A stretch of 64,000 bases of DNA, from NCBI RefSeq assembly GCF_036226885.1, contig NZ_CP109027.1, positions 5,208,001 through 5,272,000 on the forward strand, in the 5' to 3' direction. A program made the position numbers and the translations under genes. A model generated the notes under the pieces. That model did no database searches and was not told the DNA's origin. It worked only from the letters and a program-made list of their open reading frames with translations. This DNA is from Streptomyces sp. NBC_00663. Its GTDB lineage: Bacteria; Actinomycetota; Actinomycetes; Streptomycetales; Streptomycetaceae. This document shows, in pieces, positions 1 to 64,000 of this stretch. The stretch's first letter is position 1. Each line of letters begins with the position of its first letter.

Positions 1-387
1 GCTGTTCTCCAGGACCGCGGTGGCGTTGCCCTTGCCGCCGAGGACGAGGGAGCCGCCGGCCGGGATGGTCAGCTTGCCCTTGCCCTTGGCGGGGGAGAGC
101 TCGGCGGTGGCGCCGGCGCCGTCCACGGCGATCGCGTCCAGCGTCTGCGCGCTGGTGCCGTTGTTGAACAGGGTCGCGGAGATCACGGCGGGGCCGGTGG
201 ACTCCTGGTCGGGCTGGGTGATGACGACGGCGTTCTGCACCTTGATGTCGCCGACGGTGGTGGCCGCGTTGTCCGGCTTGATCTCCAACGTCTGGGCGTT
301 GTTGCCGGCACCGCACGCGGCGAGCGAGGCGATCGAGAACGCGATGGCGGCGGCGGCGAGGGCACCGCGTCGATGGCTGCTGCTCAC
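1..387 (-). CDS. secreted lipoprotein, 3' end beyond window
   Basis: The first 129 codons of a lipoprotein gene are visible; the C-terminus lies left of base 1. The GTG start at 387 is preceded on the minus strand by an AAGGAG ribosome site about 10 bases upstream. The N-terminus is basic (SSSHRRG), then a hydrophobic stretch, then a lipobox SLAAC, so the Cys near residue 25 should be lipidated and the protein held on the outer face of the membrane. The mature part is Gly/Ala/Thr-rich with beta-type motifs (VISATLFNNGTSAQTL) as in small secreted immunoglobulin-like domains. It is divergent from carD. The exact family is not recognised; a DUF461-like lipoprotein is possible. Confidence 0.8.
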   Translation of the reverse strand, partial: MSSSHRRGALAAAAIAFSIASLAACGAGNNAQTLEIKPDNAATTVGDIKVQNAVVITQPDQESTGPAVISATLFNNGTSAQTLDAIAVDGAGATAELSPAKGKGKLTIPAGGSLVLGGKGNATAVLENS

Positions 388-1014
388 GGCGGCGGCAACT
401 CCTTGACTCGAACGGGCGGGGACTGCATAAAGCCGCCCTAAGTGTCTGTCAGCGGCCTTAGGTTACCGAGCCGTTCCCGCGTCATCGCACCCGACCCTCC
501 CCTCGGGGCGTCCGCTTCCCTCAGCAGGGCGTAGTCGGCGCTCGGGTCACCGGCTTCACAAGCGACTCCCTGGTCACTTTGGAGCAGTACTCGTCCGGCA
601 TTCACATAACAGCATGCGCATCCGCTCGCAAATCTTCCGTGAAGGAATCCGCGATCGCCCACGGAATTGATCAACGGGTGATCCGGTGGGCGCCGGTGAT
701 TGTGCGTGATCAATTCCGGAATCGGCGGGGAACGGACTCCGGACACCGAACGGAGTAGCGGAAGTCGCACACCTGGAACCAGACATATGGGGACGTTCGT
801 CCTCTCTCGGAGGGCTCCGGATGCGTGTAACGTACGCGTTTCACCTCCCCCGGAGAGCCGCTCCGACCTGCGAATACTTTCTTCCGCTAGGCCTCCGCAG
901 CACGTTCCTGTTGCTGTTGTCAAGCCCCGAGATATGCCCTGACCTGCGAAAACGCCATTCAGAACCCGCAGTTTCCGTGTTACCCTGGATAGCCACGGAA
1001 GGGGTACCTGTCAC
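388..1014. promoter_or_regulatory. divergent promoter region, lipoprotein / carD
   Basis: No gene is supported in these 627 bases. They must contain the promoters for the leftward lipoprotein gene and rightward carD. A weak sigma-A type candidate for carD is TTCAGA, 17 bases, TACCCT, ending shortly before the GGAAGGGG ribosome site at 997-1004. A 12-bp perfect inverted repeat CGGAATTGATCA / TGATCAATTCCG sits at 662-673 and 707-718, and a shorter one CCTAAG / CTTAGG lies near 435-460, close to the lipoprotein start. Confidence 0.5.
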
Positions 1015-1497
1015 ATGACGTTCAAGGTTGGCGACACCGTGGTCTATCCCCATCACGGGGCCGCGCTGATCGAGGCTATCGAAACTCGCCAGATCAAAGG
1101 CGTGGACAAGACCTACTTGGTGCTGAAGGTCGCCCAGGGTGACCTGACGGTACGTGTGCCAGCGGACAATGCGGAGTTCGTCGGCGTGCGTGATGTGGTC
1201 GGTCAGGACGGGCTGGACCGGGTCTTCGAGGTGCTGCGCGCGCCGTACGCCGAGGAGCCCACGAACTGGTCCCGTCGCTACAAGGCAAATCTGGAGAAGC
1301 TCGCCTCCGGCGATGTCATCAAGGTCGCGGAAGTAGTGCGTGACCTGTGGCGTCGTGAGCGCGAGCGTGGACTCTCCGCCGGTGAGAAGCGCATGCTCGC
1401 CAAGGCCCGCCAGATCCTGGTGAGCGAGCTCGCCCTCGCGGAGAACACGAACGAGGACAAGGCCGAGGCCCTGCTCGACGAGGTCCTCGCGTCCTGA
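1015..1497 (+). CDS. carD: CarD-family RNA polymerase-binding transcription factor
   Basis: This 160-aa protein is full length for CarD and matches the mycobacterial protein as I remember it almost residue for residue. The N-terminal RNA-polymerase interaction domain begins [13 protein letters not shown]. The C-terminal helical DNA-binding domain holds the conserved Trp85 in [13 protein letters not shown], the residue that wedges into the upstream edge of the transcription bubble. CarD binds the RNA polymerase beta subunit and stabilises open complexes at rRNA and many housekeeping promoters. The ATG has a GGAAGGGG site 10 bases upstream. Adjacency to ispD-ispF is typical of actinobacteria. 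Confidence 0.97.
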
Positions 1498-1802
1498 CGA
1501 CGCCCGCTGCCGCCAGGCCCGGCTCAGCACACTGATAATGCCGCGGTGCCCGATGACGACGTAAAAGCTGTCGCCGGGCGCTGCGGCATGTTCATGCCCG
1601 GAAACATGCGTGCAGGCGCAGGCAATCGCAGGCATTCATCTGCATGCCCGTAATTCTTCGGGGGAAGCCCCCGATACTTGGCGTGCCGGGCCCGGGCACT
1701 GGCTCGACCGGCGCGTCACGGAAGGGTCCGGTCAAGGCGTCGCGCCCGGCACGCTGTCTGTCGTACCCACGTTGGCCGAGCACACAAACCTGACAGGAAC
1801 CG
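1498..1802. other. intergenic spacer carD-ispD
   Basis: I see no gene in these 305 bases. There are short ATG/CAT-containing palindromic pieces around 1,588-1,650 (catgttcatgcccggaaac and similar), and ispD has its start at 1,803 after GACAGGAACCG. No clear terminator or promoter could be assigned by eye. Confidence 0.4.
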
Positions 1803-2567
1803 ATGTCTGACGATTCGCGCTCCTCGCTCGCGACAAGCCGTGCGGAAGCCCGTACCGCCGTCGTGATCCCGGCCGCCGGCCGGGGCGTACGCCTTGGCCC
1901 GGGCGCCCCCAAGGCGCTTCGCGCGCTCAATGGCACCCCCATGCTGATCCACGCGGTCCGCGCGATGGCCGCCTCCCGCGCGGTCTCCCTGGTCGTGGTC
2001 GTGGCCCCGCCCGACGGCGCCGCCGAGGTCAAGAGCCTCCTCGACGTCCACGCCCTGCCCGAGCGCACCGACTTCCTGGTCGTCCCGGGCGGCGCCGAGC
2101 GCCAGGACTCCGTCAAGCTCGGCCTGGACGCCCTGCCGCCGGAGTACGACATCGTCCTCGTCCACGACGCCGCCCGCCCGCTGGTCCCGGTGGACACCGT
2201 CGACGCCGTGATCGAGGCCGTACGGGACGGCGCGCCGGCCGTCGTGCCCGCGCTGCCCCTCGCCGACACGGTGAAGGAGGTCGAGCCCGCTTCGGTCGCG
2301 GGTGACCCCGAGCCGGTCGTCGCCACCCCCGAGCGCGCCCGCCTGCGTGCCGTGCAGACCCCGCAGGGTTTCGACCGCGCGACCCTGGTCCGCGCCCACG
2401 AGACGGTCACCGACAACGTCACCGACGACGCCGGCATGGTCGAGCGGCTCGGCCTCACCGTCGTGGTCGTCCCCGGCCACGAGGAGGCCTTCAAGGTGAC
2501 CCGCCCCCTCGACCTCGTCCTCGCCGAGGCGGTCCTGGCCCGCAGGAGGCTCAACGATGGCTTCTGA
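1803..2567 (+). CDS. ispD: 2-C-methyl-D-erythritol 4-phosphate cytidylyltransferase
   Basis: This 254-aa enzyme transfers CMP from CTP to methylerythritol 4-phosphate, the third step of the MEP isoprenoid pathway. The N-terminal nucleotide-binding signature [13 protein letters not shown] (from about residue 20) is followed by [13 protein letters not shown], then [13 protein letters not shown] and [11 protein letters not shown], all standard for IspD. About 18 extra residues precede the core, as often in Streptomyces. The last 11 bases overlap the start of ispF, so the two consecutive pathway genes are translationally coupled. Confidence 0.96.
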
Positions 2568-3057
2568 GACGCCCGTGCTCCTGCCCCAGGTGGGCATCGG
2601 GACCGACATCCACGCCTTCGAAGAGGGGCGCGAACTGTGGTGCGCCGGTCTGAAGTGGGAGGGCGAGGGGCCGGGTCTCGCCGGCCACTCCGACGCCGAC
2701 GTCGTCGCCCACGCCGCCTGCAACGCGCTGTTCTCCGCGGCGGGGCTGGGCGACCTCGGGCAGCACTTCGGCACCGGGCGGCCCGAGTGGTCGGGCGCCT
2801 CCGGCGTCGTACTGCTCACGGAAGCGGCCCGGATCGTGCGGGACGCCGGATTCCGGATCGGGAACATCGCCGTACAGGTCGTGGGACCGCGCCCGAAGAT
2901 CGGCAAACGGCGGGACGAGGCGCAGAAGATCCTGTCCGAGGCGGCCGGCGCTCCCGTGTCGGTGTCGGGCGCGACCACGGACGGACTCGGCTTCCCCGGA
3001 CGCGACGAGGGGCTGATGGCGGTGGCGACCGCGCTCGTCGTCCGAACCGCAGGGTGA
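2557..3057 (+). CDS. ispF: 2-C-methyl-D-erythritol 2,4-cyclodiphosphate synthase
   Basis: This 166-aa protein cyclises CDP-methylerythritol 2-phosphate with release of CMP. The metal site is visible as Asp17 and His19 in GTDIHAF, plus His52 in [11 protein letters not shown]. The C-terminal [14 protein letters not shown] segment, which contacts the cytidine, is intact. Length fits the family trimer subunit. It overlaps the end of ispD by 11 bases and lies 52 bases before cysS. Confidence 0.96.
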
Positions 3058-3109
3058 CTGTTATCCACATCCGTCCGATGCACTAGGCATCGCCTACTAC
3101 CCTGGACCC

Positions 3110-4510
3110 GTGACTATTCGCCTGTACGACACCAACGCCCGGCAGATCCGTGACTTCGTCCCGCTCACAGCGGGCTGTGTCTCGATCTACCTCTGTGGTG
3201 CCACCGTGCAGGCCGCACCGCACATCGGGCACATCCGGTCGGGGCTCAACTTCGACATCATGCGCCGGTGGTTCGAGTACCGCGGCTACGACGTGACCTT
3301 CATCAGGAACGTCACGGACATCGACGACAAGATCATCAACAAGGCGGCCGAGCAGGGCCGCCCGTGGTGGTCGATCGGGTACGAGAACGAGCGGGCGTTC
3401 AACGACGGTTACACCGCGCTCGGCTGCCTGCCCCCGACCTACGAACCGCGTGCCACCGGGCATGTGACCGAGATGGTCGAGATGATGCAGGGCCTCATCG
3501 AGCGCGGTCACGCCTACGAGGCGGAGGGCAACGTCTACTTCGACGTGCGCTCCTTCCCCGGCTACCTGGAGCTGTCCCGGCAGGAGCTGGACAACCTGCT
3601 CCAGCCCGCCGGTGACGGCGAGACCGGCAAGCGGGACCCGCGCGACTTCGCCCTGTGGAAGGCCGTGAAGCCGGGTGAGCCGAGCTGGTCGACGCCGTGG
3701 GGGCGTGGCCGCCCCGGCTGGCACCTGGAGTGCTCGGCCATGGCGCACAAATACCTCGGCACCGCCTTCGACATCCACGGCGGCGGCCTCGACCTGATCT
3801 TCCCGCACCACGAGAACGAGATCGCCCAGGCCAAGGCCTTCGGCGACGACTTCGCGCAGTACTGGGTGCACAACGCCTGGGTCACCATGGCCGGCGACAA
3901 GATGTCCAAGTCGCTCGGCAACAGCGTGCTGGTCAGCGAGATGGTCAAGGCCTGGCGCCCCATCGTGCTGCGCTACTACCTCGGCACTCCGCACTACCGC
4001 TCGATGATCGAGTACAGCGAGGAGTCGCTGCGCGAGGCGGAGTCGGCGTTCGCCCGCATCGAGGGCTTCATCCAGCGGGTGGTCGAGAAGGCCGGGGGAG
4101 CCGTCGAGCCGTCCGCCGAGGTGCCGCTCGCCTTCGCCGAGGCCATGGACGACGACCTGGGCGTCCCGCAGGCGCTCGCCATCGTCCACACCACGGTCCG
4201 CCAGGGCAACAGCGCCCTGGCCGCCGACGACAAGGAAGCCGCCGTGGCCCGCCTCGCCGAGGTCCGCGCCATGCTCGGCGTCCTTGGCCTCGACCCGCTC
4301 GACCCGCACTGGGCCGGTGAGACCGACCGAGGCGAGGATCTGCACGGCGTGGTCGACAGCCTCGTACGCCTTGTCCTCGACCAGCGCGAGGCCGCCCGCG
4401 GACGGAAGGACTGGGCCACCGCGGACGCCATCCGCGACCAGCTCAACCAGTCCGGACTGGCCATCGAGGACGGTCCGCAGGGACCGCGCTGGAGCCTCGG
4501 CCCCCGCTGA
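3110..4510 (+). CDS. cysS: cysteinyl-tRNA synthetase
   Basis: This class I synthetase of 466 aa charges tRNA-Cys. The GTG start gives the usual N-terminus [16 protein letters not shown]. Zinc-site Cys29 (LCGATVQ), the PHIGH signature at 37-41, the ECSAM Cys, the HHENE zinc/active-site segment and KMSKS at 264-268 are all present. The C-terminal part ([19 protein letters not shown]) is the anticodon-binding helical region. Alternative: the mycothiol ligase MshC is a CysS paralogue, but its length is shorter and the gene neighbourhood (ispF, rlmB) is that of true cysS. Confidence 0.96.
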
Positions 4511-4537
4511 GTCCCACCCCGGCCACGAAGATCGATT

Positions 4538-4563
4538 GTGCCGTCCGGCTCTCCGGGCGGCAC
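4538..4563 (+). terminator. hairpin after cysS
   Basis: An 11-bp stem GTGCCGTCCGG / CCGGGCGGCAC with one G-T pair and a 4-base loop lies 27 bases past the cysS stop. There is no T-run, which is common for Streptomyces terminators. A short direct repeat of ATAGACGTAC follows at about 4,570-4,590. Confidence 0.55.
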
Positions 4564-4621
4564 ACTTCATAGACGTACTCATAGACGTACGAACATTTCG
4601 ACGACGTAGGACAGGTAGGTC

Positions 4622-5563
4622 ATGGCAGCCAACAACCGCCGCATGTCCGGCAAGAAGGGCGCGCAGGTCGGCAGTGGCGGCCAGCGACGCAAGGGTCTCG
4701 AGGGCAAGGGCCCGACCCCGCCCGCCGAGATGCGCAAGAAGCACAAGGCGAACCGCATCGCGAACGCCAAGGCGAAGCAGGCGGCGCGCCGTCCCGCGCC
4801 GCGCGGCCGGGGCGGCAAGGGCACGTCCGAGATGGTCGTGGGCCGTAACCCCGTCTTCGAGGCGCTGCGCGAGGGCGTGCCCGCGACGACGCTCTACGTC
4901 CAGCAGTTCATCGACAACGACGAGCGGGTGCGCGAGGCGCTCCAGCTCGCGGCCGAGCGCGGCGGGATCAACCTCATGGAGGCCCCCCGCCCCGAGCTCG
5001 ACCGTATGACCAACGGGCTCAACCACCAGGGTCTGGTCCTCCAGGTCCCGCCGTACGAGTACGCGCACCCCGAGGACCTCGCCAGCGCCGCCTACGACAA
5101 CGGCGAGGACCCGCTGATCGTCGCCCTTGACGGCGTGACCGACCCGCGCAACCTCGGTGCCGTCGTCCGCTCGGTGTCGGCCTTCGGCGGCCACGGTGTC
5201 GTCGTGCCCGAGCGCCGCGCGGCCGGGATGACCGCCGGTGCGTGGAAGACGTCCGCCGGTACGGCCGCCCGTACGCCGGTCGCCCGCGCCACCAACCTCA
5301 CGCGCGCGCTGGAGGGTTACAAGAAGGCCGGCATCGCCGTCGTCGGCCTCGCCGCCGACGGAGAGCACGAGGTCGGCACACTCGAGGCTCTCGACGGCCC
5401 GGTCGTCATCGTGGTCGGCAGCGAGGGCAAGGGCCTGTCCCGACTCGTGGGCGAGACCTGCGACTTCCGGGTCCGCATCCCGATGCCGGGCGGCGCCGAG
5501 TCGCTCAACGCCGGTGTGGCGGCCGGGATCGTGCTGTACGAGGCGGCGCGCCGACGCGCCTGA
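4622..5563 (+). CDS. rlmB: 23S rRNA (guanosine-2'-O-)-methyltransferase, SpoU/TrmH family
   Basis: This 313-aa protein should 2'-O-methylate a 23S rRNA guanosine (Gm2251 in E. coli numbering). Residues 1-70 are a Lys/Arg-rich, probably disordered RNA-binding extension ([16 protein letters not shown]). The L30e-like substrate domain begins at [11 protein letters not shown]. The SPOUT knot carries motif 1 [15 protein letters not shown], motif 2 [12 protein letters not shown] and motif 3 [15 protein letters not shown]. Its place right after cysS is the usual actinobacterial arrangement. Other TrmH-type targets cannot be excluded from sequence alone. Confidence 0.93.
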
Positions 5564-5680
5564 ACACGCGTGCCCGTCCTCACCCGTACGGGGTAATCGG
5601 GGTGTTCTGCGCAAGCTTGACGCGGTCCGGACACATCCGGGCAGTCAAAGCAGTGTCCTAAGCACACGTCACTCGGTTAG

Positions 5681-7318
5681 ATGAGTGTGGACACCAGAAC
5701 ACCCCGCACACCCACGGGGGACCGCTCGTCGGGCTTCAACTCCGGATTCGCCTCCGGACTCGACGACGCTCCCGCGCTGAGCATGGTGAAGGTGCCGAGC
5801 GATCCGGCGCAGATCATCGTCAATCACGCCAGCTTCCGCGTGCAGTTGGGCGCGACGACGAGACGCGCGGCCCAATCCCCGCGGATCGCCCGGCACTTGA
5901 GCGCCGCCGAGGACACCGCCCGGATGCCCGCCGTCGGCACCGCCGGCACCGGCGCGGCGCGCCGCCGGCCCGTCGTGTGGAGCGGCAGGTCCGCCCCCGA
6001 CGACACCGGCGCCCACCGCCTGCTCCAGGCCGTTCGAGGCGGCGTCCGCCCGCTCGAGGAGCCGGGCGCCGCCGACGCCGGAGCCACCCAGGTCATCCCC
6101 CGCATCGACGTGGACAGCGGCTACGGCCCCGGCTACGACGACGCGTTGACCCAGACCGTCGAGACCCCCGTCGTCGGCGCCCAGCGCACCCACGAGCCCC
6201 TCCTGCCCGGCATGCGCACCGTCGGCAGCGCCTACGACGAGGAACTCGCCTACGCGGACGAGCAGTTCGCCGAAGCGGTCGACGAGGAGACCGGCACCCC
6301 CGGCAGGCGCCACGGCGACGACCCCGCCCGGCACGCCTACTACCCGGGCCGCCGGATGAACCTCGGCGTCGTCCTGCTCCCGCTGCGCATCTTCCTCGGC
6401 TTCATCTCCATCTACGCCGGCATGGGCAAGCTCTGCGACCCCGTCTACTTCGACGGCGGCAAGCGCGGCTCCATGGTCAAGTGGCTCAACACCCTGCACC
6501 CCTGGGAAGTCGCCGAGCCGCTGCGCCAGTTCGCCCTGCACCACCCCGTCGGCTCTGGCCTGGTCATCGCCTTCCTCCAGGTCATCGTCGGCGTCCTCAC
6601 CATCCTCGGCTGCTGGCAGCGCGTCGCCGCCGTCGTCGGCGCGATGCTCTCCGCCGCGCTGCTCCTCACCGTCAGCTGGAAGAGCGTCCCCGCCTACGAC
6701 GCGCCGGACATCATCTATCTCGCCGCCTGGTCCCCACTGATCATCGCCGGCGCCCCCGTCTACTCCATCGACGGCCGCCTCGCCGGCAGCGCCTGGCGCC
6801 GCCTCGGACCCCGCTCCGACATCTGGGAGCTGCGCCGCTACGTTCTGCGCCGCGGCGCCCTCGTCAGTGCCATCGTCATCGGCCTCACCCTCCTCATCGG
6901 CTCCCTCCTCGGCGGTGCCGTCCGCGACGCCGACCGGGTCGTCGTCCCGGGCCCCGGCGAGGCCCCGCGCAACGAACTCCCGGGCTCCCCGCTCCCGCAG
7001 GACCCGGCCAAGCACAAGAAGCGTCCCTCGGCCTCCACGTCCCCCACCCAGGGCGCCACGGCCGGTTCCACCCCCTCCGGCGCCGCGACCACCCCGGGCG
7101 CCACCCGCGACACCAGCACGGCCGGCACGCCCAGCCAGACCCAGGGCACCGGCCAGGCGCCGCCCCAGCAGTCCTCCCCGGCCCAGCAGGCCCCCAGCAC
7201 CAGCGCAGGACCGACCGGCTCCACCGGCGGCACCGGCGGCACCGGCTCGAGTGGCGGCACGGACACCGGAGGCACCTCCTCCGGCGAACCGGGCCTGGTA
7301 GGCGGCCTGTTGGGGTAG
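5681..7318 (+). CDS. DoxX-family membrane protein with long N- and C-terminal tails
   Basis: The 545-aa protein has three parts. Residues 1-225 are hydrophilic and probably cytoplasmic. Residues about 228-365 hold the DoxX-type membrane core: LGVVLLPLRIFLGFISIYAGMGKL, then GLVIAFLQVIVGVLTILGCW, then VAAVVGAMLSAALLLTVSW. A further membrane segment near 390-412 (ALVSAIVIGLTLLIGSLLG) leads to a Ser/Thr/Pro/Gly-rich tail ending in TGGTGGTGSSGGTDTGG-type low complexity. DoxX proteins are quinone- or thiol-linked membrane proteins; the role here is unknown. A strong bidirectional terminator follows. The domain order looks intact, not a frameshift fusion. Confidence 0.85.
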   Translation: MSVDTRTPRTPTGDRSSGFNSGFASGLDDAPALSMVKVPSDPAQIIVNHASFRVQLGATTRRAAQSPRIARHLSAAEDTARMPAVGTAGTGAARRRPVVWSGRSAPDDTGAHRLLQAVRGGVRPLEEPGAADAGATQVIPRIDVDSGYGPGYDDALTQTVETPVVGAQRTHEPLLPGMRTVGSAYDEELAYADEQFAEAVDEETGTPGRRHGDDPARHAYYPGRRMNLGVVLLPLRIFLGFISIYAGMGKLCDPVYFDGGKRGSMVKWLNTLHPWEVAEPLRQFALHHPVGSGLVIAFLQVIVGVLTILGCWQRVAAVVGAMLSAALLLTVSWKSVPAYDAPDIIYLAAWSPLIIAGAPVYSIDGRLAGSAWRRLGPRSDIWELRRYVLRRGALVSAIVIGLTLLIGSLLGGAVRDADRVVVPGPGEAPRNELPGSPLPQDPAKHKKRPSASTSPTQGATAGSTPSGAATTPGATRDTSTAGTPSQTQGTGQAPPQQSSPAQQAPSTSAGPTGSTGGTGGTGSSGGTDTGGTSSGEPGLVGGLLG

Positions 7319-7375
7319 AGGGGCCGGTGGGAGGCATCCTCGGGCAACCCACCGGCTGAACCGCAAGCCCGACGA

Positions 7376-7405
7376 CGAAGGGCCCCGCAACTGCGGGGCC
7401 CTTCG
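7376..7405. terminator. bidirectional terminator between convergent genes
   Basis: A 13-bp perfect stem, CGAAGGGGCCCCGC-type (CGAAGGGCCCCGC / GCGGGGCCCTTCG), has a 4-base AACT loop between the DoxX gene and the leftward nucleotidyltransferase gene. It works in either direction by symmetry. Confidence 0.85.
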
Positions 7406-7428
7406 TGATGTCCGTACCACGGGGGCCG

Positions 7429-8160
7429 CTAGCGGCCCAGCGCCGCCAACTCCGCGGCGGCCTCCGTCAGATCCTTCGCCGTGTCGATCGCCCGCCAGTA
7501 CGCCCCCTGCGGGATCGGGAACCCGGCCAGCCGCAACTCCCGCGCCAGATGCGGGAACGTCGTCCGCTCGTGGTCCCCGCGCTCCGGGAGCAGCTCGGCG
7601 AACTCGGGCGAGAAGACGTAGACACCGGCGTTGATCTCGTACGTCGTCGGCGGGGCCTCGATGAAGTCGGTGATGTGACCGAACCCGTCGGTCTGCACGG
7701 CACCCCACGGGATCCGCGGACGCGCCAGCGCCAGCGTCGCCACCGCGTCGCGCTCGGTGTGGAAGTCCGCCATCTCGCGCAGCGAGAACCGGGTCCAGAT
7801 GTCACCGTTGGTCGCGTACCAGGGCTTGTCGGGGTGCGGAAGGTGCGCCGCCGCGTACTTGAGGCCGCCACCGCGGCCCAGCGGCTCCTGCTCGATGACG
7901 GTCGTCACGTTCACCGGCAGATCGGCCGAGTCGAGCCACTTCTGTAGGACATCGGCGAGGTGGCCACAGCTGACCACCACGTCGGTCACGCCCTCCTCGG
8001 CGAGCCAGACAAGCTGATGGCCGATGATCGGCGTCCCCGTACCGGGGATCTCGACCATCGGCTTGGGCCGGTCGTCGGTGTAGGGGCGCAGCCGTGAACC
8101 CTGGCCGCCGGCCAGGACGACGGCTTGAACGGGGCGGGACGCGGCGTTCGGATCGGTCAT
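7429..8160 (-). CDS. NDP-sugar pyrophosphorylase-type nucleotidyltransferase
   Basis: This 243-aa protein has the sugar-nucleotidyltransferase fold: the signature LAGGQGSRLRPYTDDRPKPM (about residues 16-35), then IIGHQLVWLAEEGVTDVVV, the metal-site ATNGDIW, and EINAGVYVFSPE. It should join a sugar 1-phosphate with an NTP to give an NDP-sugar. There is no C-terminal left-handed beta helix, so it resembles short mannose-1-phosphate guanylyltransferase or MurNAc-1-P uridylyltransferase-like enzymes; the sugar is not determined. It ends against the bidirectional terminator and is on the same strand as the gene at 8,233-8,676. Confidence 0.88.
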   Translation of the reverse strand: MTDPNAASRPVQAVVLAGGQGSRLRPYTDDRPKPMVEIPGTGTPIIGHQLVWLAEEGVTDVVVSCGHLADVLQKWLDSADLPVNVTTVIEQEPLGRGGGLKYAAAHLPHPDKPWYATNGDIWTRFSLREMADFHTERDAVATLALARPRIPWGAVQTDGFGHITDFIEAPPTTYEINAGVYVFSPEFAELLPERGDHERTTFPHLARELRLAGFPIPQGAYWRAIDTAKDLTEAAAELAALGR

Positions 8161-8232
8161 GACCGAACTGTACGGCGCGTCCCGCCGGCGGCTTCTGCCG
8201 GTGACCGCTCAGCTGTTGCGGAGGCGGCCGCC

Positions 8233-8676
8233 TCAGGTGTGCGAGGCGGCCACACCCGTGGCGAAGGAGGTGTCGCAGACGGGCCGGGCGTACGACTGCG
8301 CACGCGTCGGGCCGTACACCCGCACCGCCGCACGGCCCAGGGCGCGGGCGATCGAGGCGCAGTGCTTCGCGAGCGAGGGACGGTCGTTGACGGCCTCCTG
8401 GAGGTGGGTGAGCGCGACACCAGGGTTCTCCTCCTGGAGCTCCGCGAGGAGCTTGTCACGCAGCACGTCCTGCGGGGCACGGGCCTTCGCACGCGCCGCC
8501 GAGATGTCGGAGGCGGTGAGCACCGAGTCCGAGGGGCTCCCCGTCCAGTTGACCCGGGTGACCGCGAGGGTTCCGGAGAGCACCAGGAAGACGGGCAGGA
8601 CAAGGGCGAGCGTGCGGCCGATACGGCGGGCGGGGCCCCGGCCGCGACGCGTCTGTTGGTTAGTGGAGTGCTTCAC
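8233..8676 (-). CDS. membrane-anchored or secreted small protein, unknown
   Basis: The 147-aa product begins with a basic segment ([13 protein letters not shown]), then a single hydrophobic helix LALVLPVFLVLSGTLAV, then an outside domain of about 105 residues with two cysteines (HCASIA and PVCDTS) that may pair. No catalytic motif is recognised. It lies 72 bases upstream of the nucleotidyltransferase gene on the same strand and may share its transcript. I recall a gene of this type next to msiK in Streptomyces, without known function. Confidence 0.75.
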   Translation of the reverse strand: MKHSTNQQTRRGRGPARRIGRTLALVLPVFLVLSGTLAVTRVNWTGSPSDSVLTASDISAARAKARAPQDVLRDKLLAELQEENPGVALTHLQEAVNDRPSLAKHCASIARALGRAAVRVYGPTRAQSYARPVCDTSFATGVAASHT

Positions 8677-8824
8677 GCGTGTGAGGGTAGCGCGGGGTGA
8701 TGATTTGGCGACATTTAGTCACCGGTTCGGGGGATGAACTGGTGCCCCGAATTGGGTAAGGGGTTGACGCACACGGCTCGAAATGCCCGGTCTGTCGGGG
8801 TATTTGGTGGCAGTCTCCCGAACA

Positions 8825-8862
8825 CGACAAGGGCCCCGCAGACGTCTGCGGGGCCCTTGTCG
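8825..8862. terminator. terminator downstream of msiK
   Basis: A perfect 19-bp palindrome, CGACAAGGGGCCCC-type with CGACAAGGGCCCCGCAGAC as left arm and its complement as right arm, lies 38 bases past the msiK stop. It should end msiK transcription coming from the right. Confidence 0.85.
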
Positions 8863-8900
8863 TCAACCTGGGTGATTTACCCGGGTTGTTCTGCTGTGGG

Positions 8901-9989
<1,089 letters not shown>

Positions 9990-10204
9990 GGTGATGGGCC
10001 CCCTTCTACCGGCAGGAACGTGCCGGACGATCCGTTGTAGGAAGGTGGTGGTGTAGTCCACACAGGTGAACTTGGAGGGACGCTACCTGGCGTTTGCCGG
10101 ATCTGTCAGTAGTCCGGGGCATGTGAACTTCGTCGAAATTTTCGAGAGGGCTCTGCCGGGACCTGGGTACACTGCACGGGCGCGTACGCGACAGACGTAC
10201 GTCT

Positions 10205-10278
10205 GCCTCCTTAGCTCAGATGGCCAGAGCAACGCACTTGTAATGCGTAGGTCGTCGGTTCGAATCCGACAGGGGGCT
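10205..10278 (+). tRNA. tRNA-Thr (anticodon UGU)
   Basis: The acceptor stem GCCTCCT pairs with AGGGGGC (one T-G pair). The anticodon arm is ACGCA-CTTGTAA-TGCGT with anticodon TGT. The T-arm is GTCGG-TTCGAAT-CCGAC. CCA is not encoded. Bases from 10,236 onward are duplicated at 28,767, so this gene is the integration site of the mobile element and its 3' half is supplied by the element's left end. Confidence 0.96.
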
Positions 10279-10279
10279 C
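10236..10279 (+). repeat. attL: 44-bp direct repeat, 3' half of tRNA-Thr
   Basis: The core runs from ACTTGTAATGCG in the anticodon loop to GGGGGCTC just past the tRNA. It is identical over 44 bases to 28,767-28,810. This marks the left end of the integrated element and keeps the tRNA gene functional. Confidence 0.95.
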
Positions 10280-10290
10280 TCGTGATGCCC

Positions 10291-10319
10291 AGCCCAGACA
10301 GTGTCTGAGCTGGGCTTTT
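10291..10319. terminator. terminator between tRNA-Thr and int
   Basis: The stem AGCCCAG (10,291-10,297) / CTGGGCT (10,310-10,316) is followed by TTTT on the plus strand. It can end the tRNA transcript; on the other strand it lies just beyond the int stop codon. Confidence 0.65.
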
Positions 10320-10323
10320 GTGT

Positions 10324-11709
10324 TCATCGGATGCGGCGTCGGCGACGTGCGCGGGCCGTGCGTCGGTCCTCGGTCTCAGTTGTGGTCTCAGTCGGGAGTT
10401 CCGGGCCCGGCATGAAGTGGTCTCCCATACGACGCATGGCGTCCTTGGAGAGGTGGGATCTGCCCTTCACGTAGCGGCGGGTCTGGCTGATCTGGGTGTG
10501 GCGGAGGATCTCCATGATCGTGGGCATGTCCACCCCGAGTTCGTTGAGGATCGTGCCGGCGGTGTGGCGGCTGCCGTCGTAGAGGCGGCGGTCGTCGATT
10601 CCGGCTTCCGCGAGGAGTTCCTTGAATTCCTCCCAGTCCTGGCGAGGGTCGAGGGGGCGGCCGTCCGGCCGCGCGAAGACCAGCTTGTGTTCCTCCCACG
10701 AGTCGCCGGCCGCGATCCGCATCGCTTCTTGCTGGGCTTGGTGCTCGCGCAGGTAGGGGATGAAGGGTGGCGGGATGGGCACGGGGTTCTGGCTCTTCTT
10801 GGTCTTCGGTCGGGTGAAAACGAGCCCGCCGCCTTTGCGCTCGGGGCAGACGCTCGCGTGCCTGGTGCAGCCCTTGGGGCAGGGCTTGGGGCACCCGCGT
10901 TTGTAGCTCTCGTGACGCTTGCAGCCGGGCGGGCACGGCTCGAAGCGGTGGAGGCGCGCGCCGCACGCGTGGGGGTCCTCGCAGCCGTGGCGCCACGTGA
11001 GCCGCTGGAGCTGCCACCGGGGGTGGAACAGCTCGTCGTCGAGGTCGACGTACGGCCACCGCAGACCGAGCGTCTCGCCCTGGCGAAAGCCCATGCCGAC
11101 GCCGACGCACCACCGCATGAAGGTGGGGCGCCTTGCTGCGGCTTTCAGAAAGGCCTTGGCCTCTTCTTTGGTGAAGGGGTTCGCCTCGGTCTCGTCGACC
11201 GTTGGCGGGTCTACCAGGGTCGCCACATTTTCGACGATGAGGCGGCGGCGGTGGGCGATTTTCAGGGCGCGAGAGAGGATGCGGTGCACCTTGAGGACGT
11301 GGGACGGTGCGTGACCCTCGTCGAGCATGACGCGGTACATCCGCTCAAGATGTTCCGGCTGGAGCTTGTCGATCCGGTGCTTGCCAATGCCCGGGATGAT
11401 GTCGTTGCGGGTCTTGGACCAGTAATCGTCCAGGGAACGCGGCTTGAGCTTCAGGGAAGCGATGTCGGTGAGGTAGGTGGTCATCCACTCTTCGACGGTG
11501 GGCTTGCGGCCGGCCTTGGGGGCGCGGCCCTTGTCGCGGAGGGCTTCCAACTCGCGGACCTTGCGCTTCACTTCAGCCTCGGTCCGGGCCCGGCGGTGGC
11601 GGCGGTCGGGGCTGCCGTCGTCCTTGACGCCCATGGTCACGCGGCCGTGCCACCAACCGTCGCTGCCCTCGTAGATGGACGACTCCATGTTCGCGTTGCG
11701 GGGGCTCAT
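10324..11709 (-). CDS. int: tyrosine-type site-specific integrase
   Basis: This 461-aa recombinase integrates and excises the element at tRNA-Thr. An AP2-like arm-binding start (WWHGRVTMGVKDDG), a core-binding helical domain (about 70-170) and a catalytic domain follow in order. Visible active-site residues are Arg209 (GFRQGE), Arg381-His382 (SRHTAG), His404 (LRHTQ) and the nucleophile Tyr413 (TRRYVKG). A Cys/His-rich insert at about 243-288 with eight Cys interrupts the catalytic domain. I chose the ATG at 11,709 because GGAGGAG lies 5 bases upstream; a start four codons earlier would overlap that site. It is transcribed with xis from the right. Confidence 0.93.
   Translation of the reverse strand: MSPRNANMESSIYEGSDGWWHGRVTMGVKDDGSPDRRHRRARTEAEVKRKVRELEALRDKGRAPKAGRKPTVEEWMTTYLTDIASLKLKPRSLDDYWSKTRNDIIPGIGKHRIDKLQPEHLERMYRVMLDEGHAPSHVLKVHRILSRALKIAHRRRLIVENVATLVDPPTVDETEANPFTKEEAKAFLKAAARRPTFMRWCVGVGMGFRQGETLGLRWPYVDLDDELFHPRWQLQRLTWRHGCEDPHACGARLHRFEPCPPGCKRHESYKRGCPKPCPKGCTRHASVCPERKGGGLVFTRPKTKKSQNPVPIPPPFIPYLREHQAQQEAMRIAAGDSWEEHKLVFARPDGRPLDPRQDWEEFKELLAEAGIDDRRLYDGSRHTAGTILNELGVDMPTIMEILRHTQISQTRRYVKGRSHLSKDAMRRMGDHFMPGPELPTETTTETEDRRTARARRRRRIR
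10371..10389 (+). repeat. 19-bp repeat near left end (copy 1)
   Basis: CGGTCTCAGTTGTGGTCTC is found here and again at 28,630-28,648 in the same orientation. This copy is inside the 3' end of int, 92 bases from the attL core. Each copy itself holds GGTCTC twice. Possible arm-type integrase site, by inference. Confidence 0.55.
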
Positions 11710-11773
11710 GTGCTCCTCCATGCGGGAGGCGGCCCCGGACTGGTGGTCCGGGGCCGCCTCGGGTGTGCGTGGG

Positions 11774-11971
11774 TTAGTTGGGCAGGGGTTCGAGGTTGTT
11801 CACGTAGGCCTCAAGGTCGCTTCGGCGGATGCGGCGGGCGCGACCGCGCTTGACGTACTTCAGGGACCCTTCGGCCATCAGCTCGTAGACGGTGGAGCGA
11901 CCGAAGCGCAGGACCTTTGCGGCTTCGGTGGGGGTGTAGAGCAACTGGTCGGGTGCGAGGGCGGTGTTCAT
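11774..11971 (-). CDS. xis: excisionase / MerR-type helix-turn-helix protein
   Basis: This 65-aa protein is a single winged-helix DNA-binding domain: LYTPTEAAKVLRFGRSTVYELMAEGSL, then a basic wing KRGRARRIRRSDLEAYV. Proteins of this kind next to AICE integrases act as recombination directionality factors. An AGGAGAG site lies 8 bases upstream of the ATG. It ends 64 bases before int on the same strand, so the two are probably one transcript starting in the repeat-rich region to the right. Confidence 0.9.
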   Translation of the reverse strand: MNTALAPDQLLYTPTEAAKVLRFGRSTVYELMAEGSLKYVKRGRARRIRRSDLEAYVNNLEPLPN

Positions 11972-12393
11972 CAGGTGTCTCTCCTCGGAGGCTGCTCGGG
12001 GTGCTCTGAGAAGTTCGGGTGATGGGTGCGGCTGTCCGCGTCTGTCCGAGGCGCGGATTTCTGCGTCATCGCGTCACATACGTCATTCAGGCCTCTGAGC
12101 TGGGCTTATGTGGTGACGCGGATAGTGCAGGGCGTGTCACAGGGCGGGGGTGGGCTCTGTCATCCGTGACACGGATGACGCGGGATGACGCAGCGTTCGG
12201 CCGTCTGCGTCATCGCTGGAGCCGCTGGTCAGGGACCGGTTTCGTGGGGCTGGTGACGTGGGTGACGCAGCGTCTCTCTTCTTAGGAAAAGCAGAGGGGG
12301 TTGGTGTCTGTTGTGGTGCGCCGCTCAGGACGAGAAGAAGGAGCCGCTGCGCGGCACGTCTTGTGCAGCGGCGGCAGGCCGCCGCAACAGCAA
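11972..12393. promoter_or_regulatory. xis-int promoter region with TGACGC repeat cluster
   Basis: No gene is supported. The hexamer TGACGC or its complement GCGTCA occurs seven times between 12,063 and 12,268 (12,063, 12,071, 12,113, 12,176, 12,186, 12,207, 12,263), often in the longer form ATGACGCAGCG or CTGCGTCATCG. Several copies form inverted pairs, as around GTCATCCGTGACACGGATGAC. Such iteron-like clusters mark replication origins or operators. The position between the replication operon and xis-int fits either. Confidence 0.55.
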
Positions 12394-12423
12394 GAAGAGC
12401 ACCCGGCGCGGGGTGCTCCTCTT
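12394..12423 (-). terminator. terminator of the replication operon
   Basis: A GAGCACCC (12,397-12,404) / GGGTGCTC (12,411-12,418) stem with a 6-base loop is followed, in the leftward direction, by CTTCTTGCTGTT. It lies 24 bases past the stop of the ATPase gene. Another GC-rich hairpin (CCGCTGC... GCAGCGG) lies just beyond. Confidence 0.65.
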
Positions 12424-12446
12424 GCTTGTGCAGTTCAGAGGCGCGG

Positions 12447-13928
12447 TCAGAATGCCGCTTCCTGCTGGTGCGAGGGCTCGACCGTGGGGCGGGTCATCTC
12501 GATGTAGCGGGCTGCGCTGGTGCGGCCCCAGTCGATGAGGACGCCCCGTGCCGCGAGGGTCGGCTGTAGCCGCTTGAGCCGGTCGGAGAGAACCTTGCCG
12601 GTCGTGGGCCAGCCCTTGGGCAGGGGACGGCACTCCTCGCCGCTGTAGAGGCTGGTGAGGCAGTGCAGCCACTCCGATGACGTCATCCGGACCTCGGCGC
12701 CGACGTCGAGCCCCGCGGCGTGCTCCAGAACCGTCTGAGCCAACAGGTCGCCCTCGATGACGTCGTCGTTGAGGTCGTCGAGACTCGCCCGGTACGCGGC
12801 CAGTGCTCCCCAGCCGGTTGCCGCATCGAGCTGGGCGCACAGGTGGGCGAAGTCAGCCATCCGCAGGTCGGTGGGGGTGTCCGCCTGCGCGGCCCGCACC
12901 CTCACCGTCAGGTCCAGCAGGGAGCCGAGAACGACGGGGAGGATCTCCGCGTACTCCGTCCACAGCTCCGCCTCGGTGCGCCGCACCTGGGGCCGCACGA
13001 GGCGCAGCGGCAAGAGGCGTTCGGCGAGGTCGGGGCGGATGACGCCGACGTCGATCCCGGTCAGCAGCATGGGGCGCCGGTAGCGGGAGCGCACGACGTC
13101 ACCATCGGTGAACAGCGCGCGCTTGATGCTCTCGGCACCGGTCACGATGCAGCACATGAGGTCGGACAAGTCCGGCGGCAGGTGGGAGAGGTTGTCCAGC
13201 GCGGTGACCCATCCGGCGGCAACCGCCGTGATCATGTTCTCCTCGTCCTTCGGGGCCCGACGCAGGTCGCCGCTCATTCCCTCGATGATCCGCACGAGCA
13301 TCCGGCCGCCGGTGGACTTGCCGGCGCCCTGGGGGCCGGTGAGGAACGGGGCGGGAACGGGCACGGACGGCTCCAGGCAACCGATGAGCCAGGCGAGGGC
13401 CAGGCACTCGGTCTCCGCGTTGGCGAAGTTGCAGAGCCTGAGCAGGAGGTCGATGCCCTTGCCGTTGGTGTCCTTGACGGGCAGGGGCAATTCGCCGGTG
13501 AGCTGGGTGCGCCGCCAGCAGACCTCTTGGGGGTCGGGGGTGCGGATGTCCCAGCCGGTGGGGTGGATGCGGACGGACTTGCCGTCGGTGCGGCCCAGGT
13601 CCAGCCATGTGGCCCCGTCGTACCCAGGTGCCACGCGAATGTGGGTGGGCTGTACGTCCTCGGTCAGGGCGAGTGCTTCGATCAAGTCCAACGCCTCCTT
13701 GAGTGCTGTGCCGTTGAAGACGCCGACCCCGTCTTTGAAGAGGCCGACCATGAGTTCTTGGCGGTGGCTGCCGGTGGTGCCCTGGGAGCGGATGGGGCGG
13801 GCGACGGGGTGGCCGTTCTTCTGTGCGTAGACGGTGCCGTCGATGGTGCGGAAGTAGCGGAAGTGGGCTTGCGCGTAGTCGGTGATGATCTGGCGGGCCG
13901 GAGTCTTCTCGTCCTCGGACACGGTCAC
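12447..13928 (-). CDS. AICE replication ATPase/helicase-like protein
   Basis: This 493-aa protein has Walker A TGPQGAGKST near residue 200 and a following ATPase region with ALDNLSHLPPDLSD (Walker B-like). A sensor-like stretch RRPMLLTGIDVGVIRPDLAERLLPL resembles the primase-associated SF3/DUF927-like ATPases that follow prim-pol genes in AICEs. It should unwind DNA or load replication proteins during replication of the excised circle. The GTG start at 13,928 makes a GTGA overlap with the prim-pol stop, so the two are translationally coupled; the next GTG is only two codons later. It is last in the operon, before a terminator. Confidence 0.82.
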   Translation of the reverse strand: MTVSEDEKTPARQIITDYAQAHFRYFRTIDGTVYAQKNGHPVARPIRSQGTTGSHRQELMVGLFKDGVGVFNGTALKEALDLIEALALTEDVQPTHIRVAPGYDGATWLDLGRTDGKSVRIHPTGWDIRTPDPQEVCWRRTQLTGELPLPVKDTNGKGIDLLLRLCNFANAETECLALAWLIGCLEPSVPVPAPFLTGPQGAGKSTGGRMLVRIIEGMSGDLRRAPKDEENMITAVAAGWVTALDNLSHLPPDLSDLMCCIVTGAESIKRALFTDGDVVRSRYRRPMLLTGIDVGVIRPDLAERLLPLRLVRPQVRRTEAELWTEYAEILPVVLGSLLDLTVRVRAAQADTPTDLRMADFAHLCAQLDAATGWGALAAYRASLDDLNDDVIEGDLLAQTVLEHAAGLDVGAEVRMTSSEWLHCLTSLYSGEECRPLPKGWPTTGKVLSDRLKRLQPTLAARGVLIDWGRTSAARYIEMTRPTVEPSHQQEAAF

Positions 13929-14764
13929 ATCCCCAGTGCGGTGCGGGCGTTGGTCCACGCGTCGGTGCAGTGCCGGGCCGTCTCGCCCTTGGCCCGTGCG
14001 GCGGTGAACAGCCGGGCGACGTGCGTTTCGGTGAGGCAGCCGCACCGGCCATGGGTGGAGAGCACCGCGAGGAAGGTGCGGTAGACCGTCGCGTGGATCT
14101 CACTGCGGGCTTCCGTAATGCGCTGCTCCGCCATGGCGAGACCACGGGCGAGGTAAGTGGGCGTGCGGTGCGGGCAGGCGCCCCGAATGCCGGGTACGGG
14201 CGCTGTGAGTCTCTGTGGCGCGCCGAGAGGCTTGGGTGCCTGCTTTACCGCCAGGGAGCGCACAACGTCCGGCAGGGGCGCCGTGGCGCCCTCGCCGGGA
14301 GCAAGCCAACGGGCGTACTGCATAAGGGACTTGACGTCCACGCCGGGCCGAACCGCGTTGGATGACGGCATGGTGCCCCGGTAGATCCAGTGCTCGCCCC
14401 GCGTCGTCGGCACGGTCCGCGTGGCGGGCAGCGTGGCGCGAGCCCATTCGATGGCGCCTGTGCTGTCGAGGTCGACGACGGTGAGGCCTGCGCCGCCGGG
14501 GTGGTAGGCAACAGCCGCCGCCTCACGCCACGCGCGCGCCCACGCCGGGGAGTTGAGGACGTCAGGGTCTGTGGTGGCCGCCGCCCATCCGTGGCACGGG
14601 GCCGGGCAGGTGCAGCGGCCGGGGGTCCGCATGTTCGGCCGTCCCCCGCACGCGTTTCGCGTGCAGGTGGGGCAGTTCCCGAACGGCAGCTTCCCCGCCC
14701 GTAGCGGCAGTACGGGCAGGCCGCCAGCGGCGAGACGCAGAGCGGTCATAAGGTGCTCGTTCAT
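13925..14764 (-). CDS. bifunctional DNA primase/polymerase (prim-pol)
   Basis: This 279-aa protein matches the prim-pol family found in AICEs. The start AAGGLPVLPLRAGK is typical, followed by a Cys-rich patch (CPTCTRNACGG and CTCPAPCHGW) likely to bind zinc, then the catalytic acidic motif LTVVDLDS, then GEHWIYRG with the conserved His, and PGVDVKS. It should synthesise primers or extend DNA for replication of the element. The ATG at 14,764 overlaps the methyltransferase stop (ATGA), and its own stop overlaps the downstream ATPase start. Confidence 0.87.
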   Translation of the reverse strand: MNEHLMTALRLAAGGLPVLPLRAGKLPFGNCPTCTRNACGGRPNMRTPGRCTCPAPCHGWAAATTDPDVLNSPAWARAWREAAAVAYHPGGAGLTVVDLDSTGAIEWARATLPATRTVPTTRGEHWIYRGTMPSSNAVRPGVDVKSLMQYARWLAPGEGATAPLPDVVRSLAVKQAPKPLGAPQRLTAPVPGIRGACPHRTPTYLARGLAMAEQRITEARSEIHATVYRTFLAVLSTHGRCGCLTETHVARLFTAARAKGETARHCTDAWTNARTALGM

Positions 14765-15840
14765 GCGGCCACCTCCCACGTCTCGTGTGGCCTGGTCGTG
14801 CGGGAGCGCAGGAGGAGTGCGTAGGCGTGGCGGCCCTGTCGGGGGACGACGCCGTTGCCGATGATGCGGAGTTGCTCCTTGCGGGGGATGTCGGGCACAG
14901 CGGTGACCCAGCCGGCTGGCAGGCCCATCATCCATTCCGCGAACGCGGGAGACAGCCGGCGGTTGCCTCGGGTGCCCGGCTCGGTGGGGCAGGGCGCGGC
15001 CTGGCCGGTGACGTGCTCCCATCGGCGGATGGCCGGCCCGTAGTCGATGCCGTCCGTCGAGATCCATGTGCCGCTGTAGGGCAGGCGGTTGACGACGAAT
15101 TCGTTGAGCGGGCGGGAGTTGTGGTCCATCAGGTTGGAGGCGCCGGACTTCCAGTCCCGTGCGGCCGGGGTGGGCAGCAGCGTCACGTTTCCGGCGGGGG
15201 TGCCGGCAGGCGTGTCACTGCGGTGCGCAGGTTCATCCCGCCCTTGCGCTTCGGGCTGGTGCCGGGGCCACCCGTGCCGTCCGAGGTGGTCGGGGTCGGC
15301 ATCAGCGGGATGGCCAACTGCGAACCAGCGGTCGCGTTCGTGCGGGGCGCCGGTTTCGGGGTCACCAGCTCGTACACATGTCCACCGGACGTCATACCCG
15401 ATCGCGGCCAGGTCCGCGGCGACGACGTCCAGCCCCCGCGAGCGGAGCGCCGCCACGTTTTCCAGGAACACGAGACGCGGTCGAATGTGGCCCACAGCCT
15501 CAGCGACGTTTTTCCAGACTCGCGACCACTGGCCATTGATCCCGTCCTTCCGTCCAGCGTTGGAGGTGTTGCGGCAGGGGAACCCGGCACTGATCACGTC
15601 CGGCCGGTACAGGGCACGAACCCACTCCCAGTCGGCGCGGGTGATGTCCCCGAGGTTGGGCACGCCCGGGTGCCGGTGGGCGTGCACGGCGGCGGCGTAG
15701 GGGTCGTTCTCTGCGAAGGCGACGACCTGGCCGCCGATGTGGGCGCGTACGGCGGCTTCCAGTCCGCCGTAGCCGGCACACAGGCCGACGATGCGGGCCG
15801 GCGTGTCTGGGGCTCGCCGGATGTCGGTGGGTTGCGTCAT
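14761..15840 (-). CDS. DNA (cytosine-5-)-methyltransferase in replication operon
   Basis: This 359-aa protein has the SAM-binding motif GLCAGYGGLEAA (19-30), the catalytic loop AGFPCRNTS with Cys89, FLENVAAL (motif VI), a target-recognition part, and a C-terminal RIIGNGVVPRQGRHA (motif X). The ATG is preceded by GGAGG 8 bases upstream. No restriction endonuclease gene is adjacent; the partners are replication genes. It may mark the element's DNA against host restriction, a solitary-methyltransferase role that I infer from context. Its catalytic motif reads PCRN in place of the usual PCQP or PCQD. Confidence 0.9.
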   Translation of the reverse strand: MTQPTDIRRAPDTPARIVGLCAGYGGLEAAVRAHIGGQVVAFAENDPYAAAVHAHRHPGVPNLGDITRADWEWVRALYRPDVISAGFPCRNTSNAGRKDGINGQWSRVWKNVAEAVGHIRPRLVFLENVAALRSRGLDVVAADLAAIGYDVRWTCVRAGDPETGAPHERDRWFAVGHPADADPDHLGRHGWPRHQPEAQGRDEPAHRSDTPAGTPAGNVTLLPTPAARDWKSGASNLMDHNSRPLNEFVVNRLPYSGTWISTDGIDYGPAIRRWEHVTGQAAPCPTEPGTRGNRRLSPAFAEWMMGLPAGWVTAVPDIPRKEQLRIIGNGVVPRQGRHAYALLLRSRTTRPHETWEVAA

Positions 15841-15948
15841 GCTGGGAGACCTCCAACAGGTCTGTAGAGGACTGGAGACAAGGGCGACCCCGGTTCTTGG
15901 CGGAATGGGGGGTCGCCCTGCCTGTTGCCGATCCAGTAGGGGGATGGT
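15841..15948. promoter_or_regulatory. divergent promoter with 10-bp inverted repeat
   Basis: GGGCGACCCC (15,882-15,891) and GGGGTCGCCC (15,909-15,918) form a perfect inverted repeat with a 17-base spacer. It sits between the leftward methyltransferase/prim-pol operon and a rightward small gene, so it is likely an operator or mRNA hairpin controlling replication. Confidence 0.5.
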
Positions 15949-16251
15949 GTGTCTGAGGATCTGATCAGCGCTCGACTGCACGCACGGATTCAGCGGGACT
16001 TCCCGGACCCCGGTGCAGCGAAGGGGATAGAGGGCGCACTGCGGAAGCTCGCGGAAGAACTCCAAGACTCCCGACAGGACATGGAGCGTTTGTTGGCGGC
16101 AGCGGTGCTGTCCGCGAACGGAGACGTAAACGCGTTCCGCTCAGCAGTCCGCGTTGCCCGGGTGGACTGGCGTGACCTGCTCATGGATGGCGGGTTGGCC
16201 GACGAGGACTGGCCGGGTGTTCTGGATGAGGAACTGGGCAGCCGCCGGTAG
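15949..16251 (+). CDS. small acidic AICE protein, unknown
   Basis: A 100-aa protein starts at GTG with GGGGA 4-8 bases upstream. It is mostly helical by composition (LARIQRDFPDP, EGALRKLAEELQDSRQDMERLLAAAVLSANGDV) and ends in WPGVLDEELGSRR. It reads against its neighbours, divergent from the replication operon and convergent with the membrane protein gene at its right. No domain is recognised. Codon pattern is normal for the element, supporting a real gene. Confidence 0.65.
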   Translation: MSEDLISARLHARIQRDFPDPGAAKGIEGALRKLAEELQDSRQDMERLLAAAVLSANGDVNAFRSAVRVARVDWRDLLMDGGLADEDWPGVLDEELGSRR

Positions 16252-16258
16252 CCCATGA

Positions 16259-16726
16259 TCAGCCGTAGAACCTGTTCCGCTTGATCACTGCCTTGCGGAT
16301 GTTGACGGTCGTTCCTCCGCCGTGGCCGCGCGTGCCGAGCACCTGCACGGCGAACCATCCGCCGAAGATCACGGCGGCGAGGACGATGAGCTGAGTGATC
16401 AGCGCAGTGAGCGCGGCGATGAACGTGGTCAGCAGAAGCAGCCCACCGCACACGGCGAGGAACCCGACGCCCCCAAGGGCAACGTTGACGGCCGCGCGGG
16501 AGACGGGCGGCTTGGCGACCACCGGTTCGGGCTGCATGGGGTTCATGGCGTAGCCGGTGACGACGCGGCCGTCGGGCAGGACGATGCTCGCCACCGCCGG
16601 GACGTGGCCCGGCTGGACGGGCACCATTGGGGCCGCCGGCTGAACGACGACAGGCTGTATCGGGGTGGGCTGGTGGACTTCCACGGCCCGCTCAGCGGCC
16701 GTGGGGCGGGCAGGTTCGGGGTACAT
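16259..16726 (-). CDS. small two-helix membrane protein, Spd-like
   Basis: The 155-aa protein has a Pro/Val-rich N-terminal half (PTPIQPVVVQPAAPMVPVQPGHVPAV) and two adjacent membrane helices, NVALGGVGFLAVCGGLLLLTTFIAA and ALITQLIVLAAVIFGGWFAVQVL, ending in a basic tail (NIRKAVIKRNRFYG). The ATG at 16,726 has GGAAGGGA about 8 bases upstream; longer readings run into the repeat block. Its place directly after traB suggests a plasmid-spread (Spd) type protein that helps distribute DNA between mycelial compartments, an inference from position and topology only. Confidence 0.7.
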   Translation of the reverse strand: MYPEPARPTAAERAVEVHQPTPIQPVVVQPAAPMVPVQPGHVPAVASIVLPDGRVVTGYAMNPMQPEPVVAKPPVSRAAVNVALGGVGFLAVCGGLLLLTTFIAALTALITQLIVLAAVIFGGWFAVQVLGTRGHGGGTTVNIRKAVIKRNRFYG

Positions 16727-16750
16727 GCGGAATCCCTTCCGAACGCGGGT

Positions 16751-16929
16751 CAGGGAGGCAGAGACACCCCCTTCCGGGGGCGCTATGGAGGGGGTCTCGG
16801 GGTCTGACCTGGGGTGCCTCCCTGCCTCCCTGAGTGATAATTCGTGCAGGTCAAGGCCAGGGAGGCGGGTCAGGGAGGGGTTCAGGGAGTTCTCCCTGCC
16901 TCCCTGACCCGGGGCGGCTCGCCTCCCTG
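16751..16929. repeat. octamer repeat cluster next to traB (putative clt)
   Basis: CAGGGAGG or its complement CCTCCCTG occurs seven times in 179 bases (starts 16,751, 16,817, 16,825, 16,858, 16,871, 16,899, 16,922), with one-mismatch copies at 16,883 and 16,891. The cluster begins right at the traB stop codon. In Streptomyces plasmids the TraB translocase binds clustered 8-bp repeats (TRS) at the cis-acting transfer locus clt near traB, so this is a strong candidate. Confidence 0.65.
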
Positions 16930-19053
16930 TCACTCGGAGGCGGAAGCGGAACCGTCTGCGTCGCGGTTGGCGAGGGCGGTGGTGACGCGGTCGCGGGCGA
17001 CGACCATGCGGCCGTCGGACTTGTACGGCTCCGCGCCGGCCGCGTCGAGAACGCGCTTAAGGTCGAGGAACGACCAGCCGCCGTACGCGTCCGCGTCCAA
17101 CGCGGCGAGCCGGTTGATGACCTCCTGCGTGCGCACCCGGGCATCGCTGCCCAGCACGCCCGCGATGTCCGCCAACGCGTCCCGCTCCACACCCTTCTCG
17201 ATGACGTGCAGCGTGGTGACGCCGCTGCGCATCGCCTTGGCGCGGGCGGCGATGGCCTTGGCGTCGTCGTCGCCGATGAAGTGCGTGCGCACCGTGATCG
17301 AGGACTGGCCCTTGGGGATGTCGATGCCGTCGGAGGCGACGACCAGCGTTCCCTTGTCCAGACCGGGGCGCAGCAGGTTGGGGGCGGCACCGCCGTTGAC
17401 GGCCTTCTCCCCGAGCGCCATGACGGCCTGCGACTCCGTACCGAGGGCGAGAGCGGCGCGGGTGTGTGCGCCCTCGCGGACCAGCTTGGGGAGGTTCTGG
17501 TCGGTGGGGTCCTGGGTGCCCTGCCACATCAGCACGTTCACGACACGGCCCTGGTTGTGAATCTTACGAACGGCCATGAAGTACCGGCTGGTGGCCTTGG
17601 AACCGCCGTAGGGGCGGCCCTCCTCGTCCTTGACCGGGCACATGAACGCGACCTGTGCCTCGTCCACGATGCAGATCAGTGGATCGAAGACCATGCTCGG
17701 ATCGTGCTGACGTGCGGCGATGCGGCGGTTCATCTCATCGACCACGGCTTCGACCATCTCGGTCGCTTCGATCACGTGCTCATCGGTCGGTCCCTGGATC
17801 AGGACCGTGGCGATGCCGTCGAACATGGCCCAGTCACCGCCCTTGAGGTCCGCAAGCCGGAATTCCACGGTCTTGTCGAGTGCGGCCCACAGAGCGAGAG
17901 AACGCAGGGAAGCGGTCTTGCCCTGGTTCGACAGGCCCGTGATGAGCAGGTGACGCTGATACAGGCTCAGGGCGGCGGCATCGCCGCGCAGATCCTGACC
18001 CCACGGCGCCCTGCCCGTCTTGTAGTTCGCGGTCAGGCTCTCGTCGGTGACCAGCGGCGAGGGCCCGATCGGCTCATCGAGCGCCCCGGAGTCGGCGATC
18101 CACAGTCGCACGGTGCGGGCGGCCTCGGGGATGGTGATGAACACTTCGTGTTCGTGCCGGGTGAGGTTCTCCGCGAGCTTCCTGCGCCGGTTCTGCACCT
18201 CGTTCGTCGACACTCCCGAGGGGAGGGTGACGTCGACCTCGACACCGCATCCGGCGATCGTGATCGGCGACAGCATCGACGCGCCGACGTCGCCCATCTC
18301 CTTGATGGCGTTCCTGAGGGCAGGGATGCCCAGGTCGCGCAGGGCCTTGACGACGATCGATGGGGTGATCGGCTCGCCCTCGCCGGAACGGACGTTGGCG
18401 GGCAGCGCCCACTGGGGTGCGGCCTGCTGATGCCGGCCGACCGACCACATGCCCAGCAGGCCGAACAGCGGGCCGAGGACGACCGCGTACGGCCAGATCA
18501 CCTGAACGATGTGGATCAGCGCGCCGATGAACTCGATGGTGGCCGACAGCGGGGTGATGACGTCTTTGACTTCCTTGGTGTTCAGGGCCATCACGATGCC
18601 GAGGGCCACGAGGACAGCGATGCCCATGCCGGTGCCCGCGGCGACGCCCTTGGCTGCGTCCAGCGGGGAGTGCAGCAGGTCCATGCGGCGGCGGTGGCGG
18701 GCGTCGCGGAAGCGCTGGAGACGGTCCTCCCACTCCTCGGCCACCTCAAGGTTGCCCTGTGCTTCGGCGGCGCGGAGCATGCGCTCATAGCGGGCCCCGG
18801 TACGGCCGTCCCACGTGCGGCGGGCCATGATCCGGCCGCCGTTGAGGGTGTAGAGGGTGTGCCGGGCGATGGCGCGGCCGGTGGTCGTGGTGCGCTCGTC
18901 GGTGGCGATGCGCCGTATGGCGCGCCCGGAGCGCACCCACAACGGAACGAACGGGGCCGGGGCGGGGTCGGTGACCACGGTCAGCGTGGTCACGGTGCCC
19001 GTGTCGGCGGTCGGGTCGGTGTCCTTGTGCAGGTTGATGACGTTCTCGGTCAT
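16930..19053 (-). CDS. traB: TraB-type FtsK/SpoIIIE DNA translocase, conjugal transfer
   Basis: This 707-aa protein should pump double-stranded element DNA between hyphae. It has two hydrophobic membrane regions near 137-157 and 172-205 (GIAVLVALGIVMAL; IVQVIWPYAVVLGPLFGLLGMW). The motor domain carries Walker A ITGLSNQGKTAS (about 371-379) and Walker B LICIVDEAQ (about 460), then VLMWQGTQDPTDQNLP. A C-terminal winged-helix-like part (about 640-690, VRTQEVINRLAAL) may read DNA repeats like FtsK gamma. The ATG at 19,053 has AGGAG 11 bases upstream. The octamer cluster at its 3' end is the likely target. Confidence 0.93.
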   Translation of the reverse strand: MTENVINLHKDTDPTADTGTVTTLTVVTDPAPAPFVPLWVRSGRAIRRIATDERTTTTGRAIARHTLYTLNGGRIMARRTWDGRTGARYERMLRAAEAQGNLEVAEEWEDRLQRFRDARHRRRMDLLHSPLDAAKGVAAGTGMGIAVLVALGIVMALNTKEVKDVITPLSATIEFIGALIHIVQVIWPYAVVLGPLFGLLGMWSVGRHQQAAPQWALPANVRSGEGEPITPSIVVKALRDLGIPALRNAIKEMGDVGASMLSPITIAGCGVEVDVTLPSGVSTNEVQNRRRKLAENLTRHEHEVFITIPEAARTVRLWIADSGALDEPIGPSPLVTDESLTANYKTGRAPWGQDLRGDAAALSLYQRHLLITGLSNQGKTASLRSLALWAALDKTVEFRLADLKGGDWAMFDGIATVLIQGPTDEHVIEATEMVEAVVDEMNRRIAARQHDPSMVFDPLICIVDEAQVAFMCPVKDEEGRPYGGSKATSRYFMAVRKIHNQGRVVNVLMWQGTQDPTDQNLPKLVREGAHTRAALALGTESQAVMALGEKAVNGGAAPNLLRPGLDKGTLVVASDGIDIPKGQSSITVRTHFIGDDDAKAIAARAKAMRSGVTTLHVIEKGVERDALADIAGVLGSDARVRTQEVINRLAALDADAYGGWSFLDLKRVLDAAGAEPYKSDGRMVVARDRVTTALANRDADGSASASE

Positions 19054-19200
19054 GCTGGGACTGCTCCTGACTGCCCTCATGGGGGCGGGAGTTGAGAGAA
19101 GAGCCGGGGCGGTCGGGACCGTGGCAGGGACGGCCGCCCCGACGCTCAAAGCGGGAACGTGCAGGTCACACAACGTGCAGGGGGTGGGCGGTGGGGATGC

Positions 19201-19371
19201 TCACCACCAACACCGCTTCCTCTTCGGCACGGGGTTCGGGCAGCCGTTGACCATGTGATCCACACACGCCGGGCAGTCCTGCCGGGGCTTGAGCCTGCGG
19301 TGGATGCTCTTGTCGTGGGCGTGCTGCCAGCACTGCGGACACTCACCCGGAGGCGTTTGTGTGGCGGCCAT
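19201..19371 (-). CDS. small Cys-rich zinc-ribbon-like protein (pRL2-8 type)
   Basis: A 56-aa ORF reads MAATQTPPGECPQCWQHAHD and continues with RRLKPRQDCPACVDH, then NGCPNP, and ends in a basic KRKRCWW. Two CxxC pairs (ECPQC and DCPAC) suggest one zinc site. I recall small Streptomyces element proteins of this kind annotated pRL2-8. It starts 3 bases after the stop of the upstream 105-aa gene (19,374) and sits in the transfer operon just before traB, which supports a real gene despite its length. Confidence 0.72.
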   Translation of the reverse strand: MAATQTPPGECPQCWQHAHDKSIHRRLKPRQDCPACVDHMVNGCPNPVPKRKRCWW

Positions 19372-19373
19372 GG

Positions 19374-19691
19374 TCACCACCAGCCCGACGACTTCTTCGC
19401 GGCCTTGGCCTGCGCGTACTCGTTGACGATGCGCTGCCGCTCGGTCTGCAACGCGGTCATCTCAGTGGTCAGCCGGGTCAGAACCGACTGCTTTATGGCC
19501 GCCAGCTTCTGTTCCGCGCGGCCGGTGCTTGTGCCCCGCACCACCCGGTACGAGCCGCCCGCGAGCGCGCCCATGATCTGGCGACGCTCGGAACCGGTCA
19601 GCGGCCACCACTGCTCGTCGTGAACCGCTTGGATCTTGTCCTGCGTCTCCCGGATCTCCTTGTCCAGGCGACGGGTGTTGGGCTTGCCCAT
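19374..19691 (-). CDS. helical basic protein of the transfer operon, unknown
   Basis: The 105-aa product is rich in Lys, Arg and Gln and probably coiled-coil at both ends (TRRLDKEIRETQDKIQAVHDEQ; LTRLTTEMTALQTERQRIVNEYAQAKAAKK). The middle reads LTGSERRQIMGALAGGSYRVVRG. It ends in SGWW. The ATG at 19,691 lies 3 bases past the stop of the preceding gene. No known domain; a structural or DNA-binding accessory of transfer is possible but not shown. Confidence 0.7.
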   Translation of the reverse strand: MGKPNTRRLDKEIRETQDKIQAVHDEQWWPLTGSERRQIMGALAGGSYRVVRGTSTGRAEQKLAAIKQSVLTRLTTEMTALQTERQRIVNEYAQAKAAKKSSGWW

Positions 19692-19693
19692 GG

Positions 19694-19930
19694 TCAGCCC
19701 CTTTCCTGGGTGAGAGGGGTCGTGGCACGGGTCAGGGAGATGGCGTCGGCGTCGACCGTGCAGCCTTGGGAGTCCAGCCACGCGACGACGCTTCGGAGGG
19801 CGCCGGCGCGGCCTTGGTCGGCGGGCACGGTCACGGTGCCCACGGCCCACGCCTGGCCCCTGCCCGGCGCGTTGACCCAGCCGTCCCAGTAGTAGGAGCA
19901 CGCCAGCGGCGCGGTGTTGTTGCTGCTCAC
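19694..19930 (-). CDS. small transfer-operon protein, unknown
   Basis: A 78-aa ORF starts at GTG 19,930 with AAGGAG about 8 bases upstream. The sequence (SYYWDGWVNAPGRGQAWAVGTVTVPADQ... LRSVVAWLDSQGCTVDADAISLTRA) looks like a compact alpha/beta fold. It is separated from its downstream partner by 2 bases, so it belongs to the same leftward operon. No family recognised. Confidence 0.65.
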   Translation of the reverse strand: MSSNNTAPLACSYYWDGWVNAPGRGQAWAVGTVTVPADQGRAGALRSVVAWLDSQGCTVDADAISLTRATTPLTQERG

Positions 19931-19965
19931 AGCACAACTCCTTGCTGATGATGGGGTGTTGGGGT

Positions 19966-20355
19966 TCAGGCGGCGGTGCGCTGTTCCTCTGCCGCCAGGC
20001 ACAGTCCGCAGATGCCGTGCCGGGTCGACAGGCAGTAGGAGTAGGTGATCTGGCAGGCCGGGCAGGTGCGGCGGGCGTGCACCGCCAGGGCGAGGGCGCC
20101 CCACTTGCGCGAGGTCATCGGCCGTACCGGCAGCGCGAGATCGAGCCGGTAGAGGTAGGCCACGCGAGGGCCGCCGGTACGGCGGTTGATGCGCATGACC
20201 TGCGCCGCTACCGGCTGACCCCCCGGACGCAGACCCAGGGTCCGTAACTGCCGGCGTGTGGCCAACCCGTCGGGGGCGAGCTTCCACGGGTAGGTGGGTA
20301 TGCCGTGCAGGGCGCCGGTGGGGTCGAAGCACTTGCCGTACACGCCGGACATCAC
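19966..20355 (-). CDS. RRQRL-motif type zinc-binding protein
   Basis: This 129-aa protein has the run ATRRQLRTLGLRPGGQPVAAQV, close to the RRQRL-motif family found in Streptomyces mobile elements. A C-terminal Cys cluster follows: RRTCPACQITYSYC and HGICGLCLAAEEQ, four to five Cys as in a zinc ribbon. Function is unknown; nucleic-acid binding is likely. The GTG at 20,355 overlaps the upstream stop (GTGA) and an ATG follows one codon later at 20,352, so either start is coupled to the upstream gene. Confidence 0.75.
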   Translation of the reverse strand: MMSGVYGKCFDPTGALHGIPTYPWKLAPDGLATRRQLRTLGLRPGGQPVAAQVMRINRRTGGPRVAYLYRLDLALPVRPMTSRKWGALALAVHARRTCPACQITYSYCLSTRHGICGLCLAAEEQRTAA

Positions 20356-21470
20356 GGCGCCCCGACAGTCTTCTTGGCCGCGCGCTCAGCGAGCAGCGCG
20401 TCACGGAGCTTGCGGGCGTTGGCCGGGGAGGTGTGGATCGCGCGGCGAATGCCCTCAGCGGTCACCTTCTTGTCCGACCAACCCTCCGCTGCGGTCCGTG
20501 CCTCATCGAGCAACTGGGCCCAGGTGCGCTTGGGCCGAGGCGATCGAGCAGCGTCGGGAACGCGCCCGGTCACGCCGCGCGGCGGAGTCGATGCCGCAGC
20601 GACCGAACGCGGTGCCGGGGCAGCGATCGGGGCGGCGGGCGCGGCGATCGAGGGCATCGGCTTGAGCGGGAGCATCGACTTACCCAGGTCGACCGCGACC
20701 GGTTCGGGCACGCTCAACCGGGACAGAGTGACGACCGGAGCGGGGGTCGATTCGGGCAGGTCAGCCATAGACCGTTTCCTGATGGTCTCAGTAGATTCCT
20801 CCGCATTCGCGGCCCGGGGGAGCGCCGGGGCGGTGGGGGTGTTGAACATGGCTGCGAGGGCGGCATCGGCGCCCTCGGTGACCCGATCGCGCTGCACGTC
20901 GAGCAGCCTCGATCCGAGCGCCGTGTCACCGACACCGATCCTGCGAGCCAGACGCCACGACTTGCGTTCCGACCACTTCCTGACCCAATCGGTCGGGTGC
21001 TGGGCGGCGCGGGCGCGGTGGTAGGCGAGGGCCTGTACGAGGTCGGCGGTGTGCCGCTCGTGCTCCGCGTCGCGGCCGTCGGTGTGCACCACGATCCGCC
21101 GGGCGAGGAACGCCATGCCCTCGGCTGAGACGGACATGCCCAGCGGGGTCAGGGCGTAGATGACGGTGCGGGCCGCATCGGGTGCGGCCATGGCCCCCAT
21201 CACGGACGCGGCGGCGGGCAGTGCCCACAGTCCGAGTCGGACGATGCGTGGGGAGGACTGGCCCAGCATGGTCAGGCCGAGCAGGACCAGGGCGAGTACC
21301 GCGGTGGCGCCCTCGCCCGCTCCGAGCGCTCCGAGGGCGGTGCCGGTGCCGTAGGCGTGGCCGATGTTGCTGTACGTGCCGATCCCGCCGACCACGCCGG
21401 TGGCGAGCATGGGCACGAACGCGGCCGTCAACACTCCGATCTGAACCTTCGTCAACTCGGTCCGGTTCAC
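20352..21470 (-). CDS. DUF2637-type membrane protein with C-terminal helical domain
   Basis: The 372-aa protein begins with about four membrane helices (KVQIGVLTAAFVPMLATGVVGGIGTY, ATAVLALVLLGLTML, LGLWALPAAASVMGAMAA), as in DUF2637 proteins of AICEs. A cytoplasmic Ala/Pro-rich linker follows (SIAAPAAPIAAPAPRSVAAA), then a C-terminal helical unit (KRTWAQLLDEARTAAEGW... IRRAIHTSPANARKLRDALLAERAAK) that looks like a small helix-turn-helix. It may anchor DNA or TraB at the membrane, by inference. The GTG at 21,470 overlaps the upstream stop (GTGA). Confidence 0.8.
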   Translation of the reverse strand: MNRTELTKVQIGVLTAAFVPMLATGVVGGIGTYSNIGHAYGTGTALGALGAGEGATAVLALVLLGLTMLGQSSPRIVRLGLWALPAAASVMGAMAAPDAARTVIYALTPLGMSVSAEGMAFLARRIVVHTDGRDAEHERHTADLVQALAYHRARAAQHPTDWVRKWSERKSWRLARRIGVGDTALGSRLLDVQRDRVTEGADAALAAMFNTPTAPALPRAANAEESTETIRKRSMADLPESTPAPVVTLSRLSVPEPVAVDLGKSMLPLKPMPSIAAPAAPIAAPAPRSVAAASTPPRGVTGRVPDAARSPRPKRTWAQLLDEARTAAEGWSDKKVTAEGIRRAIHTSPANARKLRDALLAERAAKKTVGAP

Positions 21471-21916
21471 CGCGCACCCCCGGCGGTCAGCAGGAGGGCG
21501 AGGACGAGCAGGGCCCCACCGGTCAGGGTGAGGTCGACCGCACGGCGCAGGCAGGTGAACTTGGCGACCGCCAGCCGGGACAGGCCCGCGACGTCGGCGG
21601 CGAGATCCCCGCCGTTGAGATGCTGGGTGATCTCCTGAGCGGTGAGGGTGGCCCACAGCGGGAAGCCGTGACGGCCGCGCAGGTCGGGGCGCACCGACCG
21701 CAGAAGCAGTCCGGCCGCCGCGACCAGCAGCGCCACCCCGGCGCCGCCCGCAACACAGGCGGGCACGTTCAGCGGCAGCTCCCGGGCGATCGTCCAGGCG
21801 CCGGCGAGGACCGCGCCGACGAACGCCAGGAGCAGTGCGGTCTTGTTGTCGGTGCGGGCGATCTCCGCCTTCAGCTCGGCGTGCGCGGCGGTCAGCTTCG
21901 GGTTGATGGTGCTCAT
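21467..21916 (-). CDS. Pycsar-effector-like (PycTM/DUF5706) membrane protein
   Basis: The 149-aa protein has an N-terminal helix with DNKTALLLAFVGAVLAGAW, a second helix (VAGGAGVALLVAAAGLLL), a soluble part with TAQEITQHL, and a last membrane helix (LTLTGGALLVLALLL). This arrangement, with Asp-x-Lys before the first helix, is that of the PycTM family, whose studied members are cyclic-pyrimidine-activated membrane effectors of Pycsar defence. No cyclase gene is near, so a transfer role (Spd-like) is equally possible. Coupled to both neighbours by 4-base overlaps. Confidence 0.7.
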   Translation of the reverse strand: MSTINPKLTAAHAELKAEIARTDNKTALLLAFVGAVLAGAWTIARELPLNVPACVAGGAGVALLVAAAGLLLRSVRPDLRGRHGFPLWATLTAQEITQHLNGGDLAADVAGLSRLAVAKFTCLRRAVDLTLTGGALLVLALLLTAGGAR

Positions 21917-22176
21917 GCCGCACCGCCGGTTGCGCCGGAAGCGCGGTTGGCCAGAGCCCGCCGCTCGGCGAGCACACGCCGGCGGGCGCGGCGGATGCGC
22001 CGGGCGTCCAGCTCGGTCGGCGTGCGGTCAAGGGTGATGATCTGCGCGTCGATCAGGTCGACATCCGCCAGGATCAGCGGCATCTCCCGCTCGATCGCGT
22101 CCAGCTCCGCGGCCGTCGGCTCCATGAAGTCGGCGAACGCGGTAACAGCGTCCTGAACAGTCACGATGGTGCTCAT
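21913..22176 (-). CDS. small helical protein, first gene of transfer operon (DUF6284-like)
   Basis: The 87-aa acidic-then-basic protein reads VQDAVTAFADFMEPTAAELDAIEREMPLILADVDLIDAQI, then TLDRTPTELDARRIRRARRRVLAERRALANR. I recall similar proteins as DUF6284 in Streptomyces elements; no function is known. The ATG at 22,176 has AGGGAGA about 10 bases upstream. It opens the leftward operon that runs to traB; its stop overlaps the next start (ATGA). Confidence 0.72.
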   Translation of the reverse strand: MSTIVTVQDAVTAFADFMEPTAAELDAIEREMPLILADVDLIDAQIITLDRTPTELDARRIRRARRRVLAERRALANRASGATGGAA

Positions 22177-22214
22177 GGGTCGTGTTCTCCCTGGTAGGTG
22201 GAACGGCCCGAACA

Positions 22215-22244
22215 GCACCCCCGGAGTTGCCCCTCCGGGGGTGC
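22215..22244 (-). terminator. terminator or attenuator ahead of transfer operon
   Basis: A perfect 11-bp stem GCACCCCCGGA / TCCGGGGGTGC with an 8-base loop lies 39 bases upstream of the first transfer-operon gene, in its leader. Leftward transcription from the promoter region must cross it, so it could end a short leader RNA. Confidence 0.6.
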
Positions 22245-22262
22245 GCGCCGTTGATGGGGAAA

Positions 22263-22281
22263 GCCGCACATCATGTGCGGC
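22263..22281. promoter_or_regulatory. perfect inverted repeat, possible operator
   Basis: GCCGCACAT-C-ATGTGCGGC is a perfect 9-bp inverted repeat around a single base, between the attenuator-like hairpin and the tRNA-like element. The size and near-absence of a spacer suit a dimeric repressor site. Confidence 0.45.
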
Positions 22282-22306
22282 GCGGCCTACCGAGCGGCGG
22301 CCGAAG

Positions 22307-22349
22307 CGCCCCGACCAGGAGTCGAACCTGGCCTGCGACCATCGGGGCG
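22307..22349 (-). ncRNA. tRNA-like acceptor/T-arm minihelix
   Basis: On the minus strand a 7-8 bp stem (CGCCCCGA with TCGGGGCG) encloses a 5-bp T-arm, CCAGG-TTCGACT-CCTGG, with the canonical GGTTCGANTCC of tRNAs. The acceptor and T-arm are joined by only 10 bases, so there is no D-arm or anticodon. This is a tRNA-half mimic, not a complete tRNA gene, in the leader region of the transfer operon. Confidence 0.5.
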
Positions 22350-22650
22350 GGTGCGCGAACCTGAGCCGCGCCGGCCACCTTTTTCGGGAGGTGACGGCCC
22401 GTCGTACGCGATATGGATCTGTGCCTCAGTCCCGCTCTTCCGAGGAATCGCAACTCGGTCTCTTCGCGCGGCGTATGCGCCCTTGGGCAGATCCGTTCTT
22501 TTGAGTCGGCACGTGTCCCTGACGGGAGATGACCGACTGGTCTCCACTCGCCTCGGCTGGTGTCGTCACGGCCGTCGTATCTGCGGTGGATCACGCTGTG
22601 GAGTTGTCAGTGCAGACGGGCACACTTAGTGGTGTTGCACCACCTGCTCA
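22350..22650. other. intergenic, no gene seen
   Basis: This stretch between the tRNA-like element and the GntR operator repeats carries no convincing coding sequence. It probably contains leftward promoters for the transfer operon. Confidence 0.35.
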
Positions 22651-22788
22651 GCTTGTTGGTACAAGCTGATGCAGTGATGCTGCACCCACGGACAGTGAGT
22701 CGTCAAGGGGGTTGGGCCCGCATGTACCAACAAGTTGCGCGAGTGCGTCATGATGAGGGCATGAGCAAGCAGCCGAAGTACCGACAAG
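22651..22788. promoter_or_regulatory. GntR operator repeats
   Basis: The 11-mer GTACCAACAAG occurs at 22,724-22,734 and inverted at 22,652-22,662; a variant GTACCGACAAG lies inside the start of the gntR gene at 22,778-22,788. The first copy is part of a palindrome GCTTG-TTGGTA-CAAGC. These are likely autoregulatory operators of the adjacent repressor. Confidence 0.6.
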
Positions 22789-23531
22789 TTGCGGACGTCC
22801 TGCGCCGCGAGATCGCTAACGGCACCTACGCGGCCAACGGGGGCCGGCTGCCTTCTGAGAACGATCTACAGCAGCGCTTCGACGCGTCGCGGAACACCAT
22901 CAGGAACGGCCTAAGCCTGCTGGTCGGCGAGGGTCTCATCTCATCCAGCCAGGGCCTTGGCTACGAGGTGAAGTCACAAGAGGTATTCGAGCTCAACGCC
23001 TCTCGCTTCGAGAACCTGACCTTCCCGCAGAACGGCGACGCCTACAGCACGGACGTCACCAACGCAGGGCGACGGCCGCACCAGACGTTCCGAGTCGAGA
23101 TGCTGCCGGCGCCCCAAGAGGTCGCTGAGCGCTTGAAGGTCGAGCCCGGTACGACGGCAGTATTGCGGTTTTGTCATCGCTACGTGGACGACGTCCCTTG
23201 GTCCACTCAGGCGACCTATTATCCATCGTGGCTGGTCAACGCGTCCCCACGACTGGCTGAGCCTGGAGACATCGAAGAAGGGACGACCCGGTACCTGGCC
23301 GCTCAAGGCATCGAGCAAATCGGGTACTTCGACGAAATCGCCGCGCGGATGCCGACCCCGGAGGAGGCACGGCTGTTGGAGATCGGCGTAGGCGTACCGG
23401 TCCTGCTCTGGACGCGCACCGGCTACTCAGCTGACCGCCCCATCCGGTGCACCACCACCACCTTCCGGGGCGACTTGAACCGGATGAACTACGAGATCGG
23501 CGATCTGGCCGCCCGGAGCGAGAACACGTGA
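22761..23531 (+). CDS. GntR-family repressor with UTRA domain (KorSA-like)
   Basis: This 256-aa regulator has an N-terminal GntR winged helix (YRQVADVLRREI... GRLPSENDLQQRFDASRNTIRNGLSLLVGEGLI, about 6-62) and a C-terminal UTRA ligand domain (about 90-250, with TTAVLRFCHRYVDDVPWSTQATYYP). In pSAM2-type AICEs such a protein (KorSA) keeps replication and transfer silent while integrated. I chose the ATG at 22,761; GAGGG lies only 3 bases before it, so the message may be read weakly or from a near-leaderless transcript. The stop overlaps the GNAT gene (GTGA). Confidence 0.88.
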   Translation: MSKQPKYRQVADVLRREIANGTYAANGGRLPSENDLQQRFDASRNTIRNGLSLLVGEGLISSSQGLGYEVKSQEVFELNASRFENLTFPQNGDAYSTDVTNAGRRPHQTFRVEMLPAPQEVAERLKVEPGTTAVLRFCHRYVDDVPWSTQATYYPSWLVNASPRLAEPGDIEEGTTRYLAAQGIEQIGYFDEIAARMPTPEEARLLEIGVGVPVLLWTRTGYSADRPIRCTTTTFRGDLNRMNYEIGDLAARSENT

Positions 23532-24097
23532 TCATCACGCTTGCTGAGCCGCACGACGTAGCCAAGCTGCTGGCCTTCCGCGAGGAGGCCGCCGCTTGGC
23601 TACGCGGCCTAGGCTCCGACCAGTGGAGCCGCCCGTACCCCGCTGACAAGCTGCTCGCCACAATCGAAGCGGGCACGGTGTTCATGCTGCGCGACGGGCA
23701 CACCACCGCTGGGACCATCACGCTCACCCCAGATGCCGAAGAGGGCCTCTGGACTGACGATGAACTGACCGAACCGTCGATGTTCATCAACAAGCTCACG
23801 GTCGCCCGTGAGTACGCAGGGCAGAACCTTGGCAGTCGCCTCCTCGACTGGGCGGGCGACCGGGCCCAGCGGGCGGGAGCCCGATGGATTCGGTTGGATG
23901 CATGGACGACGAATCATGCACTCCAGCGGTACTACCTGGAGCAGGGGTTCACGCACATTCGTACGGTCCGGGAGGGCGCGGCGGTGAACGGTGGCCCACG
24001 AGTCTCCGGTTGGCTTGCCCAGCGAACGGCAGAGCCAGCAGATCACGGATTCACGGACCGCACACCACCCCCATCACGGCTTCCGCTCGCGGCCTGA
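23528..24097 (+). CDS. GNAT-family N-acetyltransferase
   Basis: A 189-aa protein starts at GTG in a 4-base overlap with the gntR stop. The GNAT core is visible: FINKLTVAREYAGQNLGSRLLDWAGDRAQRAGARWIRLDAWTTNHALQRYYLEQGF, which holds the acetyl-CoA pyrophosphate loop (EYAGQNLGSRL) and the conserved C-terminal Tyr-Tyr. The substrate is unknown. Coupling to the repressor suggests it may modify a small signal or a regulator, as seen for Pif-like or Nudix partners in other AICEs, but that is inference. Confidence 0.85.
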   Translation: MIITLAEPHDVAKLLAFREEAAAWLRGLGSDQWSRPYPADKLLATIEAGTVFMLRDGHTTAGTITLTPDAEEGLWTDDELTEPSMFINKLTVAREYAGQNLGSRLLDWAGDRAQRAGARWIRLDAWTTNHALQRYYLEQGFTHIRTVREGAAVNGGPRVSGWLAQRTAEPADHGFTDRTPPPSRLPLAA

Positions 24098-24448
24098 GCG
24101 TCGAAGCGAATCGCAGGAATTTCCCCGTCCCAACAAGCACTCGGTTCCGATCGGGCGCAGCTCCTGCCGTAGGCCGCACAGCACCGGCAGCGCTAACGCT
24201 CGCCCGCTTATGGACAGGCCCGCGGGCCTGAGTCGAGCACCCGTCGCAGCCACCCACGGTGCGAGCGTGGCTGCCGAGCCACATACAGATCAGCTCCTGC
24301 CTGGGCTCGCCAAGTCGGGCCGCACTCGGGTGGATTGACTGACTGCCAATCCTTCTGATAGGTGGGCAGCCTATGGCATGATCGTGTGCCTGTTGACTGG
24401 CAGAGGGTCCGGCGCTACGGCTCTTCGGGGAATGGGACGGACGGAAAA
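24098..24448. promoter_or_regulatory. spacer and promoter of the defence-like operon
   Basis: No gene is supported in this 351-base stretch. GC falls toward the right. A plausible promoter is TTGACT at 24,393-24,398, 17 bases, then TACGGC at 24,416-24,421, giving a leader of about 25 bases before the DUF262 ATG. A second TTGACT lies near 24,336. Confidence 0.45.
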
Positions 24449-25522
24449 ATGACGAACGGCGATTCAGCGATCACGCCAGAGGATCAAGAGGCGGCAGAGC
24501 AGCAGATCGTTGATCAGTCAAAGCGTATCGATTTCTACATTACAGAGTATTCGGTCGAGATTCTGGCCAACAAGATGCGCGATGGCGAATACGTGGTTCC
24601 CACTTATCAACGTGAATTTACCTGGGAACATGATCGCAAATCGAAGTTCATCGAATCCCTCATCATGGGCCTTCCAATACCCTTTGTTTTTTTCTGGGAA
24701 ATGTCAGACGGCAGGCTGGAGATCGTGGACGGATCCCAGCGCTTGCGCACGCTGGAGCAATTCCTATTCGGCGAACTTAGGCTCGTCGGACTTGAAAAGC
24801 TATCTCTCCTTTCCGGCTTCACCTTTCACGACCTTCCAGAATCACGGCAGCGAAAGGTCCGTAATAGGTCGATTCGCGGGATCATTCTCAATGAGCATGC
24901 AGACGAGGCCGCGCGCCTAGACATGTTTGAACGGATTAATACTGGAAGCAAAAACGCGAATACTGCCGAAGTTCGCCGCGGAGCGCTTGCAGGTCCATTC
25001 ATGGAATTGGTCATGGAGCTGTCCGAAGACCCGCTACTTCAATCGCTAGCACCTATGAGCTACAAGCGGAAGCTTGAACGTGGATACGACGAGCTCGTAA
25101 CGCGCTTCTTCGCCTACAGCGATGGCCTGGCTACCTATAAGGATCGACCGTCCGACTTTATTTACGAGTACACCGAAAAGAAAAACGTTGAGTTCCGCGT
25201 CGATCGCAACGCTGCCGAGACGTACCGTAAGCGGTTCCATGAGACCATGAAATTTGTCGACCGCGTATTTCCTCACGGATTCCGCCGATCTGCTACAGGC
25301 ACGGCGACACCGCGAGCGAGGTTCGAGAGTATTGCGATCGGCTCCTACTTGGCTCTCAAGGAGCGTCCCGAACTAGCGACGATAGACAGCGACAGAATCG
25401 CTGTAAGCGAGTGGACACAGGGAACAGAATTCACCCGCGCCATCGGCGCCGATGGCGCGAACGCCCGCTCTCGCCTTGAAGGGCGAATCAACTTCGTCCG
25501 ATCTCGGCTGGTGGCAGTATGA
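24449..25522 (+). CDS. DUF262 (ParB/GmrS-like) protein of a three-gene cassette
   Basis: The 357-aa protein has the DUF262 signature: a YQREFTW box at 53-59, LIMGLPIPFVFFWE, and DGSQR at 94-98, the ParB-like nucleotide/nuclease motif shared with GmrS of type IV restriction. A helical C-terminal part follows (KKNVEFRVDRNAAETYRKRF). No DUF1524 His-Asn-His nuclease domain is seen, so the effector function may lie in the partner gene. GC is clearly below the surroundings. The stop overlaps the next ATG (ATGA). An upstream start 29 codons earlier is open but lacks a ribosome site. Confidence 0.85.
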   Translation: MTNGDSAITPEDQEAAEQQIVDQSKRIDFYITEYSVEILANKMRDGEYVVPTYQREFTWEHDRKSKFIESLIMGLPIPFVFFWEMSDGRLEIVDGSQRLRTLEQFLFGELRLVGLEKLSLLSGFTFHDLPESRQRKVRNRSIRGIILNEHADEAARLDMFERINTGSKNANTAEVRRGALAGPFMELVMELSEDPLLQSLAPMSYKRKLERGYDELVTRFFAYSDGLATYKDRPSDFIYEYTEKKNVEFRVDRNAAETYRKRFHETMKFVDRVFPHGFRRSATGTATPRARFESIAIGSYLALKERPELATIDSDRIAVSEWTQGTEFTRAIGADGANARSRLEGRINFVRSRLVAV

Positions 25523-26271
25523 GCACATCAGATCTGGTCACCTTCTTCGATGAAAGATTCAGCGAAGTCAGCGCTTATCTGGAACTACTAGAACAAGTAG
25601 AGATGGTAGCGCGTAATGGTCCGCCCAAGCTTGCAGGCTCGGAATATCGCATCACGGCGCCACAGCAGAAAATCCTATACTCCAGCGTCTACCTTCAACT
25701 TTATAATCTCGTTGAAGCGACTATGGCCAGGTGCATATCTGAGATAACAAAGGCAGCCGCAGCATCCGCGAGGTGGCAGCCCCACGAGCTTAGCGACGAG
25801 CTCCGCCAGGAGTGGGTCCGCAGTTCCGCACGCACTCATGCTGACATGGCCCCTGATAGCCGCTTGAAGTACGCCCTTCAAATGACTGATCATTTGGTCA
25901 ACCAGCTACCTATCCGCGACTTCGAGATTGAGGCTGGTGGAGGGGGAAACTGGGATGACGAAGCCATTTATGCGATGGCTAAGAGATTAGGGTGCCAGAT
26001 TACCATCAGCAGCACCGCTCTCGCGGGCGTCAAGCGTGTAAGACGGGATGGGATGGGATCGATGAAGTTGGTCAAGGATCGCCGAAATAGTTTGGCTCAT
26101 GGTTCAATTTCGTTCGTGGACTGCGCCGATGGTATCATTGCGACGGAACTTCGAGAAATGTCGCAACAAGTTGAGAGTTACTTGCGCGAAGTAATCAAGT
26201 GCTTTGCTCACTATATTGATTCCTATATCTTTCTGCGGCCGGAGATACGGCCGAATGGTGGCACAACGTGA
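25519..26271 (+). CDS. HEPN-domain ribonuclease-like protein (MAE_28990 type)
   Basis: This 250-aa helical protein has the HEPN catalytic motif Rx4H as Arg189-Asn190-Ser-Leu-Ala-His194 in KDRRNSLAHGS, preceded by long helices (QQKILYSSVYLQLYNLVEATMARCISEITKAA). HEPN proteins with an intact motif are usually metal-independent RNases acting in abortive infection, toxin-antitoxin and CRISPR systems. The arrangement (YxxLYNLVE early, RNxLAHG late) is what I recall of the MAE_28990/RiboL-PSP-linked families. Coupled by 4-base overlaps to the DUF262 gene before it and the methyltransferase gene after it. Confidence 0.8.
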   Translation: MSTSDLVTFFDERFSEVSAYLELLEQVEMVARNGPPKLAGSEYRITAPQQKILYSSVYLQLYNLVEATMARCISEITKAAAASARWQPHELSDELRQEWVRSSARTHADMAPDSRLKYALQMTDHLVNQLPIRDFEIEAGGGGNWDDEAIYAMAKRLGCQITISSTALAGVKRVRRDGMGSMKLVKDRRNSLAHGSISFVDCADGIIATELREMSQQVESYLREVIKCFAHYIDSYIFLRPEIRPNGGTT

Positions 26272-27353
26272 ACGACCGTATCCCTGATATCGCTGCCGTG
26301 GACCTTTTCTGCGGCGTTGGCGGGCTCACTCATGGCCTTGTCAGAAGTGGCATCAATGTTCGAGCGGGCGTTGACCTTGATCCGCATTGCAAGTACCCAT
26401 TTGAAGCAAACAACAGCGCACCATTCCTTGAACGCGACGTGAATGAGCTCAAGGCTGATGAACTCAAGGCTTACCTGAGCCCGGGCGATTACTCATTGCT
26501 GGCTGGGTGCGCGCCATGTCAACCCTTCTCCACTTACAGTCAAAGCGGGAGGAGTAAGAAGCGCGGTTTGGACTGGCAACTGGTCCTAAAGTTTGGCGCC
26601 CTAGTTGCCGAGTTGCAGCCAGATCTAGTCACCATGGAAAACGTGGCACAGCTCGCCCAGCACGAAGTTTTCGTAGATTTCTTGAAGTACCTGGATGGAT
26701 ATTCCGTCCATTATTCCATCGTCGAGTGCTCCAAAATTGGCGTTCCCCAGTCCCGTAAGCGGCTCGTGCTAATTGCCTCAAAATTGGGCGACGCTGGATT
26801 GAGCCTGGCAAGCCAGACCAACGCTCCCCTTCGAACCGTCCGGCAGGAGATCTCGAAACTTCCCGCCATCGCCGCCGGCGAGCAGCACAGTCGCGATCCT
26901 CTTCACACCGCAGCTTCGCTCAGCGAGATGAACATGCGCCGTATAAGGGCATCCAAGCCTGGTGGGACTTGGCGCGACTGGGATCCAGAGCTGATTGCCG
27001 CATGCCACCGAAAGACCACCGGGGCCACGTACCCGAGCGTCTACGGCCGAATGGAGTGGGATGCTCCCGCACCCACCATCACCACGCAATGCTTCGGTTT
27101 TGGTAATGGCCGCTTTGGGCACCCAACGCAGGACAGGGCCATCTCCCTCCGCGAGGCAGCTATGCTGCAAACTTTCCCTAGGAACTACAAGTTCCTCCCT
27201 AAGGGTGAGCAGGTTCGATTCAATCGCCTTGGTCGACTCATTGGCAATGCTGTTCCGGTTAGACTTGGTGAGGCTATCGGAAAAGTGATCATGGAGCATG
27301 TTCGATCAGTAGAAGGTGGTAAGAAGATGGAACCTTCGGATCGGCTTTTTTGA
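26268..27353 (+). CDS. DNA (cytosine-5-)-methyltransferase of the cassette
   Basis: The 361-aa enzyme shows motif I DLFCGVGGLTHG (12-23), the catalytic GCAPCQPFS with Cys84, MENVAQL (123-129), QSRKRLVLIA (motif VIII) and a C-terminal RLIGNAVPVRLGEAIG (motif X). Length and motif order are full. The target-recognition region is short, around 220-280. It starts at a GTG in GTGA overlap with the HEPN gene, so all three proteins are made from one message. It is distinct in sequence and composition from the element's other methyltransferase at 14,761-15,840. Confidence 0.92.
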   Translation: MNDRIPDIAAVDLFCGVGGLTHGLVRSGINVRAGVDLDPHCKYPFEANNSAPFLERDVNELKADELKAYLSPGDYSLLAGCAPCQPFSTYSQSGRSKKRGLDWQLVLKFGALVAELQPDLVTMENVAQLAQHEVFVDFLKYLDGYSVHYSIVECSKIGVPQSRKRLVLIASKLGDAGLSLASQTNAPLRTVRQEISKLPAIAAGEQHSRDPLHTAASLSEMNMRRIRASKPGGTWRDWDPELIAACHRKTTGATYPSVYGRMEWDAPAPTITTQCFGFGNGRFGHPTQDRAISLREAAMLQTFPRNYKFLPKGEQVRFNRLGRLIGNAVPVRLGEAIGKVIMEHVRSVEGGKKMEPSDRLF

Positions 27354-27512
27354 CAAGCTTCGGTGTGTACGACAGTTCCTACTGTGGACCATTGTGGACA
27401 AGGCTGCCGAGGCTTGCCTGTGTCGCTGAACTGTGGAAATCGCCGAGGGGGAGCTAGCCTCCGGAGCAGCATGTGCCGTGAAGGCACGGAGAAATCCGTT
27501 CGAATGGCTTCC

Positions 27513-27740
27513 TCAGATGAGTGCTGCGGATCTACTGTTGGACTTTTTCCCTTTTGGGCAGAGCTTGCAATGCTCTGAACCATGCGGTTGGCAGAGTAGT
27601 CCCTCTCTAATCATCTTTTTGACCCCTTTGGCTGGCAAGGGGCCTTGCTTCGCCGTTTCTCGTGCTCTACGACGGGCTTCTATGGCGAGCATCTTCCTGT
27701 AGCGCGCATTCACGGTGGCTTTGGATTTGCGTCCGCCCAT
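27513..27740 (-). CDS. small basic protein with Cys/His cluster, unknown
   Basis: The 75-aa product is strongly basic (GGRKSKATVNARYRKMLAIEARRRARETAKQGP) with a C-terminal CQPHGSEHCKLCPKGKK that could hold one metal ion. The ATG lies inside the end of the upstream membrane-protein gene (31-base overlap), which suggests coupling. It converges on the methyltransferase gene; 159 bases between them hold no other gene. No family recognised. Confidence 0.5.
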   Translation of the reverse strand: MGGRKSKATVNARYRKMLAIEARRRARETAKQGPLPAKGVKKMIREGLLCQPHGSEHCKLCPKGKKSNSRSAALI

Positions 27741-28351
27741 TGCTTACGTGCCTCCTTGTCTTTACACCAACCCCTGACGTAATAGCACCATTGAATCACC
27801 CCTCCAAGGACGACAGAGAAGGCGGCGAGCCAACGAGGGATGTTCTCGTCCGAGCGTCCCATTGGAATGAGAACGAGGCCGATTCCCGCCGCAAGGCATA
27901 CGATCCCGATGTGGTAGGTCCACTCAGCCGTCCACTCCCACTTGCGTGCCGTGCGAGCATTCTCAATCTGTGCATGACGGAGGGACTCCGATTCGTCCGC
28001 AGTAAAGACGTGCGGGAGCCATTCCGTAATCTCCGCGTAGGAGTACATGCGGGCCCGCGCATTGAACCCGCATTGAACACATGCGACGAGAGCGATGGCA
28101 GCAAATGTGAGAGTAAAGAGCGCCCATCCGGGATATCGGATCATGTTTGGAGCCTGGGCAATAACGCCGACGGTGGCGGCGGAGAAACCTGCAAGGAGGG
28201 CAGCTGATCCACTAGCCATTGATTGCCGAGCAGCGGTCAGGCCGATGGGTGTCGGTCGGTACCAGCGCGCTTGGGGCGCCGCGCGGGGTGGCGGCTCAGG
28301 CTGATCGTGCGGGCAATGTCCCCAGCAGATGTGAAGGCCCACGAACCTCAC
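27710..28351 (-). CDS. four-helix membrane protein, unknown
   Basis: A 213-aa ORF from GTG 28,351. Two hydrophobic helices (GSAALLAGFSAATVGVIAQA; GWALFTLTFAAIALVACVQCGF), a soluble middle with AEITEWLPHVFTADESESLRHAQIENARTARKWEW, and two more helices (YHIGIVCLAAGIGLVLIP; WLAAFSVVLGGVIQWCYYV). The 2-helix, cytosolic domain, 2-helix order resembles small membrane effectors of the SLATT/PycTM kind, but no diagnostic motif is present. It lies in the cargo next to attR. The true start may be the Met at residue 45 (MASGSAALL), because the first 44 residues are Pro/Arg-rich and poorly typical. Confidence 0.6.
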   Translation of the reverse strand: MRFVGLHICWGHCPHDQPEPPPRAAPQARWYRPTPIGLTAARQSMASGSAALLAGFSAATVGVIAQAPNMIRYPGWALFTLTFAAIALVACVQCGFNARARMYSYAEITEWLPHVFTADESESLRHAQIENARTARKWEWTAEWTYHIGIVCLAAGIGLVLIPMGRSDENIPRWLAAFSVVLGGVIQWCYYVRGWCKDKEARKQWADANPKPP

Positions 28352-28766
28352 CTACCTCATGCCTCTCACCATGGTTGGACGTGGCATGTCACGCTGCAAG
28401 TGGAGCAGTCGGCAACGGTGTGAACCTCATGCGAGTCCTCACGGCTGGGCCGTCTGTGGGCCATCCGAGAGCGGCCAACGACGACAGACGACGACACGGC
28501 GACAGCCCTCCCCTGCTCAGAGAGGGCGCCTCGGGTGCCAGCGCAGGTTCTCGTACGCGAAGGGGAGTTGAGGGAGTCCGGAGCTACCGCAGCGCTCGGA
28601 GCGTCTTCGGGCTGACATTGAGGTCAGCACGGTCTCAGTTGTGGTCTCGATACATGCAGGTTCCGCGAGCGCCCGCGGACGTCCACTGAAGTCCGCCATG
28701 CCTGCTGACCAGGAACGAAGCCCGTCTGGCGGACATCGGTGGACACCCCCGCATCGAGATCGGACA
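28352..28766. other. right end of element, no gene seen
   Basis: No convincing gene in these 415 bases. The second copy of the 19-bp repeat is at 28,630-28,648, about 120 bases from the attR core. The rest is compositionally ordinary. Confidence 0.45.
28630..28648 (+). repeat. 19-bp repeat near right end (copy 2)
   Basis: Identical and in the same orientation as 10,371-10,389. The two copies lie at comparable distances from the two att cores. Confidence 0.55.
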
Positions 28767-28810
28767 ACTTGTAATGCGTAGGTCGTCGGTTCGAATCCGA
28801 CAGGGGGCTC
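28767..28810 (+). repeat. attR: 44-bp direct repeat
   Basis: An exact copy of 10,236-10,279. It is the 3' part of tRNA-Thr without a 5' half, so it marks the right end of the integrated element; chromosomal sequence resumes after it. Confidence 0.95.
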
Positions 28811-28885
28811 CAAGAACGGGCGGGGCCGGGCCTCCCGCGTTGCCTTGTTACCCCTGAGTGACCGTCCGGGTGCCAGGGTGGGGGC

Positions 28886-29539
28886 ATGCGCGTACTGATC
28901 GTGGAGGACCACAAGGATCTCGCGGAGAGTGTCGCGAGGGGGCTTCGGCGGCATGCGATGGAGGTCGAGCTCGCGCACGACGGCGAGCAAGGACTGAGCC
29001 GGGCCTCCAGCGGGGTCTACGACGTCGTCGTACTCGACCGTGACCTGCCGCTCGTGCACGGTGACGAGATCTGCCGGGCGCTGGTGCGGCAGGGCTGTCC
29101 GTCGCGGGTGCTGATGCTCACCGCCGCCGGGACGCTCGCCGACCGGGTCGACGGCCTCGATCTCGGCGCCGACGACTACCTCGCCAAGCCCTTCTCCTTC
29201 GCCGAGCTCATCGCCCGCGTCCAGGCCCTCGACAGACGCGACCAGCCCGCCGTGCCCCCCGTCCTCGCCCGCGGGGACCTCGAACTCGACCCGGCCCGCC
29301 GCACCGTGCTGCGCGGCGGGCGCAGGCTGGAGCTGTCGCCGAAGGAGATGGCCGTCCTGGAGGTGCTGCTCGCCGCCGGCGGTGCCGTCGTCTCCGCCGA
29401 GGAACTGCTGGAGCGGGCCTGGGACCGGGACGCCGACCCGTTCAGCAACGCGGTCAAGGTCACCGTGAGCCGGCTGCGCCGCAAGCTCGGCGACCCGCCG
29501 GTCATCGAGACGCTCCCGCACGTCGGCTACCGCATCTGA
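28886..29539 (+). CDS. OmpR/PhoB-family response regulator (first of pair)
   Basis: The 217-aa regulator has a receiver domain with acidic pocket Glu7-Asp8, phospho-acceptor Asp51 (VVLDRDLP), LTAAG and the conserved Lys in LAKPFSF. A C-terminal winged helix follows (LELSPKEMAVLEVLLAAGGAVVSAEELLERAWD... VKVTVSRLRRKLGDP... HVGYRI). It starts 75 bases after attR. It closely resembles the next regulator in length and sequence, pointing to tandem duplication. The kinase two genes on may serve either or both. Confidence 0.93.
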   Translation: MRVLIVEDHKDLAESVARGLRRHAMEVELAHDGEQGLSRASSGVYDVVVLDRDLPLVHGDEICRALVRQGCPSRVLMLTAAGTLADRVDGLDLGADDYLAKPFSFAELIARVQALDRRDQPAVPPVLARGDLELDPARRTVLRGGRRLELSPKEMAVLEVLLAAGGAVVSAEELLERAWDRDADPFSNAVKVTVSRLRRKLGDPPVIETLPHVGYRI

Positions 29540-29660
29540 GGACCCCGGTGGGCGTGTTGCGACGCGGAGGGCCGTACGCCAGCCTGTGAGGGAGGTAACC
29601 CGGGTGTGACCGGGGGTGCGGCAGCCTGGGGTCCGTGGCGCGTGTCTCGTAGGGGGAATG

Positions 29661-30314
29661 ATGAGGGTACTGGTGGTCGAGGACCATACGGAGCTCGCGG
29701 ACTCGATCACCAGAGTCTTCCGCCGCCAGGGCCTCGCCGTCGACACGGCCTACGACGGCGCGACCGCGCTCGACCTCGTCGAGGAGGTCGACTACGACGT
29801 CGTCGTCCTCGACCGTGACCTTCCCGACGTGCACGGCGACGAGGTCTGCGGTGAACTCGCCGCCAAGGGCGTGCGCACCAAGGTGCTCATGCTCACGGCC
29901 GCCGCCTCCATCGCCGACCGCGTCGAGGGGCTCGGCCTGGGCGCCGACGACTACCTCGCCAAGCCCTTCGCCTGGCCCGAACTCCTGGCCCGCACCCGCG
30001 CCCTGGGCCGCCGCGCCCACCCGGAGCGGCAGCCCGAACTCGTCCGAGGCGCCCTGCGCCTGGACCCCGCACGCCGCACCGTCAGCCACTCGGGCACCCA
30101 ACTGCCCCTCACCACCAAGGAGTTCGGCGTGCTCGCCTATCTGCTCGGCGCCGAGGGACGGACCGTCCCGGCCGACGAGCTGCTCGCCAAGGTGTGGGAC
30201 GAGGTCGCCGACCCCGGCACCACCACCGTCAAGGCGACCGTCAACCGGCTCCGGGCCAAGCTCCTCGACGCCTCCGTGATCGAGACCGTGCCCGGCCGGG
30301 GCTACCGGGTCTGA
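29661..30314 (+). CDS. OmpR/PhoB-family response regulator (second of pair)
   Basis: Also 217 aa: Glu7-Asp8, Asp51 (VVLDRDLPDVHGDE), LTAAAS, LAKPFAW, then the winged helix LTTKEFGVLAYLLGAEGRTVPADELLAKVWDE and NRLRAKLLDA... GRGYRV. I take the second of two consecutive ATGs (29,658 and 29,661) by alignment with the paralogue; AGGGGG is just upstream. The kinase gene begins 2 bases after the stop, so these two form the cognate pair. Likely regulator of the neighbouring NRPS genes, by position only. Confidence 0.93.
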   Translation: MRVLVVEDHTELADSITRVFRRQGLAVDTAYDGATALDLVEEVDYDVVVLDRDLPDVHGDEVCGELAAKGVRTKVLMLTAAASIADRVEGLGLGADDYLAKPFAWPELLARTRALGRRAHPERQPELVRGALRLDPARRTVSHSGTQLPLTTKEFGVLAYLLGAEGRTVPADELLAKVWDEVADPGTTTVKATVNRLRAKLLDASVIETVPGRGYRV

Positions 30315-30315
30315 C

Positions 30316-31641
30316 ATGGCGCCGCCCCTCCTCGCCCGGCTCGCCCGAGCCCGCGACCGCGCACTGCGCTCCGCCCCCGCGTCCTGGCTGCGCGCCCTGG
30401 CCCGGCGCCTGACACCACGCCGGGTGCGGGTCCGCTTCGCGGTCCTCTTCGGCCTGCTGTTCATCGCGTCCGGCGCCGTCCTGCTCGGCATGACCTATCT
30501 GCTGGTCAACCGGCCCACCCACAGCAGCGTCGTCAAGTACGAGATCAACGGCGGCGACGGCGCGCAGCCCACGATCCACATCCAGCCCGGCGGCCAGAAC
30601 GGCGGCGACGCCCCGCCACCCGAGTTCGCACTCGACGCCCAACTCCGCGAACAGGCCGCCCGGATGCACGAGGCCCAGATGCACGACCTGCTCGTGCAGT
30701 CCTGTATCGCCCTCGCCATCATGGCCTGTCTCTCCGTCGCGCTCAGCTGGCTGCTGGCCCGCCGGGTGCTGCGCCCCATGCGCACCGTCACCGCCGGCAT
30801 CCGCAGCATCTCCGCCCGCAACGTCCATGAGCGGCTCGCCGTCGAAGGACCCGGCGACGAGATCAGCGACCTCGCCGACAGCGTCGACGGCCTCCTCGAC
30901 CGCCTGGAGGCCGCCCTGGAGTCCCACAAACGCTTCGTCGCCAACGCCGCCCACGAACTGCGCACCCCGCTCACCGTGGAACGCGCGCTCCTGGAGGAGT
31001 GCCTGCTCGATCCCGACGCCACCGCCGCGTCGTTCCGCGAGAACTTCGAGCGCCTGCTGCGGATCAGCACCCACCAGGGAGCCCTGCTGGAATCCTTGCT
31101 CACCCTGGCCGTCAGCGAGCGGGGCATGGACCGCACCGAGCCCGTCGACCTGGCCGAGGTCGTCGAGTCCGTCCTGCTCACCCAGCTGTCCCGGACCGAA
31201 CAGCAGGACGTACGGATCGCCGACCGCACCGAGCCGGCCCAAGTCGCCGGTGACACCGCGCTGCTGGAGCGGCTGGTCGCCAACCTCGTCCACAACGCCG
31301 CCTACTACAACGTGCCCGACGGGACCGTGGACGTCACCGTCCGCCGCCACGACCGGCACGCCGTCCTCACCGTCACCAACACCGGCCCCGCCGTCCCCGA
31401 GGAGCGCGTCGCCCAGCTCTTCGAGCCGTTCCAGCGCATGAGCCGCACCGCGGGCGACGGCCACCACGGCCTCGGCCTGTCGATCGTCCGGGCCATCGCC
31501 GCGGCCCACGACGCCGCCCTCACCGCCCGCCCCGGGCCGGCCGGCGGACTCGTCGTCGAACTCTCCTTCCCGCTCCTTGTCAAGGACGCGGAGCGATATG
31601 CGGTCTGGCCGCAGACACGCGCGGCAACCGCGTCCAAGTGA
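30316..31641 (+). CDS. sensor histidine kinase
   Basis: The 441-aa kinase has a basic N-terminus, membrane helix 1 (FAVLFGLLFIASGAVLLGMTYLLV, about 42-65), a short outside loop of about 65 residues rich in Gly/Pro, membrane helix 2 (QSCIALAIMACLSVALSWLLA), a HAMP linker, HisKA with His213 in NAAHELRTPL, and HATPase boxes NLVHNAAYYN, and GLGLSIVRAIAAAHD. It should autophosphorylate and feed the regulator encoded 2 bases upstream. The final 20 residues are unusual for the family but short. Confidence 0.94.
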   Translation: MAPPLLARLARARDRALRSAPASWLRALARRLTPRRVRVRFAVLFGLLFIASGAVLLGMTYLLVNRPTHSSVVKYEINGGDGAQPTIHIQPGGQNGGDAPPPEFALDAQLREQAARMHEAQMHDLLVQSCIALAIMACLSVALSWLLARRVLRPMRTVTAGIRSISARNVHERLAVEGPGDEISDLADSVDGLLDRLEAALESHKRFVANAAHELRTPLTVERALLEECLLDPDATAASFRENFERLLRISTHQGALLESLLTLAVSERGMDRTEPVDLAEVVESVLLTQLSRTEQQDVRIADRTEPAQVAGDTALLERLVANLVHNAAYYNVPDGTVDVTVRRHDRHAVLTVTNTGPAVPEERVAQLFEPFQRMSRTAGDGHHGLGLSIVRAIAAAHDAALTARPGPAGGLVVELSFPLLVKDAERYAVWPQTRAATASK

Positions 31642-31762
31642 CCAGAACGGCCGGTTGGACGACACCGTTCGCTAGGTATCGTTCTGATTGACCGGCCCCG
31701 GTCGTGAACGGGTTTTGGAGACGTTTCACCGGGCCATTCGGTCCACGGGGTGAGATTCCCAG

Positions 31763-31787
31763 GAGCTTCCCGAGTGGAAGCTCTTTT
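31763..31787 (+). terminator. intrinsic terminator or attenuator in NRPS1 leader
   Basis: The stem GAGCTTCC / GGAAGCTC with a 5-base loop is followed directly by TTTT, an orthodox intrinsic terminator. It lies 122 bases after the kinase stop and 36 bases before the NRPS1 ATG. It either ends the two-component operon or attenuates read-through into the NRPS genes. Confidence 0.7.
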
Positions 31788-31822
31788 CCTTTGGAGAGGG
31801 AATTAGGGGTGAGGGGCGGAAA

Positions 31823-34800
31823 ATGAGCGAGCGAATCGGCGGCGGCATTCCCCTGTCCGACAGCCAGGAGGGCATCTGGCGGGCACAGCGCCTGGCGGGC
31901 CCCCGCGCGCTCTACAGCGTCGGGCAGGCCGTCGAGATCACGGGCGCGCTCGACGTGCCCGCCTTCGAGGACGCGCTGCGCCGCACGGTCGAGGAGACCG
32001 AGATCCTGGGCGTGCGCTTCGTCGAGGACGCGGGCGGTGAGGTGCGAGTCGTGCCGGGGGACGCCGGAGGGCGGTCACCGCGAGTCCTGAGTGTCGAGGA
32101 ATGGGACGGGACCGGCGGCGACCGGCGGGCGTGGCTCGAAACCCGTATGCGTGCCGAACTCGCCGCGGTCGAGGATCCGCTCGCGGCGCGACTCCACTCG
32201 TTCGTGCTCTTCAGACTTGACTCCGATCGGCACTGCTGGTTCCAGGGTTATAACCACCTTCTCCTCGACGGGTACGCGTGCACCCTGATAGCCCGGCGGG
32301 TCGCCGATCTGTATTCCGCTCTCGTGGCGGGCGGGGAATTTCCGCAGTGCGATCTCCTCTCGTTGAGCGAGGCCCTTGACGAGGAGACGCGGTACCGGAA
32401 CTCGGCCGAATTCACGGACGATCGGCGTTATCTGTGCGACCGATTCTCGGATCGCCCGGAATTGGCGGAGGTCGCAGGGCTTTCCGTCGGCTTCGACCAT
32501 GCCCTTCACGAAGACGCCGGACCGGTGCTGCGCACGAGCGGCGCCCTCGCACCCGCCGCCGTGGACGCGCTGCGTACCGCCGCGGCCGGCGCCGGCCTGC
32601 CGACGTCCCGGCTGCTCGTCGCCGCCGCCGGCGCCTTCGTGAGCGGCATGGCCGGGTCGTCCGAGGCGCTCCTCAGCCTGCCCATGACCGGCCGCGTGAC
32701 CGAGACCGACCTGCGCGCACGCCTCACCCGGGCGAACATGCTGCCCCTGCGGTTCCCGGTCCCGGCCGGGGCCGGCCTGCTCGACCTCGCACGGACGGCC
32801 GACGGGGCCGTCGGCGCCCTGCGTCGGCACCAGCGGTACCGGGGTGAGCGGCTGCGCCGGGAACTGGGCTGGCCGGAAGGCGACCGCTGGCACTTCGGGC
32901 CGTATGTGAACATCCTGCCGCCCGCCGGAGAGCTGGCCTTCGGCGACTGCCGGGGCGTGGCACGGGACGTGTCGACCCGTGTCGTCGAGGACTTCGGCGT
33001 GCTCATCGACCGGACACCCTCCGGGATCGAGATCACCGTCGAGGCGAACGCGGCCCGCTATGACCGAGCGTGGACGCGTGCGGTTCACCGTTCCCTCGTC
33101 GGTTACGTGGAGCGCGCGGTTGCGGACCCCATGGCGCCGGTACGGCGGATCGGGGTCGCGGGGGAGGACGAGCGGGGCCTGGTGGTGGGGGAGTGGAACG
33201 CCACGGGGCGGGACGTGGATGCGTCGTCGGTGGTGGAGCGGTTCCGGGGGTGGGTGGCTGAGGCTCCGGGGGCGGTTGCGCTGTGGGCCGGGGGGCGTGG
33301 GTTGTCGTATGCGGAGGTGGATGCTCGGTCGGATGCGTTGGCGCGTGGGTTGGTGGCGCGTGGGGTGGGCCGCGAGTCTCGGGTGGGGTTGTGTCTGCCG
33401 CGTGGTGCCGAGATGGTCGTGGCGATTTTGGGGGTGTGGAAGGCCGGTGGGGCGTACGTCCCGCTGGACCCGGAGTACCCGTCTGACCGGTTGGCGTTCA
33501 TGGTCGCGGACAGCGGGGCCGAGGTGGTGCTGGTCTCGGAGGAGACGGCCGGTCGTGTGGCTGCGGGTGTGCTCCTGGACGAGGTGGTGGGTGAGTCCGG
33601 TGTGCTGCCGGAGGTTGGTGAAGGTCAACTCGCCTATGTGATCTATACGTCGGGGTCGACCGGGCGGCCGAAGGGTGTGGCCGTCGCGCATGCTTCCGTG
33701 GCCAATCTGGCGTCCGTGATGCGTCCCGTCCTGGGCGTCGAACCTGGCGTTACGGCGTTGCAGTTCGCGTCCTTCAGTTTCGACGCGGCGGTGCTGGATG
33801 TTGCCGTCACGCTGGCCGGCGGGGGCACGTTGGCGATCGCCTCGGCTGAGGAGCGCCAGGATGCGGCTGCGTTGGCGGCCATGGTGAAGGCGGCCGGGGT
33901 GACGGTCGCGAGTGTGGTGCCTTCGCTTCTCGGGGCGTTGGAGCCGGGTGCTGTTGCCGGGGTCGGGAACTGGGTGCTGGGTGCTGAGCGCCTGGAGGCG
34001 GGGCTGGCGGCGAAGTGGCGTGAGGGTGCCCGGGTTTGGAACACGTACGGGCCGACTGAGGCCACGGTGATCTCGACTGCGGTGTTGCTGGAGGAGGGCA
34101 TCACGGGTGAGGACGCCCCGCCTGCGATCGGCCGGCCTCTGGGCAATGTCCGTACCTATGTGCTGGATGCGTTTCTGCGGCCTGTTCCGGTGGGTGTGGC
34201 GGGTGAGCTGTATATCGCTGGTGGTGGTCTGGCGCGTGGGTATGTGAATCGTCCGGATCTGACGGCGGAACGGTTCGTCGCGTGTCCGTTCGATGAAGAC
34301 GGCGGGCGGATGTATCGCTCCGGGGACCTGGCTCGGTGGACGGCGGACGGGCTGTTGGAGTTCGTGGGGCGTGCGGATGCTCAGGTGAAGATCCGTGGGT
34401 TCCGGGTGGAGTTGGGCGAGGTCGAGGCTGTTCTTGCCGCGCATCCGGGGGTTGAGCGGGCGGTGGCCGTCCTGCGGGATGGCCGTCTGGTCGGGTACGT
34501 AGTCGGTGGCGCGGAGGGTGAGGACGTACGGGCGTATGCCGGTACCCGGTTGCCGGAGTACATGGTGCCGTCGGTGGTCGTCGTGCTTGACGCGTTCCCG
34601 CTGACCGTCAACGGGAAGGTGGATCGGGCCGCCCTGCCGGTGCCCGAGGCTGCGGTGGGGGCTGGGCGGGCGCCGTCCACTGCGGGCGAGGAGGTGCTGT
34701 GCGCCCTGTTCGCGGAGTTGCTCGGGGTGGAGAGCGTGGGCGCGGAGGAGAGCTTCTTCGCGCTGGGTGGTGACTCGATCACGGCGATGCTGCTGGTGTC

Positions 34801-37800
34801 GCGGGCTCGCCGGGCGGGTCTGGCCGTCAGTGCGCGGCAGGTGCATGAGCTGCGGACGCCTGCGGCGCTGGCCGGGGTGGCGGCGCCGCTCGACGGGGTG
34901 GCGGATGGCTCGGTGGGTGGTGCGGTGGGCGGTGCGGTGGGTGGTGCCCGGCCGGTGGACTCCGCCGTGGGTGAGGTGCCGCTGACGCCGGTGATGCGGG
35001 AGGTGCTGGACCGGGTCGGTGCCGACGGTGTGCGCGAGGTCGTGCAGTCGATGGTGGTGGAGGCGCCGGCGGAGCTGGACGAGGTGGCGCTGCGGGGCGC
35101 GGTGGCGGCTCTGGTGGAGCGGCATGAGGTGTTGCGGGCGCGACTGGTGGCGGATCCCGGGCGGCTCGTGGTGCCTGAGCGGCTGGTGGTGCCGGTTGAC
35201 GGGCTGGTGACGCGGGTCCGGGCCGTGGGCGCGGACTCGGGGGCGGACTCAGAGGCGGAGTCGGGCGCGGAGATCTCGGCGTTGGCCGAGGTCGAGGTCG
35301 CGGCTGCGGTGCGGCGGTTGGATCCCGTGGCCGGGGTGATGGTGCAGGTGGTGTGGCTGGACGCGGGGGCCGGGGCGGTGGGGCGGCTGGTTGTGGTGGC
35401 CTGTCACCTGGTCGTCGACGCGGTGTCCTGGCAGGTGCTGCTGCCGGATCTGTGGTCCGCGTACGAGAGCCTCGCCGCGGGGCGGACCGTGGAGTGGGAC
35501 CCGGTTCCGGTGTCGTTCCGTGCGTGGGCGCGGGAGTTGGCGGCGCAGGCGGGGCGGCCGGAGCGGATGGCCGAGCTGGCGGCCTGGCGGGCGGTGCTGG
35601 AAGGCCCGCAACTACCGCTCACCGAGCTGCCGTTGGACCCGGCCGTGGATGTCGGCGCGACGGTTCGCGAGGTGTCGGTGTCGGTGCCGGCGGAGGTCAC
35701 GGCGGCGCTGTTGACGGAGGTGCCGGCGGCGTTCCGGGCCAGGGTGGACGAGGTGCTGCTCACGGGCCTGGCCGGGGCGGTGGGTGAGTGGGCCGGGGCG
35801 GGCGGGTTCCTGGTGGACGTCGAGGGCCACGGCCGGGAGCCGCTCTCGGGCGGCCAGGACCTGTCCCGGACGGTGGGGTGGTTCACGTCCTCGCGTCCGG
35901 TGCGGTTGCGCGCGGGCGTCGATGCGTCGGTGCCGGGGAGGCCAGAGGGGTCAGAGGGGCCAGAGGTGCCCGGGGTGCCGGGGGTGTCCGAGGTGAAGGA
36001 GCGGGTGCGGGCGGTCCCCGGTGACGGGCTCGGCTACGGCCTGCTGCGGTATGTCCGTCCGGACACGGCCGGGGACCTGGCGGGCCTGCCGTCGGCACAG
36101 GTCGGCTACAACTTCCTCGGGCGGGTGGGGACGGGCGAGGGCTTCGGGGCGGGGAGCGCGCCGGACGCCTCGGTGATGCACGCCCTGGAACTGCTGGGCG
36201 CGGTACGCGACACGGCGGACGGTCCGGTGCTGGAGCTGCGGCTGGACTGCCCGGCGCGGCTGCTGGGCGAGGGCCGGGCGCGTGGACTGCTGGAGGCGTG
36301 GGCGGACCGGCTCGCCGCGCTGGTCGCGGACGTCCGCTCCGGGGCGGGCGGTCACTCGCCGTCGGACTTCTCGCTGGTCGCGCTGGACCAGGCGGGGGTG
36401 GAGGAGATCGAGGCGGCGGTGCCGGGGCTGGTGGACGTCCTTCCCGTCGCGCCGTTGCAGGAGGGCCTGCTGTTCCACTCCCTCTTCGACGAGGACGGAG
36501 TGGACGTCTATGTCGAGCAGCTCGTCCTGACGCTCGACGGCGAGGTGGACGGAGCCCGGCTGCGTGCCTCGTGGCAGGCGCTGCTCGACCGGCACACGGC
36601 GTTGCGGGCCGGATTCGTCCAGGTCGCGGACGCGGCGGGACCCGTGCAGGTCGTGGTCGACCGGGCCGAACTGCCCTGGCGCGAGGTCGATGTGACGGGC
36701 CTGGACGGGGACGGCGGCGCCGCCGCGGACCGGGTGGGCGTCGCGGAGCGGGCCGCGCGGTTCGACCTCGCGGCACCGCCGCTGCTGCGCGTGGCGCTGG
36801 TCCGCGAGGGCGCGGGCCGGTCGCGGATGGTCGTCACGCTCCACCATCTGCTGCTGGACGGCTGGTCGTTGCCGCTGGTGCTGCGGGAGTTGTGGACGCT
36901 CTACGCGGCCGGCGGCCGGGCGGAGGGGCTCGGTGCGCCGGTGTCGTCCCGCCCGTACTGGGCGTGGCTCGCCGGGCGGGACAAGGCGGCGGCGCTGGCG
37001 GCGTGGCGGGCCGAACTGGCGCCGGTCGAGGAGTCGGTGCTCGTCGCCCCGGCCGAGCCGAGCGCGACGACGTCCGTCGTCCTGGACCGGGTCACCGAGT
37101 GCACGAGCATCGAACTGTTGCGCGATCTTGAGCGGGTCGCCCGTGGCACCGGCGTGACCCTGAACACGGTGGTGCAGCTGGCCTGGGGGGTGGTGCTGGG
37201 GCAGCTGACGGGCCGGCGCGCGGTGACGTTCGGAGCGACGGTGGCGGGGCGTCCGGCGGAGCTCGCCGGCATGGAGACGATGCTCGGCCTGTTCATCAAC
37301 ACCCTGCCGGTGCGCGTCGATCTGGACCCGGCCCGTCCCGTGGGAGAGGCCCTGGCGGAACTGCACGCACGGCAGTCGGCGCTGCTCGACCATCAGCACG
37401 TGGGGCTGAGCGAGGTGCAGCGCGCCGCGGGCCCCGGCGCGACCTTCGACACCCTGCTGGCCTTCGAGAACTACCCGGGCGACCTCGACGCCCAGCCCCT
37501 CGGCACCGACCTCGCGCTCACGGCCACGGAGCTCCGCGAGTCGACCAACTTCGCGCTGGCCCTGGGCGTCACCCCCGGCGACGGCCTGGAGATCCGCCTC
37601 GACCACCGCGCCGACCTCTTCGACCGCCCCACCGCCGAGCGGATGGCCCGCCGCCTGGTGCGGGTGCTGGAGCAGGTGGCGGCCGATCCCAGCCTGCGGC
37701 TGCGGCTGCGGCTGGGCACTCTGAATCTGTTGGACGACTCCGAACGCGGGCTGGTGGTGGGGGAGTGGAACGCCACGGGGCGGGTGCTTGAGCCGGGTTC

Positions 37801-40800
37801 GGTGGTGGAGCGGTTCCGGGGGTGGGTGGCTGAGGCTCCGGGGGCGGTTGCGCTGTGGTCCGGGGGGCGTGGGTTGTCGTATGCGGAGGTGGATGCTCGG
37901 TCGGATGCGTTGGCGCGTGGGTTGGTGGCGCGTGGGGTGCGGGCGGAGTCCCGGGTGGGGCTGTGTCTGCCGCGTGGTGCGGAGATGGTCATTGCCATCT
38001 TGGGGGTGTGGAAGGCCGGTGGGGCGTACGTCCCGCTGGACCCGGAGTACCCGTCTGACCGGTTGGCGTTCATGGTCGCGGACAGCGGGGCCGAGGTGGT
38101 GCTGGTCTCGGAGGAGACGGCCGGTCGTGTGGCTGCGGGTGTGCTGCTGGATGAGGTGGTGGGTGAGTCCGGTGTGTTGCCGGAGGTTGGTGAAGGTCAA
38201 CTCGCCTATGTGATCTATACGTCGGGGTCGACGGGGCGTCCCAAGGGTGTGGCCGTCGCGCATGCCTCGGTGGCCAACCTGGCGTCTGTGATGGGTCCGG
38301 TGCTCGGGGTTGAGCCCGGGGTGGTGGCGTTGCAGTTCGCGTCGTTCAGTTTCGACGCGGCCGTGCTGGATGTTGCGGTCACGCTGGCTGGCGGCGGGAC
38401 GTTGGCGATCGCCTCGTCTGAGGAGCGGCTGGACCCCGCTGCCCTGGCCGGGATGCTTCAGGACGCCGGCGTGACGGTCGCGAGTGTGGTGCCCTCGCTT
38501 CTCGGGGCGTTGGAGCCGGGTGCTGTTGCCGGGGTCGGGAACTGGGTGCTGGGTGCTGAGCGCCTGGAGGCCGGGCTGGCGGCGAAGTGGCGTGAGGGCG
38601 CCCGAGTTTGGAACACGTACGGGCCGACTGAGGCCACCGTGATCTCGACTGCGGTGTTGCTGGAGGAGGGCATCACCGGCGAGGACGCCCCGCCCGCGAT
38701 CGGCCGCCCCCTGGGCAACGTCCGCACTTATGTACTCGACGCGAGCCTGCGGCCTGTTCAGGTGGGTGTGACGGGTGAGCTGTATATCGCCGGGGGTGGT
38801 CTGGCGCGTGGGTATGTGAATCGTCCGGATCTGACGGCGGAACGGTTCGTCGCGTGTCCGTTCGATGACAGCGGCGGCCGGATGTATCGCTCCGGGGACC
38901 TGGCTCGCTGGACTGTCGACGGCCAGTTGGAGTTCGTGGGGCGTGCGGATGCTCAGGTGAAGATCCGTGGGTTCCGGGTCGAGCTGGGTGAGGTCGAGGC
39001 CGTCCTCGCCGCCCACCCGCAGGTCGAGCGGGCGGTGGCCGTCGTACGGGATGGCCGTCTGGTCGGCTACGTCGTCGGCGATGTGGACGAGGACGCGGTA
39101 CGGGCGCATGCGGCGACCCGGTTGCCGGAGTACATGGTGCCGTCGGTGGTCGTCGTGCTCGACGCGTTCCCGCTGACCGTCAACGGCAAGGTCGACCGGG
39201 CTCTCCTGCCGGTGCCGGAGGTCGCGGCGAGTGAGGTGCGGGCGCCCGAGAACTCCGCGGAGAAGGCGTTCTGCGAGCTGTTCGCCGAGGTGCTGGGGCT
39301 GGAGAAGGTCGGGGTCGGGGACGGGTTCTTCGAGCTGGGCGGTGATTCGATCATGTCGATGCTGCTGGCTTCCCGTGCTCGGCGCGCCGGGTGGGTGGTG
39401 ACGCCTCGGCAGGTCTTCGAGGAGAAGACACCGGAGCGGCTGGCGCTGGTGGCGGCCGTGACCGGGGACAGGGTGGAGGAGGCCGAGGACGGCGGTGTCG
39501 GTGAGGTGCCGTGGACGCCGGTGATGCGGTCCCTGGGGGCGGAGGCGCTGCGGGCGGGGTTCGCGCAGTGGATGGCGGTCGGCGCGCCCGCCGGGCTGGG
39601 GACGGAGGTGCTGACTGCGGGGCTCGCGGCGGTGCTGGCCGTGCACCCCATGCTGCGGGGAGGTGTGCGGGGCGGGTCTGACGGCCGCCCGGTCCTGGTG
39701 GTGCCGGAGGCCGATGCGGTGGACCTTTCCGGCCGGGTGGTGCGGGTGGATGCTGTTGGTGTTCCTGACGGCGGTCTCGACGACGTGGCCGGGGAGGCTG
39801 CCCGGGCCGCGGTCGCGGCGCTGGACCCGGTGGCGGGTGTCATGGTGCGCGCGGTGTGGGTGGACGCCGGGCCGGACCGCGTCGGCCGGGTGGTCGTCGT
39901 AGCGCATCACCTGGTGGTCGACGGGGTGTCGTGGCGGGTGCTGATGCCGGATCTCCGGGCGGCCTGCGAGGCTGTTGTCGCGGGACGGAAGCCGGAGGGC
40001 GTCCTGGAGTCGGGTGGTGCCTCCTTCCGTTCCTGGGCACGGCAGTTGGAGCGGGCGGCGCTGCGTGCGGAGCGGGCGGCGGAGCTGGACGGCTGGGTGG
40101 AGCTGCTGGCCCGGGCCGACGGGCTGCGGACGGTCGGGCCCCGGGCCGACGGGCTGCGGGTGGTTGGGGCCGACGGATTGCCGGTCGTTGGGGCCGGTGG
40201 ACTGCGGGTGGTCGGATCGCGGGCCCTGGATCCGGACCGTGACACCGTCCGGACTCTCTCCCGCCGTGAGTGGACGCTGGCCGCCGATCGCAGTGCCGTC
40301 CTGGTGGGCCGTACTCCGGCGCTCTTCCACTGCGGTGTGCACGAGGTGCTGCTGGCGACGTTGGCGGGTGCCGTGGCGCGCTGGCGTCCGCGGGCCGGTG
40401 CCGGTGGGCTGCTGGTGGACGTGGAGGCGCACGGCCGGGAGCCGTTGGCGGAGGGCATGGACGTGTCCCGGACGGTGGGCTGGTTCACCGCGGTGCATCC
40501 GCTGCTGCTGGAGGTGTCGGATCTGGATCTGGACGATGCCGCGGTCGGCGGTGCCTCCGCGGGCGCGCTGGTCAAACGGGTGAAGGAGCAGGTGCAGGCG
40601 GTGCCGGGGGACGGCCTCGGACACGGTCTGCTGCGCTGGGCGAACCCGGACACGGCACGGGTGTTGGCGGATCTGCCCGTGCCGGAGATCGGTTTCAACT
40701 ATCTGGGCCGGTTCGCCGCCGCCGGCCCGGACGACGGGCCGGTCCGCGCCTGGCAGACGGCCGGGGGCGCGGCGATGGCCGGTACGGCGGATCCCGACAT

Positions 40801-41080
40801 GCCGGTGTCGCATGCGCTGGAAGCCGGCGCCCTGGTGGCGGACACCCCGGACGGGCCGCTGCTCACCCTCACACTGAGCTGGCCCGGCAGGCTGCTCGAC
40901 GAGAGCCGGGCGGAGTGTCTGGGCCGGGCCTGGCTGGAGCTGCTGGAAGGCGTCGCCGCCCACACCGCCGACCCGTCGGCCGGCGGCCACACCCCCTCCG
41001 ACTTCGCGCTGCTGGATCTCGACCAGGACGAGATCGAGGCCCTCGAATTCGAGTTCGCCGCCGACGACGACCACCACTGA
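31823..41080 (+). CDS. NRPS1: C-A-T-E-C-A-T-E, two D-residue modules
   Basis: The 3,085-aa synthetase has eight domains. C1 (about 10-430) is of the EntF type ([16 protein letters not shown]), with NHLLLDG where HHxxxDG is usual. A1 is about 455-930, T1 about 950-1020 (GGDSI). E1 is about 1050-1510, with CHLVVDA and EGHGRE. C2 (about 1525-1960, HHLLLDG) is of the type that accepts a D-residue. A2 is about 1975-2450, T2 about 2465-2545. E2 is about 2560-3060, with canonical HHLVVDG. Both A domains read pocket code DALSVGTVIK and have the A10 Lys (TVNGKVDR). So two identical monomers should be loaded, epimerised and passed as a D-D dipeptide to NRPS2. S at position 278 and DAL recall Tyr-type codes (DALTTGEVVK), but the substrate is not settled. 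GAGGGGCGG precedes the ATG. Confidence 0.93.
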
Positions 41081-41224
41081 TCGCTGCGCCCGTCCTTCCC
41101 CATCCCCATCCCCTTCCCCTTCCTCTCCCTATCTCCCTCCCTTCTCCCGTCTTCCTTCGCTCTTCCCCAGCGCCCGCTCCGGGCCGTCCCTTTTGTGACT
41201 TCTGTCTGTGAGGAGATCTACGCG
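41081..41224 (+). promoter_or_regulatory. C/T-rich spacer between the NRPS genes
   Basis: From about 41,089 to 41,169 the plus strand is nearly all C and T, with only about three G. The transcript here would be C-rich, G-poor and unstructured. The NRPS2 ribosome site AGGAG is at 41,211-41,215. No separate promoter is obvious, so the two NRPS genes are probably one operon. Confidence 0.5.
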
Positions 41225-44200
41225 ATGACCCGGACTCGGAACGCCATCGAGGACATCTGGCCGCTGTCGCCCCTTCAGGAGGGACTGCTGTTCCACGCGG
41301 CCTTCGGGGACGGGGCGTCCGACGTGTACGCGGGGCAGCGGGCCCTCGCCCTCGACGGGCCGCTGGACGTCGACCGGCTCCGCCGCTCCTGGGAGAGTCT
41401 GATCACCCGGCACGGCGCGCTGCGGGCCGGCTTCCGCCGGCGCAGGTCGGGCCAGGCGGTACAGGTGGTCGCCCGCCACGCGGAACTCCCCTGGCGGGAA
41501 GCCGACTTGAGCGGCCTGGCGCAGGAGGAGGCGGAGGCCGAGGCGGCCCGGCTCTCCGAGGCCGAACTGTCGGCCGGCTTCGATCTCGCGCGGGGTCCGC
41601 TGCTGCGGCTGCTGCTGATCCGCCTCGGCGGGCGACGCCACCGTCTGGTCATGACGACCCATCACATCGTGCTGGACGGCTGGTCGTTGCCGATCCTGGT
41701 CGACGAACTGTCGACGCTGTACCGGGCCGGAGGCGAGGCCGGGGCGCTGCCCCCGGTCCGCTCCTACAAGGATTACCTGGCCTGGCTGGGCCGCCAGGAC
41801 CGGGAGGCGGCACGGAACGCGTGGCGCGCGGAACTGGCGGGGGCGGACGAACCGACCCTCGTCGCCCCGGCCGACCCCGCCCGGACACCGCTGCGGCCGG
41901 AGGCGCTGACCGTCGAATGCAGCGCGGAACTGACCCGAGCGCTGGAAACACTGGCCCGTGACCACGGGGTCACCATGGCCACGGTGGTGCAGGGCGCGTG
42001 GGCCCTGGTCCTCGCCCGGCTGTCCGGACGCCAGGACGTGGTGTTCGGCACCACGGTCGCCGGCCGCCCCACGGACCTGCCGGGCGCCGACTCGCTCATC
42101 GGCCTGTTCATCAACACCCTGCCGGTACGGGTCGAGCTGGCCGGCGGCCAGTCCGTCGCCGACCTGCTGCGTATCCTGCAAGCGCGCCAGGTCGCCCTCC
42201 TGGGCCACCAGCACCTCGGCCTCACCGAGATCCGGCAACTCACCGGACCCGGCGCCGAGTTCGACACACTCGTCGTGTACGAGAACTACCCGCGCCCGGC
42301 GGACGCGGCGCCGGACGGCCCCGATGCCCTCACCATCCGGCTCGACGGCCGGACGAGGGACGCCAGCCACTACCCTCTCGGTCTGATCGTCGGGCCGGGC
42401 GAGCGACTGGAGCTGCAACTCGACCACCGCACCGACCTGTTCGACCGGGCCCTCGCCGAACAGGTGCTCGGCGCGCTCCAGCAGGTACTCGAAGGCTTCG
42501 TGGCCGACCCGCGGACACCGCTGGCCCGCCTCGGCCTGCTGACCGGCGGCGAACTGACCCGCGTCACTCGGGACTGGCAGGACATCCAGCCCGAGGCGCC
42601 CACCGGGACACTGCCCGAACTCCTCGCCGGGCAGGTGCGACGGACACCGGACGCGATGGCCCTGGACTCGGACGACCGGACGTACGGCTACGCCGAATTG
42701 CAGGACGAGGCGGGCCGCCTCGCCCGGCACCTGATCACCCTGGGAGTGGGGCCCGAGCGCCGGGTCGCCGTGGTCGCCGAACGGTCGGCGGACACCGTCG
42801 TCGCACTCCTCGCCGTCTCCATGGCCGGCGGCGCCTTTGTCCCCCTCGACCCCGGGCACCCCGCCGACCGGCTCGCCCTCGTCCTGGAGGACGCCGACCC
42901 GGTCGCGGTCCTCTGCACCGAGGCCGGCCGCGCGCTGCTGCCGCAGGCCGCCCGGGACCGGGCGATCGCCCTCGACGACCCGCAGGTCGCGGCAGCGGTG
43001 GCACGCCAGGCACCCGGCCCGGTGACCGACCCCGAACGCACAGCTCCGCTGCGCCCCGCCAACGCCGCCTACGTCATCCACACCTCGGGTTCGACGGGGC
43101 GGCCGAAGGGTGTGGTGGTGTCGCATGCGGGGTTGGTGAATTTGGCGGGTGCGCAGGTTGAGCGGTTTGCGGTGGGTGTGGGTTCGCGGGTGTTGCAGTT
43201 TGCGTCGTTGAGTTTTGATGCGGCGGTGTCGGAGTTGTGTATGGCGTTTGGTGCGGGTGGGGTGTTGGTGGTTGCGGGGGCTGGGGCGTTGCCGCCGCGG
43301 GTGTCGTTGGGTGAGGCGTTGGTGCGGTCGGGGGCTTCGCATGTGACGGTGCCGCCTGGGGTGTTGGCGGTGGAGGAGGGGGTGTTGCCGGCGGGGTTGG
43401 AGACGTTGGTGGTGGCGGGGGAGGTGTGTGCGCCGGGGTTGGTGGATCGGTGGTCGGTGGGTCGGCGGATGGTGAATGCGTATGGGCCGACTGAGGTGAC
43501 GGTGTGTGCGGCGATGAGTTTGCCGTTGGAGCCGGGTGCGGGTGGTGGTTCGGGTGTGGTGCCGGTGGGGCGTCCGTTGCGGAATGCGGGGGCGTTTGTG
43601 CTGGATGCGTTTTTGCAGCCGGTGCCGGTGGGTGTGCGGGGTGAGTTGTATGTGTCGGGGGTTGGGCTGGCGCGTGGGTATGCGGGGCGTGCTGGTCTGA
43701 CATCGGAGCGGTTTGTGGCGTGTCCGTTCGGTGAGGGTGGCGGGCGGATGTATCGCACGGGTGATGTGGTGCGGTGGCGTGCGGATGGGCAGTTGGAGTT
43801 TTTGGGGCGTGTGGATGAGCAGGTGAAGATCCGCGGGTTCCGGGTGGAGCTGGGTGAGGTGGAGGCTGTTCTTGCCGCGCATCCGGGGGTTGAGCAGGCG
43901 GTGGCGTTGGTCCGGGACGGCCGCCTCATCAGCTACGTCGTCGGCGATACGGAGGGTGCGGACGGAGCGGAGCTGCGGACGTATGCCGGTACCCGGTTGC
44001 CCGAGTACATGGTGCCGTCGGTGGTCGTCGTCCTGGACGCCTTCCCGCTGACGGTGAACGGCAAGGTGGACCGGGCCGCCTTGCCGGTGCCGGACCTGGG
44101 TGCGGGAGCCTCTCGTGCGCCGTCGACCCCGACCGAGGAGGCGCTTGCGGCCCTGTTCGCCGAGGTGCTGGATCTGGAGCGGGTGGGGGCGGAGGAGAGC

Positions 44201-47200
44201 TTCTTCGAGCTGGGCGGTGATTCGCTGCTGGTGATGCGGCTGATCGCCCGGATCAGGTCGGCGTTGGGCGTGTCGGTCGGGGTTCGTGAAGTGTTCGCGG
44301 AGCCGACCGTGGCGGGTGTCGCGCGGCTGGTCGAGGGGGCCGGGGCGTCGACCGATGTGGCGCTGGCGAGGCGGGAGCGGCCTGAGCGGATGCCGTTGTC
44401 GTTCGCCCAGCAGCGGATGTGGTTCCTCAACCGCATGGACGGGGCGGGTACTGAGGGCGCCGCTGCCTACAACATGCCTTTCGCCCTTCGGCTGTCGGGG
44501 CGACTGGACGTGGCCGCGCTGGATGCGGCGTTGGGTGACGTCGCTGAACGTCACGAGAGTCTGCGCACGGTCTTCCCGGACGTGGAGGGCGTGCCGTATC
44601 AGGAGATCCGTGAGGGTGTCGAGGGGCGTCCTGTGCTCCAGGTGGTCGAGGCCGGCGAACGGTGGCGTGACGCCCTGCAGGAGGAGGCCGGGCGCGGATT
44701 CGATCTGGCAGCTGAACTGCCTTGGCGGACCAGCCTGTTGAAGGTCTCGGAGTCGGAGTGGGTGCTGCTCCTGGTCGCTCATCACATCGTCACGGATGCC
44801 TGGTCGATGGGTGTGCTGGCGGGCGACCTTCAGGTTGCCTACGGAGCTCGGCTCTCCGGGGAGACTCCGGGCTGGGAGCTGCTTCCTGTCCAGTACTCGG
44901 ATTACGCGCTGTGGCAGCGCGAGGTGCTGGGTGAGCTGGAGGACCCGGACAGTGCGGGGGCGGCCCAGGTCGCGTTCTGGCGGCGGGCGTTGGAGGGGGT
45001 GCGGCAGGAGACTGCGCTGCCGTTCGACCGTCCGCGAGGGGCGGTGCCGACGTTCCGTAGTGGGTCGGTTCCGGTCGGGGTGGATGCGGGGACGCATGCC
45101 CAGTTGGTGGAGCTGGCCGCGCAGGGCGGGGCGACCATGTTCATGGTCGTGCACGCGGCGCTGGCACTGCTGCTGGCCCGGATGGGGGCGGGCGAGGACG
45201 TCTGCGTCGGCACCCCGGTCGCCGGGCGGCCGGATGCGCAGTTGGAGGGGCTGGCCGGGTTCTTCGTCAACACGCTGGTCCTGCGGTCCGATGCTTCGGG
45301 GAACCCCACGTTCGGTGAGCTGCTGGCACGGGTGCGCGAGGCTGATCTGTCGGCGTACGCGCATCAGGACGTGCCGTTCGAGCGGCTGGTGGATGAGCTG
45401 AACCCGGCGCGTTCCGCGGCCCGGAATCCGCTGTTCCAGGTGATGCTGGCGCTTCAGAACGTGCCCGAGGCCCGGTGGGAGTTGCAGGGGCTGTGGGTGG
45501 AGCAGGTTCCGCCGGTGGAGGATCCGGCAGCCCGTTTCGACTTGGCGGTGGACCTCAGCGAGCAGTGGAACGAGAGCGGTGCCCCGGCCGGGCTGGGCGG
45601 GGGGATTCTCTACGCGGCCGATCTGTTCGATGAGCGGACGGTTCGCGGGCTGGCTGGGCGGCTGGTGCGGGTGCTGGAGCAGGTCGCGGCCGATCCGGAG
45701 GTGCGGCTGAGCGATCTGGATCTGCTCGGTGAGTTTGAGCGGGCCCTGGTGGTGGGGGAGTGGAATGCCACGGGGCAGGTGCTTGAGCCGGGTTCGGTGG
45801 TGGAGCGGTTCCGCGCCAGCGTGGTCAGGGAGCCGGGGGCGGTTGCGCTGTGGTCCGGGGGGCGTGCGTTGTCGTATGCCGAGGTGGACGCGCAGTCGGA
45901 TGCGCTTGCGCGTGGGTTGGTGGCGCGTGGGGTGGAGGCGGAGTCCCGGGTGGGGCTGTGTCTGCCGCGTGGTGCGGAGATGGTCATCGCCGTTCTGGCG
46001 GTGTGGAAGGCCGGTGGGGCGTATGTGCCCCTTGACCCGGAGTACCCGTCTGACCGGTTGGCGTTCATGGTCGCGGACAGTGGGGCCGGGGTGGTGCTGG
46101 TCTCGGAGGAGACGGCCGGTCGTGTGGCTGCGGGTGTGCTGCTGGATGAGGTGGTGAGTGACTCCGGTCTCCTGCCGGATGTCACCGGCGTCCAACTCGC
46201 CTATGTGATCTATACGTCGGGGTCGACCGGGCGGCCGAAGGGTGTGGCCGTCGCGCATGCTTCCGTGGCCAACCTTGCCTCGGTGATGCGGCCCGTCCTG
46301 GGCGTCGAACCTGGCGTTACGGCGTTGCAGTTCGCGTCGTTCAGTTTCGACGCGGCGGTGCTGGATGTTGCGGTCACGCTGGCTGGCGGGGGCACGTTGG
46401 CGATCGCCTCGTCCGAGGAGCGGCTGGACCCCGCTGCCCTGGCCGGAATGCTTCAGGACGCCGGCGTGACGGTCGCGAGTGTGGTGCCTTCGCTTCTCGG
46501 GGCGTTGGAGCCGGGTGCTGTTGCCGGGGTCGGGAACTGGGTGCTGGGTGCTGAGCGCCTGGAGGCCGGGCTGGCGGCGAAGTGGCGTGAGGGCGCGCGG
46601 CTGTGGAACACGTACGGGCCGACCGAGGCGACCGTGATCACCACCGCAGTGCTCCTGGAGGAGGGCATCACCGGTGAGGACGCCCCGCCGGCGATCGGTC
46701 GCCCCCTGGGCAACGTCCGCACCTACGTGCTCGACACGTTCCTCCGCCCGGTCCCTGTCGGGGTCACAGGTGAGCTGTACATCGCCGGAGACGGCTTGGC
46801 GCGCGGTTACATCAACCGCCCGGACCTGACCGCGGAACGCTTCATCGCCTGCCCGTTCGATGAGGACGGCGGCCGGATGTACCGCACCGGTGACCTGGCC
46901 CGCTGGACCGCCGACGCTCAGCTGGCCTTCGTCGGCCGTGCCGACGAGCAGGTCAAGATCCGTGGCTTCCGGGTCGAACTCGGTGAGGTCGAGGCCGTCC
47001 TCGCCGCCCACCCGCAGGTCGACCAGGCGGTGGCCGTCGTACGGGATGGCCGTCTGGTCGGCTACGTCGTCGGCGATGTGGACGAGGACGCGGTACGGGC
47101 TCATGCGGCGACCCGGCTGCCGGACTACATGGTCCCGGCTGCCGTGCTGGTGCTGGACGTGCTGCCCCTGACCGTGAACGGCAAGGTGGACCGGGGTGTG

Positions 47201-50200
47201 CTGCCGGTGCCGGAGCTGAGTGCCGGCGCTTCCCGTGGGCCGGTGACGGCGACGGAGGAGGCGCTGTGCGGGCTGTTCGCCGAGTTGCTCGGCGTGGAGA
47301 GCGTCGGGGCGGAGGAGAGCTTCTTCGAGCTCGGCGGTGATTCGTTGCTGGTGATGCGGCTGATCGCCCGGATCAGGTCGGTGCTGGAGGTGTCGGTCGG
47401 GGTCCGTGAGGTGTTCGCGGAGCCGACCGTGGCCGGTATCGCGAGGCTGGTCGAGAGTGCCGGGGCGTCGGCGGGCGTGGTGGTGTTGGCGCGTCGGGAG
47501 CGGCCCGAGCGGGTGCCGTTGTCGTTCGCTCAGCAGCGCATGTGGTTCCTCAACCACTTGGAAGAGGTCGGTGCGGAGAGTGCGGGCGCCGTCTACAACC
47601 TGCCGCTGGTGCTGCGTCTGAACGGGCGGCTGGACGCTGCCGCGCTGGCTGCGGCGTTGGGCGACATCGCCGACCGGCACGAGAGTCTGCGCACGGTCTT
47701 CCCGGACATCGAGGGCGTGCCGTATCAGCGGGTGCTGGTGGGGGCGGACAGTCGTCCGGAGCTGGTTGTGGTCGAGGCGGGTGAGCGGTGGCGCGAGCTT
47801 GTGGAGGCTGAGATCGGGCGTGGCTTCGACGTCGGGGCCGAACTGCCCTGGCGTACCACGCTGTTGAAGGTCTCCGAGGCGGAGTGGGTCCTGCTGCTGG
47901 TGGCCCACCACATCGCCACCGACGCATGGTCGATGGGCGTGATAGCAGGCGATCTCCGGGACGCCTATCGGACCCGACTCGCCGGGGAGGACCCGGGCTG
48001 GGGCCTGCTCCCTGTCCAGTACGCGGATTACGCGCTGTGGCAGCGCGAGGTACTGGGTGAGCTGGATGACCCGGACAGTGCGGGAGCGGATCAGGTCGCC
48101 TTCTGGCGGCGGGCGCTGGAGGGCGCGCCGCAGGAGACGGCCCTTCCGTTCGACCGTCCGCGGTCGGCGGTGCCGACGTTCCGGAGTGGGTCGGTTCCGG
48201 TCGGGGTGGATGCGGGGACGCATGCCCGGTTGGTGGAGCTGGCCGCGCAGGGCGGGGCGACCATGTTCATGGTCGTGCACGCGGCGTTGGCTGTGCTGCT
48301 GGCCCGGATGGGGGCCGGGGAGGACATGTGCGTCGGCACGCCGGTCGCCGGGCGGCCGGATGCGCAGTTGGAGGAGCTGGCCGGCTTCTTCGTCAACACG
48401 CTGGTCCTGCGCTCGGATGTGGCAGGGGACCCGTCGTTCGTCGAGGTGTTGCGTCGCGTGCGTGAGGCTGATGTGTCGGCGTACGCGCATCAGGACGTGC
48501 CGTTCGAGCGGCTGGTGGATGAGCTGAACCCGGCCCGCTCCGCGGCCCGGAATCCGCTGTTCCAGGTGATGCTGGCGCTCCAGAACGTGCCCGAGGCGCG
48601 GTGGGAGCTTGAGGGACTGACTGTCGAGCAGATCCCGCCGCAGATGGCTCCCGCCCGTTTCGACCTCTCGGTGGGCCTCAGCGAGCAGTGGTCCGGCCAG
48701 GGTGTCCCGGCCGGTCTGGATGGCGGGATTCTCTACGCGGCCGATCTCTTCGATGAGGGGACGGTTCGTGGGCTGGCCGGGCGGCTGGTGCGGGTGCTGG
48801 AGCAGGTCGCGGCCGATCCGGAGGTGCGGCTGAGCGCTCTGGATCTGCTGGAGGAGTCCGAGCTGGCGGCGGTCGTCGAGGAGTGGAACGCCACGGCTGA
48901 GGCGCTTGAGTCCGGTTCGGTGGTGGAGCGGTTCCGCGCCAGTGTGGCCAGGGAGCCCGGGGCGGTTGCGCTGTGGTCCGGGGGGCGTGCGCTGTCGTAT
49001 GCCGAGGTGGATGCCCGGTCGGATGCGTTGGCGCGTGGGCTGGTGGCGCGTGGAGTGCGGGCGGAGTCCCGGGTGGGGCTGTGCCTGCCGCGTGGTGCCG
49101 AGATGGTCGTGGCGATGTTGGGGGTGTGGAAGGCCGGTGGGGCGTACGTCCCGCTGGACCCCGAGTACCCCTCCGACCGGCTGGCCTACATGGTCGCCGA
49201 CAGCGGGGCCGAGCTGGTGCTGGTCTCGGAGGAGACGGCCGGTCGCGTGTCCGCGGGTGTTCTGCTGGATGAGTTGGCGACCGATTCCGGCGTGCTGCCG
49301 GAGGTCGGATCCGAGCAACTGGCGTACGTCATCTATACGTCGGGGTCGACCGGGCGTCCCAAGGGTGTGGCCGTCGCGCATGCCTCGGTGGCCAATCTGG
49401 CGTCCGTGATGCGTCCCGTTCTCGGCGTTGAACCTGGCGTCACGGCGTTGCAGTTCGCGTCCTTCAGCTTCGACGCGGCGGTGCTGGATGTTGCGGTCAC
49501 GCTGGCCGGCGGGGGCACGCTGGCGATCGCTTCGTCCGAGGAGCGCCAGGATCCGGCTGCCTTGGCGGCCATGGTGGAGGCGGCCGGCGTGACGGTGGCG
49601 AGCGTGGTGCCGTCGCTGCTGAACGTGCTGGAGCCGGAGGCGGTGTCCGGGGTCGGGAACTGGGTCCTGGGCGCCGAGCGCCTGGAAGCCGGCCTGGCGG
49701 CCAAGTGGCTTGCAGGCGCCCGGGTTTGGAACACCTACGGCCCCACCGAGGCCACTGTGATCACTACCGCCGTGCTGCTGGAAGACGGCATCACGGGTGA
49801 GGACGCTCCGCCCGCGATCGGTCGTCCCCTGGGTAACGCCCGTACGTATGTGCTCGACGCGTATCTGCGTCCTGTCCCGGTCGGTGTGACGGGTGAGCTG
49901 TACATCGCTGGGGACGGCTTGGCGCGCGGCTACGTCAACCGCACCGACCTGACGGCGGAGCGGTTTGTGGCGTGCCCGTTCGGTGAGGGCGGGGGGCGGA
50001 TGTATCGCTCTGGTGACCTGGCTCGGTGGACGGCGGACGGGCTGTTGGAGTTCGTGGGGCGTGCGGATGCGCAGGTGAAGATCCGTGGGTTCCGGGTCGA
50101 GCTGGGCGAGGTCGAGGCCGTCCTCGCCGCTCACCCGCAGGTCGAGCGGGCGGTGGCCGTCGTACGGGATGGCCGTCTGATCGGGTACGTCGTCGGTGGC

Positions 50201-53200
50201 GCGGACGATGAGGACGTACGGGCGTATGCGGCGACCCGGTTGCCGGAGTACATGGTGCCGTCGGTGGTCGTCGTGCTCGACGCGTTCCCGCTGACCGTGA
50301 ACGGCAAGGTCAACCGTGAGGCCTTGCCGGTGCCGGATCTGGGGGCGGGTGCTTCGCGTGAGCCGGTGACTCCGGCCGAGGTGGCGCTTGCGGTTCTGTT
50401 CGCCGAGGTGCTGGGGCTGGAGCGGGTGGGGGCGGAGGAGAGTTTCTTCGAGCTGGGTGGTGATTCGCTGCTGGTGATGCGGCTGATCGCCCGGATCAGG
50501 TCGGTGCTGGAGGTGTCGGTCGGGGTTCGTGAGGTGTTCGCGGAGCCGACGGTGGCGGGTGTCGCGCGGCTGGTCGAGGGTGCTGGGGCGTCGGCGGGTG
50601 TGGTGGTGTTGGGGCGTGGGGAGCGGCCTGAGCGGGTGCCGTTGTCGTTCGCCCAGCAGCGGATGTGGTTCCTCAACCGGATGGACGGGGAGGGCGCTGA
50701 GGGCGCCGCTGCCTACAACCTCCCGTTCGCCCTGCGGCTGACCGGCAGCCTGGATGTCCAGGTGTTGCAGGCGGCGCTGTGGGATGTCGCCGATCGTCAC
50801 GAGAGTCTGCGGACGGTCTTCCCGGACGTGGAGGGCGTGCCGTATCAGGAGATCCGTGAGGGTGCCGAGGGGCGTCCTGTGCTCCAGGTCGTCGAGGCCG
50901 GCGAGCGGTGGCGTGAGGTCATTCAGGGCGAGGCCGAGCGCGGGTTCGATCTCGCGGTCGAGTTGCCGTGGCGTACCTCGCTGCTCAGGGTCTCGGAGGC
51001 GGAGTGGGTGCTGCTGCTGGTGGCCCACCACATCGCCACCGACGCCTGGTCGATGGGCGTGCTCGCCGGTGACCTGCAAACGGCGTACCGGTCGCGGTTG
51101 AACGGTCAGGCACCGGAGCGGGAGCTGCTTCCTGTCCAGTACGCGGATTACGCGCTGTGGCAGCGCGAGGCGCTGGGCGAGCTGGACGACCCGGACAGTG
51201 CCGCGTCGGGGCAGGTCGCTTTCTGGCGGCAAGAGTTGGACGGGGCACCGCAGGAGACGGTGCTGCCCTTCGATCGTCCGCGGTCGGCGGTGCCGTCGTT
51301 CCGGAGTGGGTCGGTTCCGATGGAGGTGGACGCGGGGACGCATGCCCGGTTGGTGGAGCTGGCCGCGCAGGGCGGGGCGACCATGTTCATGGTCGTGCAC
51401 GCGGCGTTGGCTGTGCTGCTGGCCCGGATGGGGGCCGGGGAGGACGTCTGCATCGGTACGCCGGTTGCCGGACGGCCGGATGCGCAGTTGGAGGAGCTGG
51501 CCGGCTTCTTCGTCAACACGCTCGTTCTGCGGTCCGATGCTTCGGGGAACCCCACGTTCGGTGAGCTGCTGGCGCGGGTGCGCGAGTCCGACCTCGCGGC
51601 GTACGCGAACCAGGACGTGCCCTTCGAGCGGCTGGTGGATGAGCTGAATCCGGCCCGTTCCGCCGCCCGTAACCCACTGTTCCAGGTCCTGTTGGCGCTT
51701 CAGAACGTGCCCGAGGCCCTCTGGGATCTCGAAGGGCTGGCGGTCGAGCAGATCGCGCCTCTGGCGGATCCCCCGGCTCGCTTCGATCTCTCCCTGACGC
51801 TGAGCGAGCGCCGGTCGGAGGGCGGGGCCGCCGGTGGTCTGCGTGGCGGGATCCTCTACGCGGCCGATCTGTTCGACGAGGGGACGGTCCGTGGGCTGGC
51901 CGGCCGGCTGGTGCGGGTGCTGGAGCAGGTTGCCGCCGATCCGCAGCTGCGGCTGAGCGCCGTAGAGGTGCTGGAACCGGGGGAGAGGTCCACGGTCGTC
52001 GAGCAGTGGAACGGGCCCGTGAGCGAGGTCGAAGCCGCGACGGTGCTGGAGCTGTTCCAGGGGTGGGTGGCGCGGACGCCTGAGGCGGACGCCCTGTGCT
52101 CCGAGGACAAGACGCTGTCGTACGCCGAACTGAACGCGCGTTCCGACGCGTTGGCGCGCGGACTGGTGGCGCGTGGTGTGGGCCGGGAGTCCCGGGTGGG
52201 GCTGTGCATGCCGCGGGGGCTGGATGCGATCGTCGCGATCCTGGCGGTGTGGAAGGCCGGTGGGGCGTACGTCCCGCTGGACCCGCAGTATCCGTCGGAC
52301 CGGCTGGCCTACATGGTCGCCGACAGCGACGCCGAACTCGTCCTGGTCGCACCCGAGACCGCCGACCGGCTGGCCGACGGCGTGGAGACGGTCCTGCTCG
52401 ACGAGCTGGACGGCGACTCGTCCGCACTGCCCGACATCGTCCCTGATCAGCTCGCCTACATCATCTACACCTCGGGTTCGACGGGGCGGCCGAAGGGTGT
52501 GGTGGTGTCGCATGCGGGGTTGGTGAATTTGGCGGGTGCGCAGGTTGAGCGGTTTGCGGTGGGTGTGGGTTCGCGGGTGTTGCAGTTTGCGTCGTTGAGT
52601 TTTGATGCGGCGGTGTCGGAGTTGTGTATGGCGTTTGGTGCGGGTGGGGTGTTGGTGGTTGCGGGGGCTGGGGCGTTGCCGCCGCGGGTGTCGTTGGGTG
52701 AGGCGTTGGTGCGGTCGGGGGCGTCGCATGTGACGGTGCCGCCTGGGGTGTTGGCGGTGGAGGAGGGGGTGTTGCCGGCGGGGTTGGAGACGTTGGTGGT
52801 GGCGGGGGAGGTGTGTGCGCCGGGGTTGGTGGATCGGTGGTCGGTGGGTCGGCGGATGGTGAATGCGTATGGGCCGACTGAGGTGACGGTGTGTGCGGCG
52901 ATGAGTTTGCCGTTGGAGCCGGGTGCGGGTGGTGGTTCGGGTGTGGTGCCGGTGGGGCGTCCGTTGCGGAATGCGGGGGCGTTTGTGCTGGATGGGTTTT
53001 TGCAGCCGGTGCCGGTGGGTGTGCGGGGTGAGTTGTATGTGTCGGGGGTTGGGCTGGCGCGTGGGTATGCGGGGCGTGCTGGTCTGACGTCGGGGCGGTT
53101 TGTGGCGTGTCCGTTCGGTGAGGGTGGCGGGCGGATGTATCGCACGGGTGATGTGGTGCGGTGGCGTGCGGATGGGCAGTTGGAGTTTTTGGGGCGTGTG

Positions 53201-56200
53201 GATGAGCAGGTGAAGATCCGCGGGTTCCGGGTGGAGCTGGGTGAGGTGGAGGCTGTTCTTGCCGCGCATCCGGGGGTTGAGCAGGCGGTGGCGTTGGTGC
53301 GGGACGGCCGCCTCATCAGCTACGTCGTGACGGGTTCGAGCGCCGACGTGGACGCGACCGCTCTGCGCGCCTTCGCTGCCACGCGTGTGCCGGATTACCT
53401 GGTGCCGTCGGTGGTCGTCGTGCTCGACGCGTTCCCGTTGACCGTGAACGGCAAGGTCAACCGTGAGGCCTTGCCGGTGCCGGACTTGGGTGCGGGAGCC
53501 TCTCGTGCGCCGTCGACCCCGACCGAGGAGGCGCTTGCGGCCCTGTTCGCCGAGGTGCTGGATCTGGAGCGGGTGGGGGCGGAGGAGAGCTTCTTCGAGC
53601 TGGGTGGTGATTCGCTGCTGGTGATGCGGCTGATCGCCCGGATCAGGTCGGTGCTGGAGGTGTCGGTCGGGGTTCGTGAGGTGTTCGCGGAGCCGACGGT
53701 GGCGGGTGTCGCGCGGCTGGTCGAGGGGGCCGGGGCGTCGACCGATGTGGCGCTGGCGAGGCGGGAGCGGCCTGAGCGGGTGCCGTTGTCGTTCGCCCAG
53801 CAGCGGATGTGGTTCCTCAACCGCATGGACGAGACCAGCGCTTCCGCCTACAACATGCCCTTCGCGTTGCGGCTGACCGGCAGCCTCGATGTCGAGTCGC
53901 TACAGGCCGCCTTGGCTGACGTTGCTGATCGTCACGAGAGTCTGCGGACGGTCTTCCCGGACGTGGAGGGCGTGCCGTATCAGGAGATCCGTGAGGGTGC
54001 CGAGGGGCGTTCTGTGCTCCAGGTCGTCGAGGCCGGCGAGCGGTGGCGTGACGCCATGCGGGAGGAGGCCGGGCGGGGCTTCGACGTACGAGGCGAACTG
54101 CCCTGGCGGACCACGCTGTTGAAGGTCTCGGAGTCGGAGTGGGTGCTGCTCCTGGTCGCTCATCACATCGCTACGGATGCCTGGTCGATGGGTGTGCTGG
54201 CGGGGGACCTTCAGGTTGCCTACGGTGCTCGGCTCTCCGGGGAGGCTCCGGGATGGACGCCGTTGCCGGTGCAGTACGCGGATTACGCGCTGTGGCAGCG
54301 GGAGACACTCGGTGAGCTGGACGACCCGTCGAGCCCAGGAGCGGGTCAGGTCGCGTTCTGGCGGCGGGCGTTGGAGGGGGTGCCGCAGGAGACTGCGCTG
54401 CCGTTCGACCGTCCGCGTCCGGCGGTTCCGTCCTTCCGTAGTGGGTCGGTTCCGATGGAGGTGGATGCGGGGACACATGCCCGGTTGGTGGAGCTGGCCG
54501 CGCAGGGCGGGGCGACGATGTTCATGGTCGTCCATGCCGCGCTGGCCGTGCTGCTGGCCCGGATGGGGGCAGGCGAGGACCTGTGCCTCGGCACCCCGGT
54601 CGCCGGGCGCTCGGACGCCCAACTGGAGGAGCTGGCGGGCCTCTTCGTCAACACGCTGGTCCTGCGGTCCGATGCTTCGGGGAACCCCACGTTCGGTGAG
54701 CTGCTGGCACGGATCCGGGAATCTGATCTGTCGGCGTACGCGCATCAGGACGTGCCGTTCGAGCGGCTGGTGGATGAGCTGAACCCGGCCCGTTCCGCGG
54801 CCCGTAATCCGCTGTTCCAGGTGATGCTGGCGCTCCAGAACGTGCCGGAGGCCAGGTGGGAGTTGCAGGGGCTGGCGGTCGATGAGGTCCAGCAGACGGA
54901 CGACCTCGTGGCCCGCTTCGATCTCTCTCTTTCGCTGAGCGAGCGCAGGTCGGAGGGCGGCGCCGCTCGTGGTCTGCGTGGCGGGATTCTGTACGCGGCC
55001 GACCTCTTCGATGAGGGGACGGTTCGTGGGCTGGCCGGGCGGCTGGTGCGGGTGCTGGAGCAGGTTGCCGGTGATCCGGAACTGCGACTGAGTGACCTCG
55101 ACCTGCTCGACGAGCCCGAGCGGGTGTCGGTCGTCGAGGAGTGGAACGCCACGGCTGAGCCGCTTGAGTCCGGTTCGGTGGTGGAGCGGTTCCGCGCCAA
55201 TGTGGCCAGGGAGCCGGGGGCGGTTGCGCTGTGGTCGTCCGGGGGGCGTGCGGTGTCGTATGCCGAACTGGATGCCCGGTCGGATGCGCTTGCGCGTGGG
55301 CTGGTGGCGCGTGGTGTGGGCCGGGAGTCCCGGGTGGGGCTGTGTCTGCCTCGTGGTGCGGAGATGGTCGTCGCCATCTTGGGGGTGTGGAAGGCCGGTG
55401 GGGCGTACGTCCCACTGGATCCCGAGTACCCGTCTGACCGGTTGGCGTTCATGGTCGCCGACAGCGACGCCGAACTGGTGCTGGTCTCGGAGGAGACGGC
55501 CGACCATGTAGCCGCAGGTGTGCTGCTGGATGAGTTGCTGAGTGACTCCGGTCTCCTGCCGGAGATCGGTAGCGACCAACTGGCCTATGTCATCTATACG
55601 TCGGGGTCGACGGGGCGGCCGAAGGGGGTGGCCGTCGCGCATGCTTCCGTGGCCAACCTGGCGTCTGTGATGCGTCCCGTCCTGGGTGTTGAACCTGGGG
55701 TCACGGCGTTGCAGTTCGCCTCGTTCAGCTTCGACGCGGCGGTGCTGGATGTTGCGGTCACGCTGGCCGGCGGGGGCACGTTGGCGATCGCTTCGTCCGA
55801 TGAGCGGCTGGACGGTGCGGCGCTTGCGCGCATGATCGAGGCGGCCGGGGTGAGCACGGCGAGTGTGGTGCCTTCGCTCCTCGGGGCGCTGGAGCCGGAC
55901 GCGGTGTCCGGGATCAGGAACTGGGTCCTGGGTGCTGAGCGCCTTGAGGCCGGGCTGGCGGCGAAGTGGCGTGAAGGCGCGCGGGTTTGGAACACGTACG
56001 GGCCGACCGAGGCCACCGTCATCACCACCGCAGTCCTCCTGGAGGAGGGCATCACCGGCGAGGACGCCCCGCCGGCGATCGGCCGCCCCCTGGGCAATGT
56101 CCGCACCTACGTACTGGACGCGTTCCTGCGCCCGGTCCCTGTCGGGGTCACAGGTGAGCTGTACATCGCCGGAGACAGCTTGGCGCGCGGCTACATCAAC

Positions 56201-59200
56201 CGCCCGGACCTGACGGCGGAACGCTTCATCGCCTGCCCGTTCGACGAGGACGGCGGCCGGATGTACCGCACCGGCGACCTGGCCCGCTGGACGGTGGACG
56301 GTCAGCTGGCGTTCGTGGGCCGTGCCGACGAGCAGGTCAAGATCCGTGGCTTCCGGGTCGAACTCGGTGAGGTCGAGGCCGTCCTCGCAGCCCACCCGCA
56401 GCTCGATCGAGCGGTGGCCGTGGCCCGGGACGGCCGTCTGATCGGGTACGTCGTCGGAGACGCGGACGCCGAGAACGTACGGGCGTATGCGGCGACCCGG
56501 TTGCCGGAGTACATGGTGCCGTCGGTGGTCGTCGTACTCGACGCGTTCCCGCTGACCGCCAACGGCAAGATCAACCGTGCCGCCCTGCCCGCCCCCGACC
56601 TCGGCGCGAGCGGTGGTCGTGCGCCGGCCACTGGGACCGAGGAGGCGCTTGCGGCCCTGTTCGCCGAGGTGCTGGACCTGGAAGCCGAGGCGATAGGCGC
56701 GGAGGAGAGCTTCTTCGAGCTGGGCGGCGATTCGCTGAAGGTGATGCGGCTGATCGCCCGCATCCGCTCGGTGCTGGAGGTGTCGGTCGGCGTCCGCGAG
56801 GTCTTCGCCGATCCGACCGTGGCCGGTATCGCAAGGCTGGTCGAAAGCACCACAGCGTCGACGGGTGTGCTGCTGGCGCGTCGGGAGCGCCCCGACCGGG
56901 TACCGCTGTCCTTCGCCCAGCAGCGCATGTGGTTCCTCAACCGCATGGACGAGACCAGCGCGTCCGCCTACAACATGCCCTTCGCTCTCCGCCTGACCGG
57001 CAGCCTCGACACCGAGGCCTTGCAGTCGGCCCTGGGGGACATCGCCGACCGGCACGAAACCCTGCGCACGGTCTTCCCGGACATCGAAGGCGTGCCCTAT
57101 CAGGACATCCGCGAGGGTGCCGAAGGACGCCCCCGCCTCCAGGTGATCGAGGCTGGCGAGCGCTGGCGTGACGCCATGCGGGCCGAGGCGGGACGTGGGT
57201 TCGATCTGGCGGCCGAACTGCCGTGGCGGACCATGCTGCTGAAGGCCTCGGAGTCGGAGTGGGTCCTGCTCCTGGTGGCTCACCACATCGCCTCCGACGC
57301 CTGGTCGATGGGCGTGCTGGCCCGCGACCTACAGAGCGCCTACCGCGCCCGCCTCGCAGGGGAGGCCCCGGGGTGGGAGCCCTTCCCCGTCCAGTACGCG
57401 GATTACGCGTTGTGGCAGCGCGAGGTACTGGGTGAGCTGGACGACCCGGACAGCGCCGGAGCGGGGCAGGTCGCCTACTGGCGACGGGAGTTGGAGGGCG
57501 CTCCCCAGGAGACGGTGCTGCCCTTCGACCGCCCGCGTCCGGCGGTGCCGACGTTCCGTAGTGGGTCGGTACCGGTGGACGTCGATGCGGGGGCGCATGC
57601 CCGGCTGACGGAGTTGGCGGCGCAGGGCGGGGCGACGATGTTCATGGTCGTCCATGCCGCGCTGGCCGTGCTGCTGGCCCGGATGGGGGCGGGGGAGGAC
57701 ATCAGCGTCGGCACCCCGGTTGCCGGGCGTTCGGACGCACAGCTGGAGGATCTGGCCGGGTTCTTCGTCAACACGCTGGTCCTGCGCTCGGACTTGGCGG
57801 GGGACCCGTCCTTCGCCGAGGTGCTGCGCAGGGTGCGCGAGACCGACCTGTCGGCGTACGCGAACCAGGACGTGCCCTTCGAGCGGCTCGTCGACGAGCT
57901 CAACCCGGCCCGTTCCGCCGCCCGCAATCCGCTGTTCCAGGTGATGCTGGCGCTCCAGAACGTGCCCGAGGCCCTCTGGGACCTCGAAGGGCTGGCGGTC
58001 GAGCAGATCCCGCCGGCGGAAGACCCCCCGGCCCGCTTCGACCTCTCCCTGACGCTGAGCGAACTCCGCTCGGAGGGCGGCGCAGTCGACGGTCTGCGGG
58101 GCGCGATTCTCTACGCGGCTGATCTCTTCGACGAGGAGACCGTCCGCCGGCTGGCCGAGCGGCTGGTGCGGGTGTTGGAGCAGGTCGCGGCCGATCCGCG
58201 GCTGCGGCTGAGCGACGTAGAGGTGCTGGAGGAGGCCGAGCGGGCGGCGGTCGTTGAAGGATGGAACGCCACGCATCAGCAGGTCGACACCGCGACCGTG
58301 CTGGAGCGGTTCCGTATCAGTGCGGCCGGGGCGCCGGAGGCGGTGGCGCTGTGGTCCGAGGGCCGGGCGCTGTCGTATGCCGAGGTGGACGCACGGTCGG
58401 ACGCGCTCGCGCGTGGGCTGGTGGCGCGTGGCGTGGGCCGGGAGTCCCGGGTGGGGCTGTGCCTGCCGCGCGGTGCCGAGATGGTCGTGGCGATGTTGGC
58501 GGTGTGGAAGTCCGGCGGGGCGTATGTGCCCCTTGACCCGGAGTACCCGTCCGACCGGCTGGTGTTCATGGTCGCCGACAGCGACGCCGAACTCGTCCTG
58601 ATCGCGCCCGAGACCGCCGACCGGCTGTCCGCGGAGGTCGACACCGCCCTGCTCGACGAACTGGACGGCGACGCGAGCGAGCTGCCGGATGTCACCGGCG
58701 TCCAACTCGCCTATGTCATCTATACGTCGGGGTCGACGGGGCGGCCTAAGGGGGTGGCCGTCGCGCATGCCTCTGTGGCCAACCTGGCGTCTGTGATGCG
58801 TCCCGTCCTGGGCGTTGAACCTGGGGTCACGGCGTTGCAGTTCGCCTCGTTCAGTTTCGACGCGGCCGTGCTGGATGTGGCGGTCACCCTCGCCTCGGGC
58901 GGGACGTTGGCGATCGCCTCGTCCGAGGAGCGGCTGGACCCCGCTGCCCTGGCCGGAATGCTTCAGGACGCCGGCGTGACGGTCGCGAGTGTGGTGCCCT
59001 CGCTCCTCGGGGCGCTGGAGCCGGACGCCGTAGCCGCGATCAGGAACTGGGTCCTGGGCGCCGAGCGCCTTGAGGCCGGGCTGGCGGCCAAGTGGCGCGA
59101 GGGAGCGCGGGTTTGGAACACGTACGGGCCGACCGAGGCCACCGTGATCACCACCGCGGTGCTCCTGGAGGAGGGCATCACCGGCGAGGACGCCCCACCG

Positions 59201-62200
59201 GCGATCGGTCGCCCCCTGGGCAATGTCCGCACCTACGTACTGGACGCGTTCCTGCGCCCGGTCCCTGTCGGGGTCACAGGTGAGCTGTACATCGCCGGAG
59301 ACGGCTTGGCGCGCGGCTACATCAACCGCCCAGACCTGACCGCGGAACGCTTCATCGCCTGCCCGTTCGACGAGGACGGCAGCCGGATGTACCGCACCGG
59401 CGACCTGGCCCGCTGGACCGCGGACGGTCAGCTGGCCTTCGTCGGCCGCGCCGACGAGCAGGTCAAGATCCGCGGCTTCCGAGTCGAACTCGGTGAGGTC
59501 GAAGCCGTCCTCGCAGCCCACCCGCAGCTCGATCGAGCGGTGGCCGTGGCCCGGGACGGCCGTCTGATCGGGTACGTCGTCGGAGACGCGGACGCCGAGA
59601 ACGTACGGGCGCATGCGGCGACCCGGCTGCCGGAGTACATGGTGCCGTCGGTGGTCGTCGTACTCGACGCGTTCCCGCTGACCACCAACGGCAAGATCAA
59701 CCGTGCCGCCCTCCCCGCCCCCGACCTCGGCGCGAGCGGTGGTCGTGCGCCGGCGACCCCGACCGAGAGGGCGATCGCGGCCCTGTTCGCCGAGGTGCTG
59801 GACCTCGAAGCCGAGGCGATAGGCGCGGAGGAGAGCTTCTTCGAGCTGGGCGGCGATTCTCTGAAGGTGATGCGGCTGATCGCCCGCATCCGCTCGGTGC
59901 TGGAGGTGTCGGTGGGCGTCCGTGAGGTCTTCGCCGATCCGACCGTGGCCGGTATCGCAAGGCTGGTCGAGAGCACCACAGCGTCGACGGGTGTGGTGCT
60001 GGCGCGTCGGGAACGCCCCGACCGGGTGCCGCTGTCCTTCGCCCAGCAGCGCATGTGGTTCCTCAACCGTATGGACGAGACCAGCGCGTCCGCCTACAAC
60101 ATGCCCTTCGCTCTCCGCCTGACCGGAAGCCTCGACACCGAGGCCTTGCAGTCGGCCCTGGGGGACATCGCCGACCGGCACGAAACCCTGCGCACGGTCT
60201 TCCCGGACATCGAAGGCGTGCCCTATCAGGACATCCGCGAAGGTGCCGAGGGACGCCCCCGCCTCCAGGTGATCGAGACCGGCGAGCGCTGGCGTGACGC
60301 CATGCGGGACGAGGCCGAGCGCGGCTTCGACGTTCGAGGCGAACTGCCGTGGCGTACCACGCTGTTGAAGGTCTCGGGGTCGGAGTGGGTGCTGCTCCTG
60401 GTGGCTCATCACATCGCCACGGACGCCTGGTCGATGGGCGTGCTGGCCCGCGACCTACAGAGCGCCTATCGCGCTCGTCTCGGCGGGGAGGCTCCGGGAT
60501 GGGAGCCGCTCCCCGTGCAGTACGCGGATTACGCACTGTGGCAGCGGGAGGTGCTGGGCGACTTGGACGGCGACAGCGACGGCGACCGCGACAGCGGCAA
60601 CGGGCCCGGCACGGGTACCGGGCAGGTGGATTACTGGCGGCGGGTGTTGGAGGGCGCGCCGCAGGAGACGGTGCTGCCGTTCGACCGTCCGCGTCCGGCG
60701 GCGCCGTCGATCCGCAGCGGGTCGGTTCCGGTCGGGGTGGACGCGGGGACGCATGCCCGGCTGACGGAGCTGGCGGCGCAGGGCGGGGCGACGATGTTCA
60801 TGGTCGTTCATGCCGCGCTGGTGGTGCTGCTGGCCCGGATGGGAGCCGGGGAGGATGTCTGCGTCGGTACGCCGGTCGCGGGCCGGTCCGACGTACAGCT
60901 GGAGGAGTTGGCGGGGTTCTTCGTCAACACGCTCGTGCTGCGCTCCGACGCCTCCGGTGACCCCACCTTCGGTGACCTGCTGGCGCGTGTCCGGGAGACC
61001 GACCTGTCGGCGTACGCGAACCAGGACGTGCCCTTCGAGCGGCTCGTCGACGAGTTGGGTGTGGCGCGTTCCGCCGCGCGCAATCCGCTGTTCCAGGTGA
61101 TGCTGGCGCTCCAGAACGTGCCCAAGGCGCAGTGGGACCTGGAAGGGCTGGCGGTCGAGGAGATACCGCCCGCGTCCGACCCGGCCGCACGGTTCGACCT
61201 GTCGGTGGCCCTGAACGAGTTCCACACCGCCGAGGGCGAGCCGGAGGGTATGCGGGGCGGCATCCTGTTCGCGGCCGACCTGTTCGACGAGGACACCGTC
61301 CGCCGGCTGGCCGGGCGGCTGGCGCGGGTGCTGGAGCAGGTCGCGGCCGATCCGCAGCTGCGGCTGAGCGCCGTCGAGGTGCTGGACGAGGCCGAGCGGA
61401 CCACGGTCGTGACGGAGTGGAACGCCACGGCCCGCGACGCGGACGACGTCACCACGGTCGTGGAACGGTTCCGCGAGTGGGCCGCACGGACACCGACGGC
61501 GGTGGCGCTCCGCTTCCTCGGCCGCTCGCTGACGTACGCCGAGGTGGATGCCCGGTCGGACGCGTTGGCGCGTGGGTTGGTGGCGCGTGGTGTGGGCCGG
61601 GAGTCCCGGGTGGGGCTGTGTCTGCCGCGCGGGGCCGAGATGGTCATCGCCATCTTGGGGGTGTGGAAGGCCGGTGGGGCGTACGTCCCGCTGGATCCCG
61701 AGTACCCCTCCGACCGGCTGGCCTACATGGTCGCCGACAGCGGGGCCGAGCTGGTGCTGGTCTCGGAGGAGACGGCCGACCGTGTAGCCGCAGGTGTTCT
61801 GCTGGGTGAGGTGGCGAGGGACGCCGGTGTTCTGCCGGACGGGGTCGCATCCGGCCAACTGGCCTACGTCATCTATACGTCGGGGTCGACCGGGCGCCCC
61901 AAGGGCGTGGCCGTCGCGCACGCCCCGGTGGCGAACCTGGCCACCGCCATGCGCCCGGTGCTGGGTGTCGAACCCGGGGTGACGGCCTTGCAGTTCGCGT
62001 CGTTCAGCTTCGACGCCTCCGTCCTGGACGTCGCGGTGACGCTGGCCGCGGGCGGCACGTTGGCCATCGCCTCGTCGGAGGAGCGGCTGGACCCCGCTGC
62101 CCTGGCCGCCCTGGTGGAGACCTGCGGTGTCGAGGTCGCGAGCGTCGTCCCGTCGCTGCTCGGGGTGCTGGAGCCGGAGGCGGTCCACGGGATCGGCAAC

Positions 62201-64000
62201 TGGGTGCTGGGCGCCGAGCGGCTGGAGGCCGGACTGGCCGCCAAGTGGCGGGCGCGGAGCCGGGTGTGGAACACCTACGGTCCGACCGAGGCCACCGTCA
62301 TCACCACGGCGACGCTGCTGTCGAAGGGCCTCACCGCCGAGGATGCGCCGCCGCCCATCGGCCGCCCCCTGGAGAACGTCCGGACCCATGTCCTGGACGC
62401 CTATCTGCGGCCCGTGCCGGTAGGGGTGCCCGGCGAGCTGTACATCGCCGGCGACGGTCTGGCCCGGGGCTATGTCAACCGCCCGGACCTGACGGCGGAA
62501 CGCTTCATCGCCTGCCCGTTCGATGAGGACGGCGGGCGGATGTACCGCACCGGTGACCTGGCCCGCTGGATGGCCGACGGACGACTGGAGTTCGTCGGCC
62601 GCGCCGACGAGCAGGTCAAGATCCGTGGCTTCCGGGTCGAACTCGGCGAGGTGGAGGCCGCTCTGGCCGCCCACCCGGAGGTGAAGACGGCCATAGCGGT
62701 CGTGCGCGACGAGCGGCTGATCGGCTATGTGCTGCCCGTGTCCGGGCAGGAACCGCGGGCCGACGCGGTACGGGAGTTCGCCGCCACCCGGCTGCCGGAC
62801 TACATGGTGCCGTCCGCCGTCGTGCTGCTCGACGCTCTGCCGTTGACCCTGAACGGCAAGATCGACCGCGCCGCCCTGCCCGAGCCGGAGCGCGCGGCGG
62901 ACGGTGGCCGTGCGCCGGCGACCCCGACCGAGAGGGCGCTCGCGGCCCTGTTCGCCGAAGTGCTGGACCTGGAAGCGGACACGGTCGGGGCGGAGCAGAG
63001 CTTCTTCGAGCTGGGCGGTGACTCGCTGAAGGTGATGCGGCTGATCGCCCGCATCAGGTCGGTGCTGGAGGTGTCCGTCGGGGTCCGTGAGGTGTTCGCC
63101 GAGCCGACCGTGGCCGGTGTCACGCGGCTCGTCGAGACCGCCGGGGCGTCGGCGGGCGTGGTGCTGGCGCGGCGGGAGCGGCCCGAGCGGGTGCCGCTGT
63201 CCTTCGCCCAGCAGCGCATGTGGTTCCTCAACCGCATCGAGGGGACCGACAGCGACGGGGCGGGGGCTTCCGCCTACAACCTCCCCTTCGCCCTGCGGCT
63301 GACCGGCACCGTCGACACCGAGGCCCTTCAGTCGGCGCTGTGGGACATCGCCGACCGGCACGAGAGCCTGCGCACGGTCTTCCCCGACGTGGAAGGCGTG
63401 CCGTACCAGGAGATCCGCGAGGGCGCCGAGGGGCGGCCACGGCTGCGAGTCGTCGAGGCCGGTGAGCGGTGGCACGAGCTCATGCAGGACGAGATCGGGC
63501 GCGGCTTCGACGTACGGGCCGACCTGCCCTGGCGGGCCTCGCTGCTGAGGATCTCGGAGACGGAGTGGGGCCTGCTTCTGGTGGCCCACCACATCGCCTC
63601 CGACGGCTGGTCGATGGGGGTGCTGGCCAACGACCTCCAGGCCGCCTACCGCGCCCGCCTCGCGGGTCGGGCCCCGGAGTGGGAGCCGCTTCCCGTGCAG
63701 TACGCGGATTACGCGCTGTGGCAGCGGGAGACGCTGGGCGAGCTGGACGACCCGGACAGTGCGGGGGCGAGCCAGATCGCGTACTGGCGGGGCGTGCTGG
63801 AGGGGGCCCCGCAGGAGACGGTGCTGCCCTTCGACCGCCCGCGTCCGGCGATGCCCTCGTTCCGCAGCGGGCAGGTGCCGGTCCGGGTGGACGCGGAGAC
63901 GCATGCCCGGCTCGTGGAGCTGGCGGCGCAGGGCGGGGCGACGATGTTCATGGTCGTCCATGCCGCGCTGGTGCTGCTGCTGGCCCGGATGGGGGCCGGG
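41225..64000 (+). CDS. NRPS2: (C-A-T)x7-C..., 3' end beyond window
   Basis: One frame is open from ATG 41,225 to the window end: 7,592 codons without a stop, with all seven T-domain GGDSL motifs in the same phase (near 44,216; 47,336; 50,457; 53,606; 56,726; 59,852; 63,017). C1 ([22 protein letters not shown]) fits a D-residue donor from NRPS1. C2-C8 are of the L-donor type ([12 protein letters not shown]); C2-C7 have HHIxxDA, only C8 has HHIASDG. A-domain codes: A1 and A4 DASTVAAVCK (Tyr/Phe type); A2, A3, A5, A6, A7 DALSVGTVIK, as in NRPS1. No E, methylation or thioesterase domain is in view. Predicted order after the D-X-D-X start: Tyr/Phe, X, X, Tyr/Phe, X, X, X, and more. The AGGAG site is 9 bases before the ATG. 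Confidence 0.95.
43080..43941 (+). repeat. 862-bp A-domain core repeat, copy 1 (NRPS2 module 1)
   Basis: Matches 52,467-53,328 without gaps and with about five base differences. It runs from motif A3 ([10 protein letters not shown]) to just after A8, the substrate-pocket half of the adenylation domain. Third codon positions here are rich in G and T (gtgttgcag, tttgcgtcg), unlike the flanks. Confidence 0.93.
52467..53328 (+). repeat. 862-bp A-domain core repeat, copy 2 (NRPS2 module 4)
   Basis: The near-identical partner of 43,080-43,941. Here the part of the A domain before the repeat is of the same type as in the DALSVGTVIK modules ([23 protein letters not shown]), while the repeat itself is of the DASTVAAVCK type. 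Confidence 0.93.

Follow-up and report, generated by a model that had tools for sequence, protein, structure and literature searches.

Near-identical, nucleotide-skewed adenylation cores in two modules of a Streptomyces peptide synthetase: a probable intragenic gene-conversion unit

Exchange of the substrate-pocket core of adenylation (A) domains is an established hotspot in the evolution of non-ribosomal peptide synthetases (NRPS) (PMC8097286). For Streptomyces and others, breakpoints were reported in two regions, one between motifs A2 and A4 and the other starting at A5 (PMC7486941). Intragenomic cases of A-core exchange have been described, and concerted evolution by gene conversion was raised for assembly lines (PMC9205934). 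Natural exchange of this subdomain is treated in all three reports, with Crusemann et al. 2013 cited therein. A second related system are the genetic repeats of intense nucleotide skews (GRINS), whose description from 2021 is cited in PMC10394414 and PMC9899208. In the parts of these two papers dealing with them, GRINS are repeats of about 1 kb within one assembly-line gene, more than 90% identical and with GC and TA skews above 25%. They are tied to gene conversion, are most frequent in actinobacteria and are placed in polyketide synthases (PKS) and PKS-NRPS hybrids (PMC10394414, PMC9899208).

We analysed a stretch of 64,000 nucleotides from Streptomyces sp. NBC_00663, in the following called the window. 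The chromosome is a single contig of 9.86 Mb, and the best protein relatives were mostly from Streptomyces. Two NRPS genes are located on the + strand. NRPS1 (31823..41080, 3085 aa) contains two A domains and four condensation-type stretches. NRPS2 (41195..64000, 9557 aa) runs on past the window to 69868 on the window scale and consists of eight C-A-T modules, followed first by a degenerate C-A remnant and then by a thioesterase. The remnant, located past the window (66200-69200 on its scale; L009, 3200-6200), lacks canonical motifs A3 and A5 and looks like a ninth module in decay. In the scanned parts of both genes, the domains detected were of the condensation, AMP-binding, carrier and thioesterase types only, as in a pure NRPS. 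The ten A domains of NRPS1 and NRPS2 show canonical motifs. Their specificity codes were read from an alignment with a segment of GrsA PheA, with PheA as control returning the expected DAWTIAAIC; the last K of both codes was assumed, not extracted. DASTVAAVCK (Y) was found in modules 1 and 4 of NRPS2 and DALSVGTVIK (X) in the other eight A domains, including both of NRPS1. The order in NRPS2 is Y X X Y X X X X. A literature search for the two codes gave no match. Modules 1 and 4 may activate one common, putatively Tyr/Phe-like substrate.

Two further observations were made in the window. On the - strand an open frame of 4046 aa (41129-53269) lies antisense to modules 1-4 of NRPS2. It was rejected as a gene, because the coding strand has almost no A in third position, so that TTA, CTA and TCA codons are few, and this scarcity accounts for the frame. 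On the + strand, at 24362-27353, genes for a GmrSD-type nuclease domain, a HEPN-domain protein and a C5 cytosine DNA methylase are adjacent. The nuclease gene matches the PADLOC model NsnA (3e-54), and the trio is a candidate restriction or defence cassette.

The cores of the two Y-type A domains of NRPS2 are nearly identical. The copy in module 1 (43080..43941, + strand) extends from A3 to just past A8 and has a GC skew of +0.50 and a TA skew of +0.52; the copy in module 4 (52467..53328, + strand) has skews of +0.51 and +0.53. Both align without gap over 862 bp on diagonal +9387. The preliminary description had estimated about 99.4% identity and about five differences by eye; exactly 5 mismatches (99.42%) were counted, at 43336, 43608, 43702, 43707 and 43912 of the module 1 copy. 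Among 1860 polymorphic sites, the longest stretch of modules 1 and 4 with at most five mismatches covered 457 sites, compared to a maximum of 56 in 20,000 permutations. Upstream of A3 the modules are only about 46-62% identical, and positions 43079 and 43073 already differ. At the other end, identity is lost at 43942, past A8 (43805-43849), with an indel and about 65% identity for about 100 bp. Duplication of the whole module was rejected, as the C domain and the N half of the A domain differ between modules 1 and 4. The distal part of the block (43580..43941, A6-A8, + strand) is 75-88% identical to the resident A domains of NRPS1 modules 1 and 2 and NRPS2 module 3 towards its end. No third, better donor was found in the genome; the next best matches covered the distal 345 bp only, at 81% identity or less. 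Furthermore, a second tract of 94-99% identity between modules 1 and 4 was detected in the T domain and linker (44060..44400, + strand), reaching into the beginning of the following C domain. In part of this tract module 4 is 98-100% identical to module 3. Thus, modules 1 and 4 have more in common than the 862-bp block and are mosaics.

Near-identical repeats are prone to collapse or co-polishing, and one copy might have been overwritten by the other during assembly. We regard such an artefact as highly improbable, since five differences persist between copies with unique flanks on a one-contig chromosome, and the same layout is seen in Streptomyces sp. GKU 895, a different strain that was assembled independently.

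Which module received the core was examined with the A1-A2 halves. In module 1 this half (42596..43069, + strand) belongs to the lineage of its own core and has a normal codon composition (C at about 55% of third positions). In module 4 (51983..52456, + strand) it is of the resident DALSVGTVIK type. In the tree of N halves module 4 of NRPS2 grouped with the residents (100/100) and module 1 with DAST-type domains (99/94); the preliminary description had assigned the part upstream of the block to the DALSVGTVIK lineage in module 4, but not in module 1. In the tree of cores both modules grouped together with their GKU 895 counterparts (100/98). The trees thus show the core of module 4 to be incongruent with its surroundings in the module. 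L152, a DASTVAAVC module without skew from a different Streptomyces, follows module 1 across C domain, N half and core; its resemblance to module 4 is good from A3 onward only. Hence, half-domain trees and collinearity identify module 1 as native holder and module 4 as recipient of the core. The proposed copying of a pocket core into a resident domain agrees with these trees. At the level of sequence, the code of the recipient has changed: module 4 carries DASTVAAVCK, its N-half relatives DALSVGTVIK. As in the cases detailed in the reports on natural A-core exchange, the swap is limited to the pocket part, spares the C-A linker and the domain interfaces and breaks on the left between A2 and A4. 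Those accounts, in contrast, treat single swaps between specificities, whereas the present pair is strongly skewed and appears repeatedly re-equalised.

The evidence for this re-equalisation comes from GKU 895, whose orthologous eight-module gene was found by one scan of genome contigs. The genes are 86-95% identical in nucleotides over aligned pieces, the comparison being one with a single strain and a draft assembly of imperfect sequence quality with frameshifts. A search of 393 genomes of the genus with the C-A region of module 1 for more orthologous strains yielded only a relative with 69% identity (G289). In GKU 895, too, modules 1 and 4 carry DAST-type cores, and the other modules have DALSVGTVIK-type codes. 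Its own two cores differ at 1 position over about 787 bp, up to 43866 on the scale of the present strain, and diverge beyond. Between the strains, orthologous cores differ at 7-8%. Over 43080-43861, 53 sites were lineage-specific, i.e. grouped by strain, none was module-specific and 5 were singletons. At the left edge the pattern flips within 5 bp, the last ortholog-type site being 43079 and the first paralog-type site 43084. This junction lies in motif A3 of both modules (43070..43084 and 52457..52471, + strand). Upstream of A3, orthologues are 76-93% identical, paralogues 47-67%. The paralog-type pattern on the right and the ortholog-type pattern on the left of this edge indicate concerted evolution, for which gene conversion within each of the lineages is the simplest explanation. 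As in concerted evolution of bacterial repeats, paralogues within a strain are closer than orthologues between strains; the present case differs in being a sub-domain block with one edge fixed at a homology boundary. The identical specificity code might also be explained by protein-level selection on both cores without any copying. This was refuted by synonymous identity and can be given practically no weight: third positions are nearly all identical within the strain, but differ at 33 of 261 in the orthologous core.

A single copying event, dated by the 99.4% identity, had been assumed before. It does not fit GKU 895, where the pair is equally homogenised yet 7-8% different. From the 53 to 0 strain-wise sites and this second pair, the swap most likely took place before the strains split, and the pair was homogenised since in each lineage. 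Four private changes were counted in the present strain and one in GKU 895, compared to 53 changes since the split. With a clock assumed, this suggests a last homogenisation at about 8% (present strain) and about 2% (GKU 895) of the time since the split. Likewise, the sharp edges described at A3 and after A8 proved to be of different kind. Only the left edge proved to be a sharp one; on the right the block ends with a conversion tract inside general homology, at about 43866 in GKU 895 and at 43941 in the present strain, and was rejected as a fixed junction. In the GKU 895 contig (L142), the module 1 and module 4 cores contain two identical single-base insertions relative to the present strain, a net +2 frameshift. 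Shared sequencing errors at G runs are likelier than a lesion spread by conversion, because the contig has other frameshifts.

A related eleven-module synthetase (L144-L146; G101 C1:8332000-8390500) has the codes X X X Y V X Y X X X X. Its pair of DAST-type cores is nearly identical over about 1.35 kb around A3 (about -600 to +750), and the skew falls at both edges. The left edge lies in the C-A linker and not at A3. These observations bear on the question whether each strain copied the module 1 core into module 4 on its own after the split, starting at A3. Each strain's own pair is near-identical, and A3 is a conserved anchor in the region between A2 and A4 where breakpoints cluster according to PMC7486941. 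Nevertheless, this would require that one and the same recipient module was hit twice, at junctions agreeing within 5 bp. Moreover, in G101 the Y cores likewise lie three modules apart, with four DALSVGTVIK modules behind them, a layout suggestive of an old arrangement. We therefore consider independent swaps unlikely and prefer one old swap with later homogenisation.

The composition of the block is conspicuous. In 43080-43580, G makes up 77% of third positions, T 22%, C 1% and A 0%; immediately before the block in module 1, C accounts for 55-56% and G for 34-36%. The G/T-rich third positions unlike the flank, noticed previously, were hence confirmed. Leucine is mostly encoded by TTG (22 of 28 codons), and Gly and Val are enriched compared to unskewed relatives. 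The flanking N halves have skews of -0.11/-0.09 and +0.10/+0.07. From the codons a different source lineage had been deduced, a conclusion we could not uphold. Relatives of the pocket lineage with 68-75% protein identity have a normal composition (L040, L042, L043, L048, L050, L027), as has L152, and others are strongly skewed (G101, L046, L047, one copy of G096). Since skewed and unskewed relatives occur in one pocket lineage, composition is no lineage marker, and foreign origin by codon usage was rejected. Of the 33 third-position changes that separate the strains within the block, 20 are G<->T, and C occupies 8-13 of 261 third positions; in the flank the changes are mostly C<->G (23 of 42). 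The dominance of G<->T changes and the low C content indicate that a two-letter alphabet of third positions is maintained. One recent copy event in the present strain, with G/T-rich codons marking a different donor, would agree with the 99.4% identity and the abrupt change of composition at the edge. It is very improbable nonetheless: GKU 895 has the same, equally homogenised pair at 7-8% distance, skew does not follow the protein lineage, and the changes between strains hold the G/T alphabet with no drift to the C-rich third positions of the host.

For the comparison with GRINS, an identity of more than 80% to another region of the synthetase over at least 500 bp was applied (150-nt windows, ungapped comparison). 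Such stretches are 43043-43972 and 52403-53362, with mean best identities of 0.98 and 0.975, and the skews in the block are 0.51 and 0.53. With 98% identity, a GC skew of +0.50 and a TA skew of +0.52, the block lies above the limits published for GRINS. The association of GRINS with gene conversion has its counterpart in the 53 to 0 site patterns between the two strains. Like GRINS, the block is a near-identical pair within one gene, with nearly all third positions of the coding strand G or T and with the skew starting and ending close to where the identity does. It differs in its location in a pure NRPS, on an amino-acid pocket core, and by orthologue evidence of parallel homogenisation. The other repeats in NRPS1 and in modules 1-4 of NRPS2 also pass a skew level of 0.15. 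The repeats of modules 5-6 (55223-60562) do not, with high identity and skews of just 0.12 and 0.15; homogenisation therefore does not require skew. The two A domains of NRPS1 form another skewed pair of high identity (33173-34702 and 37733-39262, skews 0.26-0.37) that satisfies the same limits, a candidate second GRINS pair of the cluster. Among 70 other NRPS loci, a sample of modest size picked by protein similarity and made up of relatives of one pocket type, 9 had near-duplicate cores (best pair at least 85% identical), and in 6 of these the best pair was skewed; among the other 61 loci, only 1 had a skewed best pair (Fisher p = 4e-6).

Taken together, the two blocks are probably copies of one intragenic gene-conversion unit with the hallmarks of GRINS. 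At an early date, before the split from GKU 895, the resident DALSVGTVIK-type A domain of module 4 would have lost its own pocket core to that of module 1, with the junction placed in motif A3. After the split from GKU 895, gene conversion would have re-equalised both cores repeatedly, the left tract edge being fixed where homology stops and the right edge remaining variable. The skew may have arisen by in-place recoding rather than by import. A literature search, the founding paper of 2021 being outside it, gave no report of GRINS in a pure NRPS; the abstract of that PNAS paper reportedly mentions other gene families, too.

The finding joins two mostly separate fields, natural A-core swaps in NRPS and skewed conversion repeats in PKS, and in the strain pair homogenisation can be counted directly, with one edge pinned down to within 5 bp. 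With regard to engineering, both edges had been proposed as a junction pair proven by nature. The A3 edge recurs in GKU 895 and is a candidate for a reusable junction, still carried by two strains; the right edge, 43866 there and 43941 here, is unsuitable as a design rule. Furthermore, odd codon composition in such genes should not be taken as horizontal origin. In general, we tentatively suggest that GRINS-type repeats might be a general and active feature of NRPS genes, too. Confined to the pocket and with skew edges at sub-domain junctions, they could hold pairs of modules to one substrate or carry a substrate into further modules, and conversion itself could make or keep the skew.
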